DNA of 64,000 bases from assembly GCF_010726085.1 (NCBI RefSeq), contig NZ_AP022560.1, positions 2,728,001 through 2,792,000 of the forward strand, written 5' to 3'. Of the stretch, positions 1 to 64,000 are shown piece after piece (the first letter of the stretch is position 1; each line of letters begins with the position of its first letter). Below the pieces are notes generated by a model that was not told the origin of the DNA, searched no databases, and was given only the letters and a program-made list of their open reading frames with translations. A program made the translations under genes and the position numbers. The stretch comes from Mycolicibacterium moriokaense (GTDB lineage: Bacteria; Actinomycetota; Actinomycetes; Mycobacteriales; Mycobacteriaceae).

Positions 1-979
1 CCGGAGCGATCCGATGGCGGAACACATTCCACCGCGCCGCGTGCTTCTTCGCAAAGGTCAGACGTTCGTCGTGGCTGAAACCGCTCCAGATGCGTTGGGT
101 GTGGGGCCGCAACTTGTCGACGATGATCGCGGGATTGGCGTTGCGCGCGTGCAGGATTGCGCAGTGCTCCTCGATGAGCGCCAGCAGCTTGTCGAGTCCC
201 AGCGTCGCGACGTCGACCCCTGGCGGCGGAAAATCCGGATACCTGATGCCGCGGAAATGCGAATGCGGGAACCATCCGTGACGCGACACCGCGTGGATGG
301 TGCCGAGCCATCCCTTGGCGCGAAGGGTGAGGATCGCATCGACCGCGGTGAGGCCGGTCCCCAGGATGACGATGCTGCCGTGGTATGGCGGGAGACGTTC
401 CTCCCACGACTGCCACGGATTACCGACCCAGGCCGGATGTTCGGAAAGACTCTCGGTTCCGGGCAGCGCCGCGGGTGGCTCATTGCCGGTGGCCAGCACG
501 ACGCGATCGGCACTCAGCGTCGATCCGTCGGCGAGGCGCACGAGACAACCGGATTCGCTTGGTTCCACGTCGACCGCCGAGCCGATGACGAACTCGGCCG
601 ATGCGGGTGCCATCTCACCGGGGCTTTGCAAATGATGTTGGACGATGGACCGCACGTAGTCGCCGTAGATCTGGCGCGGCACGAAGCGCTCGCGGAGGTC
701 GATCTCGGAGGCCGACTCGAATTCAGATCGCGTCCGCAGCCATTGAAGGAAATGATCGGGCTCGTGGGGGAACGCCGACATGTTCCGCGCCGCGACGTTG
801 AGCAGGTATTCCGGACGCCGGAGACGGTACGCGACCCCGCGTCCCACCGAGGGTTCGTCGCTGATGACGGTGATGTGCAGCGGATGGTCGGTCAGTCGTG
901 CGAGGTTCACTGCGCTCATGGACCCGCTGAAACCTCCGCCGATGACGGCGATCCGACGAGGTACTGACGATCGATCCAC
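1..979 (-). CDS. FAD/NAD(P)-binding oxidoreductase-like protein, 3' end cut by window
   Basis: Reading the minus strand from a GTG at 979 gives RRIAVIGGGFSGSM, a Rossmann dinucleotide-binding motif (GxGxxG type) at about residues 8-18, then VASRNMSAFPHEPDHFL-like and VILGTGLTAVDAILTL stretches, the second being a second nucleotide-binding segment. This order matches the FAD/NAD(P)-binding proteins of COG4529 (NAD_binding_9). The frame stays open to base 1, so the C-terminus lies outside the window. The start is a choice: GTG 979 is the first start codon before the Rossmann strand, and no strong ribosome site is visible. A long open frame on the opposite strand (14-967) is its shadow. The substrate is unknown. 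Its place beside flavin monooxygenases hints at a redox partner, but this is inference only. Confidence 0.75.
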   Translation of the reverse strand, partial: MDRSSVPRRIAVIGGGFSGSMSAVNLARLTDHPLHITVISDEPSVGRGVAYRLRRPEYLLNVAARNMSAFPHEPDHFLQWLRTRSEFESASEIDLRERFVPRQIYGDYVRSIVQHHLQSPGEMAPASAEFVIGSAVDVEPSESGCLVRLADGSTLSADRVVLATGNEPPAALPGTESLSEHPAWVGNPWQSWEERLPPYHGSIVILGTGLTAVDAILTLRAKGWLGTIHAVSRHGWFPHSHFRGIRYPDFPPPGVDVATLGLDKLLALIEEHCAILHARNANPAIIVDKLRPHTQRIWSGFSHDERLTFAKKHAARWNVFRHRIAP

Positions 980-1245
980 GAGTCCCCATTCGGCGCGGTG
1001 CGGTGTTACGCCGAGGGGTTCAACCAGCGGCAGCGCCAGTATCCCAGTGTAGTCCGCTGCGGCAAGGTCCGGCTGCCGCCGGATGGGCTGGGATCACCTG
1101 ACCTGTTTAGAATCTGCGCGGTTTTAACGGACTACCGCGATTTCACGCGGTTGCGACCAATCTGATTCAAAGGGAACACGATCGCCGTCCTGCGGTCTCG
1201 CCTACCACGCGCCGCGGTGCGACTTCCATGATGAGCGTTCGCGCC

Positions 1246-1257
1246 TAGCCTGCAGGC
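1246..1257 (+). promoter_or_regulatory. Leaderless promoter -10 box, with an inverted repeat upstream
   Basis: TAGCCT at 1246-1251 fits the TANNNT -10 consensus and lies six bases before the GTG at 1258, as expected for a leaderless mRNA. About 95 bases upstream, ACCGCG-ATTTCA-CGCGGT (1134-1151) is a perfect 6-bp inverted repeat that could be an operator. The 278-base gap 980-1257 holds no other gene I can support. Confidence 0.45.
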
Positions 1258-1455
1258 GTGAGCGAGTACGTGGAGTTGACCTCTCCCGAAGGCGGGGTCG
1301 TTCCTTGGTTGCAGCCTGTCGGCAGTTGGCCGTGGGTGGTGCTGCTTCTCGGGGTCGTCATCATCGCTCTCGGCGGTCTGGTGTTCTCTCATGAAGCGGA
1401 CGGCGATCCCGCAGGCACATTGCAGCCGTCAGTGACGCAACAGGCGGTGCCGTGA
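1258..1455 (+). CDS. Small single-span membrane protein (65 aa)
   Basis: This 65-residue protein has one strong hydrophobic segment (about residues 23-43, WPWVVLLLGVVIIALGGLVF), a short polar N-terminus and a C-terminal tail. I do not recognise a family. Its stop overlaps the GTG start of the next gene (GTGA at 1452-1455), so the two are probably translated together. The GTG at 1258 follows a -10-like box by six bases, which suggests leaderless translation. Because it heads an operon of two flavin monooxygenases it could be a membrane accessory factor, but nothing in the sequence shows a function. Confidence 0.6.
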   Translation: MSEYVELTSPEGGVVPWLQPVGSWPWVVLLLGVVIIALGGLVFSHEADGDPAGTLQPSVTQQAVP

Positions 1456-2762
1456 CGCGGCAACTGCACCTGCTGGCGTTCGGAAACACGCGCTCGGCTG
1501 GCCCGTGGCGTCATCCTGACATCGACAACAGCACCGCAGGGGTTCGTCGCGGACTGATCAGCCGTGCACAGGCGGCCGAGGCCGGTGCGTTTGACGCGGT
1601 GTTCTTCGCCGATGGCCTCAATTTCGGCCCGTCTGCGACGTGGCCGTACAAAACGCCGGAAGACTTCGAGCCCCTGACCACGACGGCGGCGCTCTCCTCA
1701 GTCACCGAGCGCATCGGTCTGGTTGTCACCGGTTCGGCGACGTTGCAGCAGCCTTATCACCTCGCGCGCCAACTCCTCTCACTCGACCACCTCAGCGGTG
1801 GCCGTGCAGGGTGGAATCTGGTGACGAGTTTCGCGCGCGCCGCGGCCGACAACTTCAGCGCCGCCGGTGTAGTGGACCACGATGAGCGGTACGCGATAGC
1901 GGAAGAGGCCATCGACGTCGTCAAGAAGCTATGGGACTCCTGGGACGACGACACGATCATCGAGGACCGGGTCAACGGAATCTTCCACGACATAACCAAG
2001 ATTCATGTGCCCAACCATCACGGCCGCTACTTCGACGTCACCGGACCGCTCGGGGCTTCGCGGTCGGCGCAGGGGCAACCAGTGATCTTTCAGGCCGGAT
2101 CGTCGGCTACCGGCAGGGCTTTCGCCGCCCGCCATGCCGAGGTGATCTTCACTGGACAAGGCAATCGTGAACGCGCTCAACAGTTCTACCGCCAGATCCA
2201 CGACGAGGCCGAACGGCTTGGACGAGTGGCGCCTCTCATCACGCCATCGCTGCGCTTCATCGTCGGTTCGACGGAGGAGGAAGCGCACCGGAACGAGCGC
2301 ACCGCATATGAATGCTTCAGCCCGGAGTACCAAGCCGGCTGGCTGCTCGAAGTCGACGTTGATGTCACCGGCGCGGATCTGGACGGCCCGGTACCGGACT
2401 CCGCGTTCCCGGAGACCACGCAGACGCATCAAACCGCGCTTGCCGGCTACCGGGCCCTGGCTAAGGAGGGCAATCCGACTGTGCGCGAATTCCTGTACCG
2501 CACCGTGAATGGTTGGGGTGCAAGCGTCGTCGGGACGCCCGAACACCTCGCGGATGTCATCGAAGACTGGTTCGATGGTCGGGCGGCGGACGGTTTCGTG
2601 CTGCAGGATTCGGGGTTGCCCGGGCAGTTCGACGATTTCGTGGAGCAGGTGGTGCCATTGCTGCGCAAGCGCGGTCTGTTCCGGCATGAGTACACGGGTA
2701 GGACGCTGCGGGACCACTTAGGGCTCGCCGCACCGGTCAATCGATACCGCGTTTCGGCATGA
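1452..2762 (+). CDS. LLM-class flavin monooxygenase, NtaA/SnaA/DszA type
   Basis: At 436 aa this is the usual size for the NtaA/SnaA/DszA/SoxA branch of bacterial luciferase-like (TIM-barrel, FMNH2-using) monooxygenases. Diagnostic stretches are HLLAFGNTRSAGPWRHP near the N-terminus, LDHLSGGRAGWNLVTS (about 110-125), the HHGRYFDVTGPL region and PVIFQAGSS...GRAFAARHAEVIF (about 208-235). Members oxygenate chelators, thioethers or sulfones with FMNH2 from a separate reductase; no reductase is visible here. The GTG start overlaps the previous stop, and its own stop overlaps the next start (ATGA at 2759-2762). The neighbour is a paralogue, so the two may act on related substrates or as partners. 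The sulfur setting favours an organosulfur substrate, by inference. Confidence 0.9.
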   Translation: MTRQLHLLAFGNTRSAGPWRHPDIDNSTAGVRRGLISRAQAAEAGAFDAVFFADGLNFGPSATWPYKTPEDFEPLTTTAALSSVTERIGLVVTGSATLQQPYHLARQLLSLDHLSGGRAGWNLVTSFARAAADNFSAAGVVDHDERYAIAEEAIDVVKKLWDSWDDDTIIEDRVNGIFHDITKIHVPNHHGRYFDVTGPLGASRSAQGQPVIFQAGSSATGRAFAARHAEVIFTGQGNRERAQQFYRQIHDEAERLGRVAPLITPSLRFIVGSTEEEAHRNERTAYECFSPEYQAGWLLEVDVDVTGADLDGPVPDSAFPETTQTHQTALAGYRALAKEGNPTVREFLYRTVNGWGASVVGTPEHLADVIEDWFDGRAADGFVLQDSGLPGQFDDFVEQVVPLLRKRGLFRHEYTGRTLRDHLGLAAPVNRYRVSA

Positions 2763-4144
2763 CCGTGAACCCATTCGTGCTGTGCGCATTCACCATGTCG
2801 ACCGTTTCGCACGGGAACTTCGGCCTGTGGCGCCATCCGCACGACCGCACTTCCGAATACACCGATCTGAAGTACTGGGTCGACCTGGCCAAGCTGCTCG
2901 ACGCAGGCGGCTTCGACGCACTGTTCATCGCGGACGCCGTGGGCCAGCTCGACGTGTTCGGCGGTGACGCGACTGCTGCGCTGACCCGTGGCGTGCAGAC
3001 GCCGGTCACCGATCCGCTGCTCGCCGTCTCGGCGATGGCGGCGGCGACCGACCACCTCGGGTTCGGAGTCACCGTATCGACCACTTACGAGAGTCCTTAC
3101 CTGCTTGCGCGAAAGTTCAGCACGCTCGACCATCTGACCGGCGGCCGCATCGGGTGGAACATCGTGACATCGCTGCTCGACAGTGCGGCGCGCAACATCA
3201 TCGGACGCGACAGGCAGATTCCGCACGACGAGCGTTACGCCATCGCGCAGGAGTTCGTCGAGGTCACCTACAAGCTGTGGGAAGGTTCGTGGGAAACCGA
3301 TGCCGTCGTCCGGGACCGCGCAGCCGGCGTCTATACCGACGCCGCCAAGGTCCATGCAATCGGCCACGAGGGACACTACTTCTCCGTTCCGGGTGCGCAT
3401 CTCGTTGAGCCGTCACCTCAGCGCACCCCGGTGTTGTTCCAGGCCGGAACGTCGGACGCAGGCCGCGAGTTCGCCGCTCGCAATGCCGAACTTGTCTTCC
3501 TCAGTGACCCGCGACCGGATGTGCTGCGGGCGAACATCGATGACGTCCGACGTCGTGCTGCCGCACACGGACGACGCCCAGAGTCCGTCAAATTCATCAC
3601 TTCGATCGAGATCGTCACCGACAGCACCGATTCGGCTGCTCAGGCCAAGGCCGATGACCTCGCGAAGTATCACGACCTCGAGGGCGGCTTGGTACTTCTC
3701 TCGGCCCTGAGCGGAGTCGACTGGTCGCAGTACGGGGTGGACCGGCCCATCGAACAGTTCGACACCGATGCGAGCAGATCGATCCTCGCGGCCGTCGATG
3801 ATGCCGACGCGCGGCACCGAATCACACTGCGTGACTACGTCGGTGGGCTGGGTGGTTTCGGTGGCCAGCTGTTCGTCGGATCGCCTGTCACCGTGGCGGA
3901 CGAGCTGGAGGCATACGCGGAACGCACAGGAGTGGACGGGTTCAACATCGCCTACCACGTGACCCCGGGCAGCTTCGCCGACGTGGCGGATTACGTTCTG
4001 CCCGAGCTTCGGCGACGCGGCCGCGCGCGAGAGGGTGATACGTCGACCACTCTCCGCCAGCGCCTGTTCGGCGGCGATTCGGCACTGCTGCCCGACGATC
4101 ACCCCGGCACGCAGTTTCGCCGAAATAGAATCCTGTCGATTTGA
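2759..4144 (+). CDS. LLM-class flavin monooxygenase, NtaA/SnaA/DszA type (second copy)
   Basis: This 461-aa paralogue of the preceding gene has the same signatures: HGNFGLWRHPHDRT near residue 18, LDHLTGGRIGWNIVTS (about 121-136), HYFSVPGAHLVEPSPQRTP, and PVLFQAGTSDAGREFAARNAELVF (about 222-245). It overlaps the upstream gene by four bases. The C-terminal part (DGFNIAYHVTPGSFADVADYVLPEL) is typical of the family. It should require reduced FMN supplied from elsewhere. A 6-bp inverted repeat at 4155-4175 just after the stop could serve as a weak terminator. The exact substrate cannot be read from the sequence. Confidence 0.9.
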   Translation: MTVNPFVLCAFTMSTVSHGNFGLWRHPHDRTSEYTDLKYWVDLAKLLDAGGFDALFIADAVGQLDVFGGDATAALTRGVQTPVTDPLLAVSAMAAATDHLGFGVTVSTTYESPYLLARKFSTLDHLTGGRIGWNIVTSLLDSAARNIIGRDRQIPHDERYAIAQEFVEVTYKLWEGSWETDAVVRDRAAGVYTDAAKVHAIGHEGHYFSVPGAHLVEPSPQRTPVLFQAGTSDAGREFAARNAELVFLSDPRPDVLRANIDDVRRRAAAHGRRPESVKFITSIEIVTDSTDSAAQAKADDLAKYHDLEGGLVLLSALSGVDWSQYGVDRPIEQFDTDASRSILAAVDDADARHRITLRDYVGGLGGFGGQLFVGSPVTVADELEAYAERTGVDGFNIAYHVTPGSFADVADYVLPELRRRGRAREGDTSTTLRQRLFGGDSALLPDDHPGTQFRRNRILSI

Positions 4145-4246
4145 TAGCTCACGAGATGACCGGTGTTCCGTCATCGTGATTGTTGAGTAACGAACTCATT
4201 AATCACCTGTGCGCCAGTTGAATCGGCCGCACGGGTAACTCGGCGC

Positions 4247-4278
4247 GGCTCGAGAGTTCGAGCCAAGGAGGTGGCCTC
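4247..4278 (+). promoter_or_regulatory. Stem-loop directly before, and possible hairpin over, the permease ribosome site
   Basis: GGCTCGA-GAGT-TCGAGCC (4247-4264) is a perfect 7-bp stem with a 4-base loop ending one base before the ribosome binding site AAGGAGG (4265-4271). That site can itself pair with CCTC at 4275-4278, just before the ATG at 4281. A further 5-bp inverted repeat (TGAGT-AACGA-ACTCA) lies near 4184-4198. Translational control of the permease operon is possible; this is inference from pairing only. Confidence 0.4.
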
Positions 4279-4280
4279 TT

Positions 4281-5846
4281 ATGTCTACACCGATTCGTCC
4301 GGAGGTTGCGCTCTCGGGTCGCGCACTAGGTTCGGCACAGGAGATCGGTCTGAAGCGCAATGCTGTCGGCTTCTGGGGAGTGTTCGCGCAGGGCCTCGCG
4401 GCGGCCGCACCCAGCGTCGCGGTCGCAGTGGTGCCGTTCTCGCTCTTCGTCGCCGCCGGAAAGGGTGCGGCCTGGGCGGTTTTGGTCGGCCTGACCATTG
4501 TCGTGCTCATTGCCGCCACGATCAGTTTCCAAGCCAAGCGCACTGTCTCCAGTGGCTCGTTGGGCACATATACCGGAAACGGCCTCGGACCTGGATTCGC
4601 TTACGCTGCAGGGTTCAGTTTGTTGATCGGCTACATCGGCTTCGCCACCACAGGAACGCTGGGCGGGGTCCTTTATCTGGATTCTTTCCTCGCCTCGATC
4701 GGCCTGGGTTCAGAGGATCATTGGTTCAGGCTGTTGCTCGTGGTCGTCGTCGTGGCCGCAGCGGTGTATCTGCCGTACCGCGGCGTGTCTATTTCGGCGA
4801 AGTGCGAACTGATCTTCGAGCTGGTCGCGATCACCTCGATTCTGGTGATCATCGTCGGCGCCTACATCACGTATGGCTTCAGCATCGATTGGGAACAGTG
4901 GAACCCGAAGCACCTCACGGTGAGTGCGACATTCATCGCGGCGGTATCGGCTGTGGGTTCGTACGCGGGGTTTGAGAGCGTCGCATCGCTCGGTGCAGAG
5001 GCCAAGGACGCACACCGCAACATCGCTCGATCGCTGTTGCGGGTGGTCCTGTTGTTGGGAGTCCTCTACATCGTCGCCACGTATCCACAGATCCTCTTCT
5101 TCGACGACATCGACGGCGACAAGGCGGTGCTGCCGCAGCTTGCGGACGTGGTCGGCGTGCCGTGGGTGAACCAAGTCCTCAGTGCCGCTGTCGCGGTGGC
5201 ATTCATCGTGTTCGTCACCGCGGTAACCACCGCCGGCGCACGGTCGCTGTTCACCCTTGCGCACGAGGGAGCACTGCCGCGTGCGTTGACCAAGGTCCAT
5301 CCAAAGTATGAAACCCCCTGGGTCGGTGTGGTTTTCATCGGGCTGCTGGCACTTGTCTTCTCGGTGGTGGCGACCTTCAGCTCGGCCGGGCGGCTGGTGT
5401 TCGACGTCTACGGTGGATACGTCGCCACCTGGGGCTTCCTCATCAGCTATCTGCTGGTGGTGATCGCAACGCCGATATGGCTGTACCGGATCAAGGCGCT
5501 GACACCTGCGCGGCTGTTGGTGTCGGTCGGGGCGACCGTCGGCCTCGGATACGTCATCTTCAGCAACTTCTACCCGGTGCCCGAATTCCCGTTCAACATC
5601 CTGCCGTTCATCTTCGGCGCAATCCTGCTCGCAGGGCTCGCGTGGTACTGGATCCTGAAGCGCACCCGGCCTGAGGTCGCCAATCGAATCGGCACCATCC
5701 AGACACTGTCGGAAGCCGAGCAGCAGCGTCTCGCCGAGGTGGGCATCGTCGAGGTGCTGCAACATCAGCGTGATGACGCGAGCGCGGCCAGTGCCGATGA
5801 CGACGACCCGGAGCCGCGACGGGAAAAGGAGCCGGTCGCCCCATGA
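4281..5846 (+). CDS. APC-superfamily amino acid permease
   Basis: This is a 521-aa polytopic membrane protein with about twelve hydrophobic segments. The N-terminal pattern LKRNAVGFWGVFAQGLAAAAPSVAVAV and the later AAVSAVGSYAGFESVASLGAEAKDAHRNIARSLL are hallmarks of amino acid/polyamine/organocation permeases. The C-terminus is a charged cytoplasmic tail (ADDDDPEPRREKEP). A strong ribosome site (AAGGAGG, 4265-4271) sits nine bases before the ATG. Its stop overlaps the next start (ATGA at 5843-5846), placing it at the head of an operon with DszC-like enzymes and an acetyltransferase. It therefore probably imports the amino-acid-like compound that operon consumes. The substrate is not identifiable from sequence. 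Confidence 0.88.
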   Translation: MSTPIRPEVALSGRALGSAQEIGLKRNAVGFWGVFAQGLAAAAPSVAVAVVPFSLFVAAGKGAAWAVLVGLTIVVLIAATISFQAKRTVSSGSLGTYTGNGLGPGFAYAAGFSLLIGYIGFATTGTLGGVLYLDSFLASIGLGSEDHWFRLLLVVVVVAAAVYLPYRGVSISAKCELIFELVAITSILVIIVGAYITYGFSIDWEQWNPKHLTVSATFIAAVSAVGSYAGFESVASLGAEAKDAHRNIARSLLRVVLLLGVLYIVATYPQILFFDDIDGDKAVLPQLADVVGVPWVNQVLSAAVAVAFIVFVTAVTTAGARSLFTLAHEGALPRALTKVHPKYETPWVGVVFIGLLALVFSVVATFSSAGRLVFDVYGGYVATWGFLISYLLVVIATPIWLYRIKALTPARLLVSVGATVGLGYVIFSNFYPVPEFPFNILPFIFGAILLAGLAWYWILKRTRPEVANRIGTIQTLSEAEQQRLAEVGIVEVLQHQRDDASAASADDDDPEPRREKEPVAP

Positions 5847-7078
5847 CCGCTGTCGTGTCGCATGACCAGTCGTCCGACCTCGCCGCGGATTGGCTGACGA
5901 GCGCCGCCGTGGTGGCGGCGAAGCTCAAGGCCACCGCGCCGGAGCGCGACCGCGCAGGCGATACGCCCGTCGATGAGATCGGATGGCTCAGAGACGCCGA
6001 TCTGCTGGGCATCTTCATCCCGGCGGAGCTCGGTGGCGGCGGCGCTTCCTGGACAGCGGTGTCAGCGGTGGTCCGCGAGATCGCCAGTGCGGACCCATCC
6101 ATTGCACACGTGCTGCTGTATCACTACTTCGGCAGCCTCGCCGGTACCCGCGGCGAGAACGGATTTGTCGGCACGGAGCGGGCGCGCCGCATCGCAGAAC
6201 ACAAGTTGTTCCACGGCACCATTGCCCAAGCCGCGTATCCACCACTGATATCGGCAACGCAGACCGGCGACGGATTCCGACTCAACGGCACCAAACCGTT
6301 CACCAGTGGCGCGGCACTCGGGGATGTCCTGTTGGCCTGGGTCGTCTTCGACGAGGGCACCCGGCTTGCCGGTGCAGACGTCTCGGGCCAGATCGCGACA
6401 GTCCACATCGAGGGCGGGGCCCGCGGACTCTCATTCGGCGAGGACTGGGACAACGTCGGCCAGCGCCTCACTGTCAGCGGAAGCGCCACCCTGACCGACG
6501 TCGCAGTCGGCACGACGGACGTGATCGGCTACGGCTACGGTGCCCAGAAGTCCACGCCGGCGGCCAGTCTGGATGTGCTGTACATGTACTCGGGGTTCGC
6601 TTCGATTCTCACCGGCATCGCCATCGGTGCACTCGACGAAGCCGCCGACTACACCCGCAGCAAGGGGCGCCCATGGGTGGAATCGCAATATCAAAGCGCG
6701 GTGGAAGATCCACTCGTCCTCGAACGGTTCGGACAGCTGTGGGTGCAGGTCCAGTCGGCGACGTCGCTCACGGATCGGGCGACACAGGCAGTCGAGGCCG
6801 CACGCCAACGCGGTGATCAATTGTCGTGGAGCGAACGAGCGGAGGCGGTATCGGCTGTCAACGCCGCGCGTGTGCACGCTAGCGACGTCGCACTCACTGT
6901 CTCCAGTCGGCTCTTCGAAGTCACGGGCGCCCGGTCGACGGCCGCAAGACACGGGCTCGACAGATTCTGGCGTAACGCCAGAACGCTGAGCCTGCACGAC
7001 CCGTTGCACTACAAACACGTACAACTCGGCGACCACCTGCTCAACGGGAGCCCACCGTCCCCTGGCTTCTACTCGTGA
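5843..7078 (+). CDS. Acyl-CoA dehydrogenase-fold flavoenzyme, DszC/SfnC-like
   Basis: The 411-aa protein has the acyl-CoA dehydrogenase fold in the variant used by flavin monooxygenases such as DszC: GIFIPAELGGGGASW near residue 57, FRLNGTKPFTSGAALGDVLLAWVVF (about 150-175), GEDWDNVGQRLTVSGSATLTDV (about 200-220), and the C-terminal FWRNARTLSLHDPLHYKHVQLGDHLLNG. In that family the NGTKFYSTG-type loop and the RNxRTLxxHDP motif contribute to the flavin/substrate pocket. It overlaps the permease stop by four bases. The protein has no cysteine and only one internal methionine. Monooxygenase activity on a sulfur compound is the likely role; a true dehydrogenase cannot be excluded. Confidence 0.85.
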   Translation: MTAVVSHDQSSDLAADWLTSAAVVAAKLKATAPERDRAGDTPVDEIGWLRDADLLGIFIPAELGGGGASWTAVSAVVREIASADPSIAHVLLYHYFGSLAGTRGENGFVGTERARRIAEHKLFHGTIAQAAYPPLISATQTGDGFRLNGTKPFTSGAALGDVLLAWVVFDEGTRLAGADVSGQIATVHIEGGARGLSFGEDWDNVGQRLTVSGSATLTDVAVGTTDVIGYGYGAQKSTPAASLDVLYMYSGFASILTGIAIGALDEAADYTRSKGRPWVESQYQSAVEDPLVLERFGQLWVQVQSATSLTDRATQAVEAARQRGDQLSWSERAEAVSAVNAARVHASDVALTVSSRLFEVTGARSTAARHGLDRFWRNARTLSLHDPLHYKHVQLGDHLLNGSPPSPGFYS

Positions 7079-7109
7079 CGATATCGATTGCGCCCCACTG
7101 GAGGACAGA

Positions 7110-8102
7110 GTGACGCTGGCTGACGATCTCAAAGTCGACAAGTGGACGGCAACCCCGGCCACCGCACAAGACCATCCCTTGATCGCCGACTTCCTCGCCA
7201 CCACACCAGGCCTCGGCGGTCGGAAGTTCGCAGCCGATTCGCGCGACATCGCCGAACAATTCGACGGCGCGTTCCCAGGCGCTGCCGCGGTCGTGCGGGA
7301 TACCACAGGCCGGATACGCGGATACGCGGTGCTTCATCAGCCCCACGGTGTCCAGCCGGAGATTCTCGCCGACTTCGTATTCGATTCCAACGTCCCGCCA
7401 GATCTCGTCGATGGCATCGTCGGCGATGTTGTCGCGCGCTACGCAGAAGAGAATCCGTTGATACCGGATTCGTTCCTTCGGACGATCATCGGTACGGATC
7501 AGCAGTCGGCGATCTCCGCGTTGACTCGCCGGGGCGCTTATCAGGAAGCTGAATTCATTCGTGCTCGCAAGCCGTTGCACGACGAGGATCCCGACGCGTT
7601 GGAGGCCGCGGCAATCGATGGGATAACCGTGGTCGGCTGGCCGGAGATAGTCGAGCGTGACTTAGGTGAGCAGGTGCGTCAACTTCAGTTCGACACTTTC
7701 CTGGAGCATTTCGGCAACATGTCGAAGACACCGGAGTTGTGGGCGCACCACATTCAGAGTCGGGCCTTTGCACCGGATTTCAGTGTCGCGGCGATCGACG
7801 ACCACGGTGATGTCATCGGCTATGTGCTCGGGTCGACTTACACCGCAGGTACCGGGGTCGCCGAAGAGCGCAGCGCACACACCGACTACATCGGTGTGCG
7901 ACGGGATCGTCGTCGCCTCGGCATCGGCGAACTCCTGCTCAGGAAAATCTGGTTGGCAGCGTTACGCCGTGGCCTGGGCGCCGCTTCGCTCGGTACGGAT
8001 ATCAACAACAAGAGCAAGGCCCATTTGCTCTATCAGCGCCTCGGCTACGTAGCCGTCGAGAACAGTTCCGCTTATCGCATCGACGCGGCACAGACGCGAT
8101 GA
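7110..8102 (+). CDS. GNAT-family N-acetyltransferase
   Basis: This 330-aa protein starts at a GTG preceded by GGAGGACAG (about 7099-7107). The C-terminal half is a clear GNAT domain: DYIGVRRDRRRLGIGELLLRKIWL contains the acetyl-CoA-binding R/QxxGxG/A motif (RRLGIG), followed by NNKSKAHLLYQRLGYVAVE. The N-terminal half, with AAVVRDTTGRIRGYAVLHQP, looks like a second, degenerate GNAT half, so this may be a tandem-GNAT protein. It lies between two DszC-like enzymes in one operon, overlapping the downstream start by four bases. In Bacillus a GNAT enzyme acetylates S-modified cysteines before an NtaA-type monooxygenase attacks them; a similar order of steps is plausible here but unproven. Confidence 0.85.
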   Translation: MTLADDLKVDKWTATPATAQDHPLIADFLATTPGLGGRKFAADSRDIAEQFDGAFPGAAAVVRDTTGRIRGYAVLHQPHGVQPEILADFVFDSNVPPDLVDGIVGDVVARYAEENPLIPDSFLRTIIGTDQQSAISALTRRGAYQEAEFIRARKPLHDEDPDALEAAAIDGITVVGWPEIVERDLGEQVRQLQFDTFLEHFGNMSKTPELWAHHIQSRAFAPDFSVAAIDDHGDVIGYVLGSTYTAGTGVAEERSAHTDYIGVRRDRRRLGIGELLLRKIWLAALRRGLGAASLGTDINNKSKAHLLYQRLGYVAVENSSAYRIDAAQTR

Positions 8103-9334
8103 CCACCGCGCATACGTACCTGCAGAGCCCCACAGCCAGCTACGAGGACCTCAGACGAACGTTTCAGCCGATCTTCGAAAAGATCGGTGAGGGCAGTCTG
8201 GAACGTGAGAAGGGCCGCGTCTTTCCTCACGACCAGGTCCGCTGGCTCAACGATGCGGGATTCGGCACGGTGCGCATCCCTGTTGAGCGAGGGGGATTCG
8301 GGGCCTCATTGGAACAGACGTTTCTGTTGCTCGCTGAACTCGGGACCGCGGATGCGAACGTGTCCCACATCTGGCGCAACCACTTGGCCTTTGTCGAGGA
8401 TCGACTCAACGCGCCGGTGTCGGACTCCAATGACCAGTGGATCGCGCGGTTTACTTCCGGTGCATTCGTGGGCGGCGGATGGACCGAGGCGAACAACCTG
8501 ACACTGGCCAATATCGCAACCACGGTGACCGCCGAGGACGATCACTGGATCGTCACGGGGTCGAAGTTCTATGCGACAGGCAGTCTTTACGCGGACTGGC
8601 TGGATGTGATCGGCCGTGGTGACGATGGCGCTCTGGTGACCGCACTCGTGCGCGCCGACGATCCGGGCGTCACCTTGATCGACGACTGGCGCGGTTTCGG
8701 TCAACGCACCACCGCCAGCGGGTCGGCTCGATATGACCGCGTCCGCGCCGAAGCCGGTGACGTGTTCCCAGCGGCCGAAAGGTTCAAGTACCAGGCGCAC
8801 TTCTATCAGATCGCCATGCTTTCCGTGCTCACCGGGATCACCCGGGCTGCACTACTGGATGGATCTGAGGCCCTGATCGACCGCAAGCGCAACTATCCGC
8901 AGGGGCTGACGGCGGTGCCCGCCGAGGATGCGCAACTCCTGCAGGTCGTGGGGGAGGTCTCGGCCGACGTGTTCGCCGCAGAGGCGGCGCTCGCACAGAG
9001 CGCGAGAAGCCTGGACCATATCGTCGAAGGGCGGCTCGTACACGACGAGGAAACCGCTAAACGGCGTTTGATTGACGCCGAGGTAGCGGTGAGTCAGGCG
9101 CAACTGGTCATCATCGGCGCGGCCCTACGGGCAACCACAGCAATCTTCGATGCGCTTGGCGCATCGGGTGTTTCAGAGGACCGGTCGCTGGACCGGCATT
9201 GGCGCAACGCGCGCACACTCGCATCGCACAACCCTCGGGTATACAAGGCGCGCATCCTTGGGGACTGGCTGATCAACGGCAAGGACCCCGTACCGGATCT
9301 GGCAGCGCTGGGCCGCGGCGGTCAGGGCAACTAA
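8099..9334 (+). CDS. Acyl-CoA dehydrogenase-fold flavoenzyme, DszC/SfnC-like (second in operon)
   Basis: This 411-aa paralogue of the gene at 5843 carries the family marks WIVTGSKFYATGSLYADWLDV (about 155-175), DDWRGFGQRTTASGSARYDRV (about 195-215) and the C-terminal RHWRNARTLASHNPRVYKARILGDWLING. The ATG overlaps the acetyltransferase stop (ATGA). Two DszC-like enzymes around one acetyltransferase suggest either two oxidation steps or two substrates. It should need FMNH2 from a reductase not seen in the window. A bidirectional terminator-like stem follows within nine bases of the stop. Confidence 0.85.
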   Translation: MTTAHTYLQSPTASYEDLRRTFQPIFEKIGEGSLEREKGRVFPHDQVRWLNDAGFGTVRIPVERGGFGASLEQTFLLLAELGTADANVSHIWRNHLAFVEDRLNAPVSDSNDQWIARFTSGAFVGGGWTEANNLTLANIATTVTAEDDHWIVTGSKFYATGSLYADWLDVIGRGDDGALVTALVRADDPGVTLIDDWRGFGQRTTASGSARYDRVRAEAGDVFPAAERFKYQAHFYQIAMLSVLTGITRAALLDGSEALIDRKRNYPQGLTAVPAEDAQLLQVVGEVSADVFAAEAALAQSARSLDHIVEGRLVHDEETAKRRLIDAEVAVSQAQLVIIGAALRATTAIFDALGASGVSEDRSLDRHWRNARTLASHNPRVYKARILGDWLINGKDPVPDLAALGRGGQGN

Positions 9335-9342
9335 CGCTGTGC

Positions 9343-9361
9343 CAACCCGATTTTCGGGTTG
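9343..9361. terminator. Bidirectional terminator-like hairpin between convergent genes
   Basis: CAACCCGA-TTT-TCGGGTTG forms a perfect 8-bp stem with a 3-base loop. It fills the 30-base gap between two genes that run toward each other (stops at 9334 and 9365), the expected place for a shared terminator. There is no long T run, as is usual in mycobacteria. Confidence 0.6.
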
Positions 9362-9364
9362 AGG

Positions 9365-10534
9365 TCAGCGGGTCGCACCGACGAAAGGTATCGACGCGGG
9401 TGCCGCGTTGAGGTGGCTACCGTCGAACAGTCCGCGTTCGCGGAGAATCGGCACTACGCCCTCACCGAACCAGAAGAGCTCTTCGAGATGCGGATATCCC
9501 GAGAAGATGAACTCGTCGATGCCGACTCTCGCGTACTCGGCAATCCGATCGGCGACGTCGGTGTGGCTGCCCACCAATGCGGTGCCGGCACCGCCACGGA
9601 CAAGGCCGACGCCGGCCCACAGATTCGGTGCGATCTCGAGGCTGCGCGCGTCATGCCAGGTGCCGTTGGCCCGGTTGGCTTCGTGAAGTGCCAGCATCCT
9701 GCGCTGACCCTCTGATTGGCTACGGCTCAAACCCGCCTGCGCTGACCGCACCGTATCTTCATCGAGCGCGTCGACCAGTTTGTCCGCTTGCGACCATGCC
9801 TCGTCCGCGGTGTCACGCGAGATGGTGTGCAGCCTGATGCCGAAGCGGACGTTGCGACCCTGCTTTTCGGCCAGTCCGCGGATCCATTCGATCTTCTCCT
9901 GCACCGCGTCTGGAGGCTCACCCCACGTCAGGTATACATCGGCGTGCCGCGCTGCGACGGGACCCGCCGCCGCAGAGCTTCCGCCGAAGTACAACGGCGG
10001 CAACGGATTCGGCAGCGTGGCAAGGGATGCCTCATCGACCTGGATGTGTATGCCGTGAGTCGTCACAGTCTCGCCGGCCCACAGCCTGCGTACGACCTCC
10101 AGGAACTCGTCGGCCCGCTCGTATCGTGCATCCTTGTCGAGGTGATCACCGAAAGCGCGTTGCTCATGCGCCTCGCCGCCGACCACGACGTTGAGCAGGA
10201 TGCGACCGGGGGCGTGCCTGGCGAAGGTCGCCGCCATCTGTGCTGACAGGGTGGGACTCACCAACCCCGGACGGAATGCGACCAGGAACGCCAGCGACGT
10301 CGTCTCTCGGGCGAGCAGTGCCGCCGTGATGAACGCGTCCTCACACCAGGCTCCGGTCGGAATCAGCGCCCCGGTGAAGCCGAACGTCTCGGCCGCCCGG
10401 ACGATCGACGCAAGGTAGTCGATCGAAGCGTCGCGGTCGCTGCGCGCTGCTCCTGCCGGAGTGCCGTGGCCGCCACCCACAATCAACCGGCTGTCGCCAT
10501 AGGTGGGCAGGAACCAATGCAGTTTCACCGACAT
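9365..10534 (-). CDS. Alkanesulfonate monooxygenase-type LLM enzyme (SsuD-like)
   Basis: The 389-aa protein opens with VKLHWFLPTYGDSRLI, close to the start of SsuD enzymes, and continues with FTGALIPTGAWCEDAFITAALLARETTSLAFLVAFRPG, GRILLNVVVGGEAHEQRAFGDHLDKDARYERADEFL and PPLYFGGSSAAAGPVAARHADVYLTWGEPP, all characteristic of FMNH2-dependent alkanesulfonate monooxygenases. The reaction releases sulfite from sulfonates with O2 and FMNH2. It is transcribed alone on the minus strand, 113 bases downstream of a broken DszC-like gene. An ssuABC-type transporter lies 25 kb away in the same window. The exact sulfonate or sulfone cannot be assigned. Confidence 0.88.
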   Translation of the reverse strand: MSVKLHWFLPTYGDSRLIVGGGHGTPAGAARSDRDASIDYLASIVRAAETFGFTGALIPTGAWCEDAFITAALLARETTSLAFLVAFRPGLVSPTLSAQMAATFARHAPGRILLNVVVGGEAHEQRAFGDHLDKDARYERADEFLEVVRRLWAGETVTTHGIHIQVDEASLATLPNPLPPLYFGGSSAAAGPVAARHADVYLTWGEPPDAVQEKIEWIRGLAEKQGRNVRFGIRLHTISRDTADEAWSQADKLVDALDEDTVRSAQAGLSRSQSEGQRRMLALHEANRANGTWHDARSLEIAPNLWAGVGLVRGGAGTALVGSHTDVADRIAEYARVGIDEFIFSGYPHLEELFWFGEGVVPILRERGLFDGSHLNAAPASIPFVGATR

Positions 10535-10647
10535 GGGAAGACTCTAGCGGCCGGACGCATTGAAGCGGATCTTGCGGTCACGACGTGATCTTCGTTGGAC
10601 CGCCGAACTCGGTCACGGCTTACCTTCGGCACGATTCAAAACGCGCG

Positions 10648-11574
10648 TCAGATCACTCCGTGCAGCGGTGGCGGCTCGCCGTGCAGCTGCGCCCGACCGA
10701 TGTGCTGATACTTCCAGCGGACCGGATCGTGCAGGGTGTGTGTGCGGGCGTCTCGCCAGTAGTGGTCGAGGTTCAACCCGGCTGTCGCGCTGCGGGTCCC
10801 GCTGACCTCGAACAGTCCGCTTGACACTTCGTTGGCGGCTTTGTCGGCGAGGATCTTGGCGGTCGCGACCGAGAGTGACGCCTTCGCCGATGCGGCGGCC
10901 GGGTCCGCCGACCCGCCACCGGTGATCGTGGCATCCACTGCAACGCCCGCCGCGACCAGTTGGGCTTCGGCAGCGGCGACGGTGAGCTCGCCGAACCGCT
11001 GGATCAACAACGGATCGTCGATCGCGCGCGCCACGCCCGCCTCGAACCACGGCCTGCTGTGTGCGCGGACAACGCGCGCGGCGGCCTCCAATGCGCCGCG
11101 CGCGATCCCGGCGTCTATCGCCGCGTGCAACAGCTGTGCAAACGCTCCATATCCCGTGGCCGCGTTGACTGCCCCGGCGCGGGGGACAAGCTGATCACGC
11201 CTCGCGACGACGCCGTCGAACCGCACGGTTCCGCTGCCGGTCGTCCGCTGCCCCAGGCCGTCCCAATCGTCGATGACACGTATCCCGGCGCTGTCCGCGG
11301 GGACGTAGGCGATGTAATCGTCCGGAGGCAGCCCACTTTCGTTTCCTGGGTCGTCGAGCCGCGTCAGTACCGCGAACACATCCGCGAACAGCGATCCGGT
11401 GCAATAGAACTTCGTGCCGTCGATCTGAAAGTGGCCGTCGACCGGGCGCAACGTGGTGGTGACGTCGGCGACGATCCCGGTCAGCGCGCCCACGGCGAAA
11501 TCGACCGCAAGGTCGTGCGCTACCGATACCGCCTCTGCCGCGGAGTTGATCCTCGTGGCCTTGGAGAGCGTCAC
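10648..11574 (-). pseudogene. DszC-like acyl-CoA-dehydrogenase-fold protein with a large internal deletion
   Basis: This is an open frame of 308 aa where intact relatives in the window have about 410. The first 30 residues (INSAAEAVSVAHDLAVDFAVGA) align with the N-terminus of the paralogue at 14098, but the sequence then jumps to LTGIVADVTTTLRPVDGHFQIDGTKFYCTGS, which matches that paralogue from about residue 132. About 100 residues of the helical domain are missing, in frame, near 11480-11495. The rest is complete through HDPVRWKYQHIGRAQLHG. The loss removes part of the flavin/substrate pocket, so it is probably inactive or altered, though the frame is intact and it may still be made. The GTG start has no obvious ribosome site. 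Confidence 0.7.
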
Positions 11575-11625
11575 CGAGTAACCACTCTTCTCAGAAGTAG
11601 TCTTTCAGCGGCGCGGACTATCTCG

Positions 11626-11901
11626 TCAGGATGCGTTGGCGACGGGTTCCAGAGGACGACGGCGCACGAGTTCGCCCCAGGCGCTGAACGCTTCGGCGTG
11701 GCCGGCCGAGCTCCCGCCGCCGGCGAGCGCGACCAATCCTGCCGCGAGGGTGCCGATCCCGACTCCAGAATCGTGTACGACGCGGACAAGCTCGGCGAAA
11801 GCCTGATCCGGTGAGCAGCCACGTAGGCCGACCAGGACGCCGATCGCAGTATCGATTACCTTGCGCGAGGTGTCGTTGGCTCGCCGGCTGCTGTAACTCA
11901 T
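11626..11901 (-). CDS. Small ANTAR-domain protein
   Basis: The 91-aa protein from ATG 11901 is essentially one ANTAR domain: VIDTAIGVLVGLRGCSPDQAFAELVRVVHDSGVGIGTLAAGLVAL, with the hallmark AxG, the GCSxDxAFxxL helix and the closing hydrophobic helix. ANTAR proteins bind paired RNA hairpins and act as antiterminators; most carry a sensor domain (GAF or receiver), which is absent here. A TTG at 11937 in the same frame would add 12 residues. It lies 51 bases upstream of the deleted DszC-like gene on the same strand and diverges from the dioxygenase at 12004. The target RNA is unknown. Confidence 0.65.
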   Translation of the reverse strand: MSYSSRRANDTSRKVIDTAIGVLVGLRGCSPDQAFAELVRVVHDSGVGIGTLAAGLVALAGGGSSAGHAEAFSAWGELVRRRPLEPVANAS

Positions 11902-12003
11902 GGTGACGATGCTCGGCTGTGTGCAGTCGTCGGCCAACAGATTGGCGCATGGTGATTTAACGGTTTCTATACGCCGGTGCGGCGTCGTTTAAAGGAGATG
12001 GCA

Positions 12004-13026
12004 TTGAGGGTGTCGCAGGTCGACAATGGCGTGATGCTCCCCGTTCTCGATCTCGCGGAGTCCGACGCAGACCCGGCCCGGTTCCGTGCACAGCTGCGTG
12101 AAGCCGCGCACGACAACGGGTTCTTCTACCTCGTCGGCCACGGTGTGCCGCGTAACAAGATGGACACCGTTCTCGGGTTGGCGCGACAGTTCTTCGCCTT
12201 GCCGCTCGATGCCAAGAACAAGATCAGCCAGCTGCAAAGTCCGCAGTTTCGCGGCTATTCACGCATCGGCGGAGAGCTCACCAACGGCAAGATCGACTGG
12301 CGCGAGCAGATCGACATCGGGCCCGAGCGGTCGGTGATCGAAGGCGCCGAGGGGTATTGGCGGCTGCAGGGCCCGAACCTGTGGCCGACGGCGCCCGCAG
12401 GGTTCCGCACTGCATTCGAAGACTGGGCGGTGACGATGTCGGACGTCGGCATCCGCCTCTTGCGCCATTGGGCCGTTTCGCTGGGGGCGGCGGAGGACAC
12501 ATTTGACGCGGCGTTCGCCGACCGGCCCGCCACGCTGATGAAGGTGGTGCGCTATCCCGGCACCAACGACACGACCCAAGGCGTTGGCGTGCACAAGGAT
12601 TCAGGCGTGCTGACGTTGCTGCTGCTCGAGCAGGGCTCGACCGGTCTGCAGGTCGAGGGTGAGGTGGGGCAGTGGATCGACGTCCCGCCGCTGCCGGACG
12701 CCCTGGTCGTCAACATCGGTGAGCTGCTCGAGGTCGCCACGGGTGGATATCTACGCGCCACCCGTCACCGCGTCCTCGCGCCACCACCGCACACCGATCG
12801 CGTGTCCATTCCGTTTTTCCTGAATCCCTCCCTCGACGCGAAGGTGCCGATCATCACGCTGCCCCCGGAGCTGGCGGCGCTGTCGCGCGGTGTAGAGGTC
12901 GACCCAGACAACCCGATCTTCAACACCTACGGCGAGAACGCATGGAAGTCGCGGACCCGCGCACATCCCGACGTGGCCGAACTGCACCACGGCATCATCC
13001 CGAAGGGAGTCGCCAGCGCCTACTGA
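12004..13026 (+). CDS. 2-oxoglutarate/Fe(II)-type dioxygenase, isopenicillin N synthase family
   Basis: About 340 aa with the order of plant/bacterial IPNS-like oxygenases: N-terminal NGFFYLVGHGVP (about 37-48), then GVHKDSGVLTLLLLEQGSTGLQV with the HxD iron ligands, VNIGELLEVATGGYLRATRHRVLAPP with the distal His, and DRVSIPFFLNPS with the RxS 2-oxoglutarate contact. TTG 12004 was chosen because AAAGGAG (11991-11997) sits six bases before it; GTG 12010 or GTG 11977 are alternatives. A palindrome ACGCCG-GTG-CGGCGT (11971-11985) just upstream may be an operator. Substrate unknown; TauD-like release of sulfite would suit the setting, but TauD belongs to a different subfamily. Confidence 0.85.
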   Translation: MRVSQVDNGVMLPVLDLAESDADPARFRAQLREAAHDNGFFYLVGHGVPRNKMDTVLGLARQFFALPLDAKNKISQLQSPQFRGYSRIGGELTNGKIDWREQIDIGPERSVIEGAEGYWRLQGPNLWPTAPAGFRTAFEDWAVTMSDVGIRLLRHWAVSLGAAEDTFDAAFADRPATLMKVVRYPGTNDTTQGVGVHKDSGVLTLLLLEQGSTGLQVEGEVGQWIDVPPLPDALVVNIGELLEVATGGYLRATRHRVLAPPPHTDRVSIPFFLNPSLDAKVPIITLPPELAALSRGVEVDPDNPIFNTYGENAWKSRTRAHPDVAELHHGIIPKGVASAY

Positions 13027-13101
13027 AGCGCTATTGACGCCGATTTCATCCTCATGATCACAACCCTCGGCAACGCCGTCGCGGGCGGTTACGTTGCCGG
13101 G

Positions 13102-14055
13102 GTGTTCGATGTGCGCCGGCTCGTGGTGTTGCAGGAAGTCGTCCGCTGCGGGTCGCTGTCGGCCGCCGCAACGGCACTGAGCTACACCACGTCGGCGGTC
13201 TCCCAACAGATCACGGCGCTGGAGCGTGACATCGGATCGACGCTGCTGGTCCGCAGTCCCACCGGCGTGCGGCCCACCGCGGCGGGCACCCGGCTGCTCG
13301 AGCACGCAGAGACGATCCTCGCCGCGATCAGGACGGCGGAACGAGACCTCCAGCACCTGGCCACCGCACATCCCGGAGTGGTGCGCGTGGCCTCATTCGC
13401 CAGCGCCGCCGGCACGATCCTGCCGCGGGCGATCGCGCGGTTCCGGGCGCTCTGCCCGGGTGTCGGCGTGGAGTTGGTATCCGCGGACCCCGAAGAAGGC
13501 GTGGAGCTGTTGACGTCCGGTGGGGCCGACGCAGCGGTGATCACTGAGGTGCCGGGGGAGGCCCCCGAGTTTCCCGGTGTGCACTCGGTGCCCGTGTATG
13601 ACGACGAGTTCTTCGTCGTGCTCCCCGCGGGACACCGTCTCGCCGCCAGGGCGGAAGTGCCTTTCGCCGCGCTGGCGCGAGAACAATGGATCGTCAGCAC
13701 CGAATCTGGGGCTTGCCCCGACGTGCGGGTCTTCCAGCGGGCGTGCCGCAGTGCGGGCTTCATCCCGTCGGTCACCTTCCGCACGGAGGACTACTCGACC
13801 GTGCAGGGCCTGGTCGCCGCGAATCTGGGTGTGTCACTGGTGCCTTCACTCGCCGCGGCGGGTGCCCGAACCGACGTGGCATTGCGGCGCGTGGCCGGAA
13901 GGCAGCCGGTCCGCCGCATCGCCTTGGCGACCGCCGATCGGCCCGCCGACGGCACCGCGTTGGCGACGTTCGTCTCCCTCATTCGTGAGGCCAGCGCGCG
14001 CATCAGTGCCGATGCGGTTTACAGCGTTCCTGAACGCCCCTTCAGCGTCGCTTGA
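13102..14055 (+). CDS. LysR-family transcriptional regulator
   Basis: The N-terminus VRRLVVLQEVVRCGSLSAAATALSYTTSAVSQQITALERDIG is a classic LysR winged helix-turn-helix. The C-terminal part (GVVRVASFASAAGTILPRAIARFRA... onward) is the periplasmic-binding-protein-like effector domain. GTG 13102 gives about 317 aa, near the usual 300; ATG 13054 would add 16 unconserved residues and GTG 13111 would remove three. It runs in the same direction as the DszC-like gene 42 bases downstream and probably controls it. LysR proteins in sulfur islands (Cbl/CysB type) sense sulfate or sulfur intermediates; that role is inferred from position only. Confidence 0.85.
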   Translation: MFDVRRLVVLQEVVRCGSLSAAATALSYTTSAVSQQITALERDIGSTLLVRSPTGVRPTAAGTRLLEHAETILAAIRTAERDLQHLATAHPGVVRVASFASAAGTILPRAIARFRALCPGVGVELVSADPEEGVELLTSGGADAAVITEVPGEAPEFPGVHSVPVYDDEFFVVLPAGHRLAARAEVPFAALAREQWIVSTESGACPDVRVFQRACRSAGFIPSVTFRTEDYSTVQGLVAANLGVSLVPSLAAAGARTDVALRRVAGRQPVRRIALATADRPADGTALATFVSLIREASARISADAVYSVPERPFSVA

Positions 14056-14080
14056 CGCCCGCTACACCAAATATCCCCTC

Positions 14081-14097
14081 AACCTAAGGTTCCCGCC
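14081..14097 (+). promoter_or_regulatory. Leaderless promoter overlapping an 11-bp palindrome
   Basis: AACCTAAGGTT (14081-14091) is a perfect inverted repeat, and it overlaps TAAGGT (14085-14090), a TANNNT -10 box placed seven bases before ATG 14098. The gene is therefore likely leaderless, and a protein bound to the palindrome would block the promoter. The LysR protein just upstream is the obvious candidate. Confidence 0.5.
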
Positions 14098-15330
14098 ATG
14101 ACCACCACCGAAAGCACCACTCCCGTCCTCACCTCGTCCGAAGAGGCACTGGCCACCGCACGCGCGCTGGCGGTCGACATCGCGGCGGGGGCGGTCGAGC
14201 GCGAGCTCACGGGAACCTGGCCAGAAGAGCAACTGCGGCAGATCGGTCGATCGGGTCTGCTCGGCATCATCGTGCCCGTCGCCTTCGGCGGTCCGGGCCT
14301 GCCCCGCGCCACCGCGGTGGAAGTGCTGCGCATTCTGGCGCAAGCGGATTCGGCTGTCGGACAGCTGCTGCTCGCACATTTCGTGCTCCTGCACGCCATC
14401 AGTGGTCTGGAGAACAACGACCCTGCGCCGCGCATCTACGCCGACGTGCTCGCCGGCGCGCAGCTCGGCAATGCGACCGTCGAGCGGGGGACGCGCCTGA
14501 GTGTCGACAGGCTCACCACCGTTACGCGTCAGCAGGACGGCACGTGGGTGCTCAACGGCACCAAGTACTACGCGACCGGCACCCTCGGTGCGACCTGGAT
14601 CGCCGTCGCCGCCCGCATTCCCGACACCGAACCGTCGCACGGCGCGACGGTGTTCGTCCGATCGGAGGATTCGGGTGTCACGCTGAACCTCGACAAGTGG
14701 TCGTCGTTCGGTCAGCGCGGAACCGCCAGCGGCGAAGTCGTTTTCGACCACGTCATCGTCGACGATGCTTTCGTGATCGACGAGGGGCCCGATCCCGATC
14801 CTGTCACCGCGCCGCCGTCGGTCCTCGGTGCGTTCGACCAAGCCCTGCACGCGGCCGTCGACATCGGTATCGCTCGCGCGGCACTGGAGGACGGGGCGCG
14901 GTTCGTGACGACCCGTACGCGCCCCTGGTTCGAGGCGAATGTGGACAGCGCCGCCGACGAACCGCACGTCATCCGCAGGTTCGGTGAGTTGACCGCCCGG
15001 TTGTACGCGCTAGAGGCCCTGCTTGCGCACGGTGCCAAGCTGGTCGACGACGCACTTGCCGAGCCGGAGCTGACCCGAGAGTCCGCAGCCGCGGCCTCGC
15101 TGCAGGTCGCCGCGGCCAAGGCGCTCGCTCAAGAGTTCGCGGTCGAAATCGCCAGCGGCATATTCGAACTGGCGGGTTCATCGGCGACCGACAGCGGGCA
15201 CGCGCTGGACAGGCACTGGCGCAACGTGCGGGTGCACTCGCTGCACGATCCAGCCCGCTGGAAGTACGTCCACCTCGGCAACTACACCCTGCACGGAACC
15301 AAGCCGCCCCGGCTCGGTGTCCTCCTCTGA
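14098..15330 (+). CDS. Acyl-CoA dehydrogenase-fold flavoenzyme, DszC/SfnC-like
   Basis: The 410-aa protein shows GIIVPVAFGGPGLPRATAVEVL (about 57-78), WVLNGTKYYATGTLGATWIAVAARI (about 150-174), DKWSSFGQRGTASGEVVFDHVI (about 198-220) and the closing RHWRNVRVHSLHDPARWKYVHLGNYTLHG, the signature set of DszC-like monooxygenases. It contains no cysteine and no methionine after the initiator, extreme sulfur economy shared with other genes here. It follows a LysR regulator and precedes a core-MetE-like gene by 24 bases, so the three probably form one unit. Likely an FMNH2-dependent oxygenase acting on an organosulfur compound. Confidence 0.87.
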   Translation: MTTTESTTPVLTSSEEALATARALAVDIAAGAVERELTGTWPEEQLRQIGRSGLLGIIVPVAFGGPGLPRATAVEVLRILAQADSAVGQLLLAHFVLLHAISGLENNDPAPRIYADVLAGAQLGNATVERGTRLSVDRLTTVTRQQDGTWVLNGTKYYATGTLGATWIAVAARIPDTEPSHGATVFVRSEDSGVTLNLDKWSSFGQRGTASGEVVFDHVIVDDAFVIDEGPDPDPVTAPPSVLGAFDQALHAAVDIGIARAALEDGARFVTTRTRPWFEANVDSAADEPHVIRRFGELTARLYALEALLAHGAKLVDDALAEPELTRESAAAASLQVAAAKALAQEFAVEIASGIFELAGSSATDSGHALDRHWRNVRVHSLHDPARWKYVHLGNYTLHGTKPPRLGVLL

Positions 15331-15354
15331 CCCCGTCCGACAAAGGAGTTCGTC

Positions 15355-16404
15355 ATGGCTGGCTTCTATCTCACCGGCAGCATCAACGTCCCGACCGTCG
15401 ATGACGCCTTCCGTCTCGTCGGCGAGCGGCTGCAACCCGGTACGACGCGGGTGCCTGACGGCGAACCCGGCGATCGGGCGAACTGGGTGCTGACCCAGGC
15501 CGACCATTTCCTCAAGAATCCGACTGTCGACGTCGTCGACAACAAGGTGCGGGTGCGTCCCGGTTCGACCGTGTCCTTCGGGGCTCTGGACTACCACACC
15601 ATCGCGGCAGAGTCGTATGCCCGGTTCATCGCCGCCCGTGAGGGGGGTGTGCTGGCACCCGACTCGCGCTTCCTGGTGTCCATACCCACGCCGTTCAACG
15701 CGGTGAACTCGTTCGCGGAGTTGGATTCTCAGGTCGAGGTCGCCTACGCCTACGAACAGCAGCTGCGCCACAGTGTCGAGACGCTGCAGGAGGCGATCCC
15801 TCCGCGCGACCTCGCGATCCAATGGGACCTGCCCACCGAGCTGGCGACGATCGAGGGCTGGTTCCCCAACCCGTACGGTGGTTTCGAGCCGATCTTCGCG
15901 GCGACGGCACGGCTGGCATCGTGGGTGCAGGACGACGCCGAGCTGACTTTCCATCTGTGCTACGGCGATTCGAAGTTCGGTGCGTCGCCGTTCATGGGTG
16001 ATCCGCCCGACGAGGAGGCGGCGGCCCGCGGCGGCCGGCATATCCTGCCGCGTGACGCGACCGCCATCGTCACCCTGGCCAACGGGCTGTCCCGGCACGT
16101 GTCGCGGCGCATCGACGCGATTCAAGCGGCGACCGTTGCGGCCTGGACCAAGCGCGCGCACTGGCAGCCGCTGAGCGGCCTCGCACTCGAACCCGACACC
16201 GAGATCTACCTGGGTCTCCTGCACGCCGAGGACGGCGCCGCCGGAGCGCGTGCGCGGGCGGCGCTGGCGTCGGAGTTCCTGCCCGAGTTCGGGATATCGA
16301 CCGAGTGCGGGCTGGGCAGGCATTCGGAGGCCCAGCTCGAGGCCGTGCTCGTCGCGTGGCAGGAGTACGCCGCGAGTCGCGAACCCGCTCTCGCCGCCAG
16401 CTGA
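15355..16404 (+). CDS. Cobalamin-independent methionine synthase-like (core-MetE / UROD-MetE-like) protein
   Basis: The 349-aa protein is a single TIM barrel of the UROD/MetE-like fold. LTFHLCYGDSKFG contains His200-x-Cys202 and ISTECGLGR contains Cys318, which match the His-Cys...Cys zinc ligands of the MetE catalytic domain. It lacks the N-terminal half of full MetE (about 750 aa), so it belongs with short core-MetE-like proteins, whose methyl donor is not methyl-tetrahydrofolate polyglutamate in the usual way. AAAGGAG (about 15341-15347) precedes the ATG. It follows a DszC-like gene closely, so it may accept or donate a methyl-thiol group during organosulfur use. Function inferred. Confidence 0.75.
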   Translation: MAGFYLTGSINVPTVDDAFRLVGERLQPGTTRVPDGEPGDRANWVLTQADHFLKNPTVDVVDNKVRVRPGSTVSFGALDYHTIAAESYARFIAAREGGVLAPDSRFLVSIPTPFNAVNSFAELDSQVEVAYAYEQQLRHSVETLQEAIPPRDLAIQWDLPTELATIEGWFPNPYGGFEPIFAATARLASWVQDDAELTFHLCYGDSKFGASPFMGDPPDEEAAARGGRHILPRDATAIVTLANGLSRHVSRRIDAIQAATVAAWTKRAHWQPLSGLALEPDTEIYLGLLHAEDGAAGARARAALASEFLPEFGISTECGLGRHSEAQLEAVLVAWQEYAASREPALAAS

Positions 16405-16419
16405 GTTCGAGGTCCGCCG

Positions 16420-16893
16420 TCACGCGACGGTGAGTGCGCCCGGACCGGGCACGGCCTCGGTGTCGCGCGCCGTCAGGTGATCGTGCCCGGCGGCGCAGGT
16501 CAGCTGTGCGCGTACCGGCTCGCCGCACACGCGGTGCACGACGTGCACCGGGGGACCGGCTTCGTCGGCCTCCCACCGATCACCCCACTGCATCAAGGCC
16601 ACCACGGCCGGGAACAGGTCGCGGCCCTTGTCGGTCAGCCGATACTCATGGCGGGTTCGGCCGCCCTCGCTCTGATAGGCGATGCGTTCCAGAAGACCGT
16701 GTGCCACAAGTGTTTTCAAGCGGGCAGCGAGCAGATTCCTCGCGCATCCCAACGCGGACTGGAACTCCTCGAACCGCCGGAGGCCGTAGAACGCCTCCCG
16801 CAGGATGAGCAGGGTCCACTTCTCGCCGACCACGGCCAGCGTGCGGGCGATCGAACAGTTGGCGGCGCTGTAGCGGAAACGGTCGGGGTGCAT
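16420..16893 (-). CDS. HxlR-family winged-helix regulator
   Basis: The 157-aa protein from ATG 16893 shows the HxlR pattern: NCSIARTLAVVGEKWTLLILREAFYGLRRFEEFQSALGCARNLLAARLKTLVAHGLLERIAYQ followed by RHEYRLTDKGRDLFPAVVALMQWGDRW. This branch often has one N-terminal Cys, here Cys14, which can sense electrophiles or oxidants. An upstream ATG (16932) would run through the promoter palindrome and is rejected. It diverges from the tautomerase at 17024, and the intergenic region carries two palindromes, so it likely represses that gene and itself. A small stem (CCGTC-ACGC-GACGG, 16417-16430) overlaps its 3' end. Confidence 0.85.
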   Translation of the reverse strand: MHPDRFRYSAANCSIARTLAVVGEKWTLLILREAFYGLRRFEEFQSALGCARNLLAARLKTLVAHGLLERIAYQSEGGRTRHEYRLTDKGRDLFPAVVALMQWGDRWEADEAGPPVHVVHRVCGEPVRAQLTCAAGHDHLTARDTEAVPGPGALTVA

Positions 16894-16906
16894 GCTTCGA
16901 CGATAC

Positions 16907-16952
16907 CTGGGTTGACAAATAAAACCCAGCATCGTAAGTTTATAAAATAAAC
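16907..16952 (+). promoter_or_regulatory. Divergent promoter with two palindromes, probable HxlR operator
   Basis: TTGACA (16912-16917), a 17-base spacer and TAAGTT (16935-16940) form a good -35/-10 pair reading toward the tautomerase. CTGGGTT...AACCCAG (16907-16929) is an inverted repeat over the -35, and GTTTAT-AAA-ATAAAC (16938-16952) is another overlapping the -10. The two also share a direct repeat (ATAAAACCCAGC and ATAAACCTAGCC). This AT-rich stretch stands out from its GC-rich surroundings. Confidence 0.65.
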
Positions 16953-17023
16953 CTAGCCTCGGAGTGGCCGTACCCGGCCGCTACCAGGGCTTTTCGCGGA
17001 CCTTTCTCAAGGAGGCTGGACCA

Positions 17024-17509
17024 ATGCCCATGCTCGACGCATATATCCCCGCCGGCGCACTCGCGGCCGACGTCGAACGCTCGCTGATCTCTGAGCTCAC
17101 CGAGCTTCTCCTGCGACACGAGGGCGCGGACCCGACCGATGAGCGCGCCCGTGCGATCGCGTGGGTGTTCCTGCATCGACCCGCCGAGGTGTTCGTTGCC
17201 GGTGAGATCACCGATCAACCGCGCTACCGCTTCGTGGCATCTGTGCCCGAAGGACAGTTCACTGACGCGCGGCGCGCCGCCCTCGTCGCCGACGTGACCT
17301 CCGCAGTGCTGCGCGCCGAGAACGGCGCATATCCTGCCGACCCGAACCGGGTGTGGGTGTTCACCAACGAGATCCCGGACGGCACCTGGGGTGGCGCGGG
17401 GCGGATCAACACCCTCGCCGACATCGTCGGCTATGTGACGGGCGACCCCGATGTGGGCCGCGCGTACGCTGAGAAAACCCTGTCGGCGCGCCGCGCGGTG
17501 CCTGCCTAG
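17024..17509 (+). CDS. Tautomerase-superfamily protein
   Basis: ATG 17024 was chosen because CAAGGAGG (17008-17015) precedes it and because the protein then starts Met-Pro, giving the N-terminal proline that is the general base of the tautomerase superfamily. It continues PMLDAYIPAGALAADVERSLISELTELLLRHEG, with later PNRVWVFTNEIPDGTWGGAGRINTLADIVGYV, consistent with a fused two-unit (cis-CaaD/MSAD-like) fold of 161 aa. It is controlled from the HxlR divergent promoter. Its TAG stop overlaps the stop of the convergent cysteine desulfurase gene (CTAG at 17506-17509). The substrate is unknown. Confidence 0.75.
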   Translation: MPMLDAYIPAGALAADVERSLISELTELLLRHEGADPTDERARAIAWVFLHRPAEVFVAGEITDQPRYRFVASVPEGQFTDARRAALVADVTSAVLRAENGAYPADPNRVWVFTNEIPDGTWGGAGRINTLADIVGYVTGDPDVGRAYAEKTLSARRAVPA

Positions 17510-19368
17510 ACCGCGACCTCGCCTTCGGCGATGCGCCGGACCGCGTTGATGAACACGTCGATCTCCTCGAAGGTGTTGTAGAACGCGAACGACGGTCGCA
17601 CCGTGGCCTCCAGGCCCATCCGCCGCAGGATCGGCTGGGCGCAATGGTGGCCCGCGCGCACCGCGATGCCCTCCGCGTTGAGCGCCTTGCCGACCTCCAG
17701 GGGTTCGTGACCCGCCAGCACGAACGACAACACGCTGGCCTTCTCGTCGGCGGTGCCGACCAGGCGCACCCCCTGGATGTCTGCCAGACGTGGCGTGGCG
17801 TACTCCAGAAGCGCATGCTCGTACGCCGCGATGCGTTCGATACCAACACGTTCCACGTATCGCAGTGCCTCACCCAGTCCCACCGCGTCGGCGATATTGC
17901 CGGTGCCCGCCTCGAACTTGTTGGGCGGCCCCTGATAAAGCGAGCGTTCCAACGTCACGTCGGCGATCATGTTGCCGCCGCCCTGCCACGGAGGCGTCTC
18001 CTCGAGCACGTCCTCGCGGCCGTAGAGCACGCCGATACCCGTGGGCCCGAAGATCTTGTGGCCGGAGAACACGAAGAAATCGGCGCCGAGATCCTGTACG
18101 TCGATCGGGATGTGGGGAATGGACTGCGCGCCGTCGATCAACACCCGCGCACCGTAGCGATGCCCCAGTTCCACGATCTTCTTCGCCGGTGTGACCGTGC
18201 CCAACGCATTGGAAACATGCGTGGCGGCAACCAGTTTGGTCCGCGGGCCCAGCAGGTCCTCGAACTCGGACAGCAACAGATTGCCGGCATCGTCCACGGG
18301 CGCCACCTTGAGGATCGCGCCCGTCTGCTGCGAGAGCAGCTGCCACGGAACGATATTGGCGTGATGCTCGAGATGGGTGATGACGATCTCGTCACCCGGT
18401 CCGAGATGCTTGCCACCCCATGCGTACGCCACCAGGTTGATCGCCTCGGTGGTGCCGCGGACGAAGATGACCTCTTCGGACTTCGACGCCCCGATGAACC
18501 GGCGCACGGTATCCCGCGCTTCTTCGTAGGCATCGGTTGCGCGGGCGGCCAATTCGTGTGCCGCACGGTGGATGTTGGAGTTCTCGTGGGTGTAGAAGTA
18601 CGACAGGCGGTCGATGACCGCTTGCGGCTTCTGCGTGGTCGCGGCGTTGTCGAACCAGATCAGCGGCTTGCCGTTGACCGTCTCGCGCAGAATCGGGAAG
18701 TCGGCGCGTACCGCGTTGACGTCGAACACCTCGTGGTCATCAGGTGCAACGGGCACCGGCTCGGCGCTGACGTCCTCGACCACCCGGGGCGCAAGGAAGT
18801 AGTAATTCGCCTCGTCACCGGTCGGCGCCGGAGGCGCGTCCGTCCAACCGAGATCGCCGACCGTAGGGGCGTCCGGTAGCCACCCGGGCGCCGAACCGCG
18901 CGGGGCGACCGGCGCCGTCGGTGTCGACCCCGCCAGCACACCCGGAATCGTCGGCACCAGCCCGGAGGTCGGCACCGCGTACGGGTCCAGCACGCTGTGC
19001 GCTGTGTACGCACCCGAAGGGGCGGTGGTCAGATCGGGCGCATTGCCCCGAGGCGCCACCGGAACCGTCTGCGGAATGCCGTCGGGCTCAGGTGATGTCG
19101 GCGCAGGGATGTAGACCTCGGTCAGTGGGAGGTACGGCGGGGCCGGAGTCGCAGGGTGTGCGGCGCCGGCCGCCGTGGCGCCCGTCGACGTCGCCGCCGT
19201 CGCATCCGGCACGTTGCCGCGCGGCGACAGCGGCGCCGCCTGCGGGGGAGTGTCGGGTCCGGGACGGAGACTGGCAGCGAAGAGCTGAGACGCCAAGGCG
19301 GCGAGTTCGGTTGCGCTGATTGGCAAGTCGCTCTCAGCGTCTACCGAGCGGTACTCACTTGTACTCAT
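17506..19368 (-). CDS. Encapsulin-targeted cysteine desulfurase with long disordered N-terminal cargo domain
   Basis: Starting at ATG 19368 the protein has 620 aa. Residues 213-620 are a SufS-type PLP cysteine desulfurase, with FFVFSGHKIFGPTG carrying the PLP lysine (Lys438) and RAGHHCAQPI the catalytic Cys576, its only cysteine. Residues 1-212 are rich in Pro, Ala, Thr and Gly, look disordered, and contain three repeats: PLSPRGNVPD (46-55), PVAPRGNAPD (103-112) and PVAPRGSAPG (153-162). Family 2A encapsulin cargo desulfurases have such extensions, which direct loading into the shell. The gene overlaps the shell gene by 14 bases. It should release persulfide or sulfur from cysteine inside the shell. 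An upstream ATG at 19395 adds nine residues and lacks a better ribosome site. Confidence 0.93.
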   Translation of the reverse strand: MSTSEYRSVDAESDLPISATELAALASQLFAASLRPGPDTPPQAAPLSPRGNVPDATAATSTGATAAGAAHPATPAPPYLPLTEVYIPAPTSPEPDGIPQTVPVAPRGNAPDLTTAPSGAYTAHSVLDPYAVPTSGLVPTIPGVLAGSTPTAPVAPRGSAPGWLPDAPTVGDLGWTDAPPAPTGDEANYYFLAPRVVEDVSAEPVPVAPDDHEVFDVNAVRADFPILRETVNGKPLIWFDNAATTQKPQAVIDRLSYFYTHENSNIHRAAHELAARATDAYEEARDTVRRFIGASKSEEVIFVRGTTEAINLVAYAWGGKHLGPGDEIVITHLEHHANIVPWQLLSQQTGAILKVAPVDDAGNLLLSEFEDLLGPRTKLVAATHVSNALGTVTPAKKIVELGHRYGARVLIDGAQSIPHIPIDVQDLGADFFVFSGHKIFGPTGIGVLYGREDVLEETPPWQGGGNMIADVTLERSLYQGPPNKFEAGTGNIADAVGLGEALRYVERVGIERIAAYEHALLEYATPRLADIQGVRLVGTADEKASVLSFVLAGHEPLEVGKALNAEGIAVRAGHHCAQPILRRMGLEATVRPSFAFYNTFEEIDVFINAVRRIAEGEVAV

Positions 19369-20278
19369 GGAAGTGGTCCACGGCTGCGCCTTCAAGCACA
19401 GCGAGCGCGTCGTCGGTGAGTACGGCCAGCGACGAGTACAGCGTCACGAGATACGACGCGATCGCCGAGCGGTTGATGCCGGTGAACCGCACTGACAGGC
19501 CCGGCGCCTGCTCGCCGACGAGACCGGGCTGGAACAGGCCCACCACGCCCTGGCGTTCCTCGCCGGTGCGCACCAGGATGAACTTTGTCTTGGCGTCCTC
19601 TACGGGCACCTTGTCCGACGGCACGATCGGGATGCCACGCCAGGTGATGAACTGCGCCCCGAACAGGCTCACGACTGGCGGCGGCACACCCCGGTAGGTC
19701 GCCTCCCTGCCGAACGCGGCGACACCGAGCGGATTCGTCAGGAAGAAGCCCGGTGTCTTCCAGACCTTGGTGATCAACGCGTCCAGGTCGTCAGGCGTCG
19801 GGGCGCCCGCCAGTGTCTGGATGGTCTGCTCGGGGGTCACCTGTGAGAGCAGGCCGTACTCGGGGTTGTTGACGAGCTCGTACTCCTGGCGCTCTTTGAT
19901 GGTCTCGATGGTGAGCCGCAACTGCTGGGCGACCTGATCGTGCGGGCTCGAATAGAGGTCGGAGACCCTGGTGTGGACGTCGAGCAGGGTGGAGATGGAC
20001 CGCAGCGTGTACTCGCGCGGGCTGGTCTCGTAGTCGACGTAGGTCTCGGGCAGCGGCTCCTCGGTACCCGCCCCCTCCTCGGAGTGGATCGCGACCCGTT
20101 CCGGGTTGACCACCCGGTTGACCCGGTAGATGCCGGCCTCCACGGGGACCCAGCTCAACAGGTGTAACAGGAACCGCGGAGTGATCGTGGAGAGCTGGGG
20201 AACGGTCTTGGTGGCGTTGGCGAGCTGCCGGGCGGCGAGATCGCCGAGGGCCTGTGACTCGTTCTGGGCCGACGTCAT
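19355..20278 (-). CDS. Family 2A encapsulin shell protein (SrpI / major membrane protein I family)
   Basis: The 307-aa protein matches the HK97-fold shell family that includes Synechococcus SrpI and Mycobacterium leprae MMP-I. Recognisable stretches are TPRFLLHLLSWVPVEAGIYRVNRV near residues 32-56, ETYVDYETSPREYTLRSISTLLDVHTRVSDLYSSPHDQVAQQLRLTIETIKERQEYELVNNPEYGLL (about 78-145), the GVPPPVVSLFGAQFITWRGIPIVPSDK region and INRSAIASYLVTLYSSLAVLTDDALAVLEG at the C-terminus. It assembles an icosahedral nanocompartment in the cytosol. The ribosome site GGAGGT lies six bases before the ATG. There is no Cys, and no Met beyond the initiator, so the mature shell should contain no sulfur. A Cys-codon leader ORF ends in its ribosome site. 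Confidence 0.95.
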   Translation of the reverse strand: MTSAQNESQALGDLAARQLANATKTVPQLSTITPRFLLHLLSWVPVEAGIYRVNRVVNPERVAIHSEEGAGTEEPLPETYVDYETSPREYTLRSISTLLDVHTRVSDLYSSPHDQVAQQLRLTIETIKERQEYELVNNPEYGLLSQVTPEQTIQTLAGAPTPDDLDALITKVWKTPGFFLTNPLGVAAFGREATYRGVPPPVVSLFGAQFITWRGIPIVPSDKVPVEDAKTKFILVRTGEERQGVVGLFQPGLVGEQAPGLSVRFTGINRSAIASYLVTLYSSLAVLTDDALAVLEGAAVDHFHEYK

Positions 20279-20281
20279 GGT

Positions 20282-20368
20282 CTACCTCCAGGTGCTGAAG
20301 AGGGGACGGCGGGACCCACAACATCGATGACATCGACCGCTGTCTGATGAGGTCCCGCCGGGTATCAC
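20282..20368 (-). CDS. Leaderless Cys-rich leader peptide upstream of encapsulin (putative cysteine attenuator)
   Basis: TATTGT (20375-20380, minus strand) is followed after six bases by GTG 20368, a leaderless start. The 28-codon frame encodes CHRCC at residues 13-17 (TGT CAT CGA TGT TGT) and ends RPLFSTWR, stop TAG at 20282-20284. The stop uses the last base of the GGAGGT ribosome site of the encapsulin gene, three bases before its ATG. Codons 4-6 (GGCGGGACC) can pair with GGTCCCGCC just after the Cys codons, so a ribosome stalled at Cys codons would hold this 9-bp hairpin open. The layout resembles polycysteine leaderless attenuators described in mycobacteria. Not proven to be translated. 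Confidence 0.6.
   Translation of the reverse strand: MIPGGTSSDSGRCHRCCGSRRPLFSTWR
20308..20359 (-). promoter_or_regulatory. 9-bp leader hairpin in the encapsulin mRNA
   Basis: GGCGGGACC (20351-20359 read on the minus strand) pairs perfectly with GGTCCCGCC (20308-20316), leaving a 34-base loop that holds the Cys codons of the leader ORF. It lies between the -10 box and the ribosome site of the shell gene, a position suited to attenuation. Confidence 0.5.
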
Positions 20369-20470
20369 GTGCCAACAATAGTGCTCAGTACGCCATCGGA
20401 CAGGGTTTAGCGCGGCGTGCGTACGAAACCCGGGGACTGCCGCTTGCGCGCATGCCGTATGGTATTGGGC

Positions 20471-20539
20471 ATGCAACAGCCGACGCCTCAGCGTCAAGTC
20501 TTAGCGCACCGCTTCGCCGTGCGCTGCTGTTGTTGTTGA
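20471..20539 (+). CDS. Leaderless polycysteine leader peptide (22 aa, ends CCCC)
   Basis: TATGGT (20458-20463), seven bases, then ATG 20471 make a leaderless start. The frame is MQQPTPQRQV...FAVRCCCC with four consecutive Cys codons (TGC TGT TGT TGT) directly before TGA 20537-20539. Mycobacterial leaderless small ORFs ending in Cys runs are known to reduce expression of the downstream gene when cysteine is plentiful. The next gene on this strand starts 91 bases further on (20631) and encodes a protein with no cysteine, which fits expression during cysteine shortage. Confidence 0.8.
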   Translation: MQQPTPQRQVLAHRFAVRCCCC

Positions 20540-20630
20540 TTTTCTGACGCCGTTCTCCCTGCGTTGAAGCCCGCCCGATCTTGGCGGTTTGCCGATTCGC
20601 GCTGTTCAGAACCCCAGAAAGTCGACTGCC

Positions 20631-21893
20631 ATGACCGTTGTCTCCCTGCCAAGACCCGCACGCGTACCGCTGGCGGTGCGTCGGCACGCCCGCGCGCACG
20701 CGGCGGATATCTCGCGCATGACGCGCTACCGCGGCGGCACCTACTCCCACACCGTCGACACCATCGTGTTCACCGACGGTTCGTCGGCGCGGACCGACCT
20801 CATCCGGCTCAACCCGAACATCGCCGCGTACTCGCTCGATTTCACCGGCCACGCCCCGACCGGGCCGTCGCACTACCGCGCGGCCGACTGGGCCGCGGTG
20901 CCGAACCTGCGGACCCGCTCCCATGAGGCCGAGGTCGGCTGGATCCTGCGCAACTCGTATCCGACGTTGACACTCGGCGAACTGAGCAGGCGCGTGCGGG
21001 CGGCGGGCTACCCGCTGGGTGCGGCCAACATCGCCGAACACGAGGCCATCGCCGCGACGCAGGCGGCGATCTGGCGCTTCACCAACGATCTGAAGCTGGA
21101 CAACCGCCCGCGCAATACTCCGGTGACAGAGCGCCGCGGCGCCGACGGCATCGTCTTCGAGTTCGACGGCGAGCCCGAATTGGGCGGCTACACAGTCGAA
21201 CTCGTATCCCGTACGGCGGTGTCGCTGCTGCTGCAGAAATCGTCCGACGGTGTCACGTGGAGCGACGTGACCGCGTCCGGTCTGAATGTCCATGGGGGAC
21301 ACGGGACATACCGTAAGCCGCTCGGCGTCGGCTCGACGCTGGCGCGGACGCGGCACGGCCGCGGGGGCCGCGGGTACCGGTACTACCGGCTCGTGGTGCT
21401 CGGCGACGCTCCGGTGGTGGTCGGCACCGTCGGCTTCTGGCTCCACGGGGCGCGCACCTATGCCAACCCCGATCGCATCGTGCACCTCTACGACTACCTG
21501 CTCAAGGGGGCGCATGACGCCCGCGGACAGTCGCCTGCGGTTGCCCTCGTCGCCGATGACGCGAGCTATGAGGACGGTCTGGTCGGCCCGCTGAGGTTGG
21601 AGGCGGCAGACGATGTGGCCCTTGCAGTTTCGCAGGGAAGCCTCGTTGACGCCGACGGTGCGGAACTGGCCGGCGCGATACAAGCGGGTGTGGAGTTCTA
21701 CGTTCGCCTCCGGCCGGGCACCGACGGCGTCCTGCTCACCGCGACGTCCAACGGCACTGGGGGACGGGTGATCACCGGTGTCGCCCGCGACGAGGCCCAC
21801 AGTCGGCTGACGCCCGTCGCGCTCGCGGTGCCCTCACCGCTCGTCGTCGACTTCGCGATCTACGTGCAGTCCCGCCGGGCGTTCGTCGGCTGA
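20631..21893 (+). CDS. TQXA/thioester-domain-like protein without Cys or signal peptide
   Basis: The 420-aa protein contains EAIAATQAAIWRFTN (about 135-149), the Thr-Gln-x-Ala-x-Trp motif of TQXA thioester domains. In secreted thioester adhesins a Cys near the start of the domain bonds to that Gln; here the matching position reads AAYSLDFTG, with Ser instead of Cys, so the thioester cannot form. There is no signal peptide or sortase signal. The middle part (about 165-285) resembles a discoidin-like beta domain, and a beta-rich C-terminus follows. The whole protein has no cysteine and two methionines. It diverges from the encapsulin operon behind a polycysteine leader ORF. ATG 20631 is preferred over ATG 20589. 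Function unknown. Confidence 0.7.
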   Translation: MTVVSLPRPARVPLAVRRHARAHAADISRMTRYRGGTYSHTVDTIVFTDGSSARTDLIRLNPNIAAYSLDFTGHAPTGPSHYRAADWAAVPNLRTRSHEAEVGWILRNSYPTLTLGELSRRVRAAGYPLGAANIAEHEAIAATQAAIWRFTNDLKLDNRPRNTPVTERRGADGIVFEFDGEPELGGYTVELVSRTAVSLLLQKSSDGVTWSDVTASGLNVHGGHGTYRKPLGVGSTLARTRHGRGGRGYRYYRLVVLGDAPVVVGTVGFWLHGARTYANPDRIVHLYDYLLKGAHDARGQSPAVALVADDASYEDGLVGPLRLEAADDVALAVSQGSLVDADGAELAGAIQAGVEFYVRLRPGTDGVLLTATSNGTGGRVITGVARDEAHSRLTPVALAVPSPLVVDFAIYVQSRRAFVG

Positions 21894-23900
21894 CTACGAC
21901 GGCGCGTTGGCCGGCACGAACACCCCTGAGCTGTCGGCTTCCTCCTCGGCGCGGATCACGTGCACGACGGCGTTGATCAACGCCAGGTGGGTGAACGCCT
22001 GCGGGAAGTTGCCCAGATGCCGTCCGGTGCTCGGCTCGATCTCCTCGGCGTAGAGGTGCAGGGGGCTTGCGAACGACAACAGCCGTTCACACAGGTGCTT
22101 GGCGCGGTGGATCTCGCCGATCTCGACGAGCGCGGACACCAACCAGAACGAGCAGATGGTGAAGGTGCCTTCCTCACCGGACAGCCCGTCGTCGGTCTCC
22201 TCGACGCGGTACCGCAGCACCAGCCCGTCCTCGGTCAGTTCGTCCGCGATGGCCAGCACCGTCGCCCGCACCCGCGGATCGTCGGCGGGCAGGAACCGGG
22301 TCAGCACCGCCAGCAGCAGCGACGCATCGAGCGCATCGTCGCCGTAGCGCTGTGTCAGCACGCCGCGCGAGTCCACGCCGTTCTTGAGGACGTCGGCCTT
22401 GATCTCCTCAGCGATGGCACGCCACTGCTGCGCATAGGATTTCTCGCCCTGTAGCTCGGCGAGTTTGGACCCGCGGTCGAGCGCGACCCAGCACATGATC
22501 TTGCTCGAGGTGAAGTGCTGCGGCTCGCCGCGCACCTCCCAGATGCCGCGGTCGGGTTCCTTCCAGTGCTTGATGGCCTCTTCGACCTGCTGCTTGAGCA
22601 CCGGCCACAGCGTGTCGGAGATCTGCTCGCGCGATTTCGCGTGCAGGTACACCGAATCCAGCATCGTGCCCCAGATGTCGTGCTGCATCTGGTTGTACGC
22701 ACCGTTGCCGATGCGCACCGGCCGCGCACCGTCGTAGCCGGACAGGTGGGGGAGCTCCTCCTCGACGAGGCTGCGTTCGCCGCCGACGGCGTACATCACC
22801 TGAAGAGGATGGCGCTCGCCGTTGTTGGCGCCGGACACATCGGCGATGAAGGCGAAGAAGTCGTCGGCTTCGCGGTCGAGGCCCAACGTGTACAGGCCCC
22901 ACAACGCGAACGTGGTGTCACGCACCCACGCGTAGCGGTAGTCCCAGTTCCGTTCTCCCTGAGGTGTTTCCGGCAGCGATGTGGTGGGTGCGGCCAGGAT
23001 GGCGCCGGTCGGCGAGTACGTCAGACCCTTGAGGGTCAGCGCGCTGCGCTGCAGGTAGGCCCGCCACGGATGATCAGGGAAATCGCCGATGTTGATCCAC
23101 TGGCGCCAGCACTCGCTGGTCTGCCACATCTTGTCGGCGGCCTCTTCATAGGTCTGCGGCGCCGGATGCTTGGACCAACTCAGCGCGACGAAGACGTTGT
23201 CGCCCTCCTTCATCCGCGTGCGCGCCCGCGCCTCGTGACCCTCCAGCCCCAGCCGCAGATTGGTGGTCAGCCGCAGCGTCGGGTGCGCGTCGGAGTCGCG
23301 GCTGGCCCGCGAGATCGCCTCGCCGTACGCCTGCGCGGAGTACTCCCAGGTGGCGGGGATGCGGTGATAGTCGAACGCCGGTTCGCAGTTCATCACCAGC
23401 TCGACGGTGCCGCTCACGCACCGCACGGTGCGCAGCAGGATGTGTTCGGCGTCCCAGTCCATCGGGGTGCGGCGGTGCGTGCGTGAGCGGGTCTCGAGGT
23501 CATGCCACGGACCCATGACCAGTGCGTCGCGCACAATGATCCACCCGGTGTGGGTCTGCCAGGTGGTTTCCAGGATCAGGCTGCCGGGCAGGTACCGGCG
23601 TGCGGCGGGCACCGACACCCCGTACGGCGCAAGACGGAAATGACCGGCGCGGCGGTCCAGGATGGCGCCGAACACGCTCGGGGAGTCGGGACGCGGGACG
23701 CACAGCCATTCCACCGACCCCGCCGAGGAGATCAGGCAGGTGTTCTCGCAGTCCGACAGGAATGCGTAGTCGGCGATCGGCGGAAACGGGTTCCGCAACG
23801 ACCCACCCGAGGTGTACGGCACCGGGGCCGTCACGGTCAACGGCGCGTCGTACTCGTCCTTGGATGGCCCGCTGGAGGCCTCGGCGTCTTGCAGAACCAT
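21894..23900 (-). CDS. Trehalase, glycoside hydrolase family 15
   Basis: From ATG 23900 the protein has 668 aa and matches the mycobacterial GH15 trehalase, which splits trehalose into two glucose units. Typical parts are NPFPPIADYAFLSDCENTCLISSAGSVEWLCVPRPDSPSVFG (near residue 30), GERNWDYRYAWVRDTTFALWGLYTLG (catalytic barrel entry), the GNGAYNQMQHDIWG region and EEGTFTICSFWLVSALVEIGE with the second acidic catalytic residue. The open frame extends upstream to 24338, but those 146 residues are low complexity and overlap the divergent gene at 24165, so they are rejected. Its stop abuts the stop of the TQXA-like gene. The same neighbour order (trehalase beside the sulfate operon) occurs in M. 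tuberculosis. Confidence 0.93.
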   Translation of the reverse strand: MVLQDAEASSGPSKDEYDAPLTVTAPVPYTSGGSLRNPFPPIADYAFLSDCENTCLISSAGSVEWLCVPRPDSPSVFGAILDRRAGHFRLAPYGVSVPAARRYLPGSLILETTWQTHTGWIIVRDALVMGPWHDLETRSRTHRRTPMDWDAEHILLRTVRCVSGTVELVMNCEPAFDYHRIPATWEYSAQAYGEAISRASRDSDAHPTLRLTTNLRLGLEGHEARARTRMKEGDNVFVALSWSKHPAPQTYEEAADKMWQTSECWRQWINIGDFPDHPWRAYLQRSALTLKGLTYSPTGAILAAPTTSLPETPQGERNWDYRYAWVRDTTFALWGLYTLGLDREADDFFAFIADVSGANNGERHPLQVMYAVGGERSLVEEELPHLSGYDGARPVRIGNGAYNQMQHDIWGTMLDSVYLHAKSREQISDTLWPVLKQQVEEAIKHWKEPDRGIWEVRGEPQHFTSSKIMCWVALDRGSKLAELQGEKSYAQQWRAIAEEIKADVLKNGVDSRGVLTQRYGDDALDASLLLAVLTRFLPADDPRVRATVLAIADELTEDGLVLRYRVEETDDGLSGEEGTFTICSFWLVSALVEIGEIHRAKHLCERLLSFASPLHLYAEEIEPSTGRHLGNFPQAFTHLALINAVVHVIRAEEEADSSGVFVPANAPS

Positions 23901-24164
23901 GCCGACATCATCAACTGCCGATATGCCCGGCGTCCACTCATCGCCTGCGTGTCCCGGCGCGGCGCGATCGACGCCGGGCAGACTTTGGTCTGCGGACCGC
24001 GAGCGCCATGGATGGACGCCGGTCAAATGCCTGGTAGAGGGGCTGCCCATCCGTAGATATCCGGTCACTGAGTGGGCCGCCGCGGCGGCGGCGACGAAGT
24101 TGATCCCACGGGACCTCCGTCTCAGCCGGAACGTGGCCGTTTTCGCATCGAATAGTCTGGCCGG

Positions 24165-24365
24165 ATGGGCGGCTTCCTCAGTTGGTGGGACGGGGTGGAG
24201 CTGTGGCTCTCCGGGCTGCCGTTCGTCGCGCAGACCGCGGTGGTGATGCCGGTCGTGCTGGCGCTGGCGTATGGAATCGCCGTGGTGCTCGACGGCGCGC
24301 TGGGTAACGGGATACGGGTGTTGCGTCGGGTGAGGCATAGCGACGAGAACGCGGACGGCCGATGA
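24165..24365 (+). CDS. Small membrane protein (66 aa)
   Basis: This is a 66-aa protein with a hydrophobic helix at about residues 21-44 (VAQTAVVMPVVLALAYGIAVVL) and a basic tail. TAGTCT (24153-24158) is six bases before the ATG, so translation is probably leaderless. Its position beside the sulfate-binding gene and trehalase matches the small conserved membrane protein near subI in M. tuberculosis, which supports it being real. Its stop lies inside the ATGA junction that begins the 32-bp tandem repeat. Confidence 0.65.
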   Translation: MGGFLSWWDGVELWLSGLPFVAQTAVVMPVVLALAYGIAVVLDGALGNGIRVLRRVRHSDENADGR

Positions 24366-24462
24366 GCGCTTGCGCGAAGAGCGAGGGCGGCCGATGAGCG
24401 CTTGCGCGAAGAGCGAGGGCGGCCGATGAGCGCTTGCGCGAAGAGCGAGGGCGGCCGATGAG
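24357..24462 (+). repeat. 32-bp tandem repeat, three full copies plus a partial, with ATGA junctions
   Basis: Copies lie at 24357-24388, 24389-24420 and 24421-24452, identical to each other, with a partial GGCCGATGAG at 24453-24462. Each copy encodes the micro-ORF MSACAKSEGGR (24362-24397, 24394-24429, 24426-24461). Its start overlaps the previous stop and its stop overlaps the next start (ATGA). The chain joins the 66-aa membrane protein to a 32-aa membrane protein, resembling mycobacterial interspersed units that pass ribosomes along operons. Confidence 0.85.
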
Positions 24463-24556
24463 GGGCGGGATGCCGCGGTCGAGGGTGACGTTGGTGCTCG
24501 TCATCCTGGTGGTCCTGGTGCTCGTGATGTGGTTGGTGACTCGGCAAGTTGGCTGA
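24458..24556 (+). CDS. Tiny single-span membrane protein (32 aa)
   Basis: ATG 24458 sits in the last ATGA of the tandem repeat. The peptide has a basic start (MRGGMPRSR), a strongly hydrophobic core of Val, Leu, Ile and Met (about residues 11-27) and the end TRQVG. ATG 24470 would make a 28-aa form. It is probably coupled in translation to the 66-aa protein through the repeat units. No function can be assigned. Confidence 0.5.
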   Translation: MRGGMPRSRVTLVLVILVVLVLVMWLVTRQVG

Positions 24557-24599
24557 GCCCACGCTGAGCATCTGCAAAGACTCTGTTATTCTTCGCGCC

Positions 24600-24692
24600 A
24601 TGCGTACGGCGTCCGGCAACAAGGGTGGCCATGTGTTGGCCCTCATTGCCGTGGGATTCAGTGCCGTCGCTGATGTCTGTTGTTGTTGCTGA
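24600..24692 (+). CDS. Leaderless polycysteine leader peptide (30 aa, ends CCCC) before the sulfate operon
   Basis: TATTCT (24587-24592), seven bases, then ATG 24600 make a leaderless start. The frame runs MRTASGNKGG...VADVCCCC and ends TGT TGT TGT TGC TGA (24678-24692), so four Cys codons precede the stop. It lies 126 bases upstream of the sulfate-binding protein gene. Polycysteine leaderless ORFs that attenuate sulfur operons when cysteine is available have been described in mycobacteria, and this position before a sulfate transporter is the classic one. The leader 24693-24818 holds the ribosome site of the next gene and no other ORF. Confidence 0.88.
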   Translation: MRTASGNKGGHVLALIAVGFSAVADVCCCC

Positions 24693-24818
24693 CTCCATCC
24701 CCGTGCGCGGTATGGCGTCGGTGACGGCTGTGGTTTGAGCCCTGCTACCGATCCTTCGTCGTTCTGTCGCCACGGGACTGCTCGCTAACGCCCCTGGAAA
24801 TAGGAACGAAAGGTCACC

Positions 24819-25844
24819 ATGTTCAGCACCTTCAAACCCCTCAAGAGCTGGCGCACAGCCGCCGCGCTCGCCGCAACCGCGGCGGTGCTGGCCGGCTGCA
24901 GCGGCGGCGCAAGCGACGTCGCGGGTGACGGGGGTGGCGGTTCCAACGCGCACACCACGCTGACCCTGGTCGCTTACGCCGTGCCAGAACCGGGCTGGAG
25001 CAAGACCAGCGCCGCATTCGCCGCCACGCCGGAGGGTGAAGGTGTCGAGGTCACGGCGTCCTACGGGGCCTCAGGTGATCAGTCCCGTGCGGTGGAGTCC
25101 GGAAAGCCCGCCGACGTGGTGAACTTCTCCGTCGAGCCCGATATCACGCGGCTGGTGAAGGCTGGTCTGGTCAACGAGGACTGGAACGCCGGTGTCCAGA
25201 AGGGCGTGCCGTTCGGTTCGGTGGTGACCTTCGCCGTCCGCCCTGGCAATCCGAAGAACATCCGCGACTGGGACGATCTGCTGAAGCCGGGCATCGAGGT
25301 CATCACCCCGAGCCCGCTGAGCTCGGGCGCGGCGAAGTGGAACCTGTTGGCGCCGTACGCCGTGAAGAGCAACGGCGGGCAGGACCCCGCGGCCGGCCTC
25401 GCCTATGTCGACGAGCTGGTGCGGCAGCACGTGAAGCTGCGCCCGGGTTCGGGTCGTGAGGCCACCGACGTGTTCGCTCAGGGCACCGGTGACGTGCTGC
25501 TGGCGTACGAGAACGAAGCGATCAACTTCAACCTCGAGCACGTCACGCCGCCGCAGACCTTCAAGATCGAGAACCCGGTGGCTGTGGTCAACACCAGCCA
25601 GCACCAGGAGAAGGCGCGGGAGTTCGTGAACTTCCAGTTCACCCCGGAAGGTCAGAAGCTGTGGGCCGAGGCCGGCTTCCGGCCGGTTGACCCCGCCGTT
25701 CTGGCGCAGTTCGCCGACAAGTACCCGGCGCCGCAGAAGCTGTGGACGATCGCCGATCTCGGCGGCTGGGCCGACGTCGACCCGGCGCTGTTCGACAAGA
25801 AGAACGGCACGATCACCAAGATCTACACAGAAACCACGGGATGA
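24819..25844 (+). CDS. subI: Sulfate-binding lipoprotein of sulfate ABC transporter
   Basis: The 341-aa protein begins with a lipoprotein signal (positive start, hydrophobic core, lipobox VLAGCS with the lipid-bearing Cys near residue 27). The mature part shows TLVAYAVPEPGWSKTSAAF, KPADVVNFSVEPDITRLVKAGL and NPKNIRDWDDLLKPGIEVITPSPLSSGAAKWNLLAPYA, typical of sulfate/thiosulfate-binding proteins. Apart from the initiator Met and the lipid Cys it contains no sulfur amino acid, a known economy for sulfate-scavenging proteins. AAAGG precedes the ATG. It starts an operon with CysT, CysW and CysA and is probably governed by the polycysteine leader upstream. Acts on the outer face of the membrane. 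Confidence 0.95.
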   Translation: MFSTFKPLKSWRTAAALAATAAVLAGCSGGASDVAGDGGGGSNAHTTLTLVAYAVPEPGWSKTSAAFAATPEGEGVEVTASYGASGDQSRAVESGKPADVVNFSVEPDITRLVKAGLVNEDWNAGVQKGVPFGSVVTFAVRPGNPKNIRDWDDLLKPGIEVITPSPLSSGAAKWNLLAPYAVKSNGGQDPAAGLAYVDELVRQHVKLRPGSGREATDVFAQGTGDVLLAYENEAINFNLEHVTPPQTFKIENPVAVVNTSQHQEKAREFVNFQFTPEGQKLWAEAGFRPVDPAVLAQFADKYPAPQKLWTIADLGGWADVDPALFDKKNGTITKIYTETTG

Positions 25845-26719
25845 CCTCGGTTATCGACCCGAATCCAGAAGCCAGCCGCCCCGAGCCCGGCTCCGACAAC
25901 GGGCCGAGCCGGGGGGCCGGCGTCCTGCGGCCCGACGGGGCCCGCCTCCAGGTGGGTGTCGCCGTGGTGTGGCTGTCGCTCATCGTGCTGCTGCCGCTGG
26001 CCGCCATCCTGTGGACCTCGATCGAGGGCGGCCCTGCGGAGTTCTGGAACTCAGTCACCACACCGTCGGCGCTGGCCTCGTTCCGGGTGACCCTGACCAT
26101 CTCGGTCATCGTCACGGTGATCAACGTGGTGTTCGGCGTCCTCATCGCCTGGGTGCTGGTCCGGGACGACTTCCCGCTCAAACGGGTGGTCGACGTGGTC
26201 ATCGACCTACCGTTCGCGCTGCCAACCATCGTCGCCAGCCTGGTGTTGCTTTCCCTGTACGGACCCGGCAGCCCGGTGGGCATCCACATCCAGCACACCG
26301 CGTGGGGTGTGGGGTTGGCCCTCGCGTTCGTCACGCTGCCGTTCGTGGTCCGTGCCGTCCAGCCGGTGCTGCTCGAGTTGGACAGCGAGGTCGAAGAAGC
26401 CGCGGCCTCGCTGGGCGCCAACAACCTGACGATCTTCGTCAAGGTCATCCTGCCGGCGCTGGCGCCATCGCTGCTGTCCGGCGCGGGTCTGGCATTCTCC
26501 AGGGCGATCGGAGAATTCGGTTCGATCGTGCTGATCGGCGGTGCCATCCCGGGCAAGACCGAGGTGTCCTCGCAGTGGATCCGGACGCTTATCGAGAACG
26601 ATGACCGTGCGGGCGCAGCAGCGGTTTCAATTGTGCTGCTTGCGATCTCGTTCGTCGTCCTCTTCGTCCTGAGGTACTTCGGCGCACGCGCCGCGAAGCG
26701 GGAGCAGGCTGCACGATGA
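25841..26719 (+). CDS. cysT: Sulfate ABC transporter permease CysT
   Basis: ATG 25841 overlaps the subI stop (ATGA), giving 292 aa and fitting translational coupling. After a polar N-terminus there are about six membrane spans. The permease loop EEAAASLGANNLTIFVKVILPALAPSLLSGAGLAFSRAIGEFGSIVLIGG contains the EAA motif that contacts the ATPase. Besides the first Met there is no Cys or Met, which is notable for a membrane protein. It pairs with CysW to form the sulfate channel. Confidence 0.94.
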   Translation: MTSVIDPNPEASRPEPGSDNGPSRGAGVLRPDGARLQVGVAVVWLSLIVLLPLAAILWTSIEGGPAEFWNSVTTPSALASFRVTLTISVIVTVINVVFGVLIAWVLVRDDFPLKRVVDVVIDLPFALPTIVASLVLLSLYGPGSPVGIHIQHTAWGVGLALAFVTLPFVVRAVQPVLLELDSEVEEAAASLGANNLTIFVKVILPALAPSLLSGAGLAFSRAIGEFGSIVLIGGAIPGKTEVSSQWIRTLIENDDRAGAAAVSIVLLAISFVVLFVLRYFGARAAKREQAAR

Positions 26720-27534
26720 AGCTCGCTCTACCGACCCGTTTGACGCTGCGGTTCCTTGCGATCGCTTACGTCTTCGCACTGCTGCTCGTCCCGTTGGGGG
26801 CGATCCTGTGGCGGTCGTTCAGTCCCGGGCTGGGCGAGTTCTGGGCATCCATCACCACCCCCGCCGCGCAGTCGGCGCTGCAGCTGTCGCTGCTGGTGGT
26901 GGCGATCGTGGTGCCGCTGAACGTCGTTTTCGGTGTGCCGACCGCGATTGTGTTGGCGCGCAGAAAGTTCCGTGGCAAGAACGCCCTTCAGGCAGTCATC
27001 GATCTACCGTTCGCGGTGTCGCCGGTGGTTGTGGGCGTCGCGCTGATCGTGCTGTGGGGTACTGCAGGCCTGTTCGGTTTCGTGGAGAACAACCTCGGCT
27101 TCAAGATCATCTTCGGGTTCCCCGGGATCGTGCTTGCCAGCATCTTCGTGACGCTCCCGTTCGTGATCCGCGAGGTCGAGCCGGTCCTGCATGAAATCGG
27201 TACGGACCAGGAGGAGGCGTCGGCCACGCTGGGCGCCAGTTGGTGGCAGACGTTCTGGCGGGTCACGCTGCCCTCGATACGTTGGGGGTTGACGTACGGC
27301 GTGGTGCTGACAGTGGCCCGCACTCTCGGCGAGTTCGGCGCCGTGCTGGTCGTGTCGTCGAACCTGCCCGGTAAGTCGCAGACACTGACGCTGCTTGTCC
27401 ACGACCGATACACGCTCGGCAATCCGTATGGCGCCTACACCGTTTCGACGGTGCTGATGGCAGTGGCCGTGTCCGTGCTGGTGGTCCAGATCGTGCTGGA
27501 CGCTCAGCGCAAACGCACCAAGACCGACGATTGA
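26716..27534 (+). CDS. cysW: Sulfate ABC transporter permease CysW
   Basis: This 272-aa permease overlaps cysT by four bases. It has about six spans and the EAA loop [51 protein letters not shown], with the family's GEFGAV signature. It forms a heterodimeric channel with CysT. There is no cysteine and one internal methionine. The gap to cysA is 16 bases and contains the CAGGAGAAG ribosome site. Confidence 0.94.
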
Positions 27535-27550
27535 TCCCAGGAGAAGATGC

Positions 27551-28603
27551 ATGTCCACCGATCTGGCCATTGTGGTGCGGGGTGCGAACAAGCACTACGG
27601 TGACTTCGCGGCACTCGAGAACGTCGATTTCGAGGTGCCGAAAGGCTCGCTGACCTCGCTGCTGGGTCCGAGTGGCTCGGGCAAGTCCACGTTGTTGCGT
27701 GCGATCGCCGGACTCGATCAACCCGATTCCGGCACGGTGACGATCAACGGCCGCGATGTGACCAACGAACCGCCGCAGCGGCGTGGCATCGGATTCGTCT
27801 TCCAGCACTACGCGGCGTTCAAGCATCTGACGGTGCGCGACAACGTGGCGTTCGGGCTGCGAATCCGCAAGCGGCCCAAGGCCGAGGTCAATCGGAAGGT
27901 CGACGAGCTGCTCGAGGTCGTGGGTCTCGCCGGCTTCAAAGACCGTTACCCCGCACAGCTTTCGGGCGGTCAGCGTCAGCGCATGGCGCTCGCGCGGGCA
28001 CTTGCCATCGACCCTGAGGTGCTGCTGCTCGACGAGCCGTTCGGTGCGTTGGACGCCAAGGTGCGTGAGGATCTGCGCGCGTGGCTGCGTCGGCTCCACA
28101 ACGAGGTGCACGTGACCACCGTGCTGGTGACCCATGACCAGGCGGAGGCGCTCGATGTCTCCGACCGCATCGCGGTGCTCAACAAGGGTCGCATCGAACA
28201 GGTCGGGTCTCCGGTCGAGGTGTACGACGAGCCGGTGAACGAGTTCGTGTTGTCGTTCCTCGGCGCCGTGTCGGCTCTGGACGGTGCACTCGTTCGTCCG
28301 CACGACATTCGAGTCGGCCGCGATCCCGAACTCGTCGTCGCCTTCGACGCCGGCACGGAAACAACCGGTGTCGTGAAGGCGACGATCGACCGTGTCGTCA
28401 AGCTGGGATTCGAGGTGCGCGTGGAGCTCACCGACGTCGCCACCGATTCACCGTTCACCGCCGAGATCACCCGCGGCGACGCCGAGGCATTGGGCCTCGC
28501 AGCGGGGGACACCGTCTACGTCCGGGCCACCCGGGTCCCGCCGCTGGGGTCCAAGAGTCGTGTGACCAAGGACGGCGACTCGGAGCGGCTGCTCACCAGC
28601 TGA
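27551..28603 (+). CDS. cysA: Sulfate ABC transporter ATP-binding protein CysA (first copy)
   Basis: The 350-aa ATPase shows Walker [10 protein letters not shown] (about 40-48), Q-loop [14 protein letters not shown], signature [15 protein letters not shown], Walker [15 protein letters not shown] and the H-loop [10 protein letters not shown]-terminal TOBE-like regulatory domain follows ([11 protein letters not shown]...). It hydrolyses ATP to drive sulfate import through CysTW. It closes the tightly packed operon. A close paralogue follows after 92 bases. Confidence 0.94.
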
Positions 28604-28695
28604 GGCCTGTGACACTGGACGGTCGACACCTCTTCCGGAGTCGCCGGCGAGTGACGTGCGTGACGAGCAACTAGGCTCCCAGCTGAGGAGATGAT

Positions 28696-29754
28696 ATGAC
28701 CAACGCCATCGTGGTCCGGGGGGCCAATAAGCACTACGGTGACTTCGCCGCGCTCGACAACGTCGACTTCGAGGTGCCGACGGGCTCGCTGACGGCGCTG
28801 TTGGGACCCAGCGGTTCGGGTAAGTCGACACTGCTGCGCGCGATCGCCGGCCTCGACCAGCCGGACACCGGCACCATCACCATCAACGGGCAGGACGTCA
28901 CCGATGTGCCGCCGCAACGGCGTGGCATCGGGTTCGTGTTCCAGCATTACGCCGCCTTCAAGCATCTGACGGTCCGGGACAACATCGCCTTCGGGCTGAA
29001 GATCCGCAAGCGGCCCAAGAACGAGATCAAGGACAGGGTCGACAACCTACTCGAGGTGGTGGGCCTGAGCGGCTTCCAGAGTCGCTACCCGAACCAGCTC
29101 TCGGGTGGGCAGCGTCAGCGCATGGCGTTGGCGCGTGCGTTGGCCGTCGACCCTGAGGTGCTACTGCTCGACGAGCCGTTCGGTGCGTTGGACGCCAAGG
29201 TGCGCGAAGACCTGCGCGCCTGGCTGCGCCGACTGCACGACGAGGTTCATGTGACGACCGTGTTGGTGACCCATGACCAGGCCGAGGCGCTCGATGTCGC
29301 GGACCGGATCGCGGTGCTCAACAAGGGCCGCATCGAGCAAGTCGGTTCTCCCACCGAGGTTTACGACAAGCCGGCCAATGCGTTTGTGATGTCGTTCCTC
29401 GGCACGGTGTCGTCCCTGAACGGCACCCTGGTCCGGCCGCATGACATTCGCGTCGGCCGCAATCCCGATATGGCGATCGCCACCAGCGATCAGTCCGTCC
29501 AGGCCACCGGCGTGGTGCGGGCCACCATCGAGCGGATCGTCATGCTGGGCTTCGAAGTTCGTGTCGAGCTCATCAGCGCAGCGGACAACACCCCGTTCAC
29601 CGCGCAGATCACCCGTGGCGATGCCGAGGCCCTCGGGTTGAAGGAGGGCGACACCGTGTACGTGCGTGCGACGCGGGTTCCCGAACTTCCCGACGACACC
29701 AAGGTTCCCGTGGCAGACGCCGCCGATGACGACGAGTCACTGACGAACGCCTGA
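28696..29754 (+). CDS. Second CysA-type ATP-binding protein, tandem paralogue
   Basis: The 352-aa protein is largely identical to the preceding CysA through the nucleotide-binding domain, with the same Walker A, signature and Walker B, and differs mostly after residue 230 and in an acidic tail ([12 protein letters not shown]). TAGGCT (28672-28677) and GAGGAGATGAT before the ATG suggest its own promoter and ribosome site, so it can be made apart from the main operon. It may replace CysA, form mixed dimers, or serve another sulfur-oxyanion permease such as molybdate- or thiosulfate-type systems. The copy-specific role is unknown. Confidence 0.88.
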
Positions 29755-29779
29755 GCCTGTGATTGTCGTGAGCAGGGCC

Positions 29780-29853
29780 CACATCCGCGAGCAGACGCAA
29801 AGGCCCCCCACACGCCGTGTTTTAGGGTGCTTTTGCGTCTGCTCGCGGATGTG
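29780..29853. terminator. 22-bp perfect inverted repeat between convergent genes
   Basis: Arms at 29780-29801 (starting CACATCCGCGAGCAG) and 29832-29853 are perfect reverse complements over 22 bases, separated by a 30-base loop rich in C. They lie between the second cysA (stop 29754) and the convergent DszC-like gene (stop 29863), so a bidirectional terminator is the natural reading. The arm sequence resembles a motif I recall from other mycobacterial intergenic regions, so it may also be a dispersed element. Confidence 0.65.
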
Positions 29854-29862
29854 ACGGGGCGC

Positions 29863-31098
29863 TCAGAAGTAGCCGTTTGCCGGCGGGAAGACTCCGTTGA
29901 CGGCATAGTTGCCCGCGGCATATGCCTTGTACGCCAACGGACTATGCGTGGCGAGGGTGCGGACGTTGCGCCAGTGCCGGTCCAGGTTCAGCGCGCGGGC
30001 GGTGGCCGACGCGCCTCCGGTGTCGAACAACCGCTCGGCCGCCGAGACGGTCAACCGTTCCGCCACCAATTGAGCCTTGGCGACCGTGACGGCGACATCG
30101 GCGACGGCGTCCTGGTCATGCTGCAGACCCTCGTCGACCAGACGGTCGATCGCATCCGCTGCCGTCAGGACGACGGCTTCTGCCGAGTATGCGGCAGCAG
30201 AGATGTCTCCGACCGCTTGCAGGACAAAGGGATCGGTGGCCGCACTGTCCGCGACCGAATGCGCCGCCGGGCGTGCCTTGGTGCGGACATACTCGACCGC
30301 GTCGTCGAACACGGCGTAGGCGATGCCGACCGCCACCGACGCCAGGTACAGCTGCAGGAATGAGGTCCCATGCCCGAGCGTGTTGCCCTCGGAAGCCGTG
30401 ACGACCTCGTCGGCGTGCACCTCGACCTCGGTGAAACGGGTGCCGCCACTGGCGGTGGTGCGCTGGCCGAATCCGTCCCAGTCGTCGAACAATTCGACTC
30501 CGGCGCGATCGACCGGGATGATGGCCTGCACGTCGCGGCCGTCCGCGTCCAATGCCGACACGGCGATGACGTCGGCGAACAGCGTCCCGGTGGAGTAGAA
30601 CTTGTAGCCGTTGAGCCGTAGCACGCCCGAGGTGTCGGGAAGCACCTTGGTGTCGGCGCTCGACGGCGCTCTGCCCGCCGCATCCGTGATCGCGTTGCCG
30701 AAGACGAGGCCCGCGTTGATGCGCGGGAACCACTCGGCACGTTCGGCGGGAAGCGCGCGGTTACTCAGCAGGCGTTCGGAGAAGCCGAAGTGTGCCCGCA
30801 GCGCCTGCGCGACATTGGAACTCCCGCGGCCGATCTGGATCACCGCACTGAGCACGTCGCGCGCACTGCCGCCGGGGCCACCGAACTCCGTAGGGACGCG
30901 TAATGCGAGCACACCCGTGCGCCGGATCACTTCGACGGCGTCGTACTGCAGTACCCGCTCGCGCTCGGCGGTTGGGTCCTCGCGACGCAGCGCCGCCACG
31001 ACCTCGGGGAGCCTGGCCAAGCGTTCGGTCACCGACCCGCCGAGGGGCTCGGTGGTGAACGGTGAGCGCGGCGCGACGGGTTCGCGGCTGAGGGTCAT
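29863..31098 (-). CDS. Acyl-CoA dehydrogenase-fold flavoenzyme, DszC/SfnC-like
   Basis: The 411-aa protein has VLALRVPTEFGGPGGSARDVLSAVIQIGRGSSNVAQALRAHFGF (about 62-105), LRLNGYKFYSTGTLFADVIAVSAL (about 158-181), DWDGFGQRTTASGGTRFTEV (about 207-226) and DRHWRNVRTLATHSPLAYKAYAAGNYAVNG at the C-terminus. This is the set seen in SfnC/DszC-like enzymes. There is no Cys, and no Met beyond the initiator. It lies 13 bases downstream of an SfnG-like monooxygenase in a four-gene operon with a glutamine-synthetase-like enzyme and a permease. It probably oxygenates a sulfur compound with FMNH2. Confidence 0.87.
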   Translation of the reverse strand: MTLSREPVAPRSPFTTEPLGGSVTERLARLPEVVAALRREDPTAERERVLQYDAVEVIRRTGVLALRVPTEFGGPGGSARDVLSAVIQIGRGSSNVAQALRAHFGFSERLLSNRALPAERAEWFPRINAGLVFGNAITDAAGRAPSSADTKVLPDTSGVLRLNGYKFYSTGTLFADVIAVSALDADGRDVQAIIPVDRAGVELFDDWDGFGQRTTASGGTRFTEVEVHADEVVTASEGNTLGHGTSFLQLYLASVAVGIAYAVFDDAVEYVRTKARPAAHSVADSAATDPFVLQAVGDISAAAYSAEAVVLTAADAIDRLVDEGLQHDQDAVADVAVTVAKAQLVAERLTVSAAERLFDTGGASATARALNLDRHWRNVRTLATHSPLAYKAYAAGNYAVNGVFPPANGYF

Positions 31099-31111
31099 AG
31101 GGACTCCATGG

Positions 31112-32158
31112 TCATCGGAAGTGGGGAATGATCTTGTCCGCGAACCGGTCCAGCTCGGACTCGATCGGCTGGAACTGGAGCATGAACAGCTCGATACCGG
31201 CGTCGTGGAACGCGTGGATGCGCTCGATGACCTGGTCGTAGCTGCCGACCAGGCCGGCCAGTGTGCCGCCGTTGGAGCCGATTCGCTTGGCGCCGGAGAG
31301 CACCTTGTACATCTGGGTCTTGGGGTCGGTGCCGCCGGAGATCTCGGGCCTGTCCACCGCCTCGTCGAGAGCGTGCAGATAGTCCAGCTCGGCGAGCGCC
31401 TCCTCCTCCGTATCGCGCGCGATCACGAACGCGGACAAGCCGAATCGCAGCGGGGCGCCGTCCCGCGGCCGGGCCCTCAGGTCCTCGATGACCTCGATGG
31501 TGTCGGGCAGCGGCCGACCGTTGATGAAGAACACGTCGGCCTTTTCGGCGGCGAGCGCCCGGCCGGGTTCGGACTCGCCGCCGACGTACAACGGCGGCGG
31601 GTCGGCCGGTGCGGGCCGGATCAAGGCCGGCTGGCCACCGTGATCGCCGATCGCGACGTGCTTACCCGCCCACAGGTCGGTGACGATCGAGAGCCACTCG
31701 CGCGAATACGCATACCTGTCATCGTGATCGAGCGGATCCAGTCCCAGACCCTCCAATTCGGGCAGGAACCATCCGGTGACGAGGTTGACGGACAACCGGC
31801 CCTCGGCGATGTCGGCGATGTTGGCGGCGATCTTCGCGAACACCAACGGGTTGAACAGCAGGGGTTTCACCGCACCGATCAGCTCGATGCGCGAGGTCGC
31901 CTCCGCGACCGCCGCGATCGTCGACCACGTTTCGAGCACGTCGTCCTCGGTATTGCTGGGGTGAATGACGTGCTGTGCCACCAGGGTCGAGTCGAAGCCC
32001 GCCGCCTCGGCACGCAGCAGCAGATCGCGGGTGCGGCGGTAGCTCGCGTCGGGCGCGTCCTGTGGATGCTCGCGTGCGCCGTGGTTGCCGTAGACCGGCG
32101 CCCACACGCCGAAGCGCGGAGCCGCACGGCCGGCGACATGGGGACCCGGAGAGGTCAT
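31112..32158 (-). CDS. LLM-class flavin monooxygenase, SfnG (dimethylsulfone monooxygenase)-like
   Basis: From ATG 32158 (overlapping the upstream stop, ATGA) the protein has 348 aa: RFGVWAPVYGNHGAREHPQD..., LLLRAEAAGFDSTLVAQHVIHPSNTEDDVLETWS, IAEGRLSVNLVTGWFLPELEGLGLDPLDHDDRYAYSREWL and PPLYVGGESEPGRALAAEKADVFFINGRPL. These match the SfnG/SsuD branch of FMNH2-dependent enzymes, in which SfnG turns dimethylsulfone into methanesulfinate. With the DszC-like gene it makes a pair often seen in sulfone use. The linked glutamine-synthetase-like gene and permease suggest that the real substrate carries an amine. Substrate therefore open. Confidence 0.87.
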   Translation of the reverse strand: MTSPGPHVAGRAAPRFGVWAPVYGNHGAREHPQDAPDASYRRTRDLLLRAEAAGFDSTLVAQHVIHPSNTEDDVLETWSTIAAVAEATSRIELIGAVKPLLFNPLVFAKIAANIADIAEGRLSVNLVTGWFLPELEGLGLDPLDHDDRYAYSREWLSIVTDLWAGKHVAIGDHGGQPALIRPAPADPPPLYVGGESEPGRALAAEKADVFFINGRPLPDTIEVIEDLRARPRDGAPLRFGLSAFVIARDTEEEALAELDYLHALDEAVDRPEISGGTDPKTQMYKVLSGAKRIGSNGGTLAGLVGSYDQVIERIHAFHDAGIELFMLQFQPIESELDRFADKIIPHFR

Positions 32159-33507
32159 GAGCGGGCCAGGTAGCGCCTGCGCTCCCAGTCGCTGACCTCG
32201 TTCGAGTACTCCACCCATTCGCTGCGCGCCAGCGCCGCGAAGTCACGCACCGAACCGCCACCGAGGATCTCGGCGATGGTGTCGTCGCGGGTCGCCAATT
32301 CCACTGCCACGCCAAGTGATTCGGGCAGCGGAACACCCTGCGTATAGAGGTTGCCGCCCTCCAGGGGAGGGGGAGTGGCCTTGGCCTCCAGCCCCGCGAT
32401 CACCGCAGCCAGTGCGGCGGCGATCAACCAGTACGGGTTCGCGTCCGAGGCGCCGCTGCGCAACTCCAGCCTCGTCGCCGACGGGTCGGCCTCGACCAGC
32501 GAGCGCACCGCGGCGCTGCGGTTGTCGCGGCTCCACGTCACGGTTGCCGGCGCGAACGAGTCGGGGACGAAGCGCCGGTAGGCGTTGACCGAGTGCGCCC
32601 CGAACAACGTGATGGACGGCAGATGCTCGAGCAGACCCGCGATCGCGTGCAGTGCGGTCTCGTTCTCGGCGCCGTCCGTCGGCGCGAAGGCCGCCTTGCC
32701 GTCGCGCCAGAGCGAGATGTGCAGATGCTGGCTGCTGCCGGAGTGTTCGGTGAACGGCTTCGGCATGAAACTCGCGATCTTGCCGTGCTTTCGCGCCACC
32801 TCTTTGGCGGCGTACTTGAGCCGGACCGCATCGTCGGCGGCCTCCAACGCATCGGTGTAGACGAGGTTGGTCTCGATCTGGCCCGGGCCGTACTCAGTCT
32901 GAATGCCCTCCAGACGCGTGAAGGCGCTCAAGGTCTCGTAGAGATCGGTGAGCAACGGGTCGAGCGCGTTGGCGTTCTCCAGCGAGTAGGCGTGGATGTC
33001 GTCCTGGAACGGTGAGCCGTCGGCGTTGAGCAGATAGAGCTCGAACTCGACCCCGATCTTCGCGGTGTAACCGAGCGACGCGAGCCGCGCGAGCACCCTC
33101 TTGAGCACCGCGCGCGGGTCGAGCAGCGACGGGCTGCGATCGTGGGCAACGATATCGGAGATCACGTGACCCACACGCGGACGCCACGGCAGTGGCCGGT
33201 ACGTCGCGAGGTCGGGTACGGCGAACACATCTGGGTAGCCGCCGGCCCAGTTGGTGAGTTCCAGCGACTCGACGACCGTGCCTTCGGTGTTCCACCCCAA
33301 AGATGCTTCGCAGAAGGCGAATCCGCTGCCGAGCGCCCGGCCCAGGAACTGCGACGCGGGAATCCGCTTGCCCTGTGCATGGCCGAACGGATCACTCCAC
33401 GCCACCTCGATCTCGGTGAGCCAACCGTCGCCGAGTGCTTTGCGAAGCTCCCGTTCGCCCGCAGAAGCGGTGGGCCGCAACGTCTTTGTGTCCACGCTGT
33501 TCGTCAT
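32155..33507 (-). CDS. Glutamine synthetase-family (gamma-glutamyl-amine ligase-like) enzyme
   Basis: ATG 33507 overlaps the permease stop (ATGA) and gives 450 aa. Family marks are GFAFCEASLGWNTEG, AKIGVEFELYLLNADGSPF (metal site), GSSQHLHISLWRDGK (the ammonia/substrate His region), NAYRRFVPDSFAPATVTWSRDNRSAAVRS and RLELRSGASDANPYWLIAAALAA. Sequence and operon fit the GS-like ligases that gamma-glutamylate amines (PuuA, IpuC type) rather than housekeeping GlnA. It sits between a permease and two flavin monooxygenases, so it may tag an imported sulfur-containing amine before oxidation. The open frame reaches 33882 but the extra part overlaps the permease gene and is rejected. Confidence 0.85.
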   Translation of the reverse strand: MTNSVDTKTLRPTASAGERELRKALGDGWLTEIEVAWSDPFGHAQGKRIPASQFLGRALGSGFAFCEASLGWNTEGTVVESLELTNWAGGYPDVFAVPDLATYRPLPWRPRVGHVISDIVAHDRSPSLLDPRAVLKRVLARLASLGYTAKIGVEFELYLLNADGSPFQDDIHAYSLENANALDPLLTDLYETLSAFTRLEGIQTEYGPGQIETNLVYTDALEAADDAVRLKYAAKEVARKHGKIASFMPKPFTEHSGSSQHLHISLWRDGKAAFAPTDGAENETALHAIAGLLEHLPSITLFGAHSVNAYRRFVPDSFAPATVTWSRDNRSAAVRSLVEADPSATRLELRSGASDANPYWLIAAALAAVIAGLEAKATPPPLEGGNLYTQGVPLPESLGVAVELATRDDTIAEILGGGSVRDFAALARSEWVEYSNEVSDWERRRYLARS

Positions 33508-34943
33508 GACAGAGCAATCGTGTTGTCGCGCACCCTCGTTCCGACGACGGCGCCCGCCACGAACGACCCGACGAGCAGTCCGATGATGACCCAGGCCAGG
33601 ATGCTGGATCCGCCGACGAGGGTGTAGAGGTTGGAGAGGATGAGTATCAGTGACACGAGCAGTCCGACCAGGCCGAGCGCCGGCGCGATGCGCACCCGCC
33701 ACTGCGAGAGACCGCGCCTGTCCTTGCCGAAGAAGACCAGCACCGCGACGCTGGTCGCGATGAGCAGCACGATGATGCCGACGGTGGTGGTGCCGGCGAA
33801 CCAGGTGTAGAACTGCGCGGCCGGGTCGAGCTTGAACACGACCGCGAGCGCGATGCTGATCGCGACGACGGCGGAGATCCACAGCGAGGCCCGGTGCGGG
33901 GAGCCGTGCTGGGGGTGCGGCTGGCTCAACGACGCGGGCAGCACGTCGCGCTGCGACAGCGCGAACAGGTAGCGCGCAGAGACGTTGTGGAACGCCAGGA
34001 TGCAGGCGAACAGGCTGGTGAAATACAGCACGGTGATGATGTCGGCGCCGATGACGCCGATGTAGCGCGCCGCGGTGTCGCCGAGGAACGTGGCGCCGTT
34101 GTCGGTGGCGTGCGCCACGGCCGCGTCATCACCCCAGCCCGAGATCAATGCCCAACTGGTGACGGCGTAGAACACGCCGATCAGGATCAGCGCGACATAG
34201 GTGGCGCGGGGGATGGTGCGCTCCGGGGTGCGCGCTTCGTCGCGGAAGATGGCCGTCGCTTCGAAACCGACATAGCTGATGATTGCGAAAAGCAGTCCGA
34301 TGCCCAACGATCCGGACACGATGGCGCTGGGGTTGACGATGCCGGTCGACAACCCGTGATCGCCGCCGCGGGCGATGATGACGAGATCGAGAACCACGAC
34401 GATCGCGATCTCCGCGGTCAGCAGCACGCCGAGCACCCTGCTCGACAGTTCGATGTTGCGGTACCCGAGGAAGGTCACGACGGCGAAGGCCGCCGCCGCG
34501 AACAACCACCACGGCAGTGCCGGCCCGTCGAACAGTTCGACGACCGCAGCACCCGCCGGCCCGAGCAGCCCGTAGACGCCGGCTTCCAGGGCGACGTAGC
34601 TGAGGATCGCGACGAACGCGATGCCGATACCCGCCGGGAGTCCCAACGATTTACGCACATACGAGAAGAACGCGCCCGCCTCCTCGACGTGGGGTGTCAT
34701 CGCGGTGAAGCCGACCGCGAAGAGCAGCAGGATGATCGTCGAGATGATGAACGTCGCGGGGAAGCCGGCGCCGTTGCCCGCAGCGAGACCCAGCGGCACG
34801 ACACCGCCGATCACGCCGAGCGGTGCGGCCGCGGCCACCACCATGAAGACGATGGACGCCACGCCGAGGTTGCCACGCAGCTTGCGTGCCGGTGGGTCGG
34901 GCTCACCCTTTAAAGAATCTGGAGCTGCGGTGATTTCGGACAT
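33504..34943 (-). CDS. APC-superfamily amino acid/amine permease
   Basis: The 479-aa protein has about twelve hydrophobic spans, with LRGNLGVASIVFMVVAAAAPLGVIGGVVPLGLAAGNGAG at the start and LLFAIISYVGFEATAIFRDEARTPERTIPRATYVALILIGVFY in the middle, both typical of APC permeases of the YhdG/ethanolamine type. It heads a four-gene minus-strand operon with ATGA overlaps to the glutamine-synthetase-like gene. It likely imports the amine handled by that operon. The 96 bases upstream (34944-35039) hold no gene. Confidence 0.88.
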   Translation of the reverse strand: MSEITAAPDSLKGEPDPPARKLRGNLGVASIVFMVVAAAAPLGVIGGVVPLGLAAGNGAGFPATFIISTIILLLFAVGFTAMTPHVEEAGAFFSYVRKSLGLPAGIGIAFVAILSYVALEAGVYGLLGPAGAAVVELFDGPALPWWLFAAAAFAVVTFLGYRNIELSSRVLGVLLTAEIAIVVVLDLVIIARGGDHGLSTGIVNPSAIVSGSLGIGLLFAIISYVGFEATAIFRDEARTPERTIPRATYVALILIGVFYAVTSWALISGWGDDAAVAHATDNGATFLGDTAARYIGVIGADIITVLYFTSLFACILAFHNVSARYLFALSQRDVLPASLSQPHPQHGSPHRASLWISAVVAISIALAVVFKLDPAAQFYTWFAGTTTVGIIVLLIATSVAVLVFFGKDRRGLSQWRVRIAPALGLVGLLVSLILILSNLYTLVGGSSILAWVIIGLLVGSFVAGAVVGTRVRDNTIALS

Positions 34944-35039
34944 GAGGGGGCCATCCTTCGATGGGAAGAGTCGATAGGTCGGTTGGACGCTAGGCCGGTG
35001 GCCGGCGTTTCACCACATCTGAAGTCAGCGTGAGTCTTA

Positions 35040-35849
35040 TTACGCCGCCGCGGCCTTGACCGCGCGGCCGACTTCGGTACGAATCGCCGTGTACTCGGGG
35101 GAGCGGCGGAGTTCGTCGGCGTCCACCCCGGTGCGAGGCAGGTCCACCGGGAGGTCCAGTGCCACCTGTCCCGGGCGCCGGGTGAGCACCACGATCCGCG
35201 AGCCGAGGAACGCGGCCTCGTCGGCGCTGTGTGTGACGAACACCGTGGTGCGCCCCGATTCGGCGCTCACCTGGCGGACGTCTTCCTGCAGCCGCTCGCG
35301 GGTGAGCGCGTCGAGCGCCGCGAACGGCTCGTCGAGAAGGAACAACGGCGTCTCGGCCGCCAATGCGCGCGCGATCGCGACGCGCTGTTGCTGGCCGCCG
35401 CTGATCTCCCAGATCTTGCGGTCGGCGGTGCCTTCGAGGCCCACCCGGGACAGCAGTTGCTCGCGCCGGTCCGCCCGGCGTTCCCGTGGCACCTTCGCAT
35501 ACTTGAGCGCCAGGTCGATGTTGCCGCCGACCGAGCGCCACGGGAACAGCCGTGGCTGCTGGAAGACCACACCCGCCGTCACGCCGGGAGTGGGTGGCGC
35601 GCCGGACACCTGAACCTGTCCCTCGCTTGGTGATTCGAAGCCGGCGAGCAGGCGCAGCAGTGTGCTCTTACCGCAGCCTGACGCACCGACCAGAACCAGG
35701 AACGATCCGGGGTCGATGCTGAGGTCGACCGGACCGAGCGCGGTGACCTCGTTGCGTCCTCTGCCGTAGCGGTGGGACACCCCGGCGATGCGGATCGCCG
35801 GGGTGTTGTCCTGCCGCGCATTGTCCTTCAGCTCACTGACTGAGGACAC
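35040..35849 (-). CDS. ssuB: ABC transporter ATP-binding protein, SsuB/TauB type
   Basis: From GTG 35849 the protein has 269 aa: Walker A GASGCGKST, FQQPRLFPWRSVGGNIDLAL with the family's Q-loop, ISGGQQQRVAIARALA signature, LFLLDEPFAALDAL Walker B and VFVTHSADEAAFLGSRIVVL. The Q-loop LFPW is usual for SsuB/TauB (sulfonate/taurine/nitrate) ATPases. The start lies inside the 3' end of the substrate-binding gene (17-base overlap). The frame stays open further upstream, but that part overlaps the neighbour and is not conserved-looking. It powers SsuC. Confidence 0.88.
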   Translation of the reverse strand: MSSVSELKDNARQDNTPAIRIAGVSHRYGRGRNEVTALGPVDLSIDPGSFLVLVGASGCGKSTLLRLLAGFESPSEGQVQVSGAPPTPGVTAGVVFQQPRLFPWRSVGGNIDLALKYAKVPRERRADRREQLLSRVGLEGTADRKIWEISGGQQQRVAIARALAAETPLFLLDEPFAALDALTRERLQEDVRQVSAESGRTTVFVTHSADEAAFLGSRIVVLTRRPGQVALDLPVDLPRTGVDADELRRSPEYTAIRTEVGRAVKAAAA

Positions 35850-36870
35850 CCGGCAGCCCCTTGGTGTAGATCGCGTTCTGGAACGTCTCCAGCGGTGCGG
35901 CCGACGGAATCTGCTTCTGGTCGGCCAGGAACTGCGATGCGCTCTGCAGGTTGACGGCGAGGTTGCCCGGCTTCCCGTCGGTGCCAAGCCATTCCGGCGA
36001 ACCGATCTCCTCGGGGGTCAGGAAGACGGCCTGCTTGATCTGACCTTCGGTCTCCTCGGGGGTCAGACCGATCTCGGCGGCGATGGCCTTCGCGGCTGCG
36101 GCGGGATCGTCGTTGATCTGGCTCGCGGCGCGGGCCTCCTGCTGGCGCCACACATCGACGACGTCGGGATGTGCGGCCGCGAACTCGTCGGAGACGACGG
36201 CCAGGTCCAGCGTGGGCTTACCCGCTTCGGCCAGCTGGCGGCTGGTGATCAGATCCTTGCCGGTCTTGCGGAGCTCGTCCAGGGTGGGCAGCCAGGTGTA
36301 GGCGGCGTCGATGTCCCCGCGATCCCATGCGGCCAGGATCGCCTGAGGCTGCAGGTCGATCAGCTGAACATCGCTGGCGGACAGGCCATTCTGGTCCAGC
36401 GCGGCCAGCAGGCTGTAGTGCGCAGTGGAGGCGAACGGGGTGGCGACCCGCTTGCCCTTCAGCGCCGCGATGGAGTCGATTCCGGTGCCGTCGCGTGCGA
36501 CGAGCGCCTCGTTGTCACCGGCCACGTCGAGGATGAACGCGACCTTGTACGGAATGTTCAGCGGTTCCGAGAGTCCGCGGGCCACCGGGCTGGATCCCAG
36601 CGCGCCGAAGTCGAGTTCCTTGGCGATGAATGCGGTGTTGACGTCGGCGCCCGAGTCGAACTTGGTCCACTTGATGTTGTAGTCGGGCAGCGCCTCTTCC
36701 AGCCAGCGGTTGTTCTTGACGATGAGGTCCCCGCTGGGGAAGGTCTGGTAACCGATCCGGATGGTCGGCTTGTCGGCCTGCTGCTCCGACTTGTCGACGG
36801 AGCAACCCGTCAGTGCTGTCGCAGCGACGGCCGCTGCGGCGACTGCGGCTTTGAAGGCCTTGAATTTCAT
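35833..36870 (-). CDS. ssuA: Sulfonate/aliphatic-sulfur-type substrate-binding lipoprotein (SsuA-like)
   Basis: ATG 36870 overlaps the ssuC stop (ATGA), with GAGAGGAAAG before it. The 345-aa product has a lipoprotein signal (AAAVAATALTGCS), then IRIGYQTFPSGDLIVKNNRWLEEALPDYNIKWTKFDSGADVNTAFIAKELDFGALGSSPVARGLS, the classic NMT1/SsuA-like pattern, and later ALKGKRVATPFASTAHYSLLAALDQNGLSASDVQLIDLQPQAILAAWDRGDIDAAYTWLP. Such proteins bind sulfonates, taurine or nitrate; the sulfur context points to a sulfonate or taurine-like ligand. Confidence 0.88.
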   Translation of the reverse strand: MKFKAFKAAVAAAAVAATALTGCSVDKSEQQADKPTIRIGYQTFPSGDLIVKNNRWLEEALPDYNIKWTKFDSGADVNTAFIAKELDFGALGSSPVARGLSEPLNIPYKVAFILDVAGDNEALVARDGTGIDSIAALKGKRVATPFASTAHYSLLAALDQNGLSASDVQLIDLQPQAILAAWDRGDIDAAYTWLPTLDELRKTGKDLITSRQLAEAGKPTLDLAVVSDEFAAAHPDVVDVWRQQEARAASQINDDPAAAAKAIAAEIGLTPEETEGQIKQAVFLTPEEIGSPEWLGTDGKPGNLAVNLQSASQFLADQKQIPSAAPLETFQNAIYTKGLPGVLSQ

Positions 36871-37730
36871 ATCTTTCCTCTCCATGGGACCGCGCGCCGT
36901 TCGATGGCGCGAAGTAGACCGTCGATGACAAGCCCCGAGAACCCGATCGCGAAGATGCCGACGAGCACCACCGGGGTGTTGTTGTAATTGCTTGCGTCCT
37001 TGACCAATCCGCCGACACCGGGGATGCCGTTGAACAGTTCGGCTGCCACCACCGACGAGTACGCCATACCGACAGCCAGACGGATGCCGGTGAACGTCTC
37101 GGGCAGCGCCGAGGGGACGACGATGTCGCGGATGACCTCTGCGCGCGAAGCGCCCAGCGCCCGAGCGGCCTCCTGCAGACCCACCGGCGCGGCGACGACG
37201 GCTGCGGTGGTCGCCACGGCGGCGGGCGGCAGGGCCGCCAGAGCCAGCAGCGTGATCTTCGGCGCCTCGTCGATTCCGAGCCAGATGACGAGAAGGAAGA
37301 AGTAGGCCAGCGGCGGCAGCGCGCGCAGGAATGTCAGCCAGGGCTCGAGCACACTGCGGACCCAGCTGATCGAACCCATGATCAGGCCGAGCACCACGCC
37401 CACGGCGACGCCGATGACGACACCGGCGAGCACGCGACGCAGGGTCATGTAGAGGTGCTCCCACAACAGGTAGCCGGCGTATCCGCGGACGCCGTCATGC
37501 GTGGTGGACACGTCGATGAAGGCGCGCCACACCGTGGCGGGGTAGGGCACGAAGGTCTGATTCCAGATGCCGCTGGCCGCCGCGAGCTGCCACACGATGA
37601 AGAACACGACCAGCGAGAGCAGGGGCAGTGCCGCGCGGGTGAGCCGTCCGCGCCACTTGCCTGCAGGCGCGGCGGCGGCCGGCGAGCCGACCTGCGGCTC
37701 GTCGGGAGCGATATCTACGAACACCGACAC
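36867..37730 (-). CDS. ssuC: ABC transporter permease, SsuC/TauC type
   Basis: The 287-aa permease starts at GTG 37730 with AGAAGG nine bases upstream. It has about six spans, and the EAA loop LQEAARALGASRAEVIRDIVVPSALPETFTGIRLAVGMAYSSVVAAEL is characteristic of SsuC/TauC/NrtB permeases. It contains no cysteine. It heads the ssuCAB operon on the minus strand, and a short Cys-Cys leader ORF lies 41 bases upstream of its start. Confidence 0.88.
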   Translation of the reverse strand: MSVFVDIAPDEPQVGSPAAAAPAGKWRGRLTRAALPLLSLVVFFIVWQLAAASGIWNQTFVPYPATVWRAFIDVSTTHDGVRGYAGYLLWEHLYMTLRRVLAGVVIGVAVGVVLGLIMGSISWVRSVLEPWLTFLRALPPLAYFFLLVIWLGIDEAPKITLLALAALPPAAVATTAAVVAAPVGLQEAARALGASRAEVIRDIVVPSALPETFTGIRLAVGMAYSSVVAAELFNGIPGVGGLVKDASNYNNTPVVLVGIFAIGFSGLVIDGLLRAIERRAVPWRGKI

Positions 37731-37771
37731 TGTGAGCGACCTTCTGTTGCTGAGATGGACCGGAAAAGGGG

Positions 37772-37810
37772 CTAGCGACAGCAGGGGTCGTCAGACAGCG
37801 GCGCGGTCAT
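37772..37810 (-). CDS. Possible Cys-Cys leader peptide before ssuC (12 aa)
   Basis: ATG 37810 opens the frame MTAPLSDDPCCR followed by TAG (37772-37774), so two Cys codons (TGC TGT) sit just before the end. A weak -10-like TAATAC lies about six bases upstream of the ATG, suggesting leaderless translation. It is shorter and has fewer Cys codons than the leaders at 20471 and 24600, so this is a weak candidate supported mainly by its place before a sulfur transporter. Confidence 0.35.
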   Translation of the reverse strand: MTAPLSDDPCCR

Positions 37811-37966
37811 TGGAGTATTAGTACCGGCTGGTCCGCAGCTGTGGGATATCTGTGATCACGGAGAATTTTATTTGCCGGGGGCGTAAAAGTACTGCTCGGG
37901 AATGAAATCGTGGCCGATGTCGTTCGCTACCATCGAGATAGCTATCCCCGCGGCCGGGAGATGCCG

Positions 37967-39037
37967 ATGAAGTTCTTGTTGCTCACGCTGATTGCGCATC
38001 GTCGCGATCCGCGCACACGTGTGACGAAGAGTCCTGCCGAACGGTTGCAGGAGGTCGTCGATAACGCGGTACTGGGCGAAGAGCTCGGTTTCGACGGCTT
38101 CGCTGTCGGTGAGCGCCATGAGGATCCGTTCATCTCGTCGTCGCCGCCGGTGGTGTTGAGCAACATCGCCGCGCGCACATCGACGATCGGACTGTTCACC
38201 GCGGTCACGACGCTGAGCCTGCTCGACCCGGTGCGGGCGTTCGAGGACTACTCGACGCTCGACAACCTGTCCGGCGGTCGGCTGGAGTTGATCATCGGCA
38301 AAGGCAACGGTGCGGCGCAGGCCGAGTTGTTCCACGTGACGACCGCCGACCAGTGGGACCGCAACCGCGAGGGTTACGAGTTGTTCCGGGCCCTCTGGGA
38401 CAGCGAGCGGGTCACATGGTCGGGTCGCTTCCGTCCACCGCTGGTCGACGCCAAGGCATTACCCCGTCCACTACAGAAGAAGATCCGCATTTGGCACGGC
38501 AGCGCAACCAGCAGGGACTCGGTGGATCTGGCTGCGCGGCACGGCGATCCGATCTTCTCGGCGAATGTGACGTATCCGATCGAGCCGTACGCCGAACTCG
38601 TTGACTACTACCGGCAGAGGTGGGAGTTCTACGGCCATGACCCGAACGACGCCCTGGTGGGTGCGGGAACCGCCGGCTTCCACATCGCACCGACCTCCCA
38701 GCAGGCGATCGAGGAGTATCGGCCCGCATTCGAGGCGCGTCTTGCGTTCGCGCGCAGCGCTGGTCTTCCCGTGGTGTTCGAGACGATCGAGGACTTCGTC
38801 GACCGCAGCTCGGCGCTGATCGGCAGCCCGCAGCAGGTGATCGACAAGGTGAGCCGCTATCACGCGCGGCTCGGGCACGAGGTTATCCACCTCAGCGCCG
38901 AAACCGACGGTGTCACCGAGGCGCAGAAACGACGCAGTCTCGAGCTGTTTCAGGCCGAGGCGGCCCCAGTACTTCGGCAACACCTGCCGAGCAGACCGCT
39001 GTCGGCGCAAGCCATCCGGCAAGAAGCCGTGGCCTGA
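37967..39037 (+). CDS. LLM-class flavin-dependent oxidoreductase
   Basis: ATG 37967 was chosen because GGGAG ends six bases before it; ATG 37961 is also in frame. The 356-aa protein has EELGFDGFAVGERHEDPFISSSPPVVLSNIAARTSTIGLFTAVTTLSLLDPVRAFEDYSTLDNLSGGRLELIIGKGNGAAQAELF, the hallmark of the luciferase-like TIM-barrel flavin enzymes. It has no Cys, and no Met after the initiator. It runs with a DUF1684 gene 17 bases downstream. Divergent from ssuCAB, it probably oxidises what that transporter brings in, by inference. The gap 37811-37966 holds the divergent promoters. Confidence 0.87.
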   Translation: MKFLLLTLIAHRRDPRTRVTKSPAERLQEVVDNAVLGEELGFDGFAVGERHEDPFISSSPPVVLSNIAARTSTIGLFTAVTTLSLLDPVRAFEDYSTLDNLSGGRLELIIGKGNGAAQAELFHVTTADQWDRNREGYELFRALWDSERVTWSGRFRPPLVDAKALPRPLQKKIRIWHGSATSRDSVDLAARHGDPIFSANVTYPIEPYAELVDYYRQRWEFYGHDPNDALVGAGTAGFHIAPTSQQAIEEYRPAFEARLAFARSAGLPVVFETIEDFVDRSSALIGSPQQVIDKVSRYHARLGHEVIHLSAETDGVTEAQKRRSLELFQAEAAPVLRQHLPSRPLSAQAIRQEAVA

Positions 39038-39054
39038 GAAGGGACGTATGTCAG

Positions 39055-39822
39055 ATGACGACGGTTGATCACGCCACAGAATCGGCGTTCGAGACGGCCT
39101 GGCAGGAATGGCACAGTGAGCGGGAGCGGTATTTCGGGGATCCGCTGGGCTGGGTCAGCCTGACCGGTTTGTATTGGCTCTCCGGTGATTACGAGACCGT
39201 CGGCGACCTGCCGGGTAGGTGGCGCGCTGATGAGAACGCGGTGTACGTCGAAGGGATCGACGGCACCGAACGGCTCGAACCGGTCGAGGGTGCGCCAGGG
39301 TTGCTCGTCGAAGACGGCGACCGTCGCATCGAAGTGATCCGCCGAACCGGCTCTGCGGCGCTGCGCGTGCACGACCCGCGTTCGCCGCACCTGCAGACGT
39401 ATCACGGAATTCCGGCGTATCCGCCGAGTGAGAAGTGGGTTGTGCCAGGGCAATTCGTGCCGTTCGACAGTCCTATGCCGGTGACCACCGGCGCCGTCGT
39501 CGAGGGCCTCGAGCACCACCACCAGGCGGTCGGGGTCATCCATTTCAAACTGGACGACGTGCCATTGCAGCTGCTTGCGTTCACCGGTCGTGACGGAAAT
39601 CTGCACATCCGGTTCACCGACGCGACCAGCGGTGTGACGACATACCGTGCATGCCGGGGGCTTTCGGTCACGGCGCCCGGCGAGGACGGTGCCGTGACAC
39701 TCGACTTCAACCGGGCCGCCAACCTGCCGTGCGCATTCACCGACTATGCGACGTGCCCGGTAGCGCCGGCGGAGAACAGATTGGCCGTCCCCGTCGAGGC
39801 CGGCGAGAAGAACCCGCGCTAA
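39055..39822 (+). CDS. DUF1684-family protein
   Basis: The 255-aa protein carries the DUF1684 pattern: WHSERERYFGDPLGWVSLTGLYWLSGDYETVGDLPG at the start, WVVPGQFVPFDSP in the middle and ATSGVTTYRACRGLSVTAPGEDGAVTLDFNRAANLPCAFTDYATCPVAPAENRLAVPVEAGEK at the end, where the family has its conserved Y/R and CP-PxNxL motifs. The function of DUF1684 is not known to me. AAGGGA lies ten bases before the ATG. It shares an operon with a flavin monooxygenase, so it may act on the same compound. Confidence 0.8.
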   Translation: MTTVDHATESAFETAWQEWHSERERYFGDPLGWVSLTGLYWLSGDYETVGDLPGRWRADENAVYVEGIDGTERLEPVEGAPGLLVEDGDRRIEVIRRTGSAALRVHDPRSPHLQTYHGIPAYPPSEKWVVPGQFVPFDSPMPVTTGAVVEGLEHHHQAVGVIHFKLDDVPLQLLAFTGRDGNLHIRFTDATSGVTTYRACRGLSVTAPGEDGAVTLDFNRAANLPCAFTDYATCPVAPAENRLAVPVEAGEKNPR

Positions 39823-39826
39823 GCCG

Positions 39827-40588
39827 TCAGGCCGCCTGGGCTGACGTCGCAGTCGCGGCGTCGAAGCGGTCCAGTACCGTCGCGGCGACCAGGTTGTGCG
39901 ACCCGAGCGGCTCGGCCATCGGAATGCCCTGTGCCGAAGCATAATTCGCAACGCGATCGGTGATGATGCCGTGGGCGAGGAACCAGGGCGCGATCACCAG
40001 ATGCCGGGCGCCACGGGCGCGCAATCGATCAGCGGCGTCCGCGACGCTGGGCTGAGGTCCGGTCGCGAATGCGACCTCGGCACCCGCCCAACGCGTGCCC
40101 CGGCTGAGGGCATGCGCCACGGTGGACGTCCGCGCGTTGGCCGCAGCGTTCGACGTGCCGACCGCGACGACCAGCACACCGAGACCCTCGCTTTCGGGGG
40201 ACACCCCGATCTCCGAGAGTCGCAGCCGCACGACCGACAGCAGGGCGGGATCCTCTCCGAGTACATCAGCCTGTTCGATGGCCTGTTCGCCTCGCGACCC
40301 CGACGCGTCGATCATCGCGGGGATGTCGACTCGCGCGTGATAGGCGTCGGCCAGCAGGAACGGCACCACGACACCTGCGGGGAGGTCTGCCAGCACGTCG
40401 TCCAGACTCGGACCTGCCTTCTCCAGGAAGGCGGGGCGGACGTCGAGCCAAGGCCGCAGCCGCCGGATCCGGCCCGCCACGGCGTGCGTCACCGCCGCCG
40501 CACGTGGGTCGACGCTGCCGTGGGCCGCGAGCACAAGCGGCCCGTGAGCGGCAGTGAACGTCGTCGTCACGACGCGTGTAACCCGCAT
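39827..40588 (-). CDS. che1: Sirohydrochlorin chelatase-like protein (CbiX/SirB family)
   Basis: The 253-aa protein opens LVLAAHGSVDPRAAAVTHAVAGRIRRLRPWLDVRPAFLEKAGPSLDDVLADLP, the CbiX/SirB motif with the metal-binding His of AHGS, and later GTRWAGAEVAFATGPQPSVADAADRLRARGARHLVIAPWFLAHGIITDRV repeats the motif with a second His. It inserts Fe2+ into sirohydrochlorin to make siroheme, the cofactor of the sulfite reductase encoded two genes upstream. The start overlaps the cysH end by 22 bases. The same order occurs in M. tuberculosis (Rv2391-Rv2393), where the gene is called che1. Confidence 0.9.
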   Translation of the reverse strand: MRVTRVVTTTFTAAHGPLVLAAHGSVDPRAAAVTHAVAGRIRRLRPWLDVRPAFLEKAGPSLDDVLADLPAGVVVPFLLADAYHARVDIPAMIDASGSRGEQAIEQADVLGEDPALLSVVRLRLSEIGVSPESEGLGVLVVAVGTSNAAANARTSTVAHALSRGTRWAGAEVAFATGPQPSVADAADRLRARGARHLVIAPWFLAHGIITDRVANYASAQGIPMAEPLGSHNLVAATVLDRFDAATATSAQAA

Positions 40589-41271
40589 TCTGTCTTGGAC
40601 TGCCCCGCCCAGCGGCCGCTACGCGGATCAGCACCATCAATGGGCTTCGCCGTGCACGGCGCGCAACCGATCGACGGATAGCCTTCGAAGACAAGGGGAT
40701 TGACGAGTACATCGTTGGCGTCGATGTAGTTCTGCATGTCCTCGTCGGACCACGCTGCGATCGGGTTGATCTTCACCAAGCCAAACGCCTTGTCCCAGCT
40801 GATCAGTGGCGCATTGGCCCGCGTCGGCGCCTCCACCCGGCGGATGCCGGTGACCCAGGCGGAGTAACCGCGCAGCGCCTTGGACAGCGGCTCGACCTTG
40901 CGCATCCGGCAGCACTCACTGGGGTCGCGGGCGAACAGATCCTTGCCGAACAACTCGTCCTGCTTGGCCACGCTGTTCTCCGGCGTGACGTTTACCACAT
41001 TGATGTTGTAGACCGCCTCGACGGCGTCGCGCGTGCCGATGGTCTCGACGAAGTGATAGCCGGTGTCGAGAAACAACACGTCGACGCCCGGACGCACCTT
41101 CGCGGCCAGATCGACCAGCACGGCGTCCTGCATGTTCGATGCGACGACATAGCTACCGCCGAAGTGCTCGTCCGTCCAGCGCAGCAGCTCTTCTGCGCTG
41201 GCGCCGTCGAGTTCGGCAGCGCCGCGCTCCGCCAATGCGATCAGGTCGCCTTCCGACATCGTTTCCGTCAC
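40567..41271 (-). CDS. cysH: Adenylylsulfate (APS) reductase, CysH
   Basis: GTG 41271 overlaps the sirA stop (GTGA) and gives 234 aa. The protein shows ASNMQDAVLVDLAAK, VLFLDTGYHFVETIGTRD, and the iron-sulfur ligands ECCRMRK and GCAPCTAKP that separate bacterial APS reductases from the cluster-free PAPS reductases, ending KTECGLHAS with the catalytic Cys. It reduces APS to sulfite with thioredoxin. It lies between sirA and che1, completing APS to sulfide plus siroheme supply in one operon. A longer frame start at 41304 overlaps sirA and is not needed. Confidence 0.95.
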   Translation of the reverse strand: MTETMSEGDLIALAERGAAELDGASAEELLRWTDEHFGGSYVVASNMQDAVLVDLAAKVRPGVDVLFLDTGYHFVETIGTRDAVEAVYNINVVNVTPENSVAKQDELFGKDLFARDPSECCRMRKVEPLSKALRGYSAWVTGIRRVEAPTRANAPLISWDKAFGLVKINPIAAWSDEDMQNYIDANDVLVNPLVFEGYPSIGCAPCTAKPIDGADPRSGRWAGQSKTECGLHAS

Positions 41272-42947
41272 CGCAAATCCGCCTCGTCTGCTCGTAGCGC
41301 CCACGTAGCGAAACGCTCGCCGTCCTCACGTTGTTTCACGAAGTTCCGAACAACGCGGTCGATGTAGTCACCCAGCTCGCTCGACAGCACCTTGTGCTGG
41401 CGCAGTTTGCGGCCGAACCCGCTGTCCAGGCCCAGGCTGCCGCCGAGGTGTACCTGGAAGCCCTCCTCAGGGCCGTTGCCTTCGTCGACCATCTGCCCCT
41501 TGAAGCCGATGTCGGCGACCTGGATACGCGCGCATGAGTTCGGGCATCCGTTGATGTTGATCGTGATCGGCACGTCGAGCTGCGCGTTGATGTCCTCCAG
41601 CCGCTTCTCCAACTCAGGCACCAGGACCTGCGAGCGCTTGCGCGTCTCGGCGAAGGACAGTTTGCAGAACTCGATACCCGTGCAGGCCATCAGGTTGCGG
41701 CGCCAGTGCGACGGCGTCGACGGCAGGCCGATGGCGTCCAGGCCGGCGCGCAGCTCGTCGAGCTTGTCGTCGGGGACGTCGAGGATGACCAGCTTCTGAT
41801 ATGGGGTGAAGCGGATGCGATCCGAACCGGCGGCCTCGGCCAGATCCGCGACCTGGGTCAGGATGGTGCCGGAGACCCGGCCTGCGATCGGAGATACGCC
41901 GACCGCGTTGAGGCCGTTCTTGAGCTTCTGCACGCCGACGTGGTCGATCGGATGCTTCACGGGAGTGGGTGCGGGTCCGTCAATCAAGGGCCGCTTCAGG
42001 TACTCGGTTTCGAGTACTTCCCTGAATTTCTCAATGCCCCAGTCTTTGATCAGGAACTTCAACCGTGCCTTGGACCGCAGACGCCGGTAGCCATAGTCGC
42101 GGAAGATCGAGACGACGGCCTCCCAGACGTCGGGCACCTCGTCGAGCGGCACCCAGACGCCGACCCGCTGAGCCAGCATCGGGTTGGTCGACAGGCCGCC
42201 GCCCACCCACAGGTCCAGACCAGGACCGTGTTCGGGATGCTCGACGCCGACGAATGCGACGTCGTTGACCTCGTGCACCACGTCCTGCAGACCTGAGATT
42301 GCGGTCTTGAACTTGCGCGGCAGGTTCGAGTACTCGGGCTTGCCGATGTAGCGCTTGACGATCTCGTTGATCGCGGGCGTCGCGTCGAGCACCTCGTCAA
42401 GCGACTCACCGGCCAGCGGCGAGCCGAGCACCACACGCGGGCAGTCGCCGCACGCCTCGGTGGTCTGCAGGCCGACGGCGTCGAGGCGCTTCCAGATCTC
42501 CGGCATGTTCTCGACCTCGACCCAGTGGTACTGGACGTTCTCGCGGTCGGAGATGTCGGCGGTGTCGCGGGCGAACTCGGTCGAGATCCCGCCGAGCGTG
42601 CGCAGGGCGGCCGCGCTGAGCGCACCGCCGTCGCAGCGGACCCGCAACATGAAGTAGGAGTCCTCAAGCATGTCGGTGTTGTCGTCGCCGGTCCAGGTGC
42701 CGTCGTACCCGGGCTTGCGCTGGGTGTACAGCCCCCACCAGCGGAAACGGCCACGCAAGTCGCCCTTGTCGATGCTGTCGAAGCCGTTCTTGGCGTAGAT
42801 GTTCTCGATGCGTGCGCGCACGTTGAGCGGGTTGTCGTCCTTCTTGGACTGCTCGTTCGGGTTCAGGGGCTCGCGGTAGCCGAGCGCCCACTGGCCCTCG
42901 CCGCGGGGACGCTTGACCGGCTTGGGCTTCGATTCGGCTGTGGTCAT
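41268..42947 (-). CDS. sirA: Ferredoxin-dependent sulfite reductase SirA (NirA family)
   Basis: From ATG 42947, with GGAGGA upstream, the protein has 559 aa. ACTGIEFCKLSF and NGCPNSCARIQ supply the four Cys ligands (C-x5-C and C-x3-C) of the coupled 4Fe-4S/siroheme centre. HWVEVENMPEIWKRLDAVGLQTTEACGDCPR and RLRSKARLKFLIKDWG are usual for mycobacterial SirA/NirA. It reduces sulfite to sulfide using ferredoxin. It heads the sirA-cysH-che1 operon, transcribed from a promoter at about 43,135 behind a Cys-rich leader ORF. The frame could start at 42986 but that lacks a ribosome site. Confidence 0.95.
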   Translation of the reverse strand: MTTAESKPKPVKRPRGEGQWALGYREPLNPNEQSKKDDNPLNVRARIENIYAKNGFDSIDKGDLRGRFRWWGLYTQRKPGYDGTWTGDDNTDMLEDSYFMLRVRCDGGALSAAALRTLGGISTEFARDTADISDRENVQYHWVEVENMPEIWKRLDAVGLQTTEACGDCPRVVLGSPLAGESLDEVLDATPAINEIVKRYIGKPEYSNLPRKFKTAISGLQDVVHEVNDVAFVGVEHPEHGPGLDLWVGGGLSTNPMLAQRVGVWVPLDEVPDVWEAVVSIFRDYGYRRLRSKARLKFLIKDWGIEKFREVLETEYLKRPLIDGPAPTPVKHPIDHVGVQKLKNGLNAVGVSPIAGRVSGTILTQVADLAEAAGSDRIRFTPYQKLVILDVPDDKLDELRAGLDAIGLPSTPSHWRRNLMACTGIEFCKLSFAETRKRSQVLVPELEKRLEDINAQLDVPITININGCPNSCARIQVADIGFKGQMVDEGNGPEEGFQVHLGGSLGLDSGFGRKLRQHKVLSSELGDYIDRVVRNFVKQREDGERFATWALRADEADLR

Positions 42948-43062
42948 GTGGTTGGCTCCTCCGTGGAGCCGGATCGCGCATGTCACCGGTGGGCTGACCG
43001 GCGGCGCAGATCCGGCGGCCAGCTAAAAGTTGGTGGTGGGCTGGGGTCCGAGAATCAGCGCG

Positions 43063-43116
43063 TCAGGGCAGACAACAACACGTACAAACGCGCTTGAAGT
43101 CCACATGACGCCGCAT
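43063..43116 (-). CDS. Polycysteine leader peptide before sirA (17 aa)
   Basis: ATG 43116 gives MRRHVDFKRVCTCCCLP and TGA at 43063-43065, with Cys codons at residues 11, 13, 14 and 15. A GTG immediately before the ATG is in frame and could be the real start. TATCCT (43135-43140) is a likely -10 box, so the start lies close to the 5' end of the mRNA. It is 115 bases upstream of sirA. Conserved Cys-rich leader ORFs before this gene are known in mycobacteria, where they attenuate the operon when cysteine is abundant. Confidence 0.85.
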   Translation of the reverse strand: MRRHVDFKRVCTCCCLP

Positions 43117-43253
43117 CACCAGCGAGACGCGGTGAGGATAGGTGCGGCCGGACTTCACGCCCGCAATTGTGCCATGGGCAGCGACGAATGCCCTAACCGG
43201 GCCAGATTTGTGCTCACGGTGAGCGAAACCCACGATCTGGGAAACTGGGCTGC

Positions 43254-44435
43254 ATGACAGTCCGGACCGCGGGGACACGCGAGCTGCCTGACCTGGCGCT
43301 CACGCCGGGCCGCGCGTTCGGCATCTATATCCATGTGCCGTTCTGCGTCACCCGATGCGGCTACTGCGACTTCAACACCTATACCCCGTCCGAGCTGGGC
43401 GGCGCCAATCCCGACAGCTGGCTGGCGGCCCTGCGCGCCGAGCTGGCCCTGGCCGCCGATCGGCTGGGGTCCGCCCGGCCCGAGGTCGACACCGTGTTCG
43501 TCGGCGGTGGTACCCCGTCGATGCTCGGTGGGCAGGGTCTGGCGTCGGTGCTCGACGCTGTCCGCAGCCACTTCACCCTGGCCGCCGACGCCGAGGTCAC
43601 GACTGAGGCCAACCCGGAATCCACCTCACCGCAGCTCTTCGAGCAGCTGTGCACGGCCGGGTTCACCCGGGTGTCGCTCGGGATGCAGTCGGTGGCACCG
43701 CATGTGCTGGCGGTGCTGGACCGGGTGCACTCGCCGGGCCGGGCGCTCGACGCGGCGCGTGATGCCCGCGCGGCGGGCTTTGACCACGTCAACCTCGACC
43801 TCATCTATGGGACGCCGGGGGAGACCGATGATGACCTGCGGCGTTCGGTGGATGCCGCGATCGAGGCCCAGGTCGACCACGTGTCGGCCTACGCGCTGGT
43901 CGTGGAGGACGGGACGGCGCTGGCTCGCCGGGTGCGCCGGGGCGAGATCAGCGCCCCCGACAACGACGTGCTCGCGCACCGCTACGAGCTGATCGATGCG
44001 CGGCTGTGCGCGGCCGGTCTGGGTTGGTACGAGGTGTCCAACTGGTGCCTGCCCGGCGGCGAGTGCCGACACAACATCGGCTACTGGAACGGCGGCGAAT
44101 GGTGGGGTGCCGGGCCGGGCGCGCACGGCTATGTCGGCGCGACACGATGGTGGAATGTCAAGCACCCCAACGCTTATGCGCATGCGTTGGCCGAAGGCGT
44201 GCTGCCGGTCGCCGACTTCGAGCAGCTGGACTCCGGCGCGCAGCACACCGAGGACGTGATGTTGCGGGTGAGGCTGCGCGACGGGCTGCCGCTGGCGGCC
44301 TTGAACGATGCCGAGCGGCGTCGGGCGCAGACCGTGATCGAGGACGGGCTGCTGACCCGCGACGGTGACCGTCTGATCCTCACCGACCCGGGTCGGCTGT
44401 TGGCCGACGCGGTGGTCCGGACTCTCCTTGATTAG
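43254..44435 (+). CDS. hemW: Radical SAM coproporphyrinogen III oxidase-like protein (HemW/HemN family)
   Basis: The 393-aa protein has GIYIHVPFCVTRCGYCDFNTY with the radical-SAM Cx3Cx2C cluster motif, followed by VFVGGGTPSML (SAM-binding GGTP), and RRGEISAPDNDVLAHRYELIDARL and NIGYWNGGEWWGAGPGAHGY at the C-terminal part. Its length and the lack of the N-terminal extension fit HemW, a heme chaperone, better than true HemN. It diverges from the sirA operon. This gene order (hemN beside nirA/sirA) is conserved in M. tuberculosis, where it is annotated hemN. Confidence 0.88.
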   Translation: MTVRTAGTRELPDLALTPGRAFGIYIHVPFCVTRCGYCDFNTYTPSELGGANPDSWLAALRAELALAADRLGSARPEVDTVFVGGGTPSMLGGQGLASVLDAVRSHFTLAADAEVTTEANPESTSPQLFEQLCTAGFTRVSLGMQSVAPHVLAVLDRVHSPGRALDAARDARAAGFDHVNLDLIYGTPGETDDDLRRSVDAAIEAQVDHVSAYALVVEDGTALARRVRRGEISAPDNDVLAHRYELIDARLCAAGLGWYEVSNWCLPGGECRHNIGYWNGGEWWGAGPGAHGYVGATRWWNVKHPNAYAHALAEGVLPVADFEQLDSGAQHTEDVMLRVRLRDGLPLAALNDAERRRAQTVIEDGLLTRDGDRLILTDPGRLLADAVVRTLLD

Positions 44436-44486
44436 CGGGGGTTCCGGCACCTAGTGTGCGGTTAGCCGCGTTTGCGATTGCCAGTG

Positions 44487-44511
44487 AACGTTTTTGCGGT
44501 GGTCATCCGTT
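44487..44511 (+). promoter_or_regulatory. ECF-sigma-type promoter before the sigma factor gene
   Basis: GTGAAC (AAC at 44487-44489), followed after 18 bases by CGTT (44508-44511), matches the common ECF promoter form (AAC in -35, CGTT in -10). It lies about 50 bases before the sigma factor ATG, so autoregulation is likely. Confidence 0.5.
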
Positions 44512-44559
44512 GTATGTGCGACGACGACGGAAAGCGAGGCACACGCGGGTGTATCGGAC

Positions 44560-45075
44560 ATGACTGATCCTGATCAAGCCGCGGTACTGCGAGCGATCCA
44601 CGACGCCCATAGCCAGGATCTGCTGCGCTATGTACTGCGCTTGACGAGGGGTGACATGCCGTTCGCGGAGGACGTGGTGCAGGAGTCGCTGCTGCGGCTC
44701 TGGCGAAAGCCGGAGATTCTCGAGCAGCCGAGCGAATCGGCGCGCGCGTGGCTCTTCACCGTCGCCCGCAACCTCGTCATCGACGACCGGCGCAGCGCCC
44801 GCTACACCCGCGAACTACAGAGCGACACCCTGCCGGAGCGGCCGTCGCTGGACGCGATCGGACCCGCGGTCGACAAGTGGGTGCTCGCCGACGCGCTCAA
44901 GTCGCTGTCGGCAGACCATCGCAACGCCATCGTGCGCGCGTACTACCTCGGCCAGACCGTGGCCGACATCGCCGCCCACGAACAGGTTCCCGAGGGCACC
45001 ATCAAATCCAGACTTCACTACGCGCTGCGCGCGTTACGAATTGCGTTGCAGGAAAGGGGGGTTGCTCGTGACTGA
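44560..45075 (+). CDS. ECF-type RNA polymerase sigma factor
   Basis: From ATG 44560 the protein has 171 aa. Region 2 reads LLRYVLRLTRGDMPFAEDVVQESLLRLWRKPEIL...ARAWLFTVARNLVIDDRRSARY, and region 4 reads LADALKSLSADHRNAIVRAYYLGQTVADIAAHEQVPEGTIKSRLHYALRAL, the standard two-domain ECF set. The open frame begins at 44494 but would overlap the promoter. It overlaps the anti-sigma gene by eight bases. The grouping resembles SigK/SigL-type mycobacterial ECF factors; I cannot settle which. Confidence 0.9.
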   Translation: MTDPDQAAVLRAIHDAHSQDLLRYVLRLTRGDMPFAEDVVQESLLRLWRKPEILEQPSESARAWLFTVARNLVIDDRRSARYTRELQSDTLPERPSLDAIGPAVDKWVLADALKSLSADHRNAIVRAYYLGQTVADIAAHEQVPEGTIKSRLHYALRALRIALQERGVARD

Positions 45076-45775
45076 CGAACGACCCGACGACGACGTCGCC
45101 GAATGGGACGCCGCCTATGTGCTCGGCGCGCTGAATCTGGAGGATCGGCGCACCTTCGAGAACTATCTCGCCGCGAACCCGGAGCGGAACGCCGAGCTCG
45201 ACGAGATCGCCGCGATGCCAGACATTCTCAGCGTCCTCAGCCGCGATGAGGCGCTCGCGTTGACCGACATCGTCGACAGCCCCGCGGAGGTACCCCGCGG
45301 TGACAACGTCGCGTCGCTGGCTTACGCGGCGGCGGCGGCACGACAGCGGCGCTCGCGGCGCACCGGACTGGCCGTGTTCGTCGCGGCCGCCGCGACGTTG
45401 GCGATCATCGGCGGTGTCGTCGGCGCGACGGTCTTCCCGCGCACGACTGGGACCGTGCAGACGGTGGCGATGGCGCCAATGCAGCCAGGAGCCCGCGAGG
45501 GCCTGACCGCCGAGCTCGCCGTCACGGAGAAGAAGTGGGGCACCGAGCTGCACTGGGCCTGCCAGTACACCAAGCCCTGGTCGCGTGACGTCACGAGCTA
45601 CGACATCGTCGTGACGACCAAGGACGGGGCGCAGACGACCGTCGGTTCCTGGCGGCCGGCGGGCGACGAGGCCACCGGGTTGTCGGCGGCCACGAGCATC
45701 CCCACCTCGGACATCCGCAGCGTCGACATCCGGGTGTCGGGCACCGACGAGCCGCTGGCGGTCAAGACCCTGTAG
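45068..45775 (+). CDS. Anti-sigma factor, RskA-like, single-span membrane protein
   Basis: GTG 45068 gives 235 aa. The N-terminal cytoplasmic part (DVAEWDAAYVLGALNLEDRRTFENYLAANPERNAELDEI) has the anti-sigma fold, but the HxxxCxxC zinc site found in many ECF anti-sigmas is absent. A transmembrane helix at about residues 99-121 (RTGLAVFVAAAATLAIIGGVVGATVF) is followed by an extracytoplasmic RskA-like domain with WGTELHWACQYTKPW. It should hold the sigma factor at the membrane until proteolysis. Zinc-free design fits regulated intramembrane proteolysis rather than a redox switch. Confidence 0.85.
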   Translation: MTDERPDDDVAEWDAAYVLGALNLEDRRTFENYLAANPERNAELDEIAAMPDILSVLSRDEALALTDIVDSPAEVPRGDNVASLAYAAAAARQRRSRRTGLAVFVAAAATLAIIGGVVGATVFPRTTGTVQTVAMAPMQPGAREGLTAELAVTEKKWGTELHWACQYTKPWSRDVTSYDIVVTTKDGAQTTVGSWRPAGDEATGLSAATSIPTSDIRSVDIRVSGTDEPLAVKTL

Positions 45776-45820
45776 GCCCGCTGCCGCGAAAATGACTACC
45801 GCGCAAGCACTTCCAAACGT

Positions 45821-45839
45821 GACGGGTGTCACGCCCGTC
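45821..45839 (+). terminator. Hairpin after the anti-sigma gene
   Basis: GACGGG-TGTCACG-CCCGTC is a 6-bp stem with a 7-base loop, 46 bases after the anti-sigma stop and before the unusual small-ORF chain. It has no T tract. It may mark the end of the sigma operon. Confidence 0.35.
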
Positions 45840-45900
45840 GTCGCCGCGTAGCCAGAGCGTAGGCCTCAAAAAGTGGGGCGGGTGTGCCAGGATGGCCGCC

Positions 45901-46197
45901 ATGACCTCAGATTTGTTAGGTAAGGCTATCCTCCTCGCTAGTGTTGCGGCTGAGGCGGGCCGTTTGGAGGCCCGGTTGCGGTTGGCGGCTATTGAGAAGT
46001 GGGTGCGTTGCATGACTGCGCTCGCTGTTATCGCAATCATCGTGGGCTGCCTGCCCATCGTTGCCGGGGCGGTCTACATGTTCCTGATAGGCCCTGGGGC
46101 GTTCATTGGGGCGCTGGTGACATGCGTGATTGTGGCTGGCGGTCTGGCCGCCGCGATTTGGGGTTTGTCCGTTCTCACTCTGGCAGGTGCGTCATGA
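45901..46197 (+). CDS. Small two-span membrane protein, first gene of an unusual chain
   Basis: The 98-aa protein has a short amphipathic start (MTSDLLGKAILLASVAAEAGRLEARLRLAAIEKW) and two hydrophobic spans (about residues 37-62 and 66-93). ATG 45901 has AGGA eight bases before it; ATG 45892 adds three residues. Codon choice (TTG, GGT, GTT, GCT) is less GC-rich at third positions than in its neighbours, pointing to foreign origin. It begins a run of four ORFs linked by overlapping stops and starts. A holin-like or phage-accessory role is possible; I recognise no family. Confidence 0.6.
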   Translation: MTSDLLGKAILLASVAAEAGRLEARLRLAAIEKWVRCMTALAVIAIIVGCLPIVAGAVYMFLIGPGAFIGALVTCVIVAGGLAAAIWGLSVLTLAGAS

Positions 46198-46364
46198 CTA
46201 CTTCAACGGTGCCGTCGATTCGTTTTGTTGATCAGTTCACTGGTCGGGTTGCTCGAAGGTTTCCGTCCAGGTGTGAGGTATGCGGAATAAACCGAGTATT
46301 CACCGATGCGGTGCGGCGACTGAAGTTTGAGCTTTTGCATGAGGGCCACGGAGGGAAGTGCTGA
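46194..46364 (+). CDS. Small protein with a Cys pair (56 aa)
   Basis: The start overlaps the previous stop (ATGA at 46194-46197). The sequence contains FPSRCEVCGINRVFTDAVRRLKFELLHEG, with one CxxC pair and a C-terminal Cys that could help bind a metal. No family recognised. Codon usage is again more AT-tolerant than the host genes on either side, consistent with a mobile or phage source. Confidence 0.55.
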   Translation: MTTSTVPSIRFVDQFTGRVARRFPSRCEVCGINRVFTDAVRRLKFELLHEGHGGKC

Positions 46365-46921
46365 TGACCAGGGCCGCAGAAGTAGATGCGTATTTCCTTC
46401 CCGGCGTTTGCTTTGAACTGAACGGTGAGGTTGTTCCCGCCCGTGAACTCAGCTGGGCGATGTTCGCGTCATGCGGGTGCGTGTCGGGGATGCGCGTGAT
46501 GACAGTCGACACCGTCACGCTCGACGATGCCTGGAAGCAGATGTCGGGCAACGCCCAGATGATTAAGCGGGACAAGGAACGTGGCTTTGACATCAGATTG
46601 GTGAAGCATCGGGAGATACCGTTCGATGACTGCCCGCACAGCCCGAAGTGGGGCTTCATGCCGCCACCGGTTCCGCCCGGGGACTCATGGGCCGCGAACC
46701 GTACTGGGCGTGTGCTGCATCTAGTTCCACTGACCGCGGCCGAGGACGACAGCGTCATCGACTGGGCTGAAGACGATGGTAGTTGGAGCCTCAAGGCAAG
46801 CAGTTTGTGCGGGAAGGCGACTGAGGCGGTTCGGGTCTGGTCGAAGAAGTGGTACCGGCTCGACGGCAAGGTTGAGTGCTCGCGGTGCGTGAAGCCGGCC
46901 GAAGCGCAGGCGCTCCTATGA
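46364..46921 (+). CDS. Hypothetical protein with Cys pairs (185 aa), phage-like
   Basis: ATG 46364 overlaps the previous stop (TGATG). The protein has VDAYFLPGVCFELNGEVVPARELSWAMFASCGCVSGM at the N-terminus, MIKRDKERGFDIRLVKHREIPFDDCPHSPKWG in the middle and SSLCGKATEAVRVWSKKWYRLDGKVECSRCVKPAEAQALL at the end. The last part, with a Cys pair and a repeated basic/aromatic pattern, looks like a small metal-binding module seen in mycobacteriophage hypothetical proteins; this is an impression, not an assignment. Confidence 0.6.
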   Translation: MTRAAEVDAYFLPGVCFELNGEVVPARELSWAMFASCGCVSGMRVMTVDTVTLDDAWKQMSGNAQMIKRDKERGFDIRLVKHREIPFDDCPHSPKWGFMPPPVPPGDSWAANRTGRVLHLVPLTAAEDDSVIDWAEDDGSWSLKASSLCGKATEAVRVWSKKWYRLDGKVECSRCVKPAEAQALL

Positions 46922-47040
46922 CTATTCGTGCGTTTTTGCGTGCTGTTGGTTGGGTTGTGCCTGAACTCATCCCACCCCGACTGCCGTATGGGGTGCCTGT
47001 AGGAGACGACCAGGCTTCCGGAAGTGTGGGGCTTCGTTGA
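46918..47040 (+). CDS. Short ORF (40 aa) ending one base before the PKS start
   Basis: ATG 46918 overlaps the preceding stop (ATGA), and TGA 47038-47040 is one base before the PKS ATG at 47042. The peptide MTIRAFLRAVGWVVPELIPP... is short and unfamiliar. Its main interest is as a link that could carry ribosomes from the small-ORF chain into the PKS gene. It may also be only the untranslated remains of an insertion. Confidence 0.4.
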   Translation: MTIRAFLRAVGWVVPELIPPRLPYGVPVGDDQASGSVGLR

Positions 47041-47041
47041 C

Positions 47042-50000
47042 ATGGCCGCCACGAACGAACCGATCGCGCTCATCGGCATCGGCTGCCGCCTCGGCGGCGG
47101 CATCACCGATCCCGCCCAGTTCTGGACCTTCCTGACCGAGGGCCGAAGCGATGTTCGCGAAGTGCCCGAGGAGCGCTGGGAGCCGTATCTGCGCCGGGAC
47201 CCTCGCAACGCGGCCGTCCTGAAGGAGACCACTCGCTGGGGCACCTTCCTCGACGACCTCGCCGGTTTCGACGCCGAGTTCTTCGGCGTGTCGCCGCGCG
47301 AAGCCGAACTGATGGACCCGCAGCAGCGACTGGCGCTCGAGGTGAGTTGGGAAGCGCTCGAACACGCCGGGGTGCCGCCGCGCACGCTCGCGGGCAGCGA
47401 CACCGCGGTCCTCATGGGTGTCAACTCCGACGACTACGGCAAGTTGATCATGGAGGACCTGCCCGGCATCGAGGCCTGGACCGGGATCGGCACGTCCCTG
47501 TGCGGGATCGCCAACCGCGTGTCACATCTTCTCGACCTCCGCGGACCGAGCGTCGCGCTGGACGCCGCATGTGCCGCGTCGCTGGTCGCGGTGCATCAGG
47601 CATGCCAGATGCTGCGTGCCGGTGAGACGTCGCTGGCCCTGGCGGGTGGTGTCAGCGCGCTGATCGGACCCGGGCTCACCCGGGTACTCGACGAGGCCGG
47701 GGCGACGGCGCCGGACGGGCGGTGTAAGACGTTCGACGCGGACGCCGACGGCTACGGGCGCGGCGAGGGCGCTGCGGTGGTCGTGCTCAAACGTCTGTCC
47801 GACGCGGTGCGCGACGGCGACCGGGTGATCGCGCTCGTGCGCGGCGGAGCGGTGGCCCAGGACGGCCGCACCGTCGGCATCATGTCGCCCAACGGCGACG
47901 CCCAGGCGCACATGTTCGCGCGCGCATGCGAATCGGCGGGCGTGCCACCGCGCAGCGTGGACTTCATCGAGGCGCACGGCACCGGCACGCCGACCGGAGA
48001 CCCCACCGAGGTGCGGGCGCTGGCCTCCGTCTACGGAGTCGATCGGCCTGCCGACGCGCCGTGTCGGATCGGTTCGGTGAAGCCCAACGTCGGCCACCTC
48101 GAGGGCGGCGCGGGCGTGGTCGGTCTCATCAAGGCGGCGCTGGCCCTGCACCACGAGGCCATCCCGCCGACCGCTGGACTGAAAACCCTTACCCCTGCGG
48201 TTGATTGGGCCGCCAGCGGGCTGCGCGTGCCCACCACGGTGGAGCCTTGGCAGCGCGTCGAAGGCACGCCCCGCCGAGCCGCGGTGTGCAGCTACGGCTA
48301 CGGCGGCACGATCGCGCACGTCCTGCTCGAGGAGGCCCCGCCGGCGTCAGCGGTCGATTCGCCGATCGCAACCCCGGGGGTGATACCGATTTCGGCGCGG
48401 TCCTCCGCCCGGCTGTGCACGCAGGCGCGAGCGCTCGCTGACCACCTGCGCGCCGGCGACCACGGACTCCACCGCGTGGCAGCCGCCGCGTGGACGCGCC
48501 GCTTCCACGAGCCGGTCCGGGCTGCCGTGGTGGCCGAGGACATCGACGCTCTGGTGGCCGGGCTCGACGCGCTGGCCGACGATGAGGCCGACCCGTCCGT
48601 CGTGACCGGCCGGGCGCTCGCCGACGGCGCCGTCTGGGTGTTCTCCGGGCACGGGTCGCACTGGTCGGGCATGGGACGTCAGCTGCTCGAACGCGTGCCC
48701 GCGTTCGCCGCGGTCATCGACGCGATCGATCCGGTGTTCGGTGCCGAGTTGGGGTTCAGCGCACGCGACGCGCTGCGCAGCGGTGAGCTCGGCGGCACAG
48801 ACCGGGTGCAGGCGTTGACGTTTGCGATGCAGGTGGGCCTTGCCGCGGTGCTGCGCGAGCGAGGCGTCACACCCGCCGCGGTGATCGGGCACTCGGTCGG
48901 TGAGGTCGCCGCGTGCGTGACGGCAGGCGTGTTCGACCTGACGGTCGGCGCCGCTGTGGCGTGCTACCGCGCCCGTGGCTTCCAGTCGGTGGCGGGCCAG
49001 GGCGCGATGGCCCTGGTGCGACTGCCGTTCTCCGAAGCGGAACGGCGGCTGACTGGACACGGCGACGTGGTTGCGGCCATCAGCGCCTCACCCGCGTCGA
49101 CCGTGGTGTCCGGAAGTGTCGACGCCGTCGAACACGTCTGCCGGGTCTGGACCGACGAGGGCGTGATGGTCCGCCGGGTCAACACCGACGTGGCGTTTCA
49201 CAGCCCGATGATGGACGCGCTGACCGCCGAGCTCGGTCGACTCATCGCGGCGTTGCCAACCCCGTGGCCCGCCGAGATCCCCTTGTACACAACAGCACTG
49301 ATCGATCCGCGCTCAACGGCACCGCGCGATCAGAACTACTGGGTGGCCAATCTGCGCGACCGCGTGCGGTTCGCGGAGGCAGTGACCGCCGCCGCCGAGG
49401 ACGGCCACCGGCTGTTCCTCGAGGTGTCCGCGCATCCGGTGGTCGCGCATTCAATCGTCGAGACGCTGACGCACAGCGGGGTCGACGAGCACGCGGTCGT
49501 CCCGCTGCTGCGCCGCGAGCGCGACGAACTGCACGCGGTGGCCACGGCGGTGGGCACCCTGCACTGCAACGGCGCTCGCGTCCGGCACGGGTTTGACGCG
49601 TCCGCGCCATGGGCCGATGCCTTGCCCGTCACGCAATGGCACCATCGCCGTTTCTGGCGGACGCCGACACCTCCACCCGGTGGCCGCGGTGTGCACGACG
49701 TCGACAGCCACACCCTGCTGGGTGGGCGGATGGACGTGACCGGAGCCGTCGCGTCCACGATGTGGCAGACACGTCTGGACATGAGCACCCGGCCATACCC
49801 GGGCGATCACCCTGTGCAGAACACGGAAATCGTCCCTGCCGCAGTCATTTTGAACACGTTCCTCGGAGCCGTAGCCGATCTGAACACCCGCTCCGACCGG
49901 TCCGGTACCGATCTCGTGGACGTCCGGCTGCGCACTCCCGTCGCCCCCAGTCGTACCCGCGATGTCCAGGTGGTCCTGCAGGACCGCGCTCTGACTCTGT

Positions 50001-52201
50001 CGACACGGCTGATGGACGATGACGACGCCGAGGACGGCGGCTGGATCACCCACAGCAGTGCGGTGGCCGCGGCCGACGACGACATCGAGGATCTGCTGGG
50101 ACAGGTGATCGATGAGTCCGCCGCGCGAGCGCGGTGCACCGAAGTGCTGACACCGAACCACGTCGTGGACACGCTGACCACACTCGGCGTGGCGGCGATG
50201 GGATTCGGTTGGGAGATCCTCGATCTGCGCCGCGGTGAGGGCGAGCTGATCGCCAGGGTCGCCGGCGACGGCTACCTGACGCCACCTGCGACATGGGCGC
50301 CGCTGCTGGACGCGGCGACGTCTGCGGCCTCCACCATTTTCGACGGCCCGCCGCGACTGCGCATGCCCGCACGCATCGAACGGGTGCAGGTGTACGGCCG
50401 CCCGCCCGCCGTGGCGGTCCTGCACGTGCGCCGGCGGCCGGGAACCACCACGACCGATGTGCTGATCGCCGACGAGTCGGGGGCCGTCCACGTGTCGCTG
50501 ACGGGTATGTCCTTCGAGGAACTGGAAAGCCCTGCGGGAAGTGATCTTTCACGCATGCTGCACCACATCACCTGGCACGCGGTCCCGTGGCGGGACGACG
50601 ACCGGCCGTCATCCGTGGTCGTCGTCGGGGGAGATGCCGACACCCGGCACTTCGTGACCCGCGATCTCGTCGCCGCCGATGTGCCGCACGCGGTGTGTGC
50701 CGGTCCGGACGACATCGCCGCGTCCGACGCGGAGTTGGACCGCGGTGCGGTGGTGTTGGTGCTGTGCCGCAACCACGACTCGCCCCAGCAGTCGGTCGAT
50801 GTGGTGATGCGGACGCTGAGACACCTCCTCGACCACGGTGCGAAGGCGCGCATGTGGGTGCTGACCGAACGCGTGCACGAAGGCAAGAATGTGGCCCACG
50901 CGCCGCTGTGGGGTCTGGCCAGAGTCGCTGCCGCCGAGCACCCCAAGGTCTTCGGCGGCGTGCTCGACCTCGGCGAGCCGCACCTGCCCGTCGGCGCATT
51001 GGCGTCGCTGCACGGCCATCCTGTCGTCGTGTTCCGCGACGGTGTCGCTCAGGTGGCGCGGCTGGCGTTCGCAGGCCGGGGGACCGGTACCCCCATGCAG
51101 TGTTCGGCGGGTGGCACCTACCTGATCACCGGCGGCACAGGCGTTCTCGGTCTGCGCATGGCGCAACGGCTCGCCGACATCGGTGCACGACGACTGGTGT
51201 TGCTGTCCCGCACCGGCATGCTCGAACGCGCCGAGTGGCGGGATGCGGGGGAGTCCGAGTTGATCCGCACCGTGGCCGCGTTGGAAGAGCGCGGGGTGTC
51301 GGTGCACATCATCCCGCTCGACATCGGCGCGCCGGACGCGGCCGACGCGTTACGCGCCGCGCTGCGGTATCTGCCGCCGGTGCGCGGTGTCATCCACGCG
51401 GCGGGTGTGGAAGCCGGTGCGCTGCTTGTCAACACGAGCCCCGCCGACTTCGCGGCCGCAATGCACCCGAAGGTCGACGGCACGTTGACCTTGCACGAGG
51501 TGTTCCCGCCGGAGCAGTTGGATTGGATGGTGCTCTTCTCGTCGTGCGGCTACCTCGCAGGCTTCCCTGGACAGGGGGCGTACGCGTGCGCGAACTCGTT
51601 CCTCGACGTCATGGCGCGCCACCGCCGAGGCCTCGGCGACCGCACCGTCAGCATCGCGTGGACGGCATGGCGGGGGCTGGGGATGGGCTCGACGTCCGGC
51701 TTCGTCGCGGCGCAACTGGACGCGCTCGGCATGGGCACCATCGCCGCCGATGAAGCCGTCCGCGCACTGGACCTGGCGATGCGCGACGGCGAATCGAACA
51801 TCGTTGTGCTGCCGGTCCTTCCGGAAGCCGCAGCGGTGCCGATGCTCGCCGACGTGGCACCAGTCGAGGACGGCGGTTCGGACATCCGGGATGCTTTGTT
51901 GGACAGCTTTGCCGGCGACGACGGCGAGCCCGATCCGAAGCGCGTCGCCGAGCGGGTGGTCGCCGCGGTGGCCGCCCAGCTCGGACTGCCGGAGGAAGAC
52001 GTGGACACCGCGCTGCCGTTGGTGGAGATCGGTGTCGACTCGATCATGACCGTCGGGCTGCTGCGCCAACTCGAGAAGCAGACCGGACTGTCGCTGCCGC
52101 CGACGCTGCTGTGGGAGTACCCGACCGCGGCGGCCGTCTCAGAGCGAATCTCCGAACTCCTGACGGCGCCGGATGTTTCGCAGGAAGTTCCGGTGCCCTA
52201 G
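47042..52201 (+). CDS. Iterative type I polyketide synthase, 6-methylsalicylic acid synthase-like (KS-AT-DH-KR-ACP)
   Basis: The 1,719-aa protein shows ketosynthase (about 6-425; VALDAACAASLVA with Cys177, EAHGTGTPTGD, NVGHLEGGAG), acyltransferase (about 525-830; GHSVGE with Ser618, VAFHS suggesting malonyl), dehydratase/product-template-like domain (about 880-1170; DHPVQNTEIVPAAVI with His923), ketoreductase (about 1360-1545; GGTGVLG at 1364, SSCGYLAGFPGQGAYACAN) and acyl carrier (GVDSIM, Ser1667). Domain order, length and motifs such as GIMSPNGDAQAHM and YGYGGTIAHVLLEEAP fit 6-MSA/ChlB1-type iterative synthases, which build 6-methylsalicylate from acetyl- and three malonyl-CoA. The gene converges on mbtA. 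An alternative is a source of the hydroxybutyryl unit usually made by MbtC/MbtD. No iron box was found upstream. Confidence 0.85.
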   Translation: MAATNEPIALIGIGCRLGGGITDPAQFWTFLTEGRSDVREVPEERWEPYLRRDPRNAAVLKETTRWGTFLDDLAGFDAEFFGVSPREAELMDPQQRLALEVSWEALEHAGVPPRTLAGSDTAVLMGVNSDDYGKLIMEDLPGIEAWTGIGTSLCGIANRVSHLLDLRGPSVALDAACAASLVAVHQACQMLRAGETSLALAGGVSALIGPGLTRVLDEAGATAPDGRCKTFDADADGYGRGEGAAVVVLKRLSDAVRDGDRVIALVRGGAVAQDGRTVGIMSPNGDAQAHMFARACESAGVPPRSVDFIEAHGTGTPTGDPTEVRALASVYGVDRPADAPCRIGSVKPNVGHLEGGAGVVGLIKAALALHHEAIPPTAGLKTLTPAVDWAASGLRVPTTVEPWQRVEGTPRRAAVCSYGYGGTIAHVLLEEAPPASAVDSPIATPGVIPISARSSARLCTQARALADHLRAGDHGLHRVAAAAWTRRFHEPVRAAVVAEDIDALVAGLDALADDEADPSVVTGRALADGAVWVFSGHGSHWSGMGRQLLERVPAFAAVIDAIDPVFGAELGFSARDALRSGELGGTDRVQALTFAMQVGLAAVLRERGVTPAAVIGHSVGEVAACVTAGVFDLTVGAAVACYRARGFQSVAGQGAMALVRLPFSEAERRLTGHGDVVAAISASPASTVVSGSVDAVEHVCRVWTDEGVMVRRVNTDVAFHSPMMDALTAELGRLIAALPTPWPAEIPLYTTALIDPRSTAPRDQNYWVANLRDRVRFAEAVTAAAEDGHRLFLEVSAHPVVAHSIVETLTHSGVDEHAVVPLLRRERDELHAVATAVGTLHCNGARVRHGFDASAPWADALPVTQWHHRRFWRTPTPPPGGRGVHDVDSHTLLGGRMDVTGAVASTMWQTRLDMSTRPYPGDHPVQNTEIVPAAVILNTFLGAVADLNTRSDRSGTDLVDVRLRTPVAPSRTRDVQVVLQDRALTLSTRLMDDDDAEDGGWITHSSAVAAADDDIEDLLGQVIDESAARARCTEVLTPNHVVDTLTTLGVAAMGFGWEILDLRRGEGELIARVAGDGYLTPPATWAPLLDAATSAASTIFDGPPRLRMPARIERVQVYGRPPAVAVLHVRRRPGTTTTDVLIADESGAVHVSLTGMSFEELESPAGSDLSRMLHHITWHAVPWRDDDRPSSVVVVGGDADTRHFVTRDLVAADVPHAVCAGPDDIAASDAELDRGAVVLVLCRNHDSPQQSVDVVMRTLRHLLDHGAKARMWVLTERVHEGKNVAHAPLWGLARVAAAEHPKVFGGVLDLGEPHLPVGALASLHGHPVVVFRDGVAQVARLAFAGRGTGTPMQCSAGGTYLITGGTGVLGLRMAQRLADIGARRLVLLSRTGMLERAEWRDAGESELIRTVAALEERGVSVHIIPLDIGAPDAADALRAALRYLPPVRGVIHAAGVEAGALLVNTSPADFAAAMHPKVDGTLTLHEVFPPEQLDWMVLFSSCGYLAGFPGQGAYACANSFLDVMARHRRGLGDRTVSIAWTAWRGLGMGSTSGFVAAQLDALGMGTIAADEAVRALDLAMRDGESNIVVLPVLPEAAAVPMLADVAPVEDGGSDIRDALLDSFAGDDGEPDPKRVAERVVAAVAAQLGLPEEDVDTALPLVEIGVDSIMTVGLLRQLEKQTGLSLPPTLLWEYPTAAAVSERISELLTAPDVSQEVPVP

Positions 52202-52206
52202 TACCG

Positions 52207-53859
52207 TCAGGACGACACGAGCTGCGCCACGACCTTCTTCTTGTCCACCTTGCCGACGGCCGTCTTGGGCAGCGTCGACATCGGGACAAGCACGTCGGGC
52301 CGTGAGTGTGCCGACACTCCGCGTTCGTCGAGGAACTGATTCAGCTCGCTGAGCGTGATCGCAGGCCCGCTGAAGACGACTGCCGCGCAGATCTTTTCGC
52401 CCAGGTACTCGTCGGGCAGGGCGACGGCCGCCGCGGCATAGATCGCCGGATGGGCGAACAGGTGCTCCTCGAGATCGGACGCAGACACGGTCTCCCCGCC
52501 GCGGTGGATGACGTCCTTGATGCGACCGGTGACCTCGACGTAACCCGTCCTGGGACCGTCGGCGAAGATCCGCACCCGATCGCCGGTGCGGTAGAAGCCG
52601 TCGGGGCTGAACGACCGCGCGTTCGCCTCGTCGGCCCGGTAGTAGCCGTTGAGGGTGTAGGGCCCGCGCACCAGCAATTCACCCTCCTCGCCGGGGGCGA
52701 CCTCGCGGCCCGCCTCGTCGACGACGCGCATCTCGTCGTGCGGCGACATCGGCCGGCCCTGCGTGTTGACCACGACGTCGACATCGTCGCCGGGGCGGGT
52801 GAAATTCAGCATCCCCTCGGCCATTCCAAAGATCTGCTGCAGTCCCGGCGTCAAACCGTCCAGGATGTAGCGCGCCTCCTCGGCGGTCATCCGCGAACCG
52901 CCCACCTGGAGCAGACGCAGCGACGTGGGCAGCACGGGTTCCCAATCGCACGCCTGCGTCCAGACCTTGGCCAGTGCGTTCACCAGCGCGGTCACCGTCA
53001 CACGGTGCCGGTCGATCAACGCGAATGCCGACTCGGGGCTGGGATCGGTGGTGAACACCGACGTCGCGCCGACGGTCATCGACCCCAGCAGACCGGGGCA
53101 GGCGAGCGGGAAGTTGTGGCCGGCGGGCAAGGCGACGAGGTAGACGTCTTCGCCGGTGAGTCCGCACTCTTTCGCGCAGGCGGTCGCGTTGTAGACGTAG
53201 TCATCGTGCGTGCGCGCGATCAGCTTGGGCAGTCCGGTCGTGCCGCCCGACACCAGAAGCAGGGCGGGCGTACTCGTGTCGGCGGCTGCGCGGTCAGGGA
53301 CGGGGCCGTCGAAATCGGCCAGCTCTGACCAGGATTCGTACTGCCCGGGGTCACCATCGACGAATACGTGGGTCAGGCGCGGGTTGTCGGCCATCAACTC
53401 GCGGGCCAGTTCGCGATAGTCGAACCCGGCGACCTGGTCGGCGATGACCACGCCGACCGCACCGCTGACTTCGGCGAAGTGCGACAGCTCGGCATAGCGG
53501 TGGCCCGGAAGGCACATCACCGGTACCACGCCCGCGCGTAGGAGGCCGAACAGCGCCACGGCGAACTGCGCCGTGTTGGGCAGCTGCAGCAGCACTCGAT
53601 CACCGGCCGCGATGCCGCGATCCGCCAACGCCGCAGCGATGCGGTCGGCGCGCGCGTGCAGTTCGGCGAAGGTGTACGAAACCTTCGGATCGATCACTGC
53701 GACGCGGTCCGGCCAGGCCGCGGCGGCGTCGCCGAGGATGGAATCCAGCGGTCGCCCGGTCCAGTAACCCGCCTCCCGATACTGCTGGGCGCGCTCGGGC
53801 GGGAACGGCACGAAGCCAGTGGTGAGATCGCTCCGCTGAGGCTCTAAACCAGTGCTCAT
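52207..53859 (-). CDS. mbtA: Aryl-AMP ligase MbtA (salicylate-activating)
   Basis: The 550-aa protein is a stand-alone adenylating enzyme: LLLVSGGTTGLPKLIARTHDDYVYNA (P-loop), PAGHNFPLACPGLLGS with the aromatic-acid-binding His/Asn region, QQIFGMAEGMLNFTRPGDD, YRTGDRVR and TAVGKVDKKKV with the C-terminal catalytic Lys. These are the features of DhbE/MbtA ligases that load salicylate or relatives onto the aryl carrier of MbtB. It diverges from mbtB, sharing the two iron boxes at 53904-53945. It converges on the 6-MSAS-like gene with five bases between stops, so its preferred acid may be 6-methylsalicylate. Confidence 0.93.
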   Translation of the reverse strand: MSTGLEPQRSDLTTGFVPFPPERAQQYREAGYWTGRPLDSILGDAAAAWPDRVAVIDPKVSYTFAELHARADRIAAALADRGIAAGDRVLLQLPNTAQFAVALFGLLRAGVVPVMCLPGHRYAELSHFAEVSGAVGVVIADQVAGFDYRELARELMADNPRLTHVFVDGDPGQYESWSELADFDGPVPDRAAADTSTPALLLVSGGTTGLPKLIARTHDDYVYNATACAKECGLTGEDVYLVALPAGHNFPLACPGLLGSMTVGATSVFTTDPSPESAFALIDRHRVTVTALVNALAKVWTQACDWEPVLPTSLRLLQVGGSRMTAEEARYILDGLTPGLQQIFGMAEGMLNFTRPGDDVDVVVNTQGRPMSPHDEMRVVDEAGREVAPGEEGELLVRGPYTLNGYYRADEANARSFSPDGFYRTGDRVRIFADGPRTGYVEVTGRIKDVIHRGGETVSASDLEEHLFAHPAIYAAAAVALPDEYLGEKICAAVVFSGPAITLSELNQFLDERGVSAHSRPDVLVPMSTLPKTAVGKVDKKKVVAQLVSS

Positions 53860-53903
53860 GAGTGCCGTAACCCCTCGAGGTAGGTGTGTTCGGTGCCTCG
53901 AAT

Positions 53904-53945
53904 ATAAGGTAGCCTCGCCGAATTAGTTAGGGCAGCCTTTACTAA
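53904..53945. promoter_or_regulatory. Two IdeR-type iron boxes between mbtA and mbtB
   Basis: TTAGGGCAGCCTTTACTAA (53927-53945) matches the IdeR consensus TTAGGTTAGGCTAACCTAA at 13 of 19 positions with both TTAG/CTAA ends. A weaker box, ATAAGGTAGCCTCGCCGAA (53904-53922), matches at about 12. Their centres are 23 bases apart. Iron-loaded IdeR bound here would repress both divergent genes. Confidence 0.85.
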
Positions 53946-53958
53946 TTTGGAGGACAGT

Positions 53959-56900
53959 GTGGGTGTTGCGGGCGGGGCAGACAACAGCGGTGGTCGTTCT
54001 CTTGACACCGTCCGCGCGGAGGTCGCAGAGCTGCTCGGCGTGACGCCCGACGAGGTCGACCCTCACGCCGACCTGATCGCGTCCGGCCTCGATTCGATCC
54101 GCATGATGTCGCTGTCCGGGCGTTGGCGGAAGCAGGGAATCGACATCAACTTCGCCGCATTGGCGGAGACCCCGACGGTGGCCGCGTGGTCGGCGCTGGT
54201 GGCGGGGCAGTCCACGTCCGATGAATCCGTCGAGGTCGATGATGCCGTCCACGCAGATGACGGTGACGTCTTCCCGCTGACGCCCATGCAGCACGCGATG
54301 TGGCTGGGCCGTAACGACGATCAGCAACTCGGTGGCGTTGCTGCCCACCTGTACGTCGAGTTCGACGGCGCCGGCGTCGATCCGGACCGCCTGCGCGACG
54401 CGGCGGCGAAACTCGTTGCGCGGCACCCGATGTTGCGTGTGGAGATCCTGCCCGACGGCACCCAGCGGATCGGCGATCGCGACCTACCCGTCACCGTCTA
54501 CGACCTGCGTGAACTCGACATGGAAGCGGCCGAGCAGCGGCTGGAAGACCTGCGCCACCAGAAATCGCATCAAATGCTCGACGGCGATGTGCTCGAGCTG
54601 AGCCTGTCACTGCTGCCGGACGGGCGGACGCGGTTACACGTCGACATGGACATGGACGCCGCCGACGCGGTGAGCTACCGCAACTTCATGGCCGACCTCG
54701 CGGTGTTCTACCGCGGTGGAGAACTGCCCGAACTGCGCTACACCTACCGCCAATACCGCGGCGCGCTCACCGCCGCCGATCCCGGCCCCTCCGACGAGGA
54801 CCGGCAGTGGTGGGCCGACCGCATCCCCGAGTTGCCCGAATCGCCTGCGCTGCCGCTGGTTCCACTTGCCGAACAGGCCGACCCCCGACGCAGTATCCGG
54901 CTCTGGCATGTCTTCGACGTGGACACGCGCGACGCGCTGTTCGCGGCCGCGCACCGGCGTGGGTGCACGCCGGCGATGGCCGTTGCCGCGTCGTACTCGA
55001 ATGCGTTGGCGCGGTGGTCCAGCGGGTCCCGGTTCCTGCTCAACCTGCCGATGTTCGGCCGGGAGCCGTTCCATCCCGATGTCGACAAGCTGGTCGGCTG
55101 CTTCACCTCGTCGTTGATGCTCGATATCGATCTGACTCAGGCCAGAACCCCCGCGGAGCGGACCCGCGCGGTGCAGCAGACGTTGCACGACGCCGCTCGT
55201 CATTCGAGCTACTCCGGCCTGTCCGTACTGCGCGACCTGGGCCGCCACCGCGGCACCCAGACGCTCGCCCCGATCGTGTACACCAGTGCGCTCGGGCTCG
55301 GTGACCTGTTCGCCGGTGAGGTCACCGACGCATTCGGTGCGCCGGTGTGGACCATTTCCCAAGGCCCGCAGGTACTCATCGACGCGCAGGCGACACCCCT
55401 GGCGACCGGTCTGATGATCAACTGGGATGTCCGCATCGCCGCGTTTCGGCCAGGAGTTCCCGAAGCGATGTTCGCCTACCACGTGGCGGAACTGGCCCGG
55501 CTGGCCGCCGACGACGCGGCGTGGGACGCCTCCGATCCGCCCGCGGTGCCCGAGAGTCAACGCGCGGTGCGCCATGCGGTGAACAGCGTGACGGCGCCGC
55601 GAAGTGGAGAGGCGCTCCACGACGGGTTCTTCCGCAATGCGCTGGCGACACCCGATGCGCCCGCCGTGTTCAGCGAGGACGGCTGCCTGACCTATGCAGA
55701 GTTGCGCACGCGTGCGCTCGCCATTGCGGAAACGTTACGCCGCAATGGGGTTCGGCCCGGCGACCTGGTCGCGCTCGTCGGCCCCAAGTGCGCCGGGCAG
55801 ATCCCCGCGATGCTCGGCATCCTCGCCGCAGGCGCGGCCTATCTCCCGATCGGCGCCGACCAGCCTGCCGAACGGACCGCCAGGATCCTCGAGTCCAGCG
55901 ACGTCGCTGCGGTGCTGCTCTGCGGCGACGGCCGCGCCGAGGCGACCGCACCGGTCCTCACCGTCGCGTCGGCGATGCAGGCTCACATCGACGCCGAACC
56001 CACCCCGGTCGATCCAGGAGACCTGGCCTACGTGTTGTTCACGTCGGGGTCGACTGGCGAGCCGAAGGGTGTCGAGCTGACCCACGACGCGGTGATGAAC
56101 ACCGTCGAGTTCGTCAGTCGCCGTTTCGATCTCGGGGCGACGGATCGTACCCTGGCGCTGTCGACGCTGGAATGCGACCACTCGGTGGTCGACGTTTTCG
56201 GGATTCTGCGCGCCGGGGGAGCGGTCGTCGTGGTCGACGAACAGTACCGGCGCGATCCTGACAAGTGGGCCGAGCTCGTCGAACGTCACTCCGTCACCAT
56301 GCTGAATTTCATGCCCGGCTGGATGGAGATGCTGCTCCCTGTCGGTGGCTCGCGGTTGTCCGGGCTTCGCGTGGTGCTGCTCGGCGGTGATTGGGTACGC
56401 CCCGAACTCATCCGCGGTCTGCGCAAGTGCGCACCCGGCGTGCGCGCACACGGCCTCGGCGGAGCGACCGAACTCGCGATCCATGCGGCCATCTGCGACG
56501 TCGCGGATCCGGAGCCGGAGTGGACCGCGGTGCCGTACGGCACGCCGCTGCCCAACAATGTCTGCCGCGTGGTCGCCGCCGATGGCTCCGACTGCCCGGA
56601 CTGGGTGCCGGGTGAGCTGTGGGTGTCGGGGCGGGGCATCGCGCGCGGCTACCGTGGCCGGCCCGACCTGACCGCCGAGAAGTTCGTCGAGTACGACGGC
56701 CGAACGTGGTATCGGACAGGCGATCTCGTCCGCTACCGGCCAGACGGCAGTCTCGACTTCGTCGGTCGTATCGACCACCGCGTCAAGATCAGTAACTACC
56801 GAGTCGAACTCGGTGACGTCGAGTCGGCGCTCAAGCGGGTGCCGCACGTCGACGGGGCGGTCGCGGCGGTGCTGCCGGGAGAGCCGGATCTGCTTGCGGC

Positions 56901-57432
56901 ACTTGTGAGCACCGATGATCCGAACCTCGATTCGCAGTCGGTCGCCGCCGCGCTGACCGAGCTGGTGCCCGAGCACATGATCCCCAAGATCATCGTCGTA
57001 TCCGACCGGATCCCTTACACGGTGAACGGAAAGCTCGACCGCAACGCCGTCACACGAGAGCTCGCGCAAGCCGAACCGCCTGCGGCGAACGCCTATCGGG
57101 CCCCGTCGACGCCGCTGGAATCCGCGCTGGTCGGCATTGTCGCCGAGATACTCGACGTCGCGACCGACACGGTCGGGGTCGACGACGACTTCTTCTCTCT
57201 CGGTGGCGATTCCGTCTTGGCGACCCAGGTGATCGCCCGGGTCCGGGATTGGCTAGATACACCGACGGCAAAGGTCGCGGACATGTTCGCGGCGCGATGC
57301 GTTTCGAAGTTGGCCGACCGACTCGTCGAACGCGAACCGGACGCCGACCGGCTCGCGATGGTCGCCGAGGTGTACCTGGAGGTCGCCGGGATGGAGAGCG
57401 CCGAGGTGCTGTCCGAACTGGCGAGCGGCTAG
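53959..57432 (+). CDS. mbtB: Mycobactin NRPS MbtB (ArCP-Cy-A-PCP), without thioesterase
   Basis: GTG 53959 follows GGAGGA (53949-53954), giving 1,157 aa. An aryl carrier (GLDSIRMM, Ser46) comes first, then a cyclisation domain (about 85-510, from FPLTPMQHAMWLGRNDDQQLGG), an adenylation domain (about 545-1040, YVLFTSGSTGEPKGVEL near 691, YRTGDLVRYRPDG) and a carrier (LGGDSVLATQ, Ser1085). It condenses the aryl acid with Ser/Thr and forms the oxazoline ring. M. tuberculosis MbtB has a C-terminal thioesterase that is absent here; the protein ends LEVAGMESAEVLSELASG. Its stop overlaps that of the convergent oxidoreductase gene (CTAG). Confidence 0.94.
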   Translation: MGVAGGADNSGGRSLDTVRAEVAELLGVTPDEVDPHADLIASGLDSIRMMSLSGRWRKQGIDINFAALAETPTVAAWSALVAGQSTSDESVEVDDAVHADDGDVFPLTPMQHAMWLGRNDDQQLGGVAAHLYVEFDGAGVDPDRLRDAAAKLVARHPMLRVEILPDGTQRIGDRDLPVTVYDLRELDMEAAEQRLEDLRHQKSHQMLDGDVLELSLSLLPDGRTRLHVDMDMDAADAVSYRNFMADLAVFYRGGELPELRYTYRQYRGALTAADPGPSDEDRQWWADRIPELPESPALPLVPLAEQADPRRSIRLWHVFDVDTRDALFAAAHRRGCTPAMAVAASYSNALARWSSGSRFLLNLPMFGREPFHPDVDKLVGCFTSSLMLDIDLTQARTPAERTRAVQQTLHDAARHSSYSGLSVLRDLGRHRGTQTLAPIVYTSALGLGDLFAGEVTDAFGAPVWTISQGPQVLIDAQATPLATGLMINWDVRIAAFRPGVPEAMFAYHVAELARLAADDAAWDASDPPAVPESQRAVRHAVNSVTAPRSGEALHDGFFRNALATPDAPAVFSEDGCLTYAELRTRALAIAETLRRNGVRPGDLVALVGPKCAGQIPAMLGILAAGAAYLPIGADQPAERTARILESSDVAAVLLCGDGRAEATAPVLTVASAMQAHIDAEPTPVDPGDLAYVLFTSGSTGEPKGVELTHDAVMNTVEFVSRRFDLGATDRTLALSTLECDHSVVDVFGILRAGGAVVVVDEQYRRDPDKWAELVERHSVTMLNFMPGWMEMLLPVGGSRLSGLRVVLLGGDWVRPELIRGLRKCAPGVRAHGLGGATELAIHAAICDVADPEPEWTAVPYGTPLPNNVCRVVAADGSDCPDWVPGELWVSGRGIARGYRGRPDLTAEKFVEYDGRTWYRTGDLVRYRPDGSLDFVGRIDHRVKISNYRVELGDVESALKRVPHVDGAVAAVLPGEPDLLAALVSTDDPNLDSQSVAAALTELVPEHMIPKIIVVSDRIPYTVNGKLDRNAVTRELAQAEPPAANAYRAPSTPLESALVGIVAEILDVATDTVGVDDDFFSLGGDSVLATQVIARVRDWLDTPTAKVADMFAARCVSKLADRLVEREPDADRLAMVAEVYLEVAGMESAEVLSELASG

Positions 57433-58289
57433 CTCACCGCGGCACCGAGCCGGCGCCACTGCTCGTGGGGGAACTCCCGCGGGTCCGCGGTGAGCACCTG
57501 GACGCAAACGTGGTCAGCCCCCGCTTGCAGGTGTTCGTTCACCCGGTTCAGCACGGTCTCCTCGTCACCCCATGCGATCAACGCGTCGAACAGCCGGTCG
57601 CTGACCGAATCGAGCTCCTCCTGGGTGAAACCCGAGCGCAACAAGTTGTTGGCGTAGTTCGGCAGCGCCAGATAGGACCGCAACCAGTTGGTCCCGACCG
57701 CGCGGGCCTCCTCGCGGTCGTTCGTCAGGAAGACGGTCTGCTCCGGCAGCAGCAGCGGTCCCTCGCCGAGGTGCTCACGGGCGTAGCGGGTGTGATCGGG
57801 CGTGACGAGGTAGGGGTGCGCGCCCCGGGACCGCGTCGCGGCGAGTTCGAGCATCTTCGGTCCCAGCGCCGCGAGCACGCGGTTGGCGACGGGCACCGGG
57901 TTCTCGGTCGCATCGATGCCGTCCAGGTAGGCCCGCGTCGCGGCGAGTGGCTTGCGGTAGAGACCGGGCTCCTTGGAATCGATGAGCGGCGCGTGGCTGA
58001 CCCCGATGCCCAAGAGGAAGCGTTCCCCATGCTCAGCGGTCAGCGAGGCGTACGTCGCCGCCACCTCCGCGGGCTCGTGCATCCATAGATTCAGAATCCC
58101 GGTGGCGATGACCACCTGCTTGGTCGACGACAGCAGGTTGGCGACCGAATCGAGCACCGGGCCGCCGACGTCCGGGATCCATAGGGCGGTGAATCCGAGT
58201 TCCTCCAACTCCGCGGCGGCTTCGGCGGCCTGCCCGGGATCGCCGTAGCGCAACTGCGAACTCCATACACCGATGCCTGCTAGATCCAT
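57429..58289 (-). CDS. LLM-class oxidoreductase, probably F420-dependent
   Basis: From ATG 58289, with GGAAAGGAT upstream, the protein has 286 aa: LAGIGVWSSQLRYGDPGQAAEAAAELEELGFTALWIPDVGG, LSSTKQVVIATGILNLWMHEPAEVAATYASLTAEHGERFLLGIGVSHAPLID and RVLAALGPKMLELAATRSRGAHPYLVTPDHT. This matches the mycobacterial F420-dependent LLM families (TIGR03620 type) more than the FMN monooxygenases in the first half of the window. It lies between mbtB and mbtE in the opposite direction, where mbtC/mbtD are usually found, and close to the iron boxes of mbtE, so it could be iron-regulated. Role in siderophore metabolism unknown. Confidence 0.82.
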   Translation of the reverse strand: MDLAGIGVWSSQLRYGDPGQAAEAAAELEELGFTALWIPDVGGPVLDSVANLLSSTKQVVIATGILNLWMHEPAEVAATYASLTAEHGERFLLGIGVSHAPLIDSKEPGLYRKPLAATRAYLDGIDATENPVPVANRVLAALGPKMLELAATRSRGAHPYLVTPDHTRYAREHLGEGPLLLPEQTVFLTNDREEARAVGTNWLRSYLALPNYANNLLRSGFTQEELDSVSDRLFDALIAWGDEETVLNRVNEHLQAGADHVCVQVLTADPREFPHEQWRRLGAAVS

Positions 58290-58384
58290 GTATCGATCCT
58301 TTCCCGGGGAACTATCGGCCCACGCTACCGGCGGTGAAAATCGATCCGCCCGGGGGCACATGTAGGGGTCATCGAAAGGCCCAT

Positions 58385-58422
58385 TTAGGGTAACCTCACC
58401 TACTTAGGACAGCCTGCACTAA
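58385..58422. promoter_or_regulatory. Two abutting IdeR-type iron boxes before mbtE
   Basis: TTAGGGTAACCTCACCTAC (58385-58403) and TTAGGACAGCCTGCACTAA (58404-58422) are two 19-base boxes directly end to end. Each resembles the IdeR consensus, with about 13 matches for the first; the second has the TTAG...CTAA ends. They sit about 105 bases before the mbtE start and about 95 bases before the divergent oxidoreductase, so both may be iron-controlled. Confidence 0.82.
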
Positions 58423-58527
58423 TTCACGCTCGGGGAAGTTTGGCGTGCAGGCACAGCTGCGAGACACCACCGGGGCTGAGCATCGCCGGTCTCATTCCCG
58501 GAACGATCAGAGAGAGTGGAAACACGC

Positions 58528-61500
58528 GTGACTGACATCGCAGACACCCGCGAGGAGCTTGGTGAGCACCGGCTGGAGCTGATCCGCCGCAGGTTGGCCG
58601 AACGGGGATTGAAGTCGATCAGCCCCGTGCCGCAGAGCGCCCGCAGCGCCGAGATGTCCGATGGTCAGCGCCGCATGTGGTTCGTTCAGATGGCCGATCC
58701 CACCGGCGCGATGCTCAACGTCTGCCTGTCGTACCGCATCACGGGAGCACTGGATGCGGCGAGGCTGCGGGACGCCGTCGACGCCGTGTCGGCGCGCCAT
58801 GAGTTGCTGCGCACCACCTACGCGGCCGATTCCGACGGTGAACCGCAGCCGATCGTGCACCCCGACCTCACACCCGGCTGGTCCTTCCACGACCTGTCCA
58901 CTCTGGCTGACACACCTCAGCGGTTGCGCCTGGAAGTATTGGCGCAGCGAGAGTTCAGCGCGCCCTTCGACCTCAGTGCCGATGCCCCGCTGCGCTTGAC
59001 GCTCGTCCGCACGGGACCCGACGAGTACGTCATGTTGCTGGTCGCACACCACATCGCCTGGGATGACTGCTGCTGGCGGGTGTTCTTCGCCGATCTCACC
59101 CGGGCCTACAACGGTGAAGACCTCGGCCCGTCCCTTCCGGTGCCGTCCCACGCGGACAGTGCGACCGCTGACGACCTCGACTACTGGCGCACGGTGATGG
59201 CCGATCCGCCGGAGCCTCTCGAGCTTCCGGGACCCAACGGCTCTGCCATACCGACGAATTGGCGTTCGGCGCGCACCACGTTGGAGTTGCCCGACGCGAC
59301 GGTCGCTCGCGTGGCGGCCTTGGCCAAGGAGTCCGGTGCGACCCCGTACATGGTGTTGCTCGCCGCGTTCGGAGTGCTGATCCACCGCTACACGCACTCC
59401 GACGATTTCCTCGTCGCCGCGCCGGTGCTCAATCGCAGCGCTGAGCTCGAGAACGTCATCGGGTACTACGGCAACACCGTCGCACTGCGGCTGCGTCCGC
59501 AGCGTCGCCAGACCTTCCGCGATGTCCTCGCCCATGTCCGAGAGACGACGGTCGGCGCGTTCGCGCATCAGCACGTCAACATCGACCGCGTGGTCCGCGA
59601 GCTCAACCCCGACCGCAGGCACGGCGCGGAGCGGATGACCCGGGTGACCTTCGGTGCGCGGGGCGCCGACGGGGCAGGCTTCAACCCGCCCGGCATCACG
59701 TGTCGTCGTGCCGACCTGCGTGCGCAATTCACCCAACTGCCACTGGGATTCATGGTGGAGTTCGACGACGCCGGGGTCGAGGTGGAGGCGGAATACCTCG
59801 TTGAGCTGCTCGATGCCGGACTCGTTCGACAAATGGTGCAGCACTACTCGGTGTTGTTGGACAGCGCCCTCGCTGATCCCGAGAAGCCGATCAGCGAACT
59901 CGATCTGATGACGCCCGCCGATATCGACTGGCTGCGCCGGGTATCGGCTGGCGAGGAATTCGCCGCTGATGCACAGACATTGGCCACCTTGGTGGAATCT
60001 CAGGTCGCCCGCACGCCGGATGCCGTGGCCGTGGTCTACGAAGGACGGCACTACACCTACCGCGAGATCAACGCGGCGGCGAACCGGGTCGCGCACTGGC
60101 TGATCGCGAAGGGTATCGGCACCGAGGACCGCATCGCGGTGCTACTCGACCGGTCACCCGAACTGGTGATCACCGCGCTCGGTGTGATCAAGGCGGGAGC
60201 GGTGTACCTGCCGGTCGACCCGACCTACCCGGAGGACCGGCTCAGCTTCATCCTGTCCGACAGCGACCCGAAACTCGTGCTGCGCGAGGCCGTCACCGAA
60301 CTCGACGGCTTCCGGGACGACAATCCGACCGACGCCGACCGGGTCCGGCCGCTGAGCCCGGACAGCACCGCTTACCTGATCTACACGTCGGGTTCGACCG
60401 GGCTGCCCAAGGGCGTGCCCGTGCCGCACCGGCCCGTCGCCGAGTACTTCGTCTGGTTCAAGGGTGACTACCAGATCGACGAGAACGAACGACTACTGCA
60501 GGTGGCGTCCCCGAGCTTCGACGTCTCCATGGGGGAGATCTTCGGCATGCTGGGATGTGGCGGGCGCCTGGTGATCCCGCGTCCGGACGGCCTGCGCGAC
60601 ATCGGCTATCTCACCGAGCTGCTGCACACCGAGGGCATCACCTCGATGCACTTTGTCCCCTCGCTGCTGGGTCTGTTCCTGTCGCTGCCCGGTGTCAATC
60701 AGTGGCGGACCCTGCAGCGGGTGCCGATCGGCGGCGAGGCGCTGCCTGGTGAGCTCGCCGACAAGTTCCATGCCACGTTCGATGCGCTGCTGCACAACTT
60801 CTACGGTCCGACCGAGACGGTGATCAACGCCAGCCGGTACAAGGTCGAGGGCAAGCAGGGCACCCGAATCGTTCCGATCGGCACGCCGAAGATCAACACC
60901 CAGATCCACCTGCTCGACGAATCCTTGCAGCCGGTGCCGGTCGGCGTGATCGGCGAGATCTACATCGGCGGAACACATGTCGCGCAGGGTTATCACCGTA
61001 GGCCGACGCTCACCGCCGAGAGGTTCGTCGCCGACCCCTTCACATCAGGTGGCCGGCTCTATCGGTCGGGTGACCTCGCCCGTCGCGACGCCGCCGGCGA
61101 CATCGAGTTTGTCGGACGCGCCGACGAGCAGGTCAAGATCCGCGGGTTCCGGATCGAACTCGGTGAGGTCGCCGCCGCGATCTCCGTGGACCCCAGCGTG
61201 GGCCAGGCGGTCGTCGTCGTCAGCGATCTGCCGAACCTCGGCAAGAGCCTCGTGGGCTATCTGACGCCTGCCGACGACGTCGAGGATGTCGACGTCGAAC
61301 GCATCCGAACCCGTGTTGCCGCTGCGCTTCCCGAGTACATGACACCCGCGGCGTACGTCGTGCTCGATGAGATCCCGATCACCGCGCACGGCAAGATCGA
61401 TCGCACCGCGCTACCGGAACCCGACATCGGCTCCGGCGTGGAGTACCGCGAGCCGGAAGAGGGCACGCAGCGTCGCATCGCCGAGCTGTTCGCCGAACTG

Positions 61501-63624
61501 CTCGGGCGGGATCGGGTAGGCGCCGACGATTCGTTCTTCGATCTGGGTGGCCACTCGCTGCTGGCCACCAAACTGGTTGCGGCGGTGCGCGACCAGTTCA
61601 ACATCGACGTCGGCGTCCGCGAGGTCTTCGAGCTCGGCACGGTGGCAGCGCTGGCCGAACGCATCGACGCTGATTCGGCCGTCGCATCCCGCCGGCCACG
61701 GCTGGTCGCCGTCCCGCGCGGGGGCCCGCTGCAGATGTCGGCGTCACAGCTGCGCATGTGGTTCCAATACCGCGTCGACGGCCCGAATCCGGTCAACAAC
61801 ATCCCGTTCGCCGCCAAGCTCACCGGGCCCTGTGACACCGATGCGTTCGTGCACGCGATGCGCGATGTCGTGGCCCGGCACGAGGTGCTGCGAACCACCT
61901 ACCGCGAAATCGACGGTGTGCCACACCAGATCGTCGACGAGGGTCGCGAGGTTGCGGTGCGTCGGGCCCACGGTGCCGACGACGCGTGGCTGCAGACCGA
62001 ACTCGACAAGGAACGCCGGCACGTGTTCGAGCTCGAACGCAACCTGCCGATCCGCGCCGCTGTGCTGTCGACACCCGACGCGCATGTGGTCTCCCTGGTG
62101 GTCCACCACATCGCCGCCGACCACTGGTCCGCGATGGTGTTGTTCAACGATCTGCTGACGGCGTATCGCGCCCGCCGGGCCGGTGAGGCACCGAAGTTCG
62201 CGCCGATGCCGGTGCAGTACGCGGACTACGCGGCCTGGCAAGCCGCGCTGCTGGCCGACGCCGACGGACCCATCGCGGCACAGCGCGAGTACTGGCGCAG
62301 GCAGCTCGCCGGACTTCGGGAAGGTATCGGCCTGACACCGGATTTCGCGCGTCCGGCTACGTTGAGCGGAGAAGGCGACGCCGTCGAGTTCACGATCGAC
62401 GCGGCGACCCGCGCGAAGTTCGCCGAGCTGAGCCAGGACCTCGGGATCACCGAGTTCATGCTGCTGCAATCGGCGGTCGCCGTCGCGCTGCACAAAGCCG
62501 GTGAGGGAACAGACATCCCGCTGGGCACCCCGGTGGCCGGCCGCACAGAGGCGGCACTCGATCAGCTGGTCGGGTTCTTCATCAACATCGTGGTGCTGCG
62601 CAACGATCTGAGCGGCAACCCGTCGTTGCGCGACGTGCTGAAGGCGGCACGCGACACCGCGCTGGAGGCGTACGCCAACCAGGACCTGCCCTTCGACCAC
62701 GTCGTCGACGCGGTGCGACCCGCGCGGTCGCTCTCACGCAACCCGCTCTTCAACGTCGTCGTGCACGTACGGGAAGCGTTGCCCGCAGGCCATCTCGTGG
62801 ACTCGAGCGCCGACGGCGACACGATGTTCACCGCACTCGAGCCGCCGTTCGACGTCGCGCACGCCGACCTGTCGGTCAACTTCTTCGCCGTCGACGAGGG
62901 TTACCGGTGCCATGTCATCTACCGCACCGATCTGTACCGGCGCTCCACAGCGGAGCGCTACGTGCGGTGGCTGTGCCGGGTGTTGACGGCGTTCGCCGAC
63001 GATCCCGACCAGAGGCTGCGTGACGTCCTGATCGCCGACCGCGAGGAACGGCGTGAGGTGTACGGGTTCAGCACCGCGGCCGGCGTCAGCGTGCTCGACC
63101 ATTGGCGCGATGCCGTCGGGGTGGGCGTCATCGGCGACGTATACGACCACGTCGAGGAGGATCAGGTCACCCGCCTGACGCCCAGCGGCAAGAGAGGCCG
63201 CTGGACCGCGGATGGTCACCTTGACATCATCGAGGCCGAAGCCGTGCCCGCCGCTCCCGCAAAACGGGTGGGTCCGGCCGAACCCGCGCGCACCGAAACC
63301 GAACGCATCCTGGCGGCAATGCTCTCCGAGGCGCTCGAGATACCCGAGATCGGGCGCAACGACAACTTCTTCAGCCTCGGCGGTGACAGCATCATGGCGG
63401 TGCAGCTGGCCGCACGGGCACGCGATGCCGGGATCCCGCTGACGGCCCGAATGGTGTTCGAGCATCCGGCGATTCACGATCTCGCCGCGACCGTGGACAA
63501 TGCCGACGCCGGCCCCGCGATCGGCGACACCCACCACGAGCCGATGGCGACGTCGGGGTTGACGGCCGACGAACTCGCCTCGGTGACGGCACTGTTCTCG
63601 GCATCGCGACACGGAGAGCCGTGA
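58528..63624 (+). CDS. mbtE: Mycobactin NRPS MbtE (C-A-PCP-C-PCP)
   Basis: GTG 58528 follows AGAGAGTGG and gives 1,698 aa; GTG 58516 adds four residues. A condensation domain comes first (about 45-480; VAHHIAWDDCCW near 174), then adenylation (about 500-980; YLIYTSGSTGLPKGVPVPHRP, NFYGPTET, YRSGDLARR, ITAHGKIDR) and a carrier (LGGHSLLATK, Ser1010). A second condensation domain (about 1070-1520; VVHHIAADHWSAM) and a second carrier (LGGDSIMAVQ, Ser1621) follow. This matches MbtE, which adds the first N-hydroxylysine to the growing chain. The adenylation pocket has not been decoded here. Downstream mbtF starts in its last codons (GTGA). Confidence 0.93.
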   Translation: MTDIADTREELGEHRLELIRRRLAERGLKSISPVPQSARSAEMSDGQRRMWFVQMADPTGAMLNVCLSYRITGALDAARLRDAVDAVSARHELLRTTYAADSDGEPQPIVHPDLTPGWSFHDLSTLADTPQRLRLEVLAQREFSAPFDLSADAPLRLTLVRTGPDEYVMLLVAHHIAWDDCCWRVFFADLTRAYNGEDLGPSLPVPSHADSATADDLDYWRTVMADPPEPLELPGPNGSAIPTNWRSARTTLELPDATVARVAALAKESGATPYMVLLAAFGVLIHRYTHSDDFLVAAPVLNRSAELENVIGYYGNTVALRLRPQRRQTFRDVLAHVRETTVGAFAHQHVNIDRVVRELNPDRRHGAERMTRVTFGARGADGAGFNPPGITCRRADLRAQFTQLPLGFMVEFDDAGVEVEAEYLVELLDAGLVRQMVQHYSVLLDSALADPEKPISELDLMTPADIDWLRRVSAGEEFAADAQTLATLVESQVARTPDAVAVVYEGRHYTYREINAAANRVAHWLIAKGIGTEDRIAVLLDRSPELVITALGVIKAGAVYLPVDPTYPEDRLSFILSDSDPKLVLREAVTELDGFRDDNPTDADRVRPLSPDSTAYLIYTSGSTGLPKGVPVPHRPVAEYFVWFKGDYQIDENERLLQVASPSFDVSMGEIFGMLGCGGRLVIPRPDGLRDIGYLTELLHTEGITSMHFVPSLLGLFLSLPGVNQWRTLQRVPIGGEALPGELADKFHATFDALLHNFYGPTETVINASRYKVEGKQGTRIVPIGTPKINTQIHLLDESLQPVPVGVIGEIYIGGTHVAQGYHRRPTLTAERFVADPFTSGGRLYRSGDLARRDAAGDIEFVGRADEQVKIRGFRIELGEVAAAISVDPSVGQAVVVVSDLPNLGKSLVGYLTPADDVEDVDVERIRTRVAAALPEYMTPAAYVVLDEIPITAHGKIDRTALPEPDIGSGVEYREPEEGTQRRIAELFAELLGRDRVGADDSFFDLGGHSLLATKLVAAVRDQFNIDVGVREVFELGTVAALAERIDADSAVASRRPRLVAVPRGGPLQMSASQLRMWFQYRVDGPNPVNNIPFAAKLTGPCDTDAFVHAMRDVVARHEVLRTTYREIDGVPHQIVDEGREVAVRRAHGADDAWLQTELDKERRHVFELERNLPIRAAVLSTPDAHVVSLVVHHIAADHWSAMVLFNDLLTAYRARRAGEAPKFAPMPVQYADYAAWQAALLADADGPIAAQREYWRRQLAGLREGIGLTPDFARPATLSGEGDAVEFTIDAATRAKFAELSQDLGITEFMLLQSAVAVALHKAGEGTDIPLGTPVAGRTEAALDQLVGFFINIVVLRNDLSGNPSLRDVLKAARDTALEAYANQDLPFDHVVDAVRPARSLSRNPLFNVVVHVREALPAGHLVDSSADGDTMFTALEPPFDVAHADLSVNFFAVDEGYRCHVIYRTDLYRRSTAERYVRWLCRVLTAFADDPDQRLRDVLIADREERREVYGFSTAAGVSVLDHWRDAVGVGVIGDVYDHVEEDQVTRLTPSGKRGRWTADGHLDIIEAEAVPAAPAKRVGPAEPARTETERILAAMLSEALEIPEIGRNDNFFSLGGDSIMAVQLAARARDAGIPLTARMVFEHPAIHDLAATVDNADAGPAIGDTHHEPMATSGLTADELASVTALFSASRHGEP

Positions 63625-64000
63625 CCGCGACGGAAACGAAGGTGGCCATCGAAGATGTGATGGCACTGAGCCCGCTGCAACAGGGGTTGTACTCACTGTC
63701 GAAGCTGAACAGCGGGGAGGGCGGGGCAGACGACCCTTATGTCATCGCGATGTCTGCCGACATCGTCGGGGAGTTCGACCAGGAGCTGCTGCGCGGGTGC
63801 GCGGCGGCGCTGCTGGCACGCCACCCCAACTTGCGGGCCAGCTTCTTCCACGGCGACCTGAGCCGGCCTGTCCAGGTGGTTCCGAGCCGGGTCGAGGTGC
63901 CGTGGCGCACTATCACCGCGACGGCGGACGAGGTCGACGCGCTCGATGCCGATGAACGACGCCGACCGTTCGACCTCGAACGCGGACCGGCGATCCGATT
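63621..64000 (+). CDS. mbtF: Mycobactin NRPS MbtF, N-terminal part (cut by window)
   Basis: GTG 63621 overlaps the mbtE stop (GTGA). The 126 visible residues (AIEDVMALSPLQQGLYSLSKL...DDPYVIAMSADIVGEFDQELLRGCAAALLARHPNLRASFFHGDLSRPVQVVPSRVEVPWR) are the start of a condensation domain and agree with the N-terminus of MbtF. The rest lies beyond the window. In mycobactin assembly MbtF adds the second, cyclised N-hydroxylysine. Confidence 0.9.
   Translation, partial: MTATETKVAIEDVMALSPLQQGLYSLSKLNSGEGGADDPYVIAMSADIVGEFDQELLRGCAAALLARHPNLRASFFHGDLSRPVQVVPSRVEVPWRTITATADEVDALDADERRRPFDLERGPAIR

What the first reader, a model, noticed from the sequence alone, without database searches (positions are those of the whole stretch)
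47042..53859. 6-methylsalicylate synthase-like PKS beside mbtA: a methylated aryl cap for mycobactin
The PKS has KS-AT-DH-KR-ACP order and motifs of 6-MSA synthases and faces mbtA across six bases. Some mycobacterial species are known to make mycobactins carrying 6-methylsalicylate, and 6-methylsalicylic acid has been reported from mycobacteria. This pair would give the genetic basis, with MbtA tuned to the methylated acid.
Basis: partly seen in the sequence, partly recalled or inferred. Interest (0 to 1): 0.85.

Follow-up and report, generated by a model that had tools for sequence, protein, structure and literature searches.

The report
Polyketide-made aryl cap for mycobactin
In many environmental mycobacteria the usual gene for making salicylate, the first piece of their iron-catching molecule mycobactin, appears to be replaced by a polyketide enzyme that probably makes a methylated version of it, and the enzyme that loads this piece differs to match.

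Summary
A 1719-aa KS-AT-DH-KR-ACP synthase (47042-52201, +) converges on an MbtA-like ligase (52207-53859, -), five bases apart. The complete genome has no MbtI salicylate synthase above cut-off. Of 396 genomes of the genus, 190 have MbtI only, 105 this PKS only, 20 both, 81 neither. mbtA was found in 125 of 125 PKS-bearing genomes, 80 of 80 sampled MbtI-only ones, and 1 of 80 with neither. The PKS sits in the hemW-mbtA interval that holds mbtI in other species, or beside mbtI there, usually behind an iron box. MbtA and the start of MbtB each split once by chemotype; on the rpoB tree the chemotypes are interleaved, 9 changes. MbtA residues 294 and 343, beside and in the aryl pocket, differ between the groups without exception in 79 and 59 rows. 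Best reading: the PKS makes the aryl cap, most likely 6-methylsalicylate, instead of or beside MbtI. The product was not measured. No paper listed by my ten searches makes this gene link; 6-methylsalicyl mycobactins themselves are old chemistry (recalled).

The parts
47042..52201 (+). 6-methylsalicylate-synthase-type iterative PKS (KS-AT-DH-KR-ACP, 1719 aa); reading frame open from GTG 47024
   Evidence: KS Cys, AT Ser and VAFH motif, DH His/Asp, KR Ser/Tyr/Asn and ACP Ser conserved in relatives
52207..53859 (-). mbtA: aryl-acid AMP ligase of the PKS-linked lineage (N294, I343, M350)
53947..57432 (+). mbtB-like NRPS (two carrier, one condensation, one adenylation domain), PKS-linked lineage
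53927..53945 (.). iron (IdeR-type) box between divergent mbtA and mbtB
45916..45934 (.). iron (IdeR-type) box of the PKS promoter, displaced from the PKS by an insert
45932..47010 (.). about 1.08-kb insert between iron box and PKS start, absent from the three relatives aligned; small ORFs of no known family (ends approximate)
58385..58422 (.). two adjacent iron-box-like sites upstream of the next NRPS
58516..63624 (+). second NRPS of the cluster (condensation x2, adenylation, carrier x2; MbtE-like by position, not tested)
43254..44435 (+). hemW, the conserved flank of the mbtI/PKS interval

Best explanation
The PKS is the aryl-acid source of this organism's mycobactin. It condenses one acetyl and three malonyl units, reduces once and closes the ring to 6-methylsalicylic acid (inferred from the domain set and family). 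MbtA adenylates the free acid and loads it on the carrier domain of MbtB, which builds the 2-(2-hydroxy-6-methylphenyl)oxazoline cap (inferred from the known MbtA/MbtB pathway). The PKS sits where many relatives have mbtI, is usually iron-boxed like mbtA, and in 105 of 125 sampled genomes that have it MbtI is gone. Shown here: architecture, absence of MbtI, near-exclusion, shared genomic interval, linkage to mbtA, a chemotype-specific MbtA/MbtB lineage, and pocket-region substitutions. Not shown: product identity, how the acid leaves the PKS, and MbtA kinetics.
For: No MbtI above cut-off in the complete genome (best 170 bits against 325) and no PchB-type pyruvate lyase above cut-off (29.7 bits against 73.35). 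Of 396 genomes: MbtI only 190, PKS only 105, both 20, neither 81. mbtA present in 125 of 125 PKS-bearing genomes, 80 of 80 sampled MbtI-only genomes (of 190) and 1 of 80 of the 'neither' set (of 81). Gene order: hemW > PKS > < mbtA in 43 of 60 PKS-only loci fetched; hemW > mbtI > PKS > < mbtA in 15 of 20 'both' loci; mbtI > < mbtA in 36 of 59 MbtI-only loci, 12 of them with hemW in view. Iron box before the PKS in 45 of 46 convergent PKS-only loci (at least 13 of 19 bases) against 36 of 420 random windows from the same loci; in 17 tandem loci none before the PKS but 17 of 17 before mbtA. MbtA tree of 80 genomes: one split (SH-aLRT 100) separates PKS-linked from MbtI-linked MbtA, while rpoB needs 9 changes, 5 forced by starred branches. 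MbtB start: one split (support 82). Residues 294 (N/P) and 343 (I/V) differ in 79 of 79 against 59 of 59. Position 343 matches M. tuberculosis Val352 by motif, named as an active-site residue in PMC10745912 (passages). Catalytic residues conserved in 106 rows (88 distinct), the KS histidines in 104. A KS-tree study found four Mycobacterium PKSs of unknown function sister to fungal 6-MSA synthases (PMC2636887, passages; I did not verify that they are these genes).
Against: No chemical data. Characterised 6-MSA, orsellinate and naphthoate synthases could not be put on a tree here, so 6-MSA rather than a naphthoate rests on known mycobactin chemistry (recalled). ChlB1 does not release 6-MSA by itself and needs ChlB3 (PMC9573744, passages); no consistent release partner was seen in the ten PKS-mbtA gaps I read. 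In 20 genomes MbtI is also present, so the PKS is not always the only source. In 23 of 59 MbtI-only loci mbtI is not in the fetched stretch, so the interval is not the only home of mbtI. The pocket substitutions sit on one branch of the gene tree and may be lineage markers: 5 independent pairs all agree but give p = 0.0625. In the window strain an insert separates the iron box from the PKS, so iron control there is uncertain. In one search only the best four candidate places of most genomes were scored.
Confidence: 0.86

Rival explanations
1. The PKS is the aryl source, but its product is another small aromatic acid (orsellinic acid, a naphthoic acid or another alkyl salicylate), so the mycobactin has a different unusual cap.
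For: The same domain order occurs in naphthoate synthases (recalled); the product was not tested. PMC2636887 (passages) lists 6-MSA, orsellinate and naphthoate moieties among products of the bacterial relatives.
Against: KR motifs kept in all 106 rows argue against orsellinate. MbtA keeps the salicylate-type Asn and Cys in every row and Phe in all but one, which argues against a bicyclic acid. Known unusual mycobactin caps are 6-methylsalicyl (recalled).
Confidence: 0.08
2. The PKS makes something unrelated to mycobactin, such as a lipid or antibiotic, and only happens to sit beside mbtA.
For: Mycobacteria have many PKSs; NCBIfam's best match is a general type I PKS model below its cut-off (1135 against 1740 bits).
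Against: 118 of 118 same-contig pairs within about 13.2 kb, near-exclusion with MbtI, the shared interval, iron boxes and co-segregation of the MbtA/MbtB lineage.
Confidence: 0.03
3. Salicylate comes from another unrecognised route and the PKS adds a second, minor cap.
For: 20 of 125 PKS-bearing genomes do keep MbtI.
Against: No MbtI or PchB above cut-off in the window genome; 105 genomes have the PKS without MbtI.
Confidence: 0.03

Closest known systems
Bacterial 6-MSA synthases (ChlB1 of chlorothricin; cahuitamycin 6-MSAS) and fungal 6-MSAS
   Same: KS-AT-DH-KR-ACP on one chain, no ER or TE found; the cahuitamycin 6-MSAS is proposed to feed 6-MSA through an aryl-AMP ligase into a salicyl-type NRPS product (PMC4757757, passages)
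   Different: Here the gene sits in the mycobactin locus, often as the only aryl source; cahuitamycin's is unlinked and coexists with the salicylate synthase CahI (PMC4757757, passages); ChlB1 needs ChlB3 for transfer (PMC9573744, passages)
MbtI-MbtA-MbtB start of mycobactin biosynthesis (M. tuberculosis, M. smegmatis; recalled)
   Same: Shared interval and flanks in many species, same ligase and NRPS families, iron boxes
   Different: Aryl acid from a polyketide synthase instead of chorismate; MbtA of a separate lineage
6-methylsalicyl mycobactins such as P, F, H and A (recalled, no paper seen)
   Same: Would be the product class
   Different: Known as structures; the gene was not linked to them in any paper that my searches listed

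Membership tests
6-methylsalicylic acid synthase-type iterative PKS | single module KS-AT-DH-KR-ACP without ER or TE | tested here: met
6-methylsalicylic acid synthase-type iterative PKS | intact catalytic residues, malonyl-type AT (VAFH) | tested here: met
   KS Cys, AT, DH, KR and ACP residues in 106 of 106 rows (88 distinct); KS histidines in 104. Reading VAFH as malonyl-type is recalled
6-methylsalicylic acid synthase-type iterative PKS | phylogenetic grouping with characterised 6-MSA synthases | not tested
   no characterised sequences on hand; homologue search switched off
6-methylsalicylic acid synthase-type iterative PKS | iterative synthesis of 6-MSA | not testable with these tools
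   needs expression
Mycobactin aryl-AMP ligase (MbtA) | sequence family and position beside mbtB | tested here: met
   below the NCBIfam DHB_AMP_lig cut-off
Mycobactin aryl-AMP ligase (MbtA) | specificity for salicylate or 6-methylsalicylate | not testable with these tools
   residue pattern only
MbtI salicylate synthase pathway | MbtI (TIGR03494) in the genome | tested here: not met

The most novel reading that the evidence does not exclude
The aryl end of mycobactin is a swappable chemotype cassette: two ancient versions of the mbtA-mbtB start, one tied to mbtI and one to a 6-MSA synthase, have been exchanged or differentially kept across the genus against the species tree, so that the methyl group may mark a private siderophore that neighbours' uptake cannot use.
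Probability: 0.35. Interest if true: 0.75.

Novelty: new variant of a known kind. Interest (0 to 1): 0.66.

Why it matters
It would give the gene for 6-methylsalicyl mycobactins, show a chorismate-derived step replaced by a polyketide step in a core iron pathway of about a quarter to a third of the sampled genus (105 PKS only, 125 with PKS, of 396), and mean that MbtI is absent from species such as M. vaccae, M. iranicum and M. austroafricanum (no match in the genomes searched), which matters for any work that takes MbtI as a general mycobacterial target. It also makes the role of the methyl group directly testable.

Tried and rejected
First rpoB tree was wrong because 9 rows were taken from the wrong strand; redone. 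An early idea that Ala to Gly before His-Asn-Phe marks the PKS-linked MbtA was dropped: 27 of 59 MbtI-only MbtAs have Gly too. Plasmid search found only 36-38% matches in three records, so no sign of a plasmid carrier. Phage DNA search of the insert found nothing. ORFs in the PKS-mbtA gaps of ten loci (up to four each) were read as translations only and looked like unrelated passengers. Ten paper searches listed no paper that I saw link a PKS to mycobactin; lists were capped (20 of 49; 25 of 107; 25 of 743), and the library holds only open-licence papers. Ten papers were opened, passages only. Structure prediction was not used.
Full report
Observation. The PKS has KS, AT, DH, KR and ACP in that order with no ER or TE family found. 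Its stop faces the stop of an MbtA-like ligase across five bases. Upstream lies hemW; downstream, divergent from mbtA, an MbtB-like NRPS.

Is MbtI there? The window lies in a single-contig genome of 6,225,779 bases, 100% complete by the tool's estimate. The salicylate synthase model TIGR03494 (cut-off 325 bits) finds three places of 170, 90 and 82 bits, all below cut-off and presumably other chorismate enzymes. The pyruvate-lyase model TIGR01803 finds nothing above cut-off.

Distribution. Of 396 genomes drawn from the genus (the window's included), 210 have MbtI over cut-off and 125 have the PKS, sought with its DH-to-KR stretch at E up to 1e-40. Only the four best candidate places were scored in most genomes of these two calls. 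Cross-tabulated: 190 MbtI only, 105 PKS only, 20 both, 81 neither; Fisher p = 1e-24, not corrected for kinship. The ligase was then sought at E up to 1e-130: 63 of 63 and 62 of 62 PKS-bearing genomes have it, 80 of 80 sampled MbtI-only genomes (of 190), and 1 of 80 'neither' genomes (G395 not searched). That one, G355, has it on a 5.4-kb contig. So nearly every genome with mbtA has one aryl source or the other, and genomes without mbtA lack both. Of 30 named PKS-bearing genomes, 7 also have MbtI (M. septicum, M. peregrinum x3, M. porcinum, M. houstonense, strain GA-1841) and 23 show none, among them M. vaccae, M. austroafricanum, M. iranicum x3, M. tusciae, M. neglectum, M. deserti and M. barrassiae (completeness not given there).

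Outside the genus. Of 298 genomes of the order, 41 match the PKS stretch at E up to 1e-25: 22 of the same genus (some only through another PKS of about 30% identity) and 19 of other families at 32-49% identity. None of the listed matches is from another genus of the same family. Some outside matches lie in frames of about 1300 aa, too short for the full set of domains; I did not analyse them further.

Place. In 118 of 125 genomes the PKS and mbtA share a contig and lie within about 13.2 kb: 88 convergent, 30 with the PKS behind mbtA on the same strand. Of 60 PKS-only loci fetched, 43 read hemW > PKS > < mbtA, 4 PKS > < mbtA without hemW in view, and 13 have the tandem form (9 with hemW in view). 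Of 20 'both' loci, 15 read hemW > mbtI > PKS > < mbtA, four have the tandem form with mbtI elsewhere in the genome, and one (G075) is decayed. Of 59 MbtI-only loci, 36 read mbtI > < mbtA, 12 of them with hemW in view; in 23 mbtI is outside the fetched stretch. So the PKS sits in the interval where many relatives keep mbtI, or beside it; mbtI itself is not always there.

Iron control. With a 19-base iron-box consensus (recalled), 45 of 46 convergent PKS-only loci and 15 of 16 convergent 'both' loci have a site of at least 13 matches in the 500 bases before the PKS, median 50 and 55 bases away (sites of 14 or more). In 17 tandem loci none has one before the PKS, but 17 of 17 have one before mbtA, as an operon would. 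Random windows from the same loci reach 13 in 36 of 420, some probably real boxes; other PKS starts in MbtI-only loci reach it in 0 of 29. Before mbtI the count is 29 of 31 in MbtI-only loci but 7 of 15 in 'both' loci, so in the latter mbtI's own box is often weaker or missing. The exception among the 46 is the window strain: its box (45916-45934) is cut off from the PKS by an insert of about 1.08 kb that three relatives lack.

Lineages. MbtA identity to the window's is 72-100% in PKS-bearing genomes (G075's partial gene is 79%) and 61-71% in MbtI-only ones. For 80 genomes with rpoB, the MbtA tree has one branch (SH-aLRT 100) that separates the two groups; four rows with long branches are flagged, all MbtI-only. 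On the rpoB tree PKS presence needs 9 changes, 5 of them forced by well-supported branches. The first 430 residues of MbtB also split once (support 82, 122 rows, one with a very long branch), while the neighbour HemW needs 6 changes in 74 rows, only 10 of them MbtI-only. PKS and MbtA distances correlate beyond rpoB (partial r 0.68, 53 genomes, raw distances, no tree correction). This fits a linked unit that was exchanged, or an old pair of versions differentially lost; I cannot tell which.

Pocket. Three MbtA columns of 550 share no residue between 79 PKS-bearing and 59 MbtI-only rows: 231, 294 (N against P) and 343 (I against V); 350 (M against L) is nearly so. I take M. tuberculosis numbers as window plus 9 from shared motifs; no named M. 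tuberculosis sequence was aligned. PMC10745912 (passages and part of a docking table) names Val302, Val352 and Leu360 among active-site contacts, so 343 is in, and 294 and 350 beside, that set; two of the three strict columns fall within one residue of the 19 residues I took from it (p = 0.01). The four solved ligases whose alignments were shown keep P, V and L there; one, 5wm2, is CahJ (recalled), proposed to load 6-methylsalicylate (PMC4757757, passages). The changes are therefore not needed to accept the acid; preference is a guess. On the rpoB tree five independent pairs all agree, p = 0.0625.

Chemistry. The PKS retains its catalytic residues across relatives (two of 106 rows lack the KS histidine stretches). 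6-MSA is the simplest product of a KR-bearing enzyme of this family, and 6-methylsalicyl mycobactins are known (recalled). How the acid leaves is open: ChlB1 needs ChlB3 (PMC9573744, passages). That MbtA is kept in every PKS-bearing genome (partial in G075) suggests a free acid.

Prior work. PMC2636887 (passages) reported four Mycobacterium PKSs of unknown function as sister to fungal 6-MSA synthases. PMC10667711 (passages) reported mbtI missing from M. porcinum isolates, and the word polyketide does not occur in its main text; the M. porcinum genome here has an MbtI-family gene beside the PKS (L011). No paper listed by my ten searches was seen to make the link; three listings were capped and most subscription literature is not in that library.

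Noticed in passing
window 45932-47010: About 1.08-kb insert between iron box and PKS start, absent in three relatives; its two ORFs scanned match no Pfam or PHROG family and the stretch matches no phage DNA.
   Followed up: partly
window 57429-58361; L100, L102, L109 and others: An F420-dependent LLM oxidoreductase gene (TIGR03620) lies in the fetched segment of 13 of 60 PKS-only loci, 0 of 20 'both' and 0 of 59 MbtI-only; in four named relatives near the window (L004, L022-L024) it lies behind mbtB.
   Followed up: partly
L072, L098, L101, L104, L109, L111, L115, L118, L082, L121: The gap between PKS and mbtA holds 1.5-5.3 kb of varied, seemingly unrelated ORFs in these loci; an insertion-prone spot.
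   Followed up: partly
'both' loci: A good iron box precedes mbtI in 29 of 31 MbtI-only loci but only 7 of 15 loci that also carry the PKS, as if mbtI were losing iron control there.
   Followed up: no
genus sample: 81 of 396 genomes lack both aryl sources; 79 of the 80 searched lack mbtA too, so mycobactin seems absent there.
   Followed up: no
L065, L067, L071, L083: Four genomes carry the tandem mbtA-PKS form and an MbtI-family gene far away; its role is unknown.
   Followed up: no
L066 (G075): Decayed locus: MbtI with two stops, PKS in two pieces, partial mbtA.
   Followed up: no
L011 (M. porcinum): MbtI-family gene (67% to the query) beside the PKS, although PMC10667711 reports mbtI missing from M. 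porcinum isolates.
   Followed up: partly
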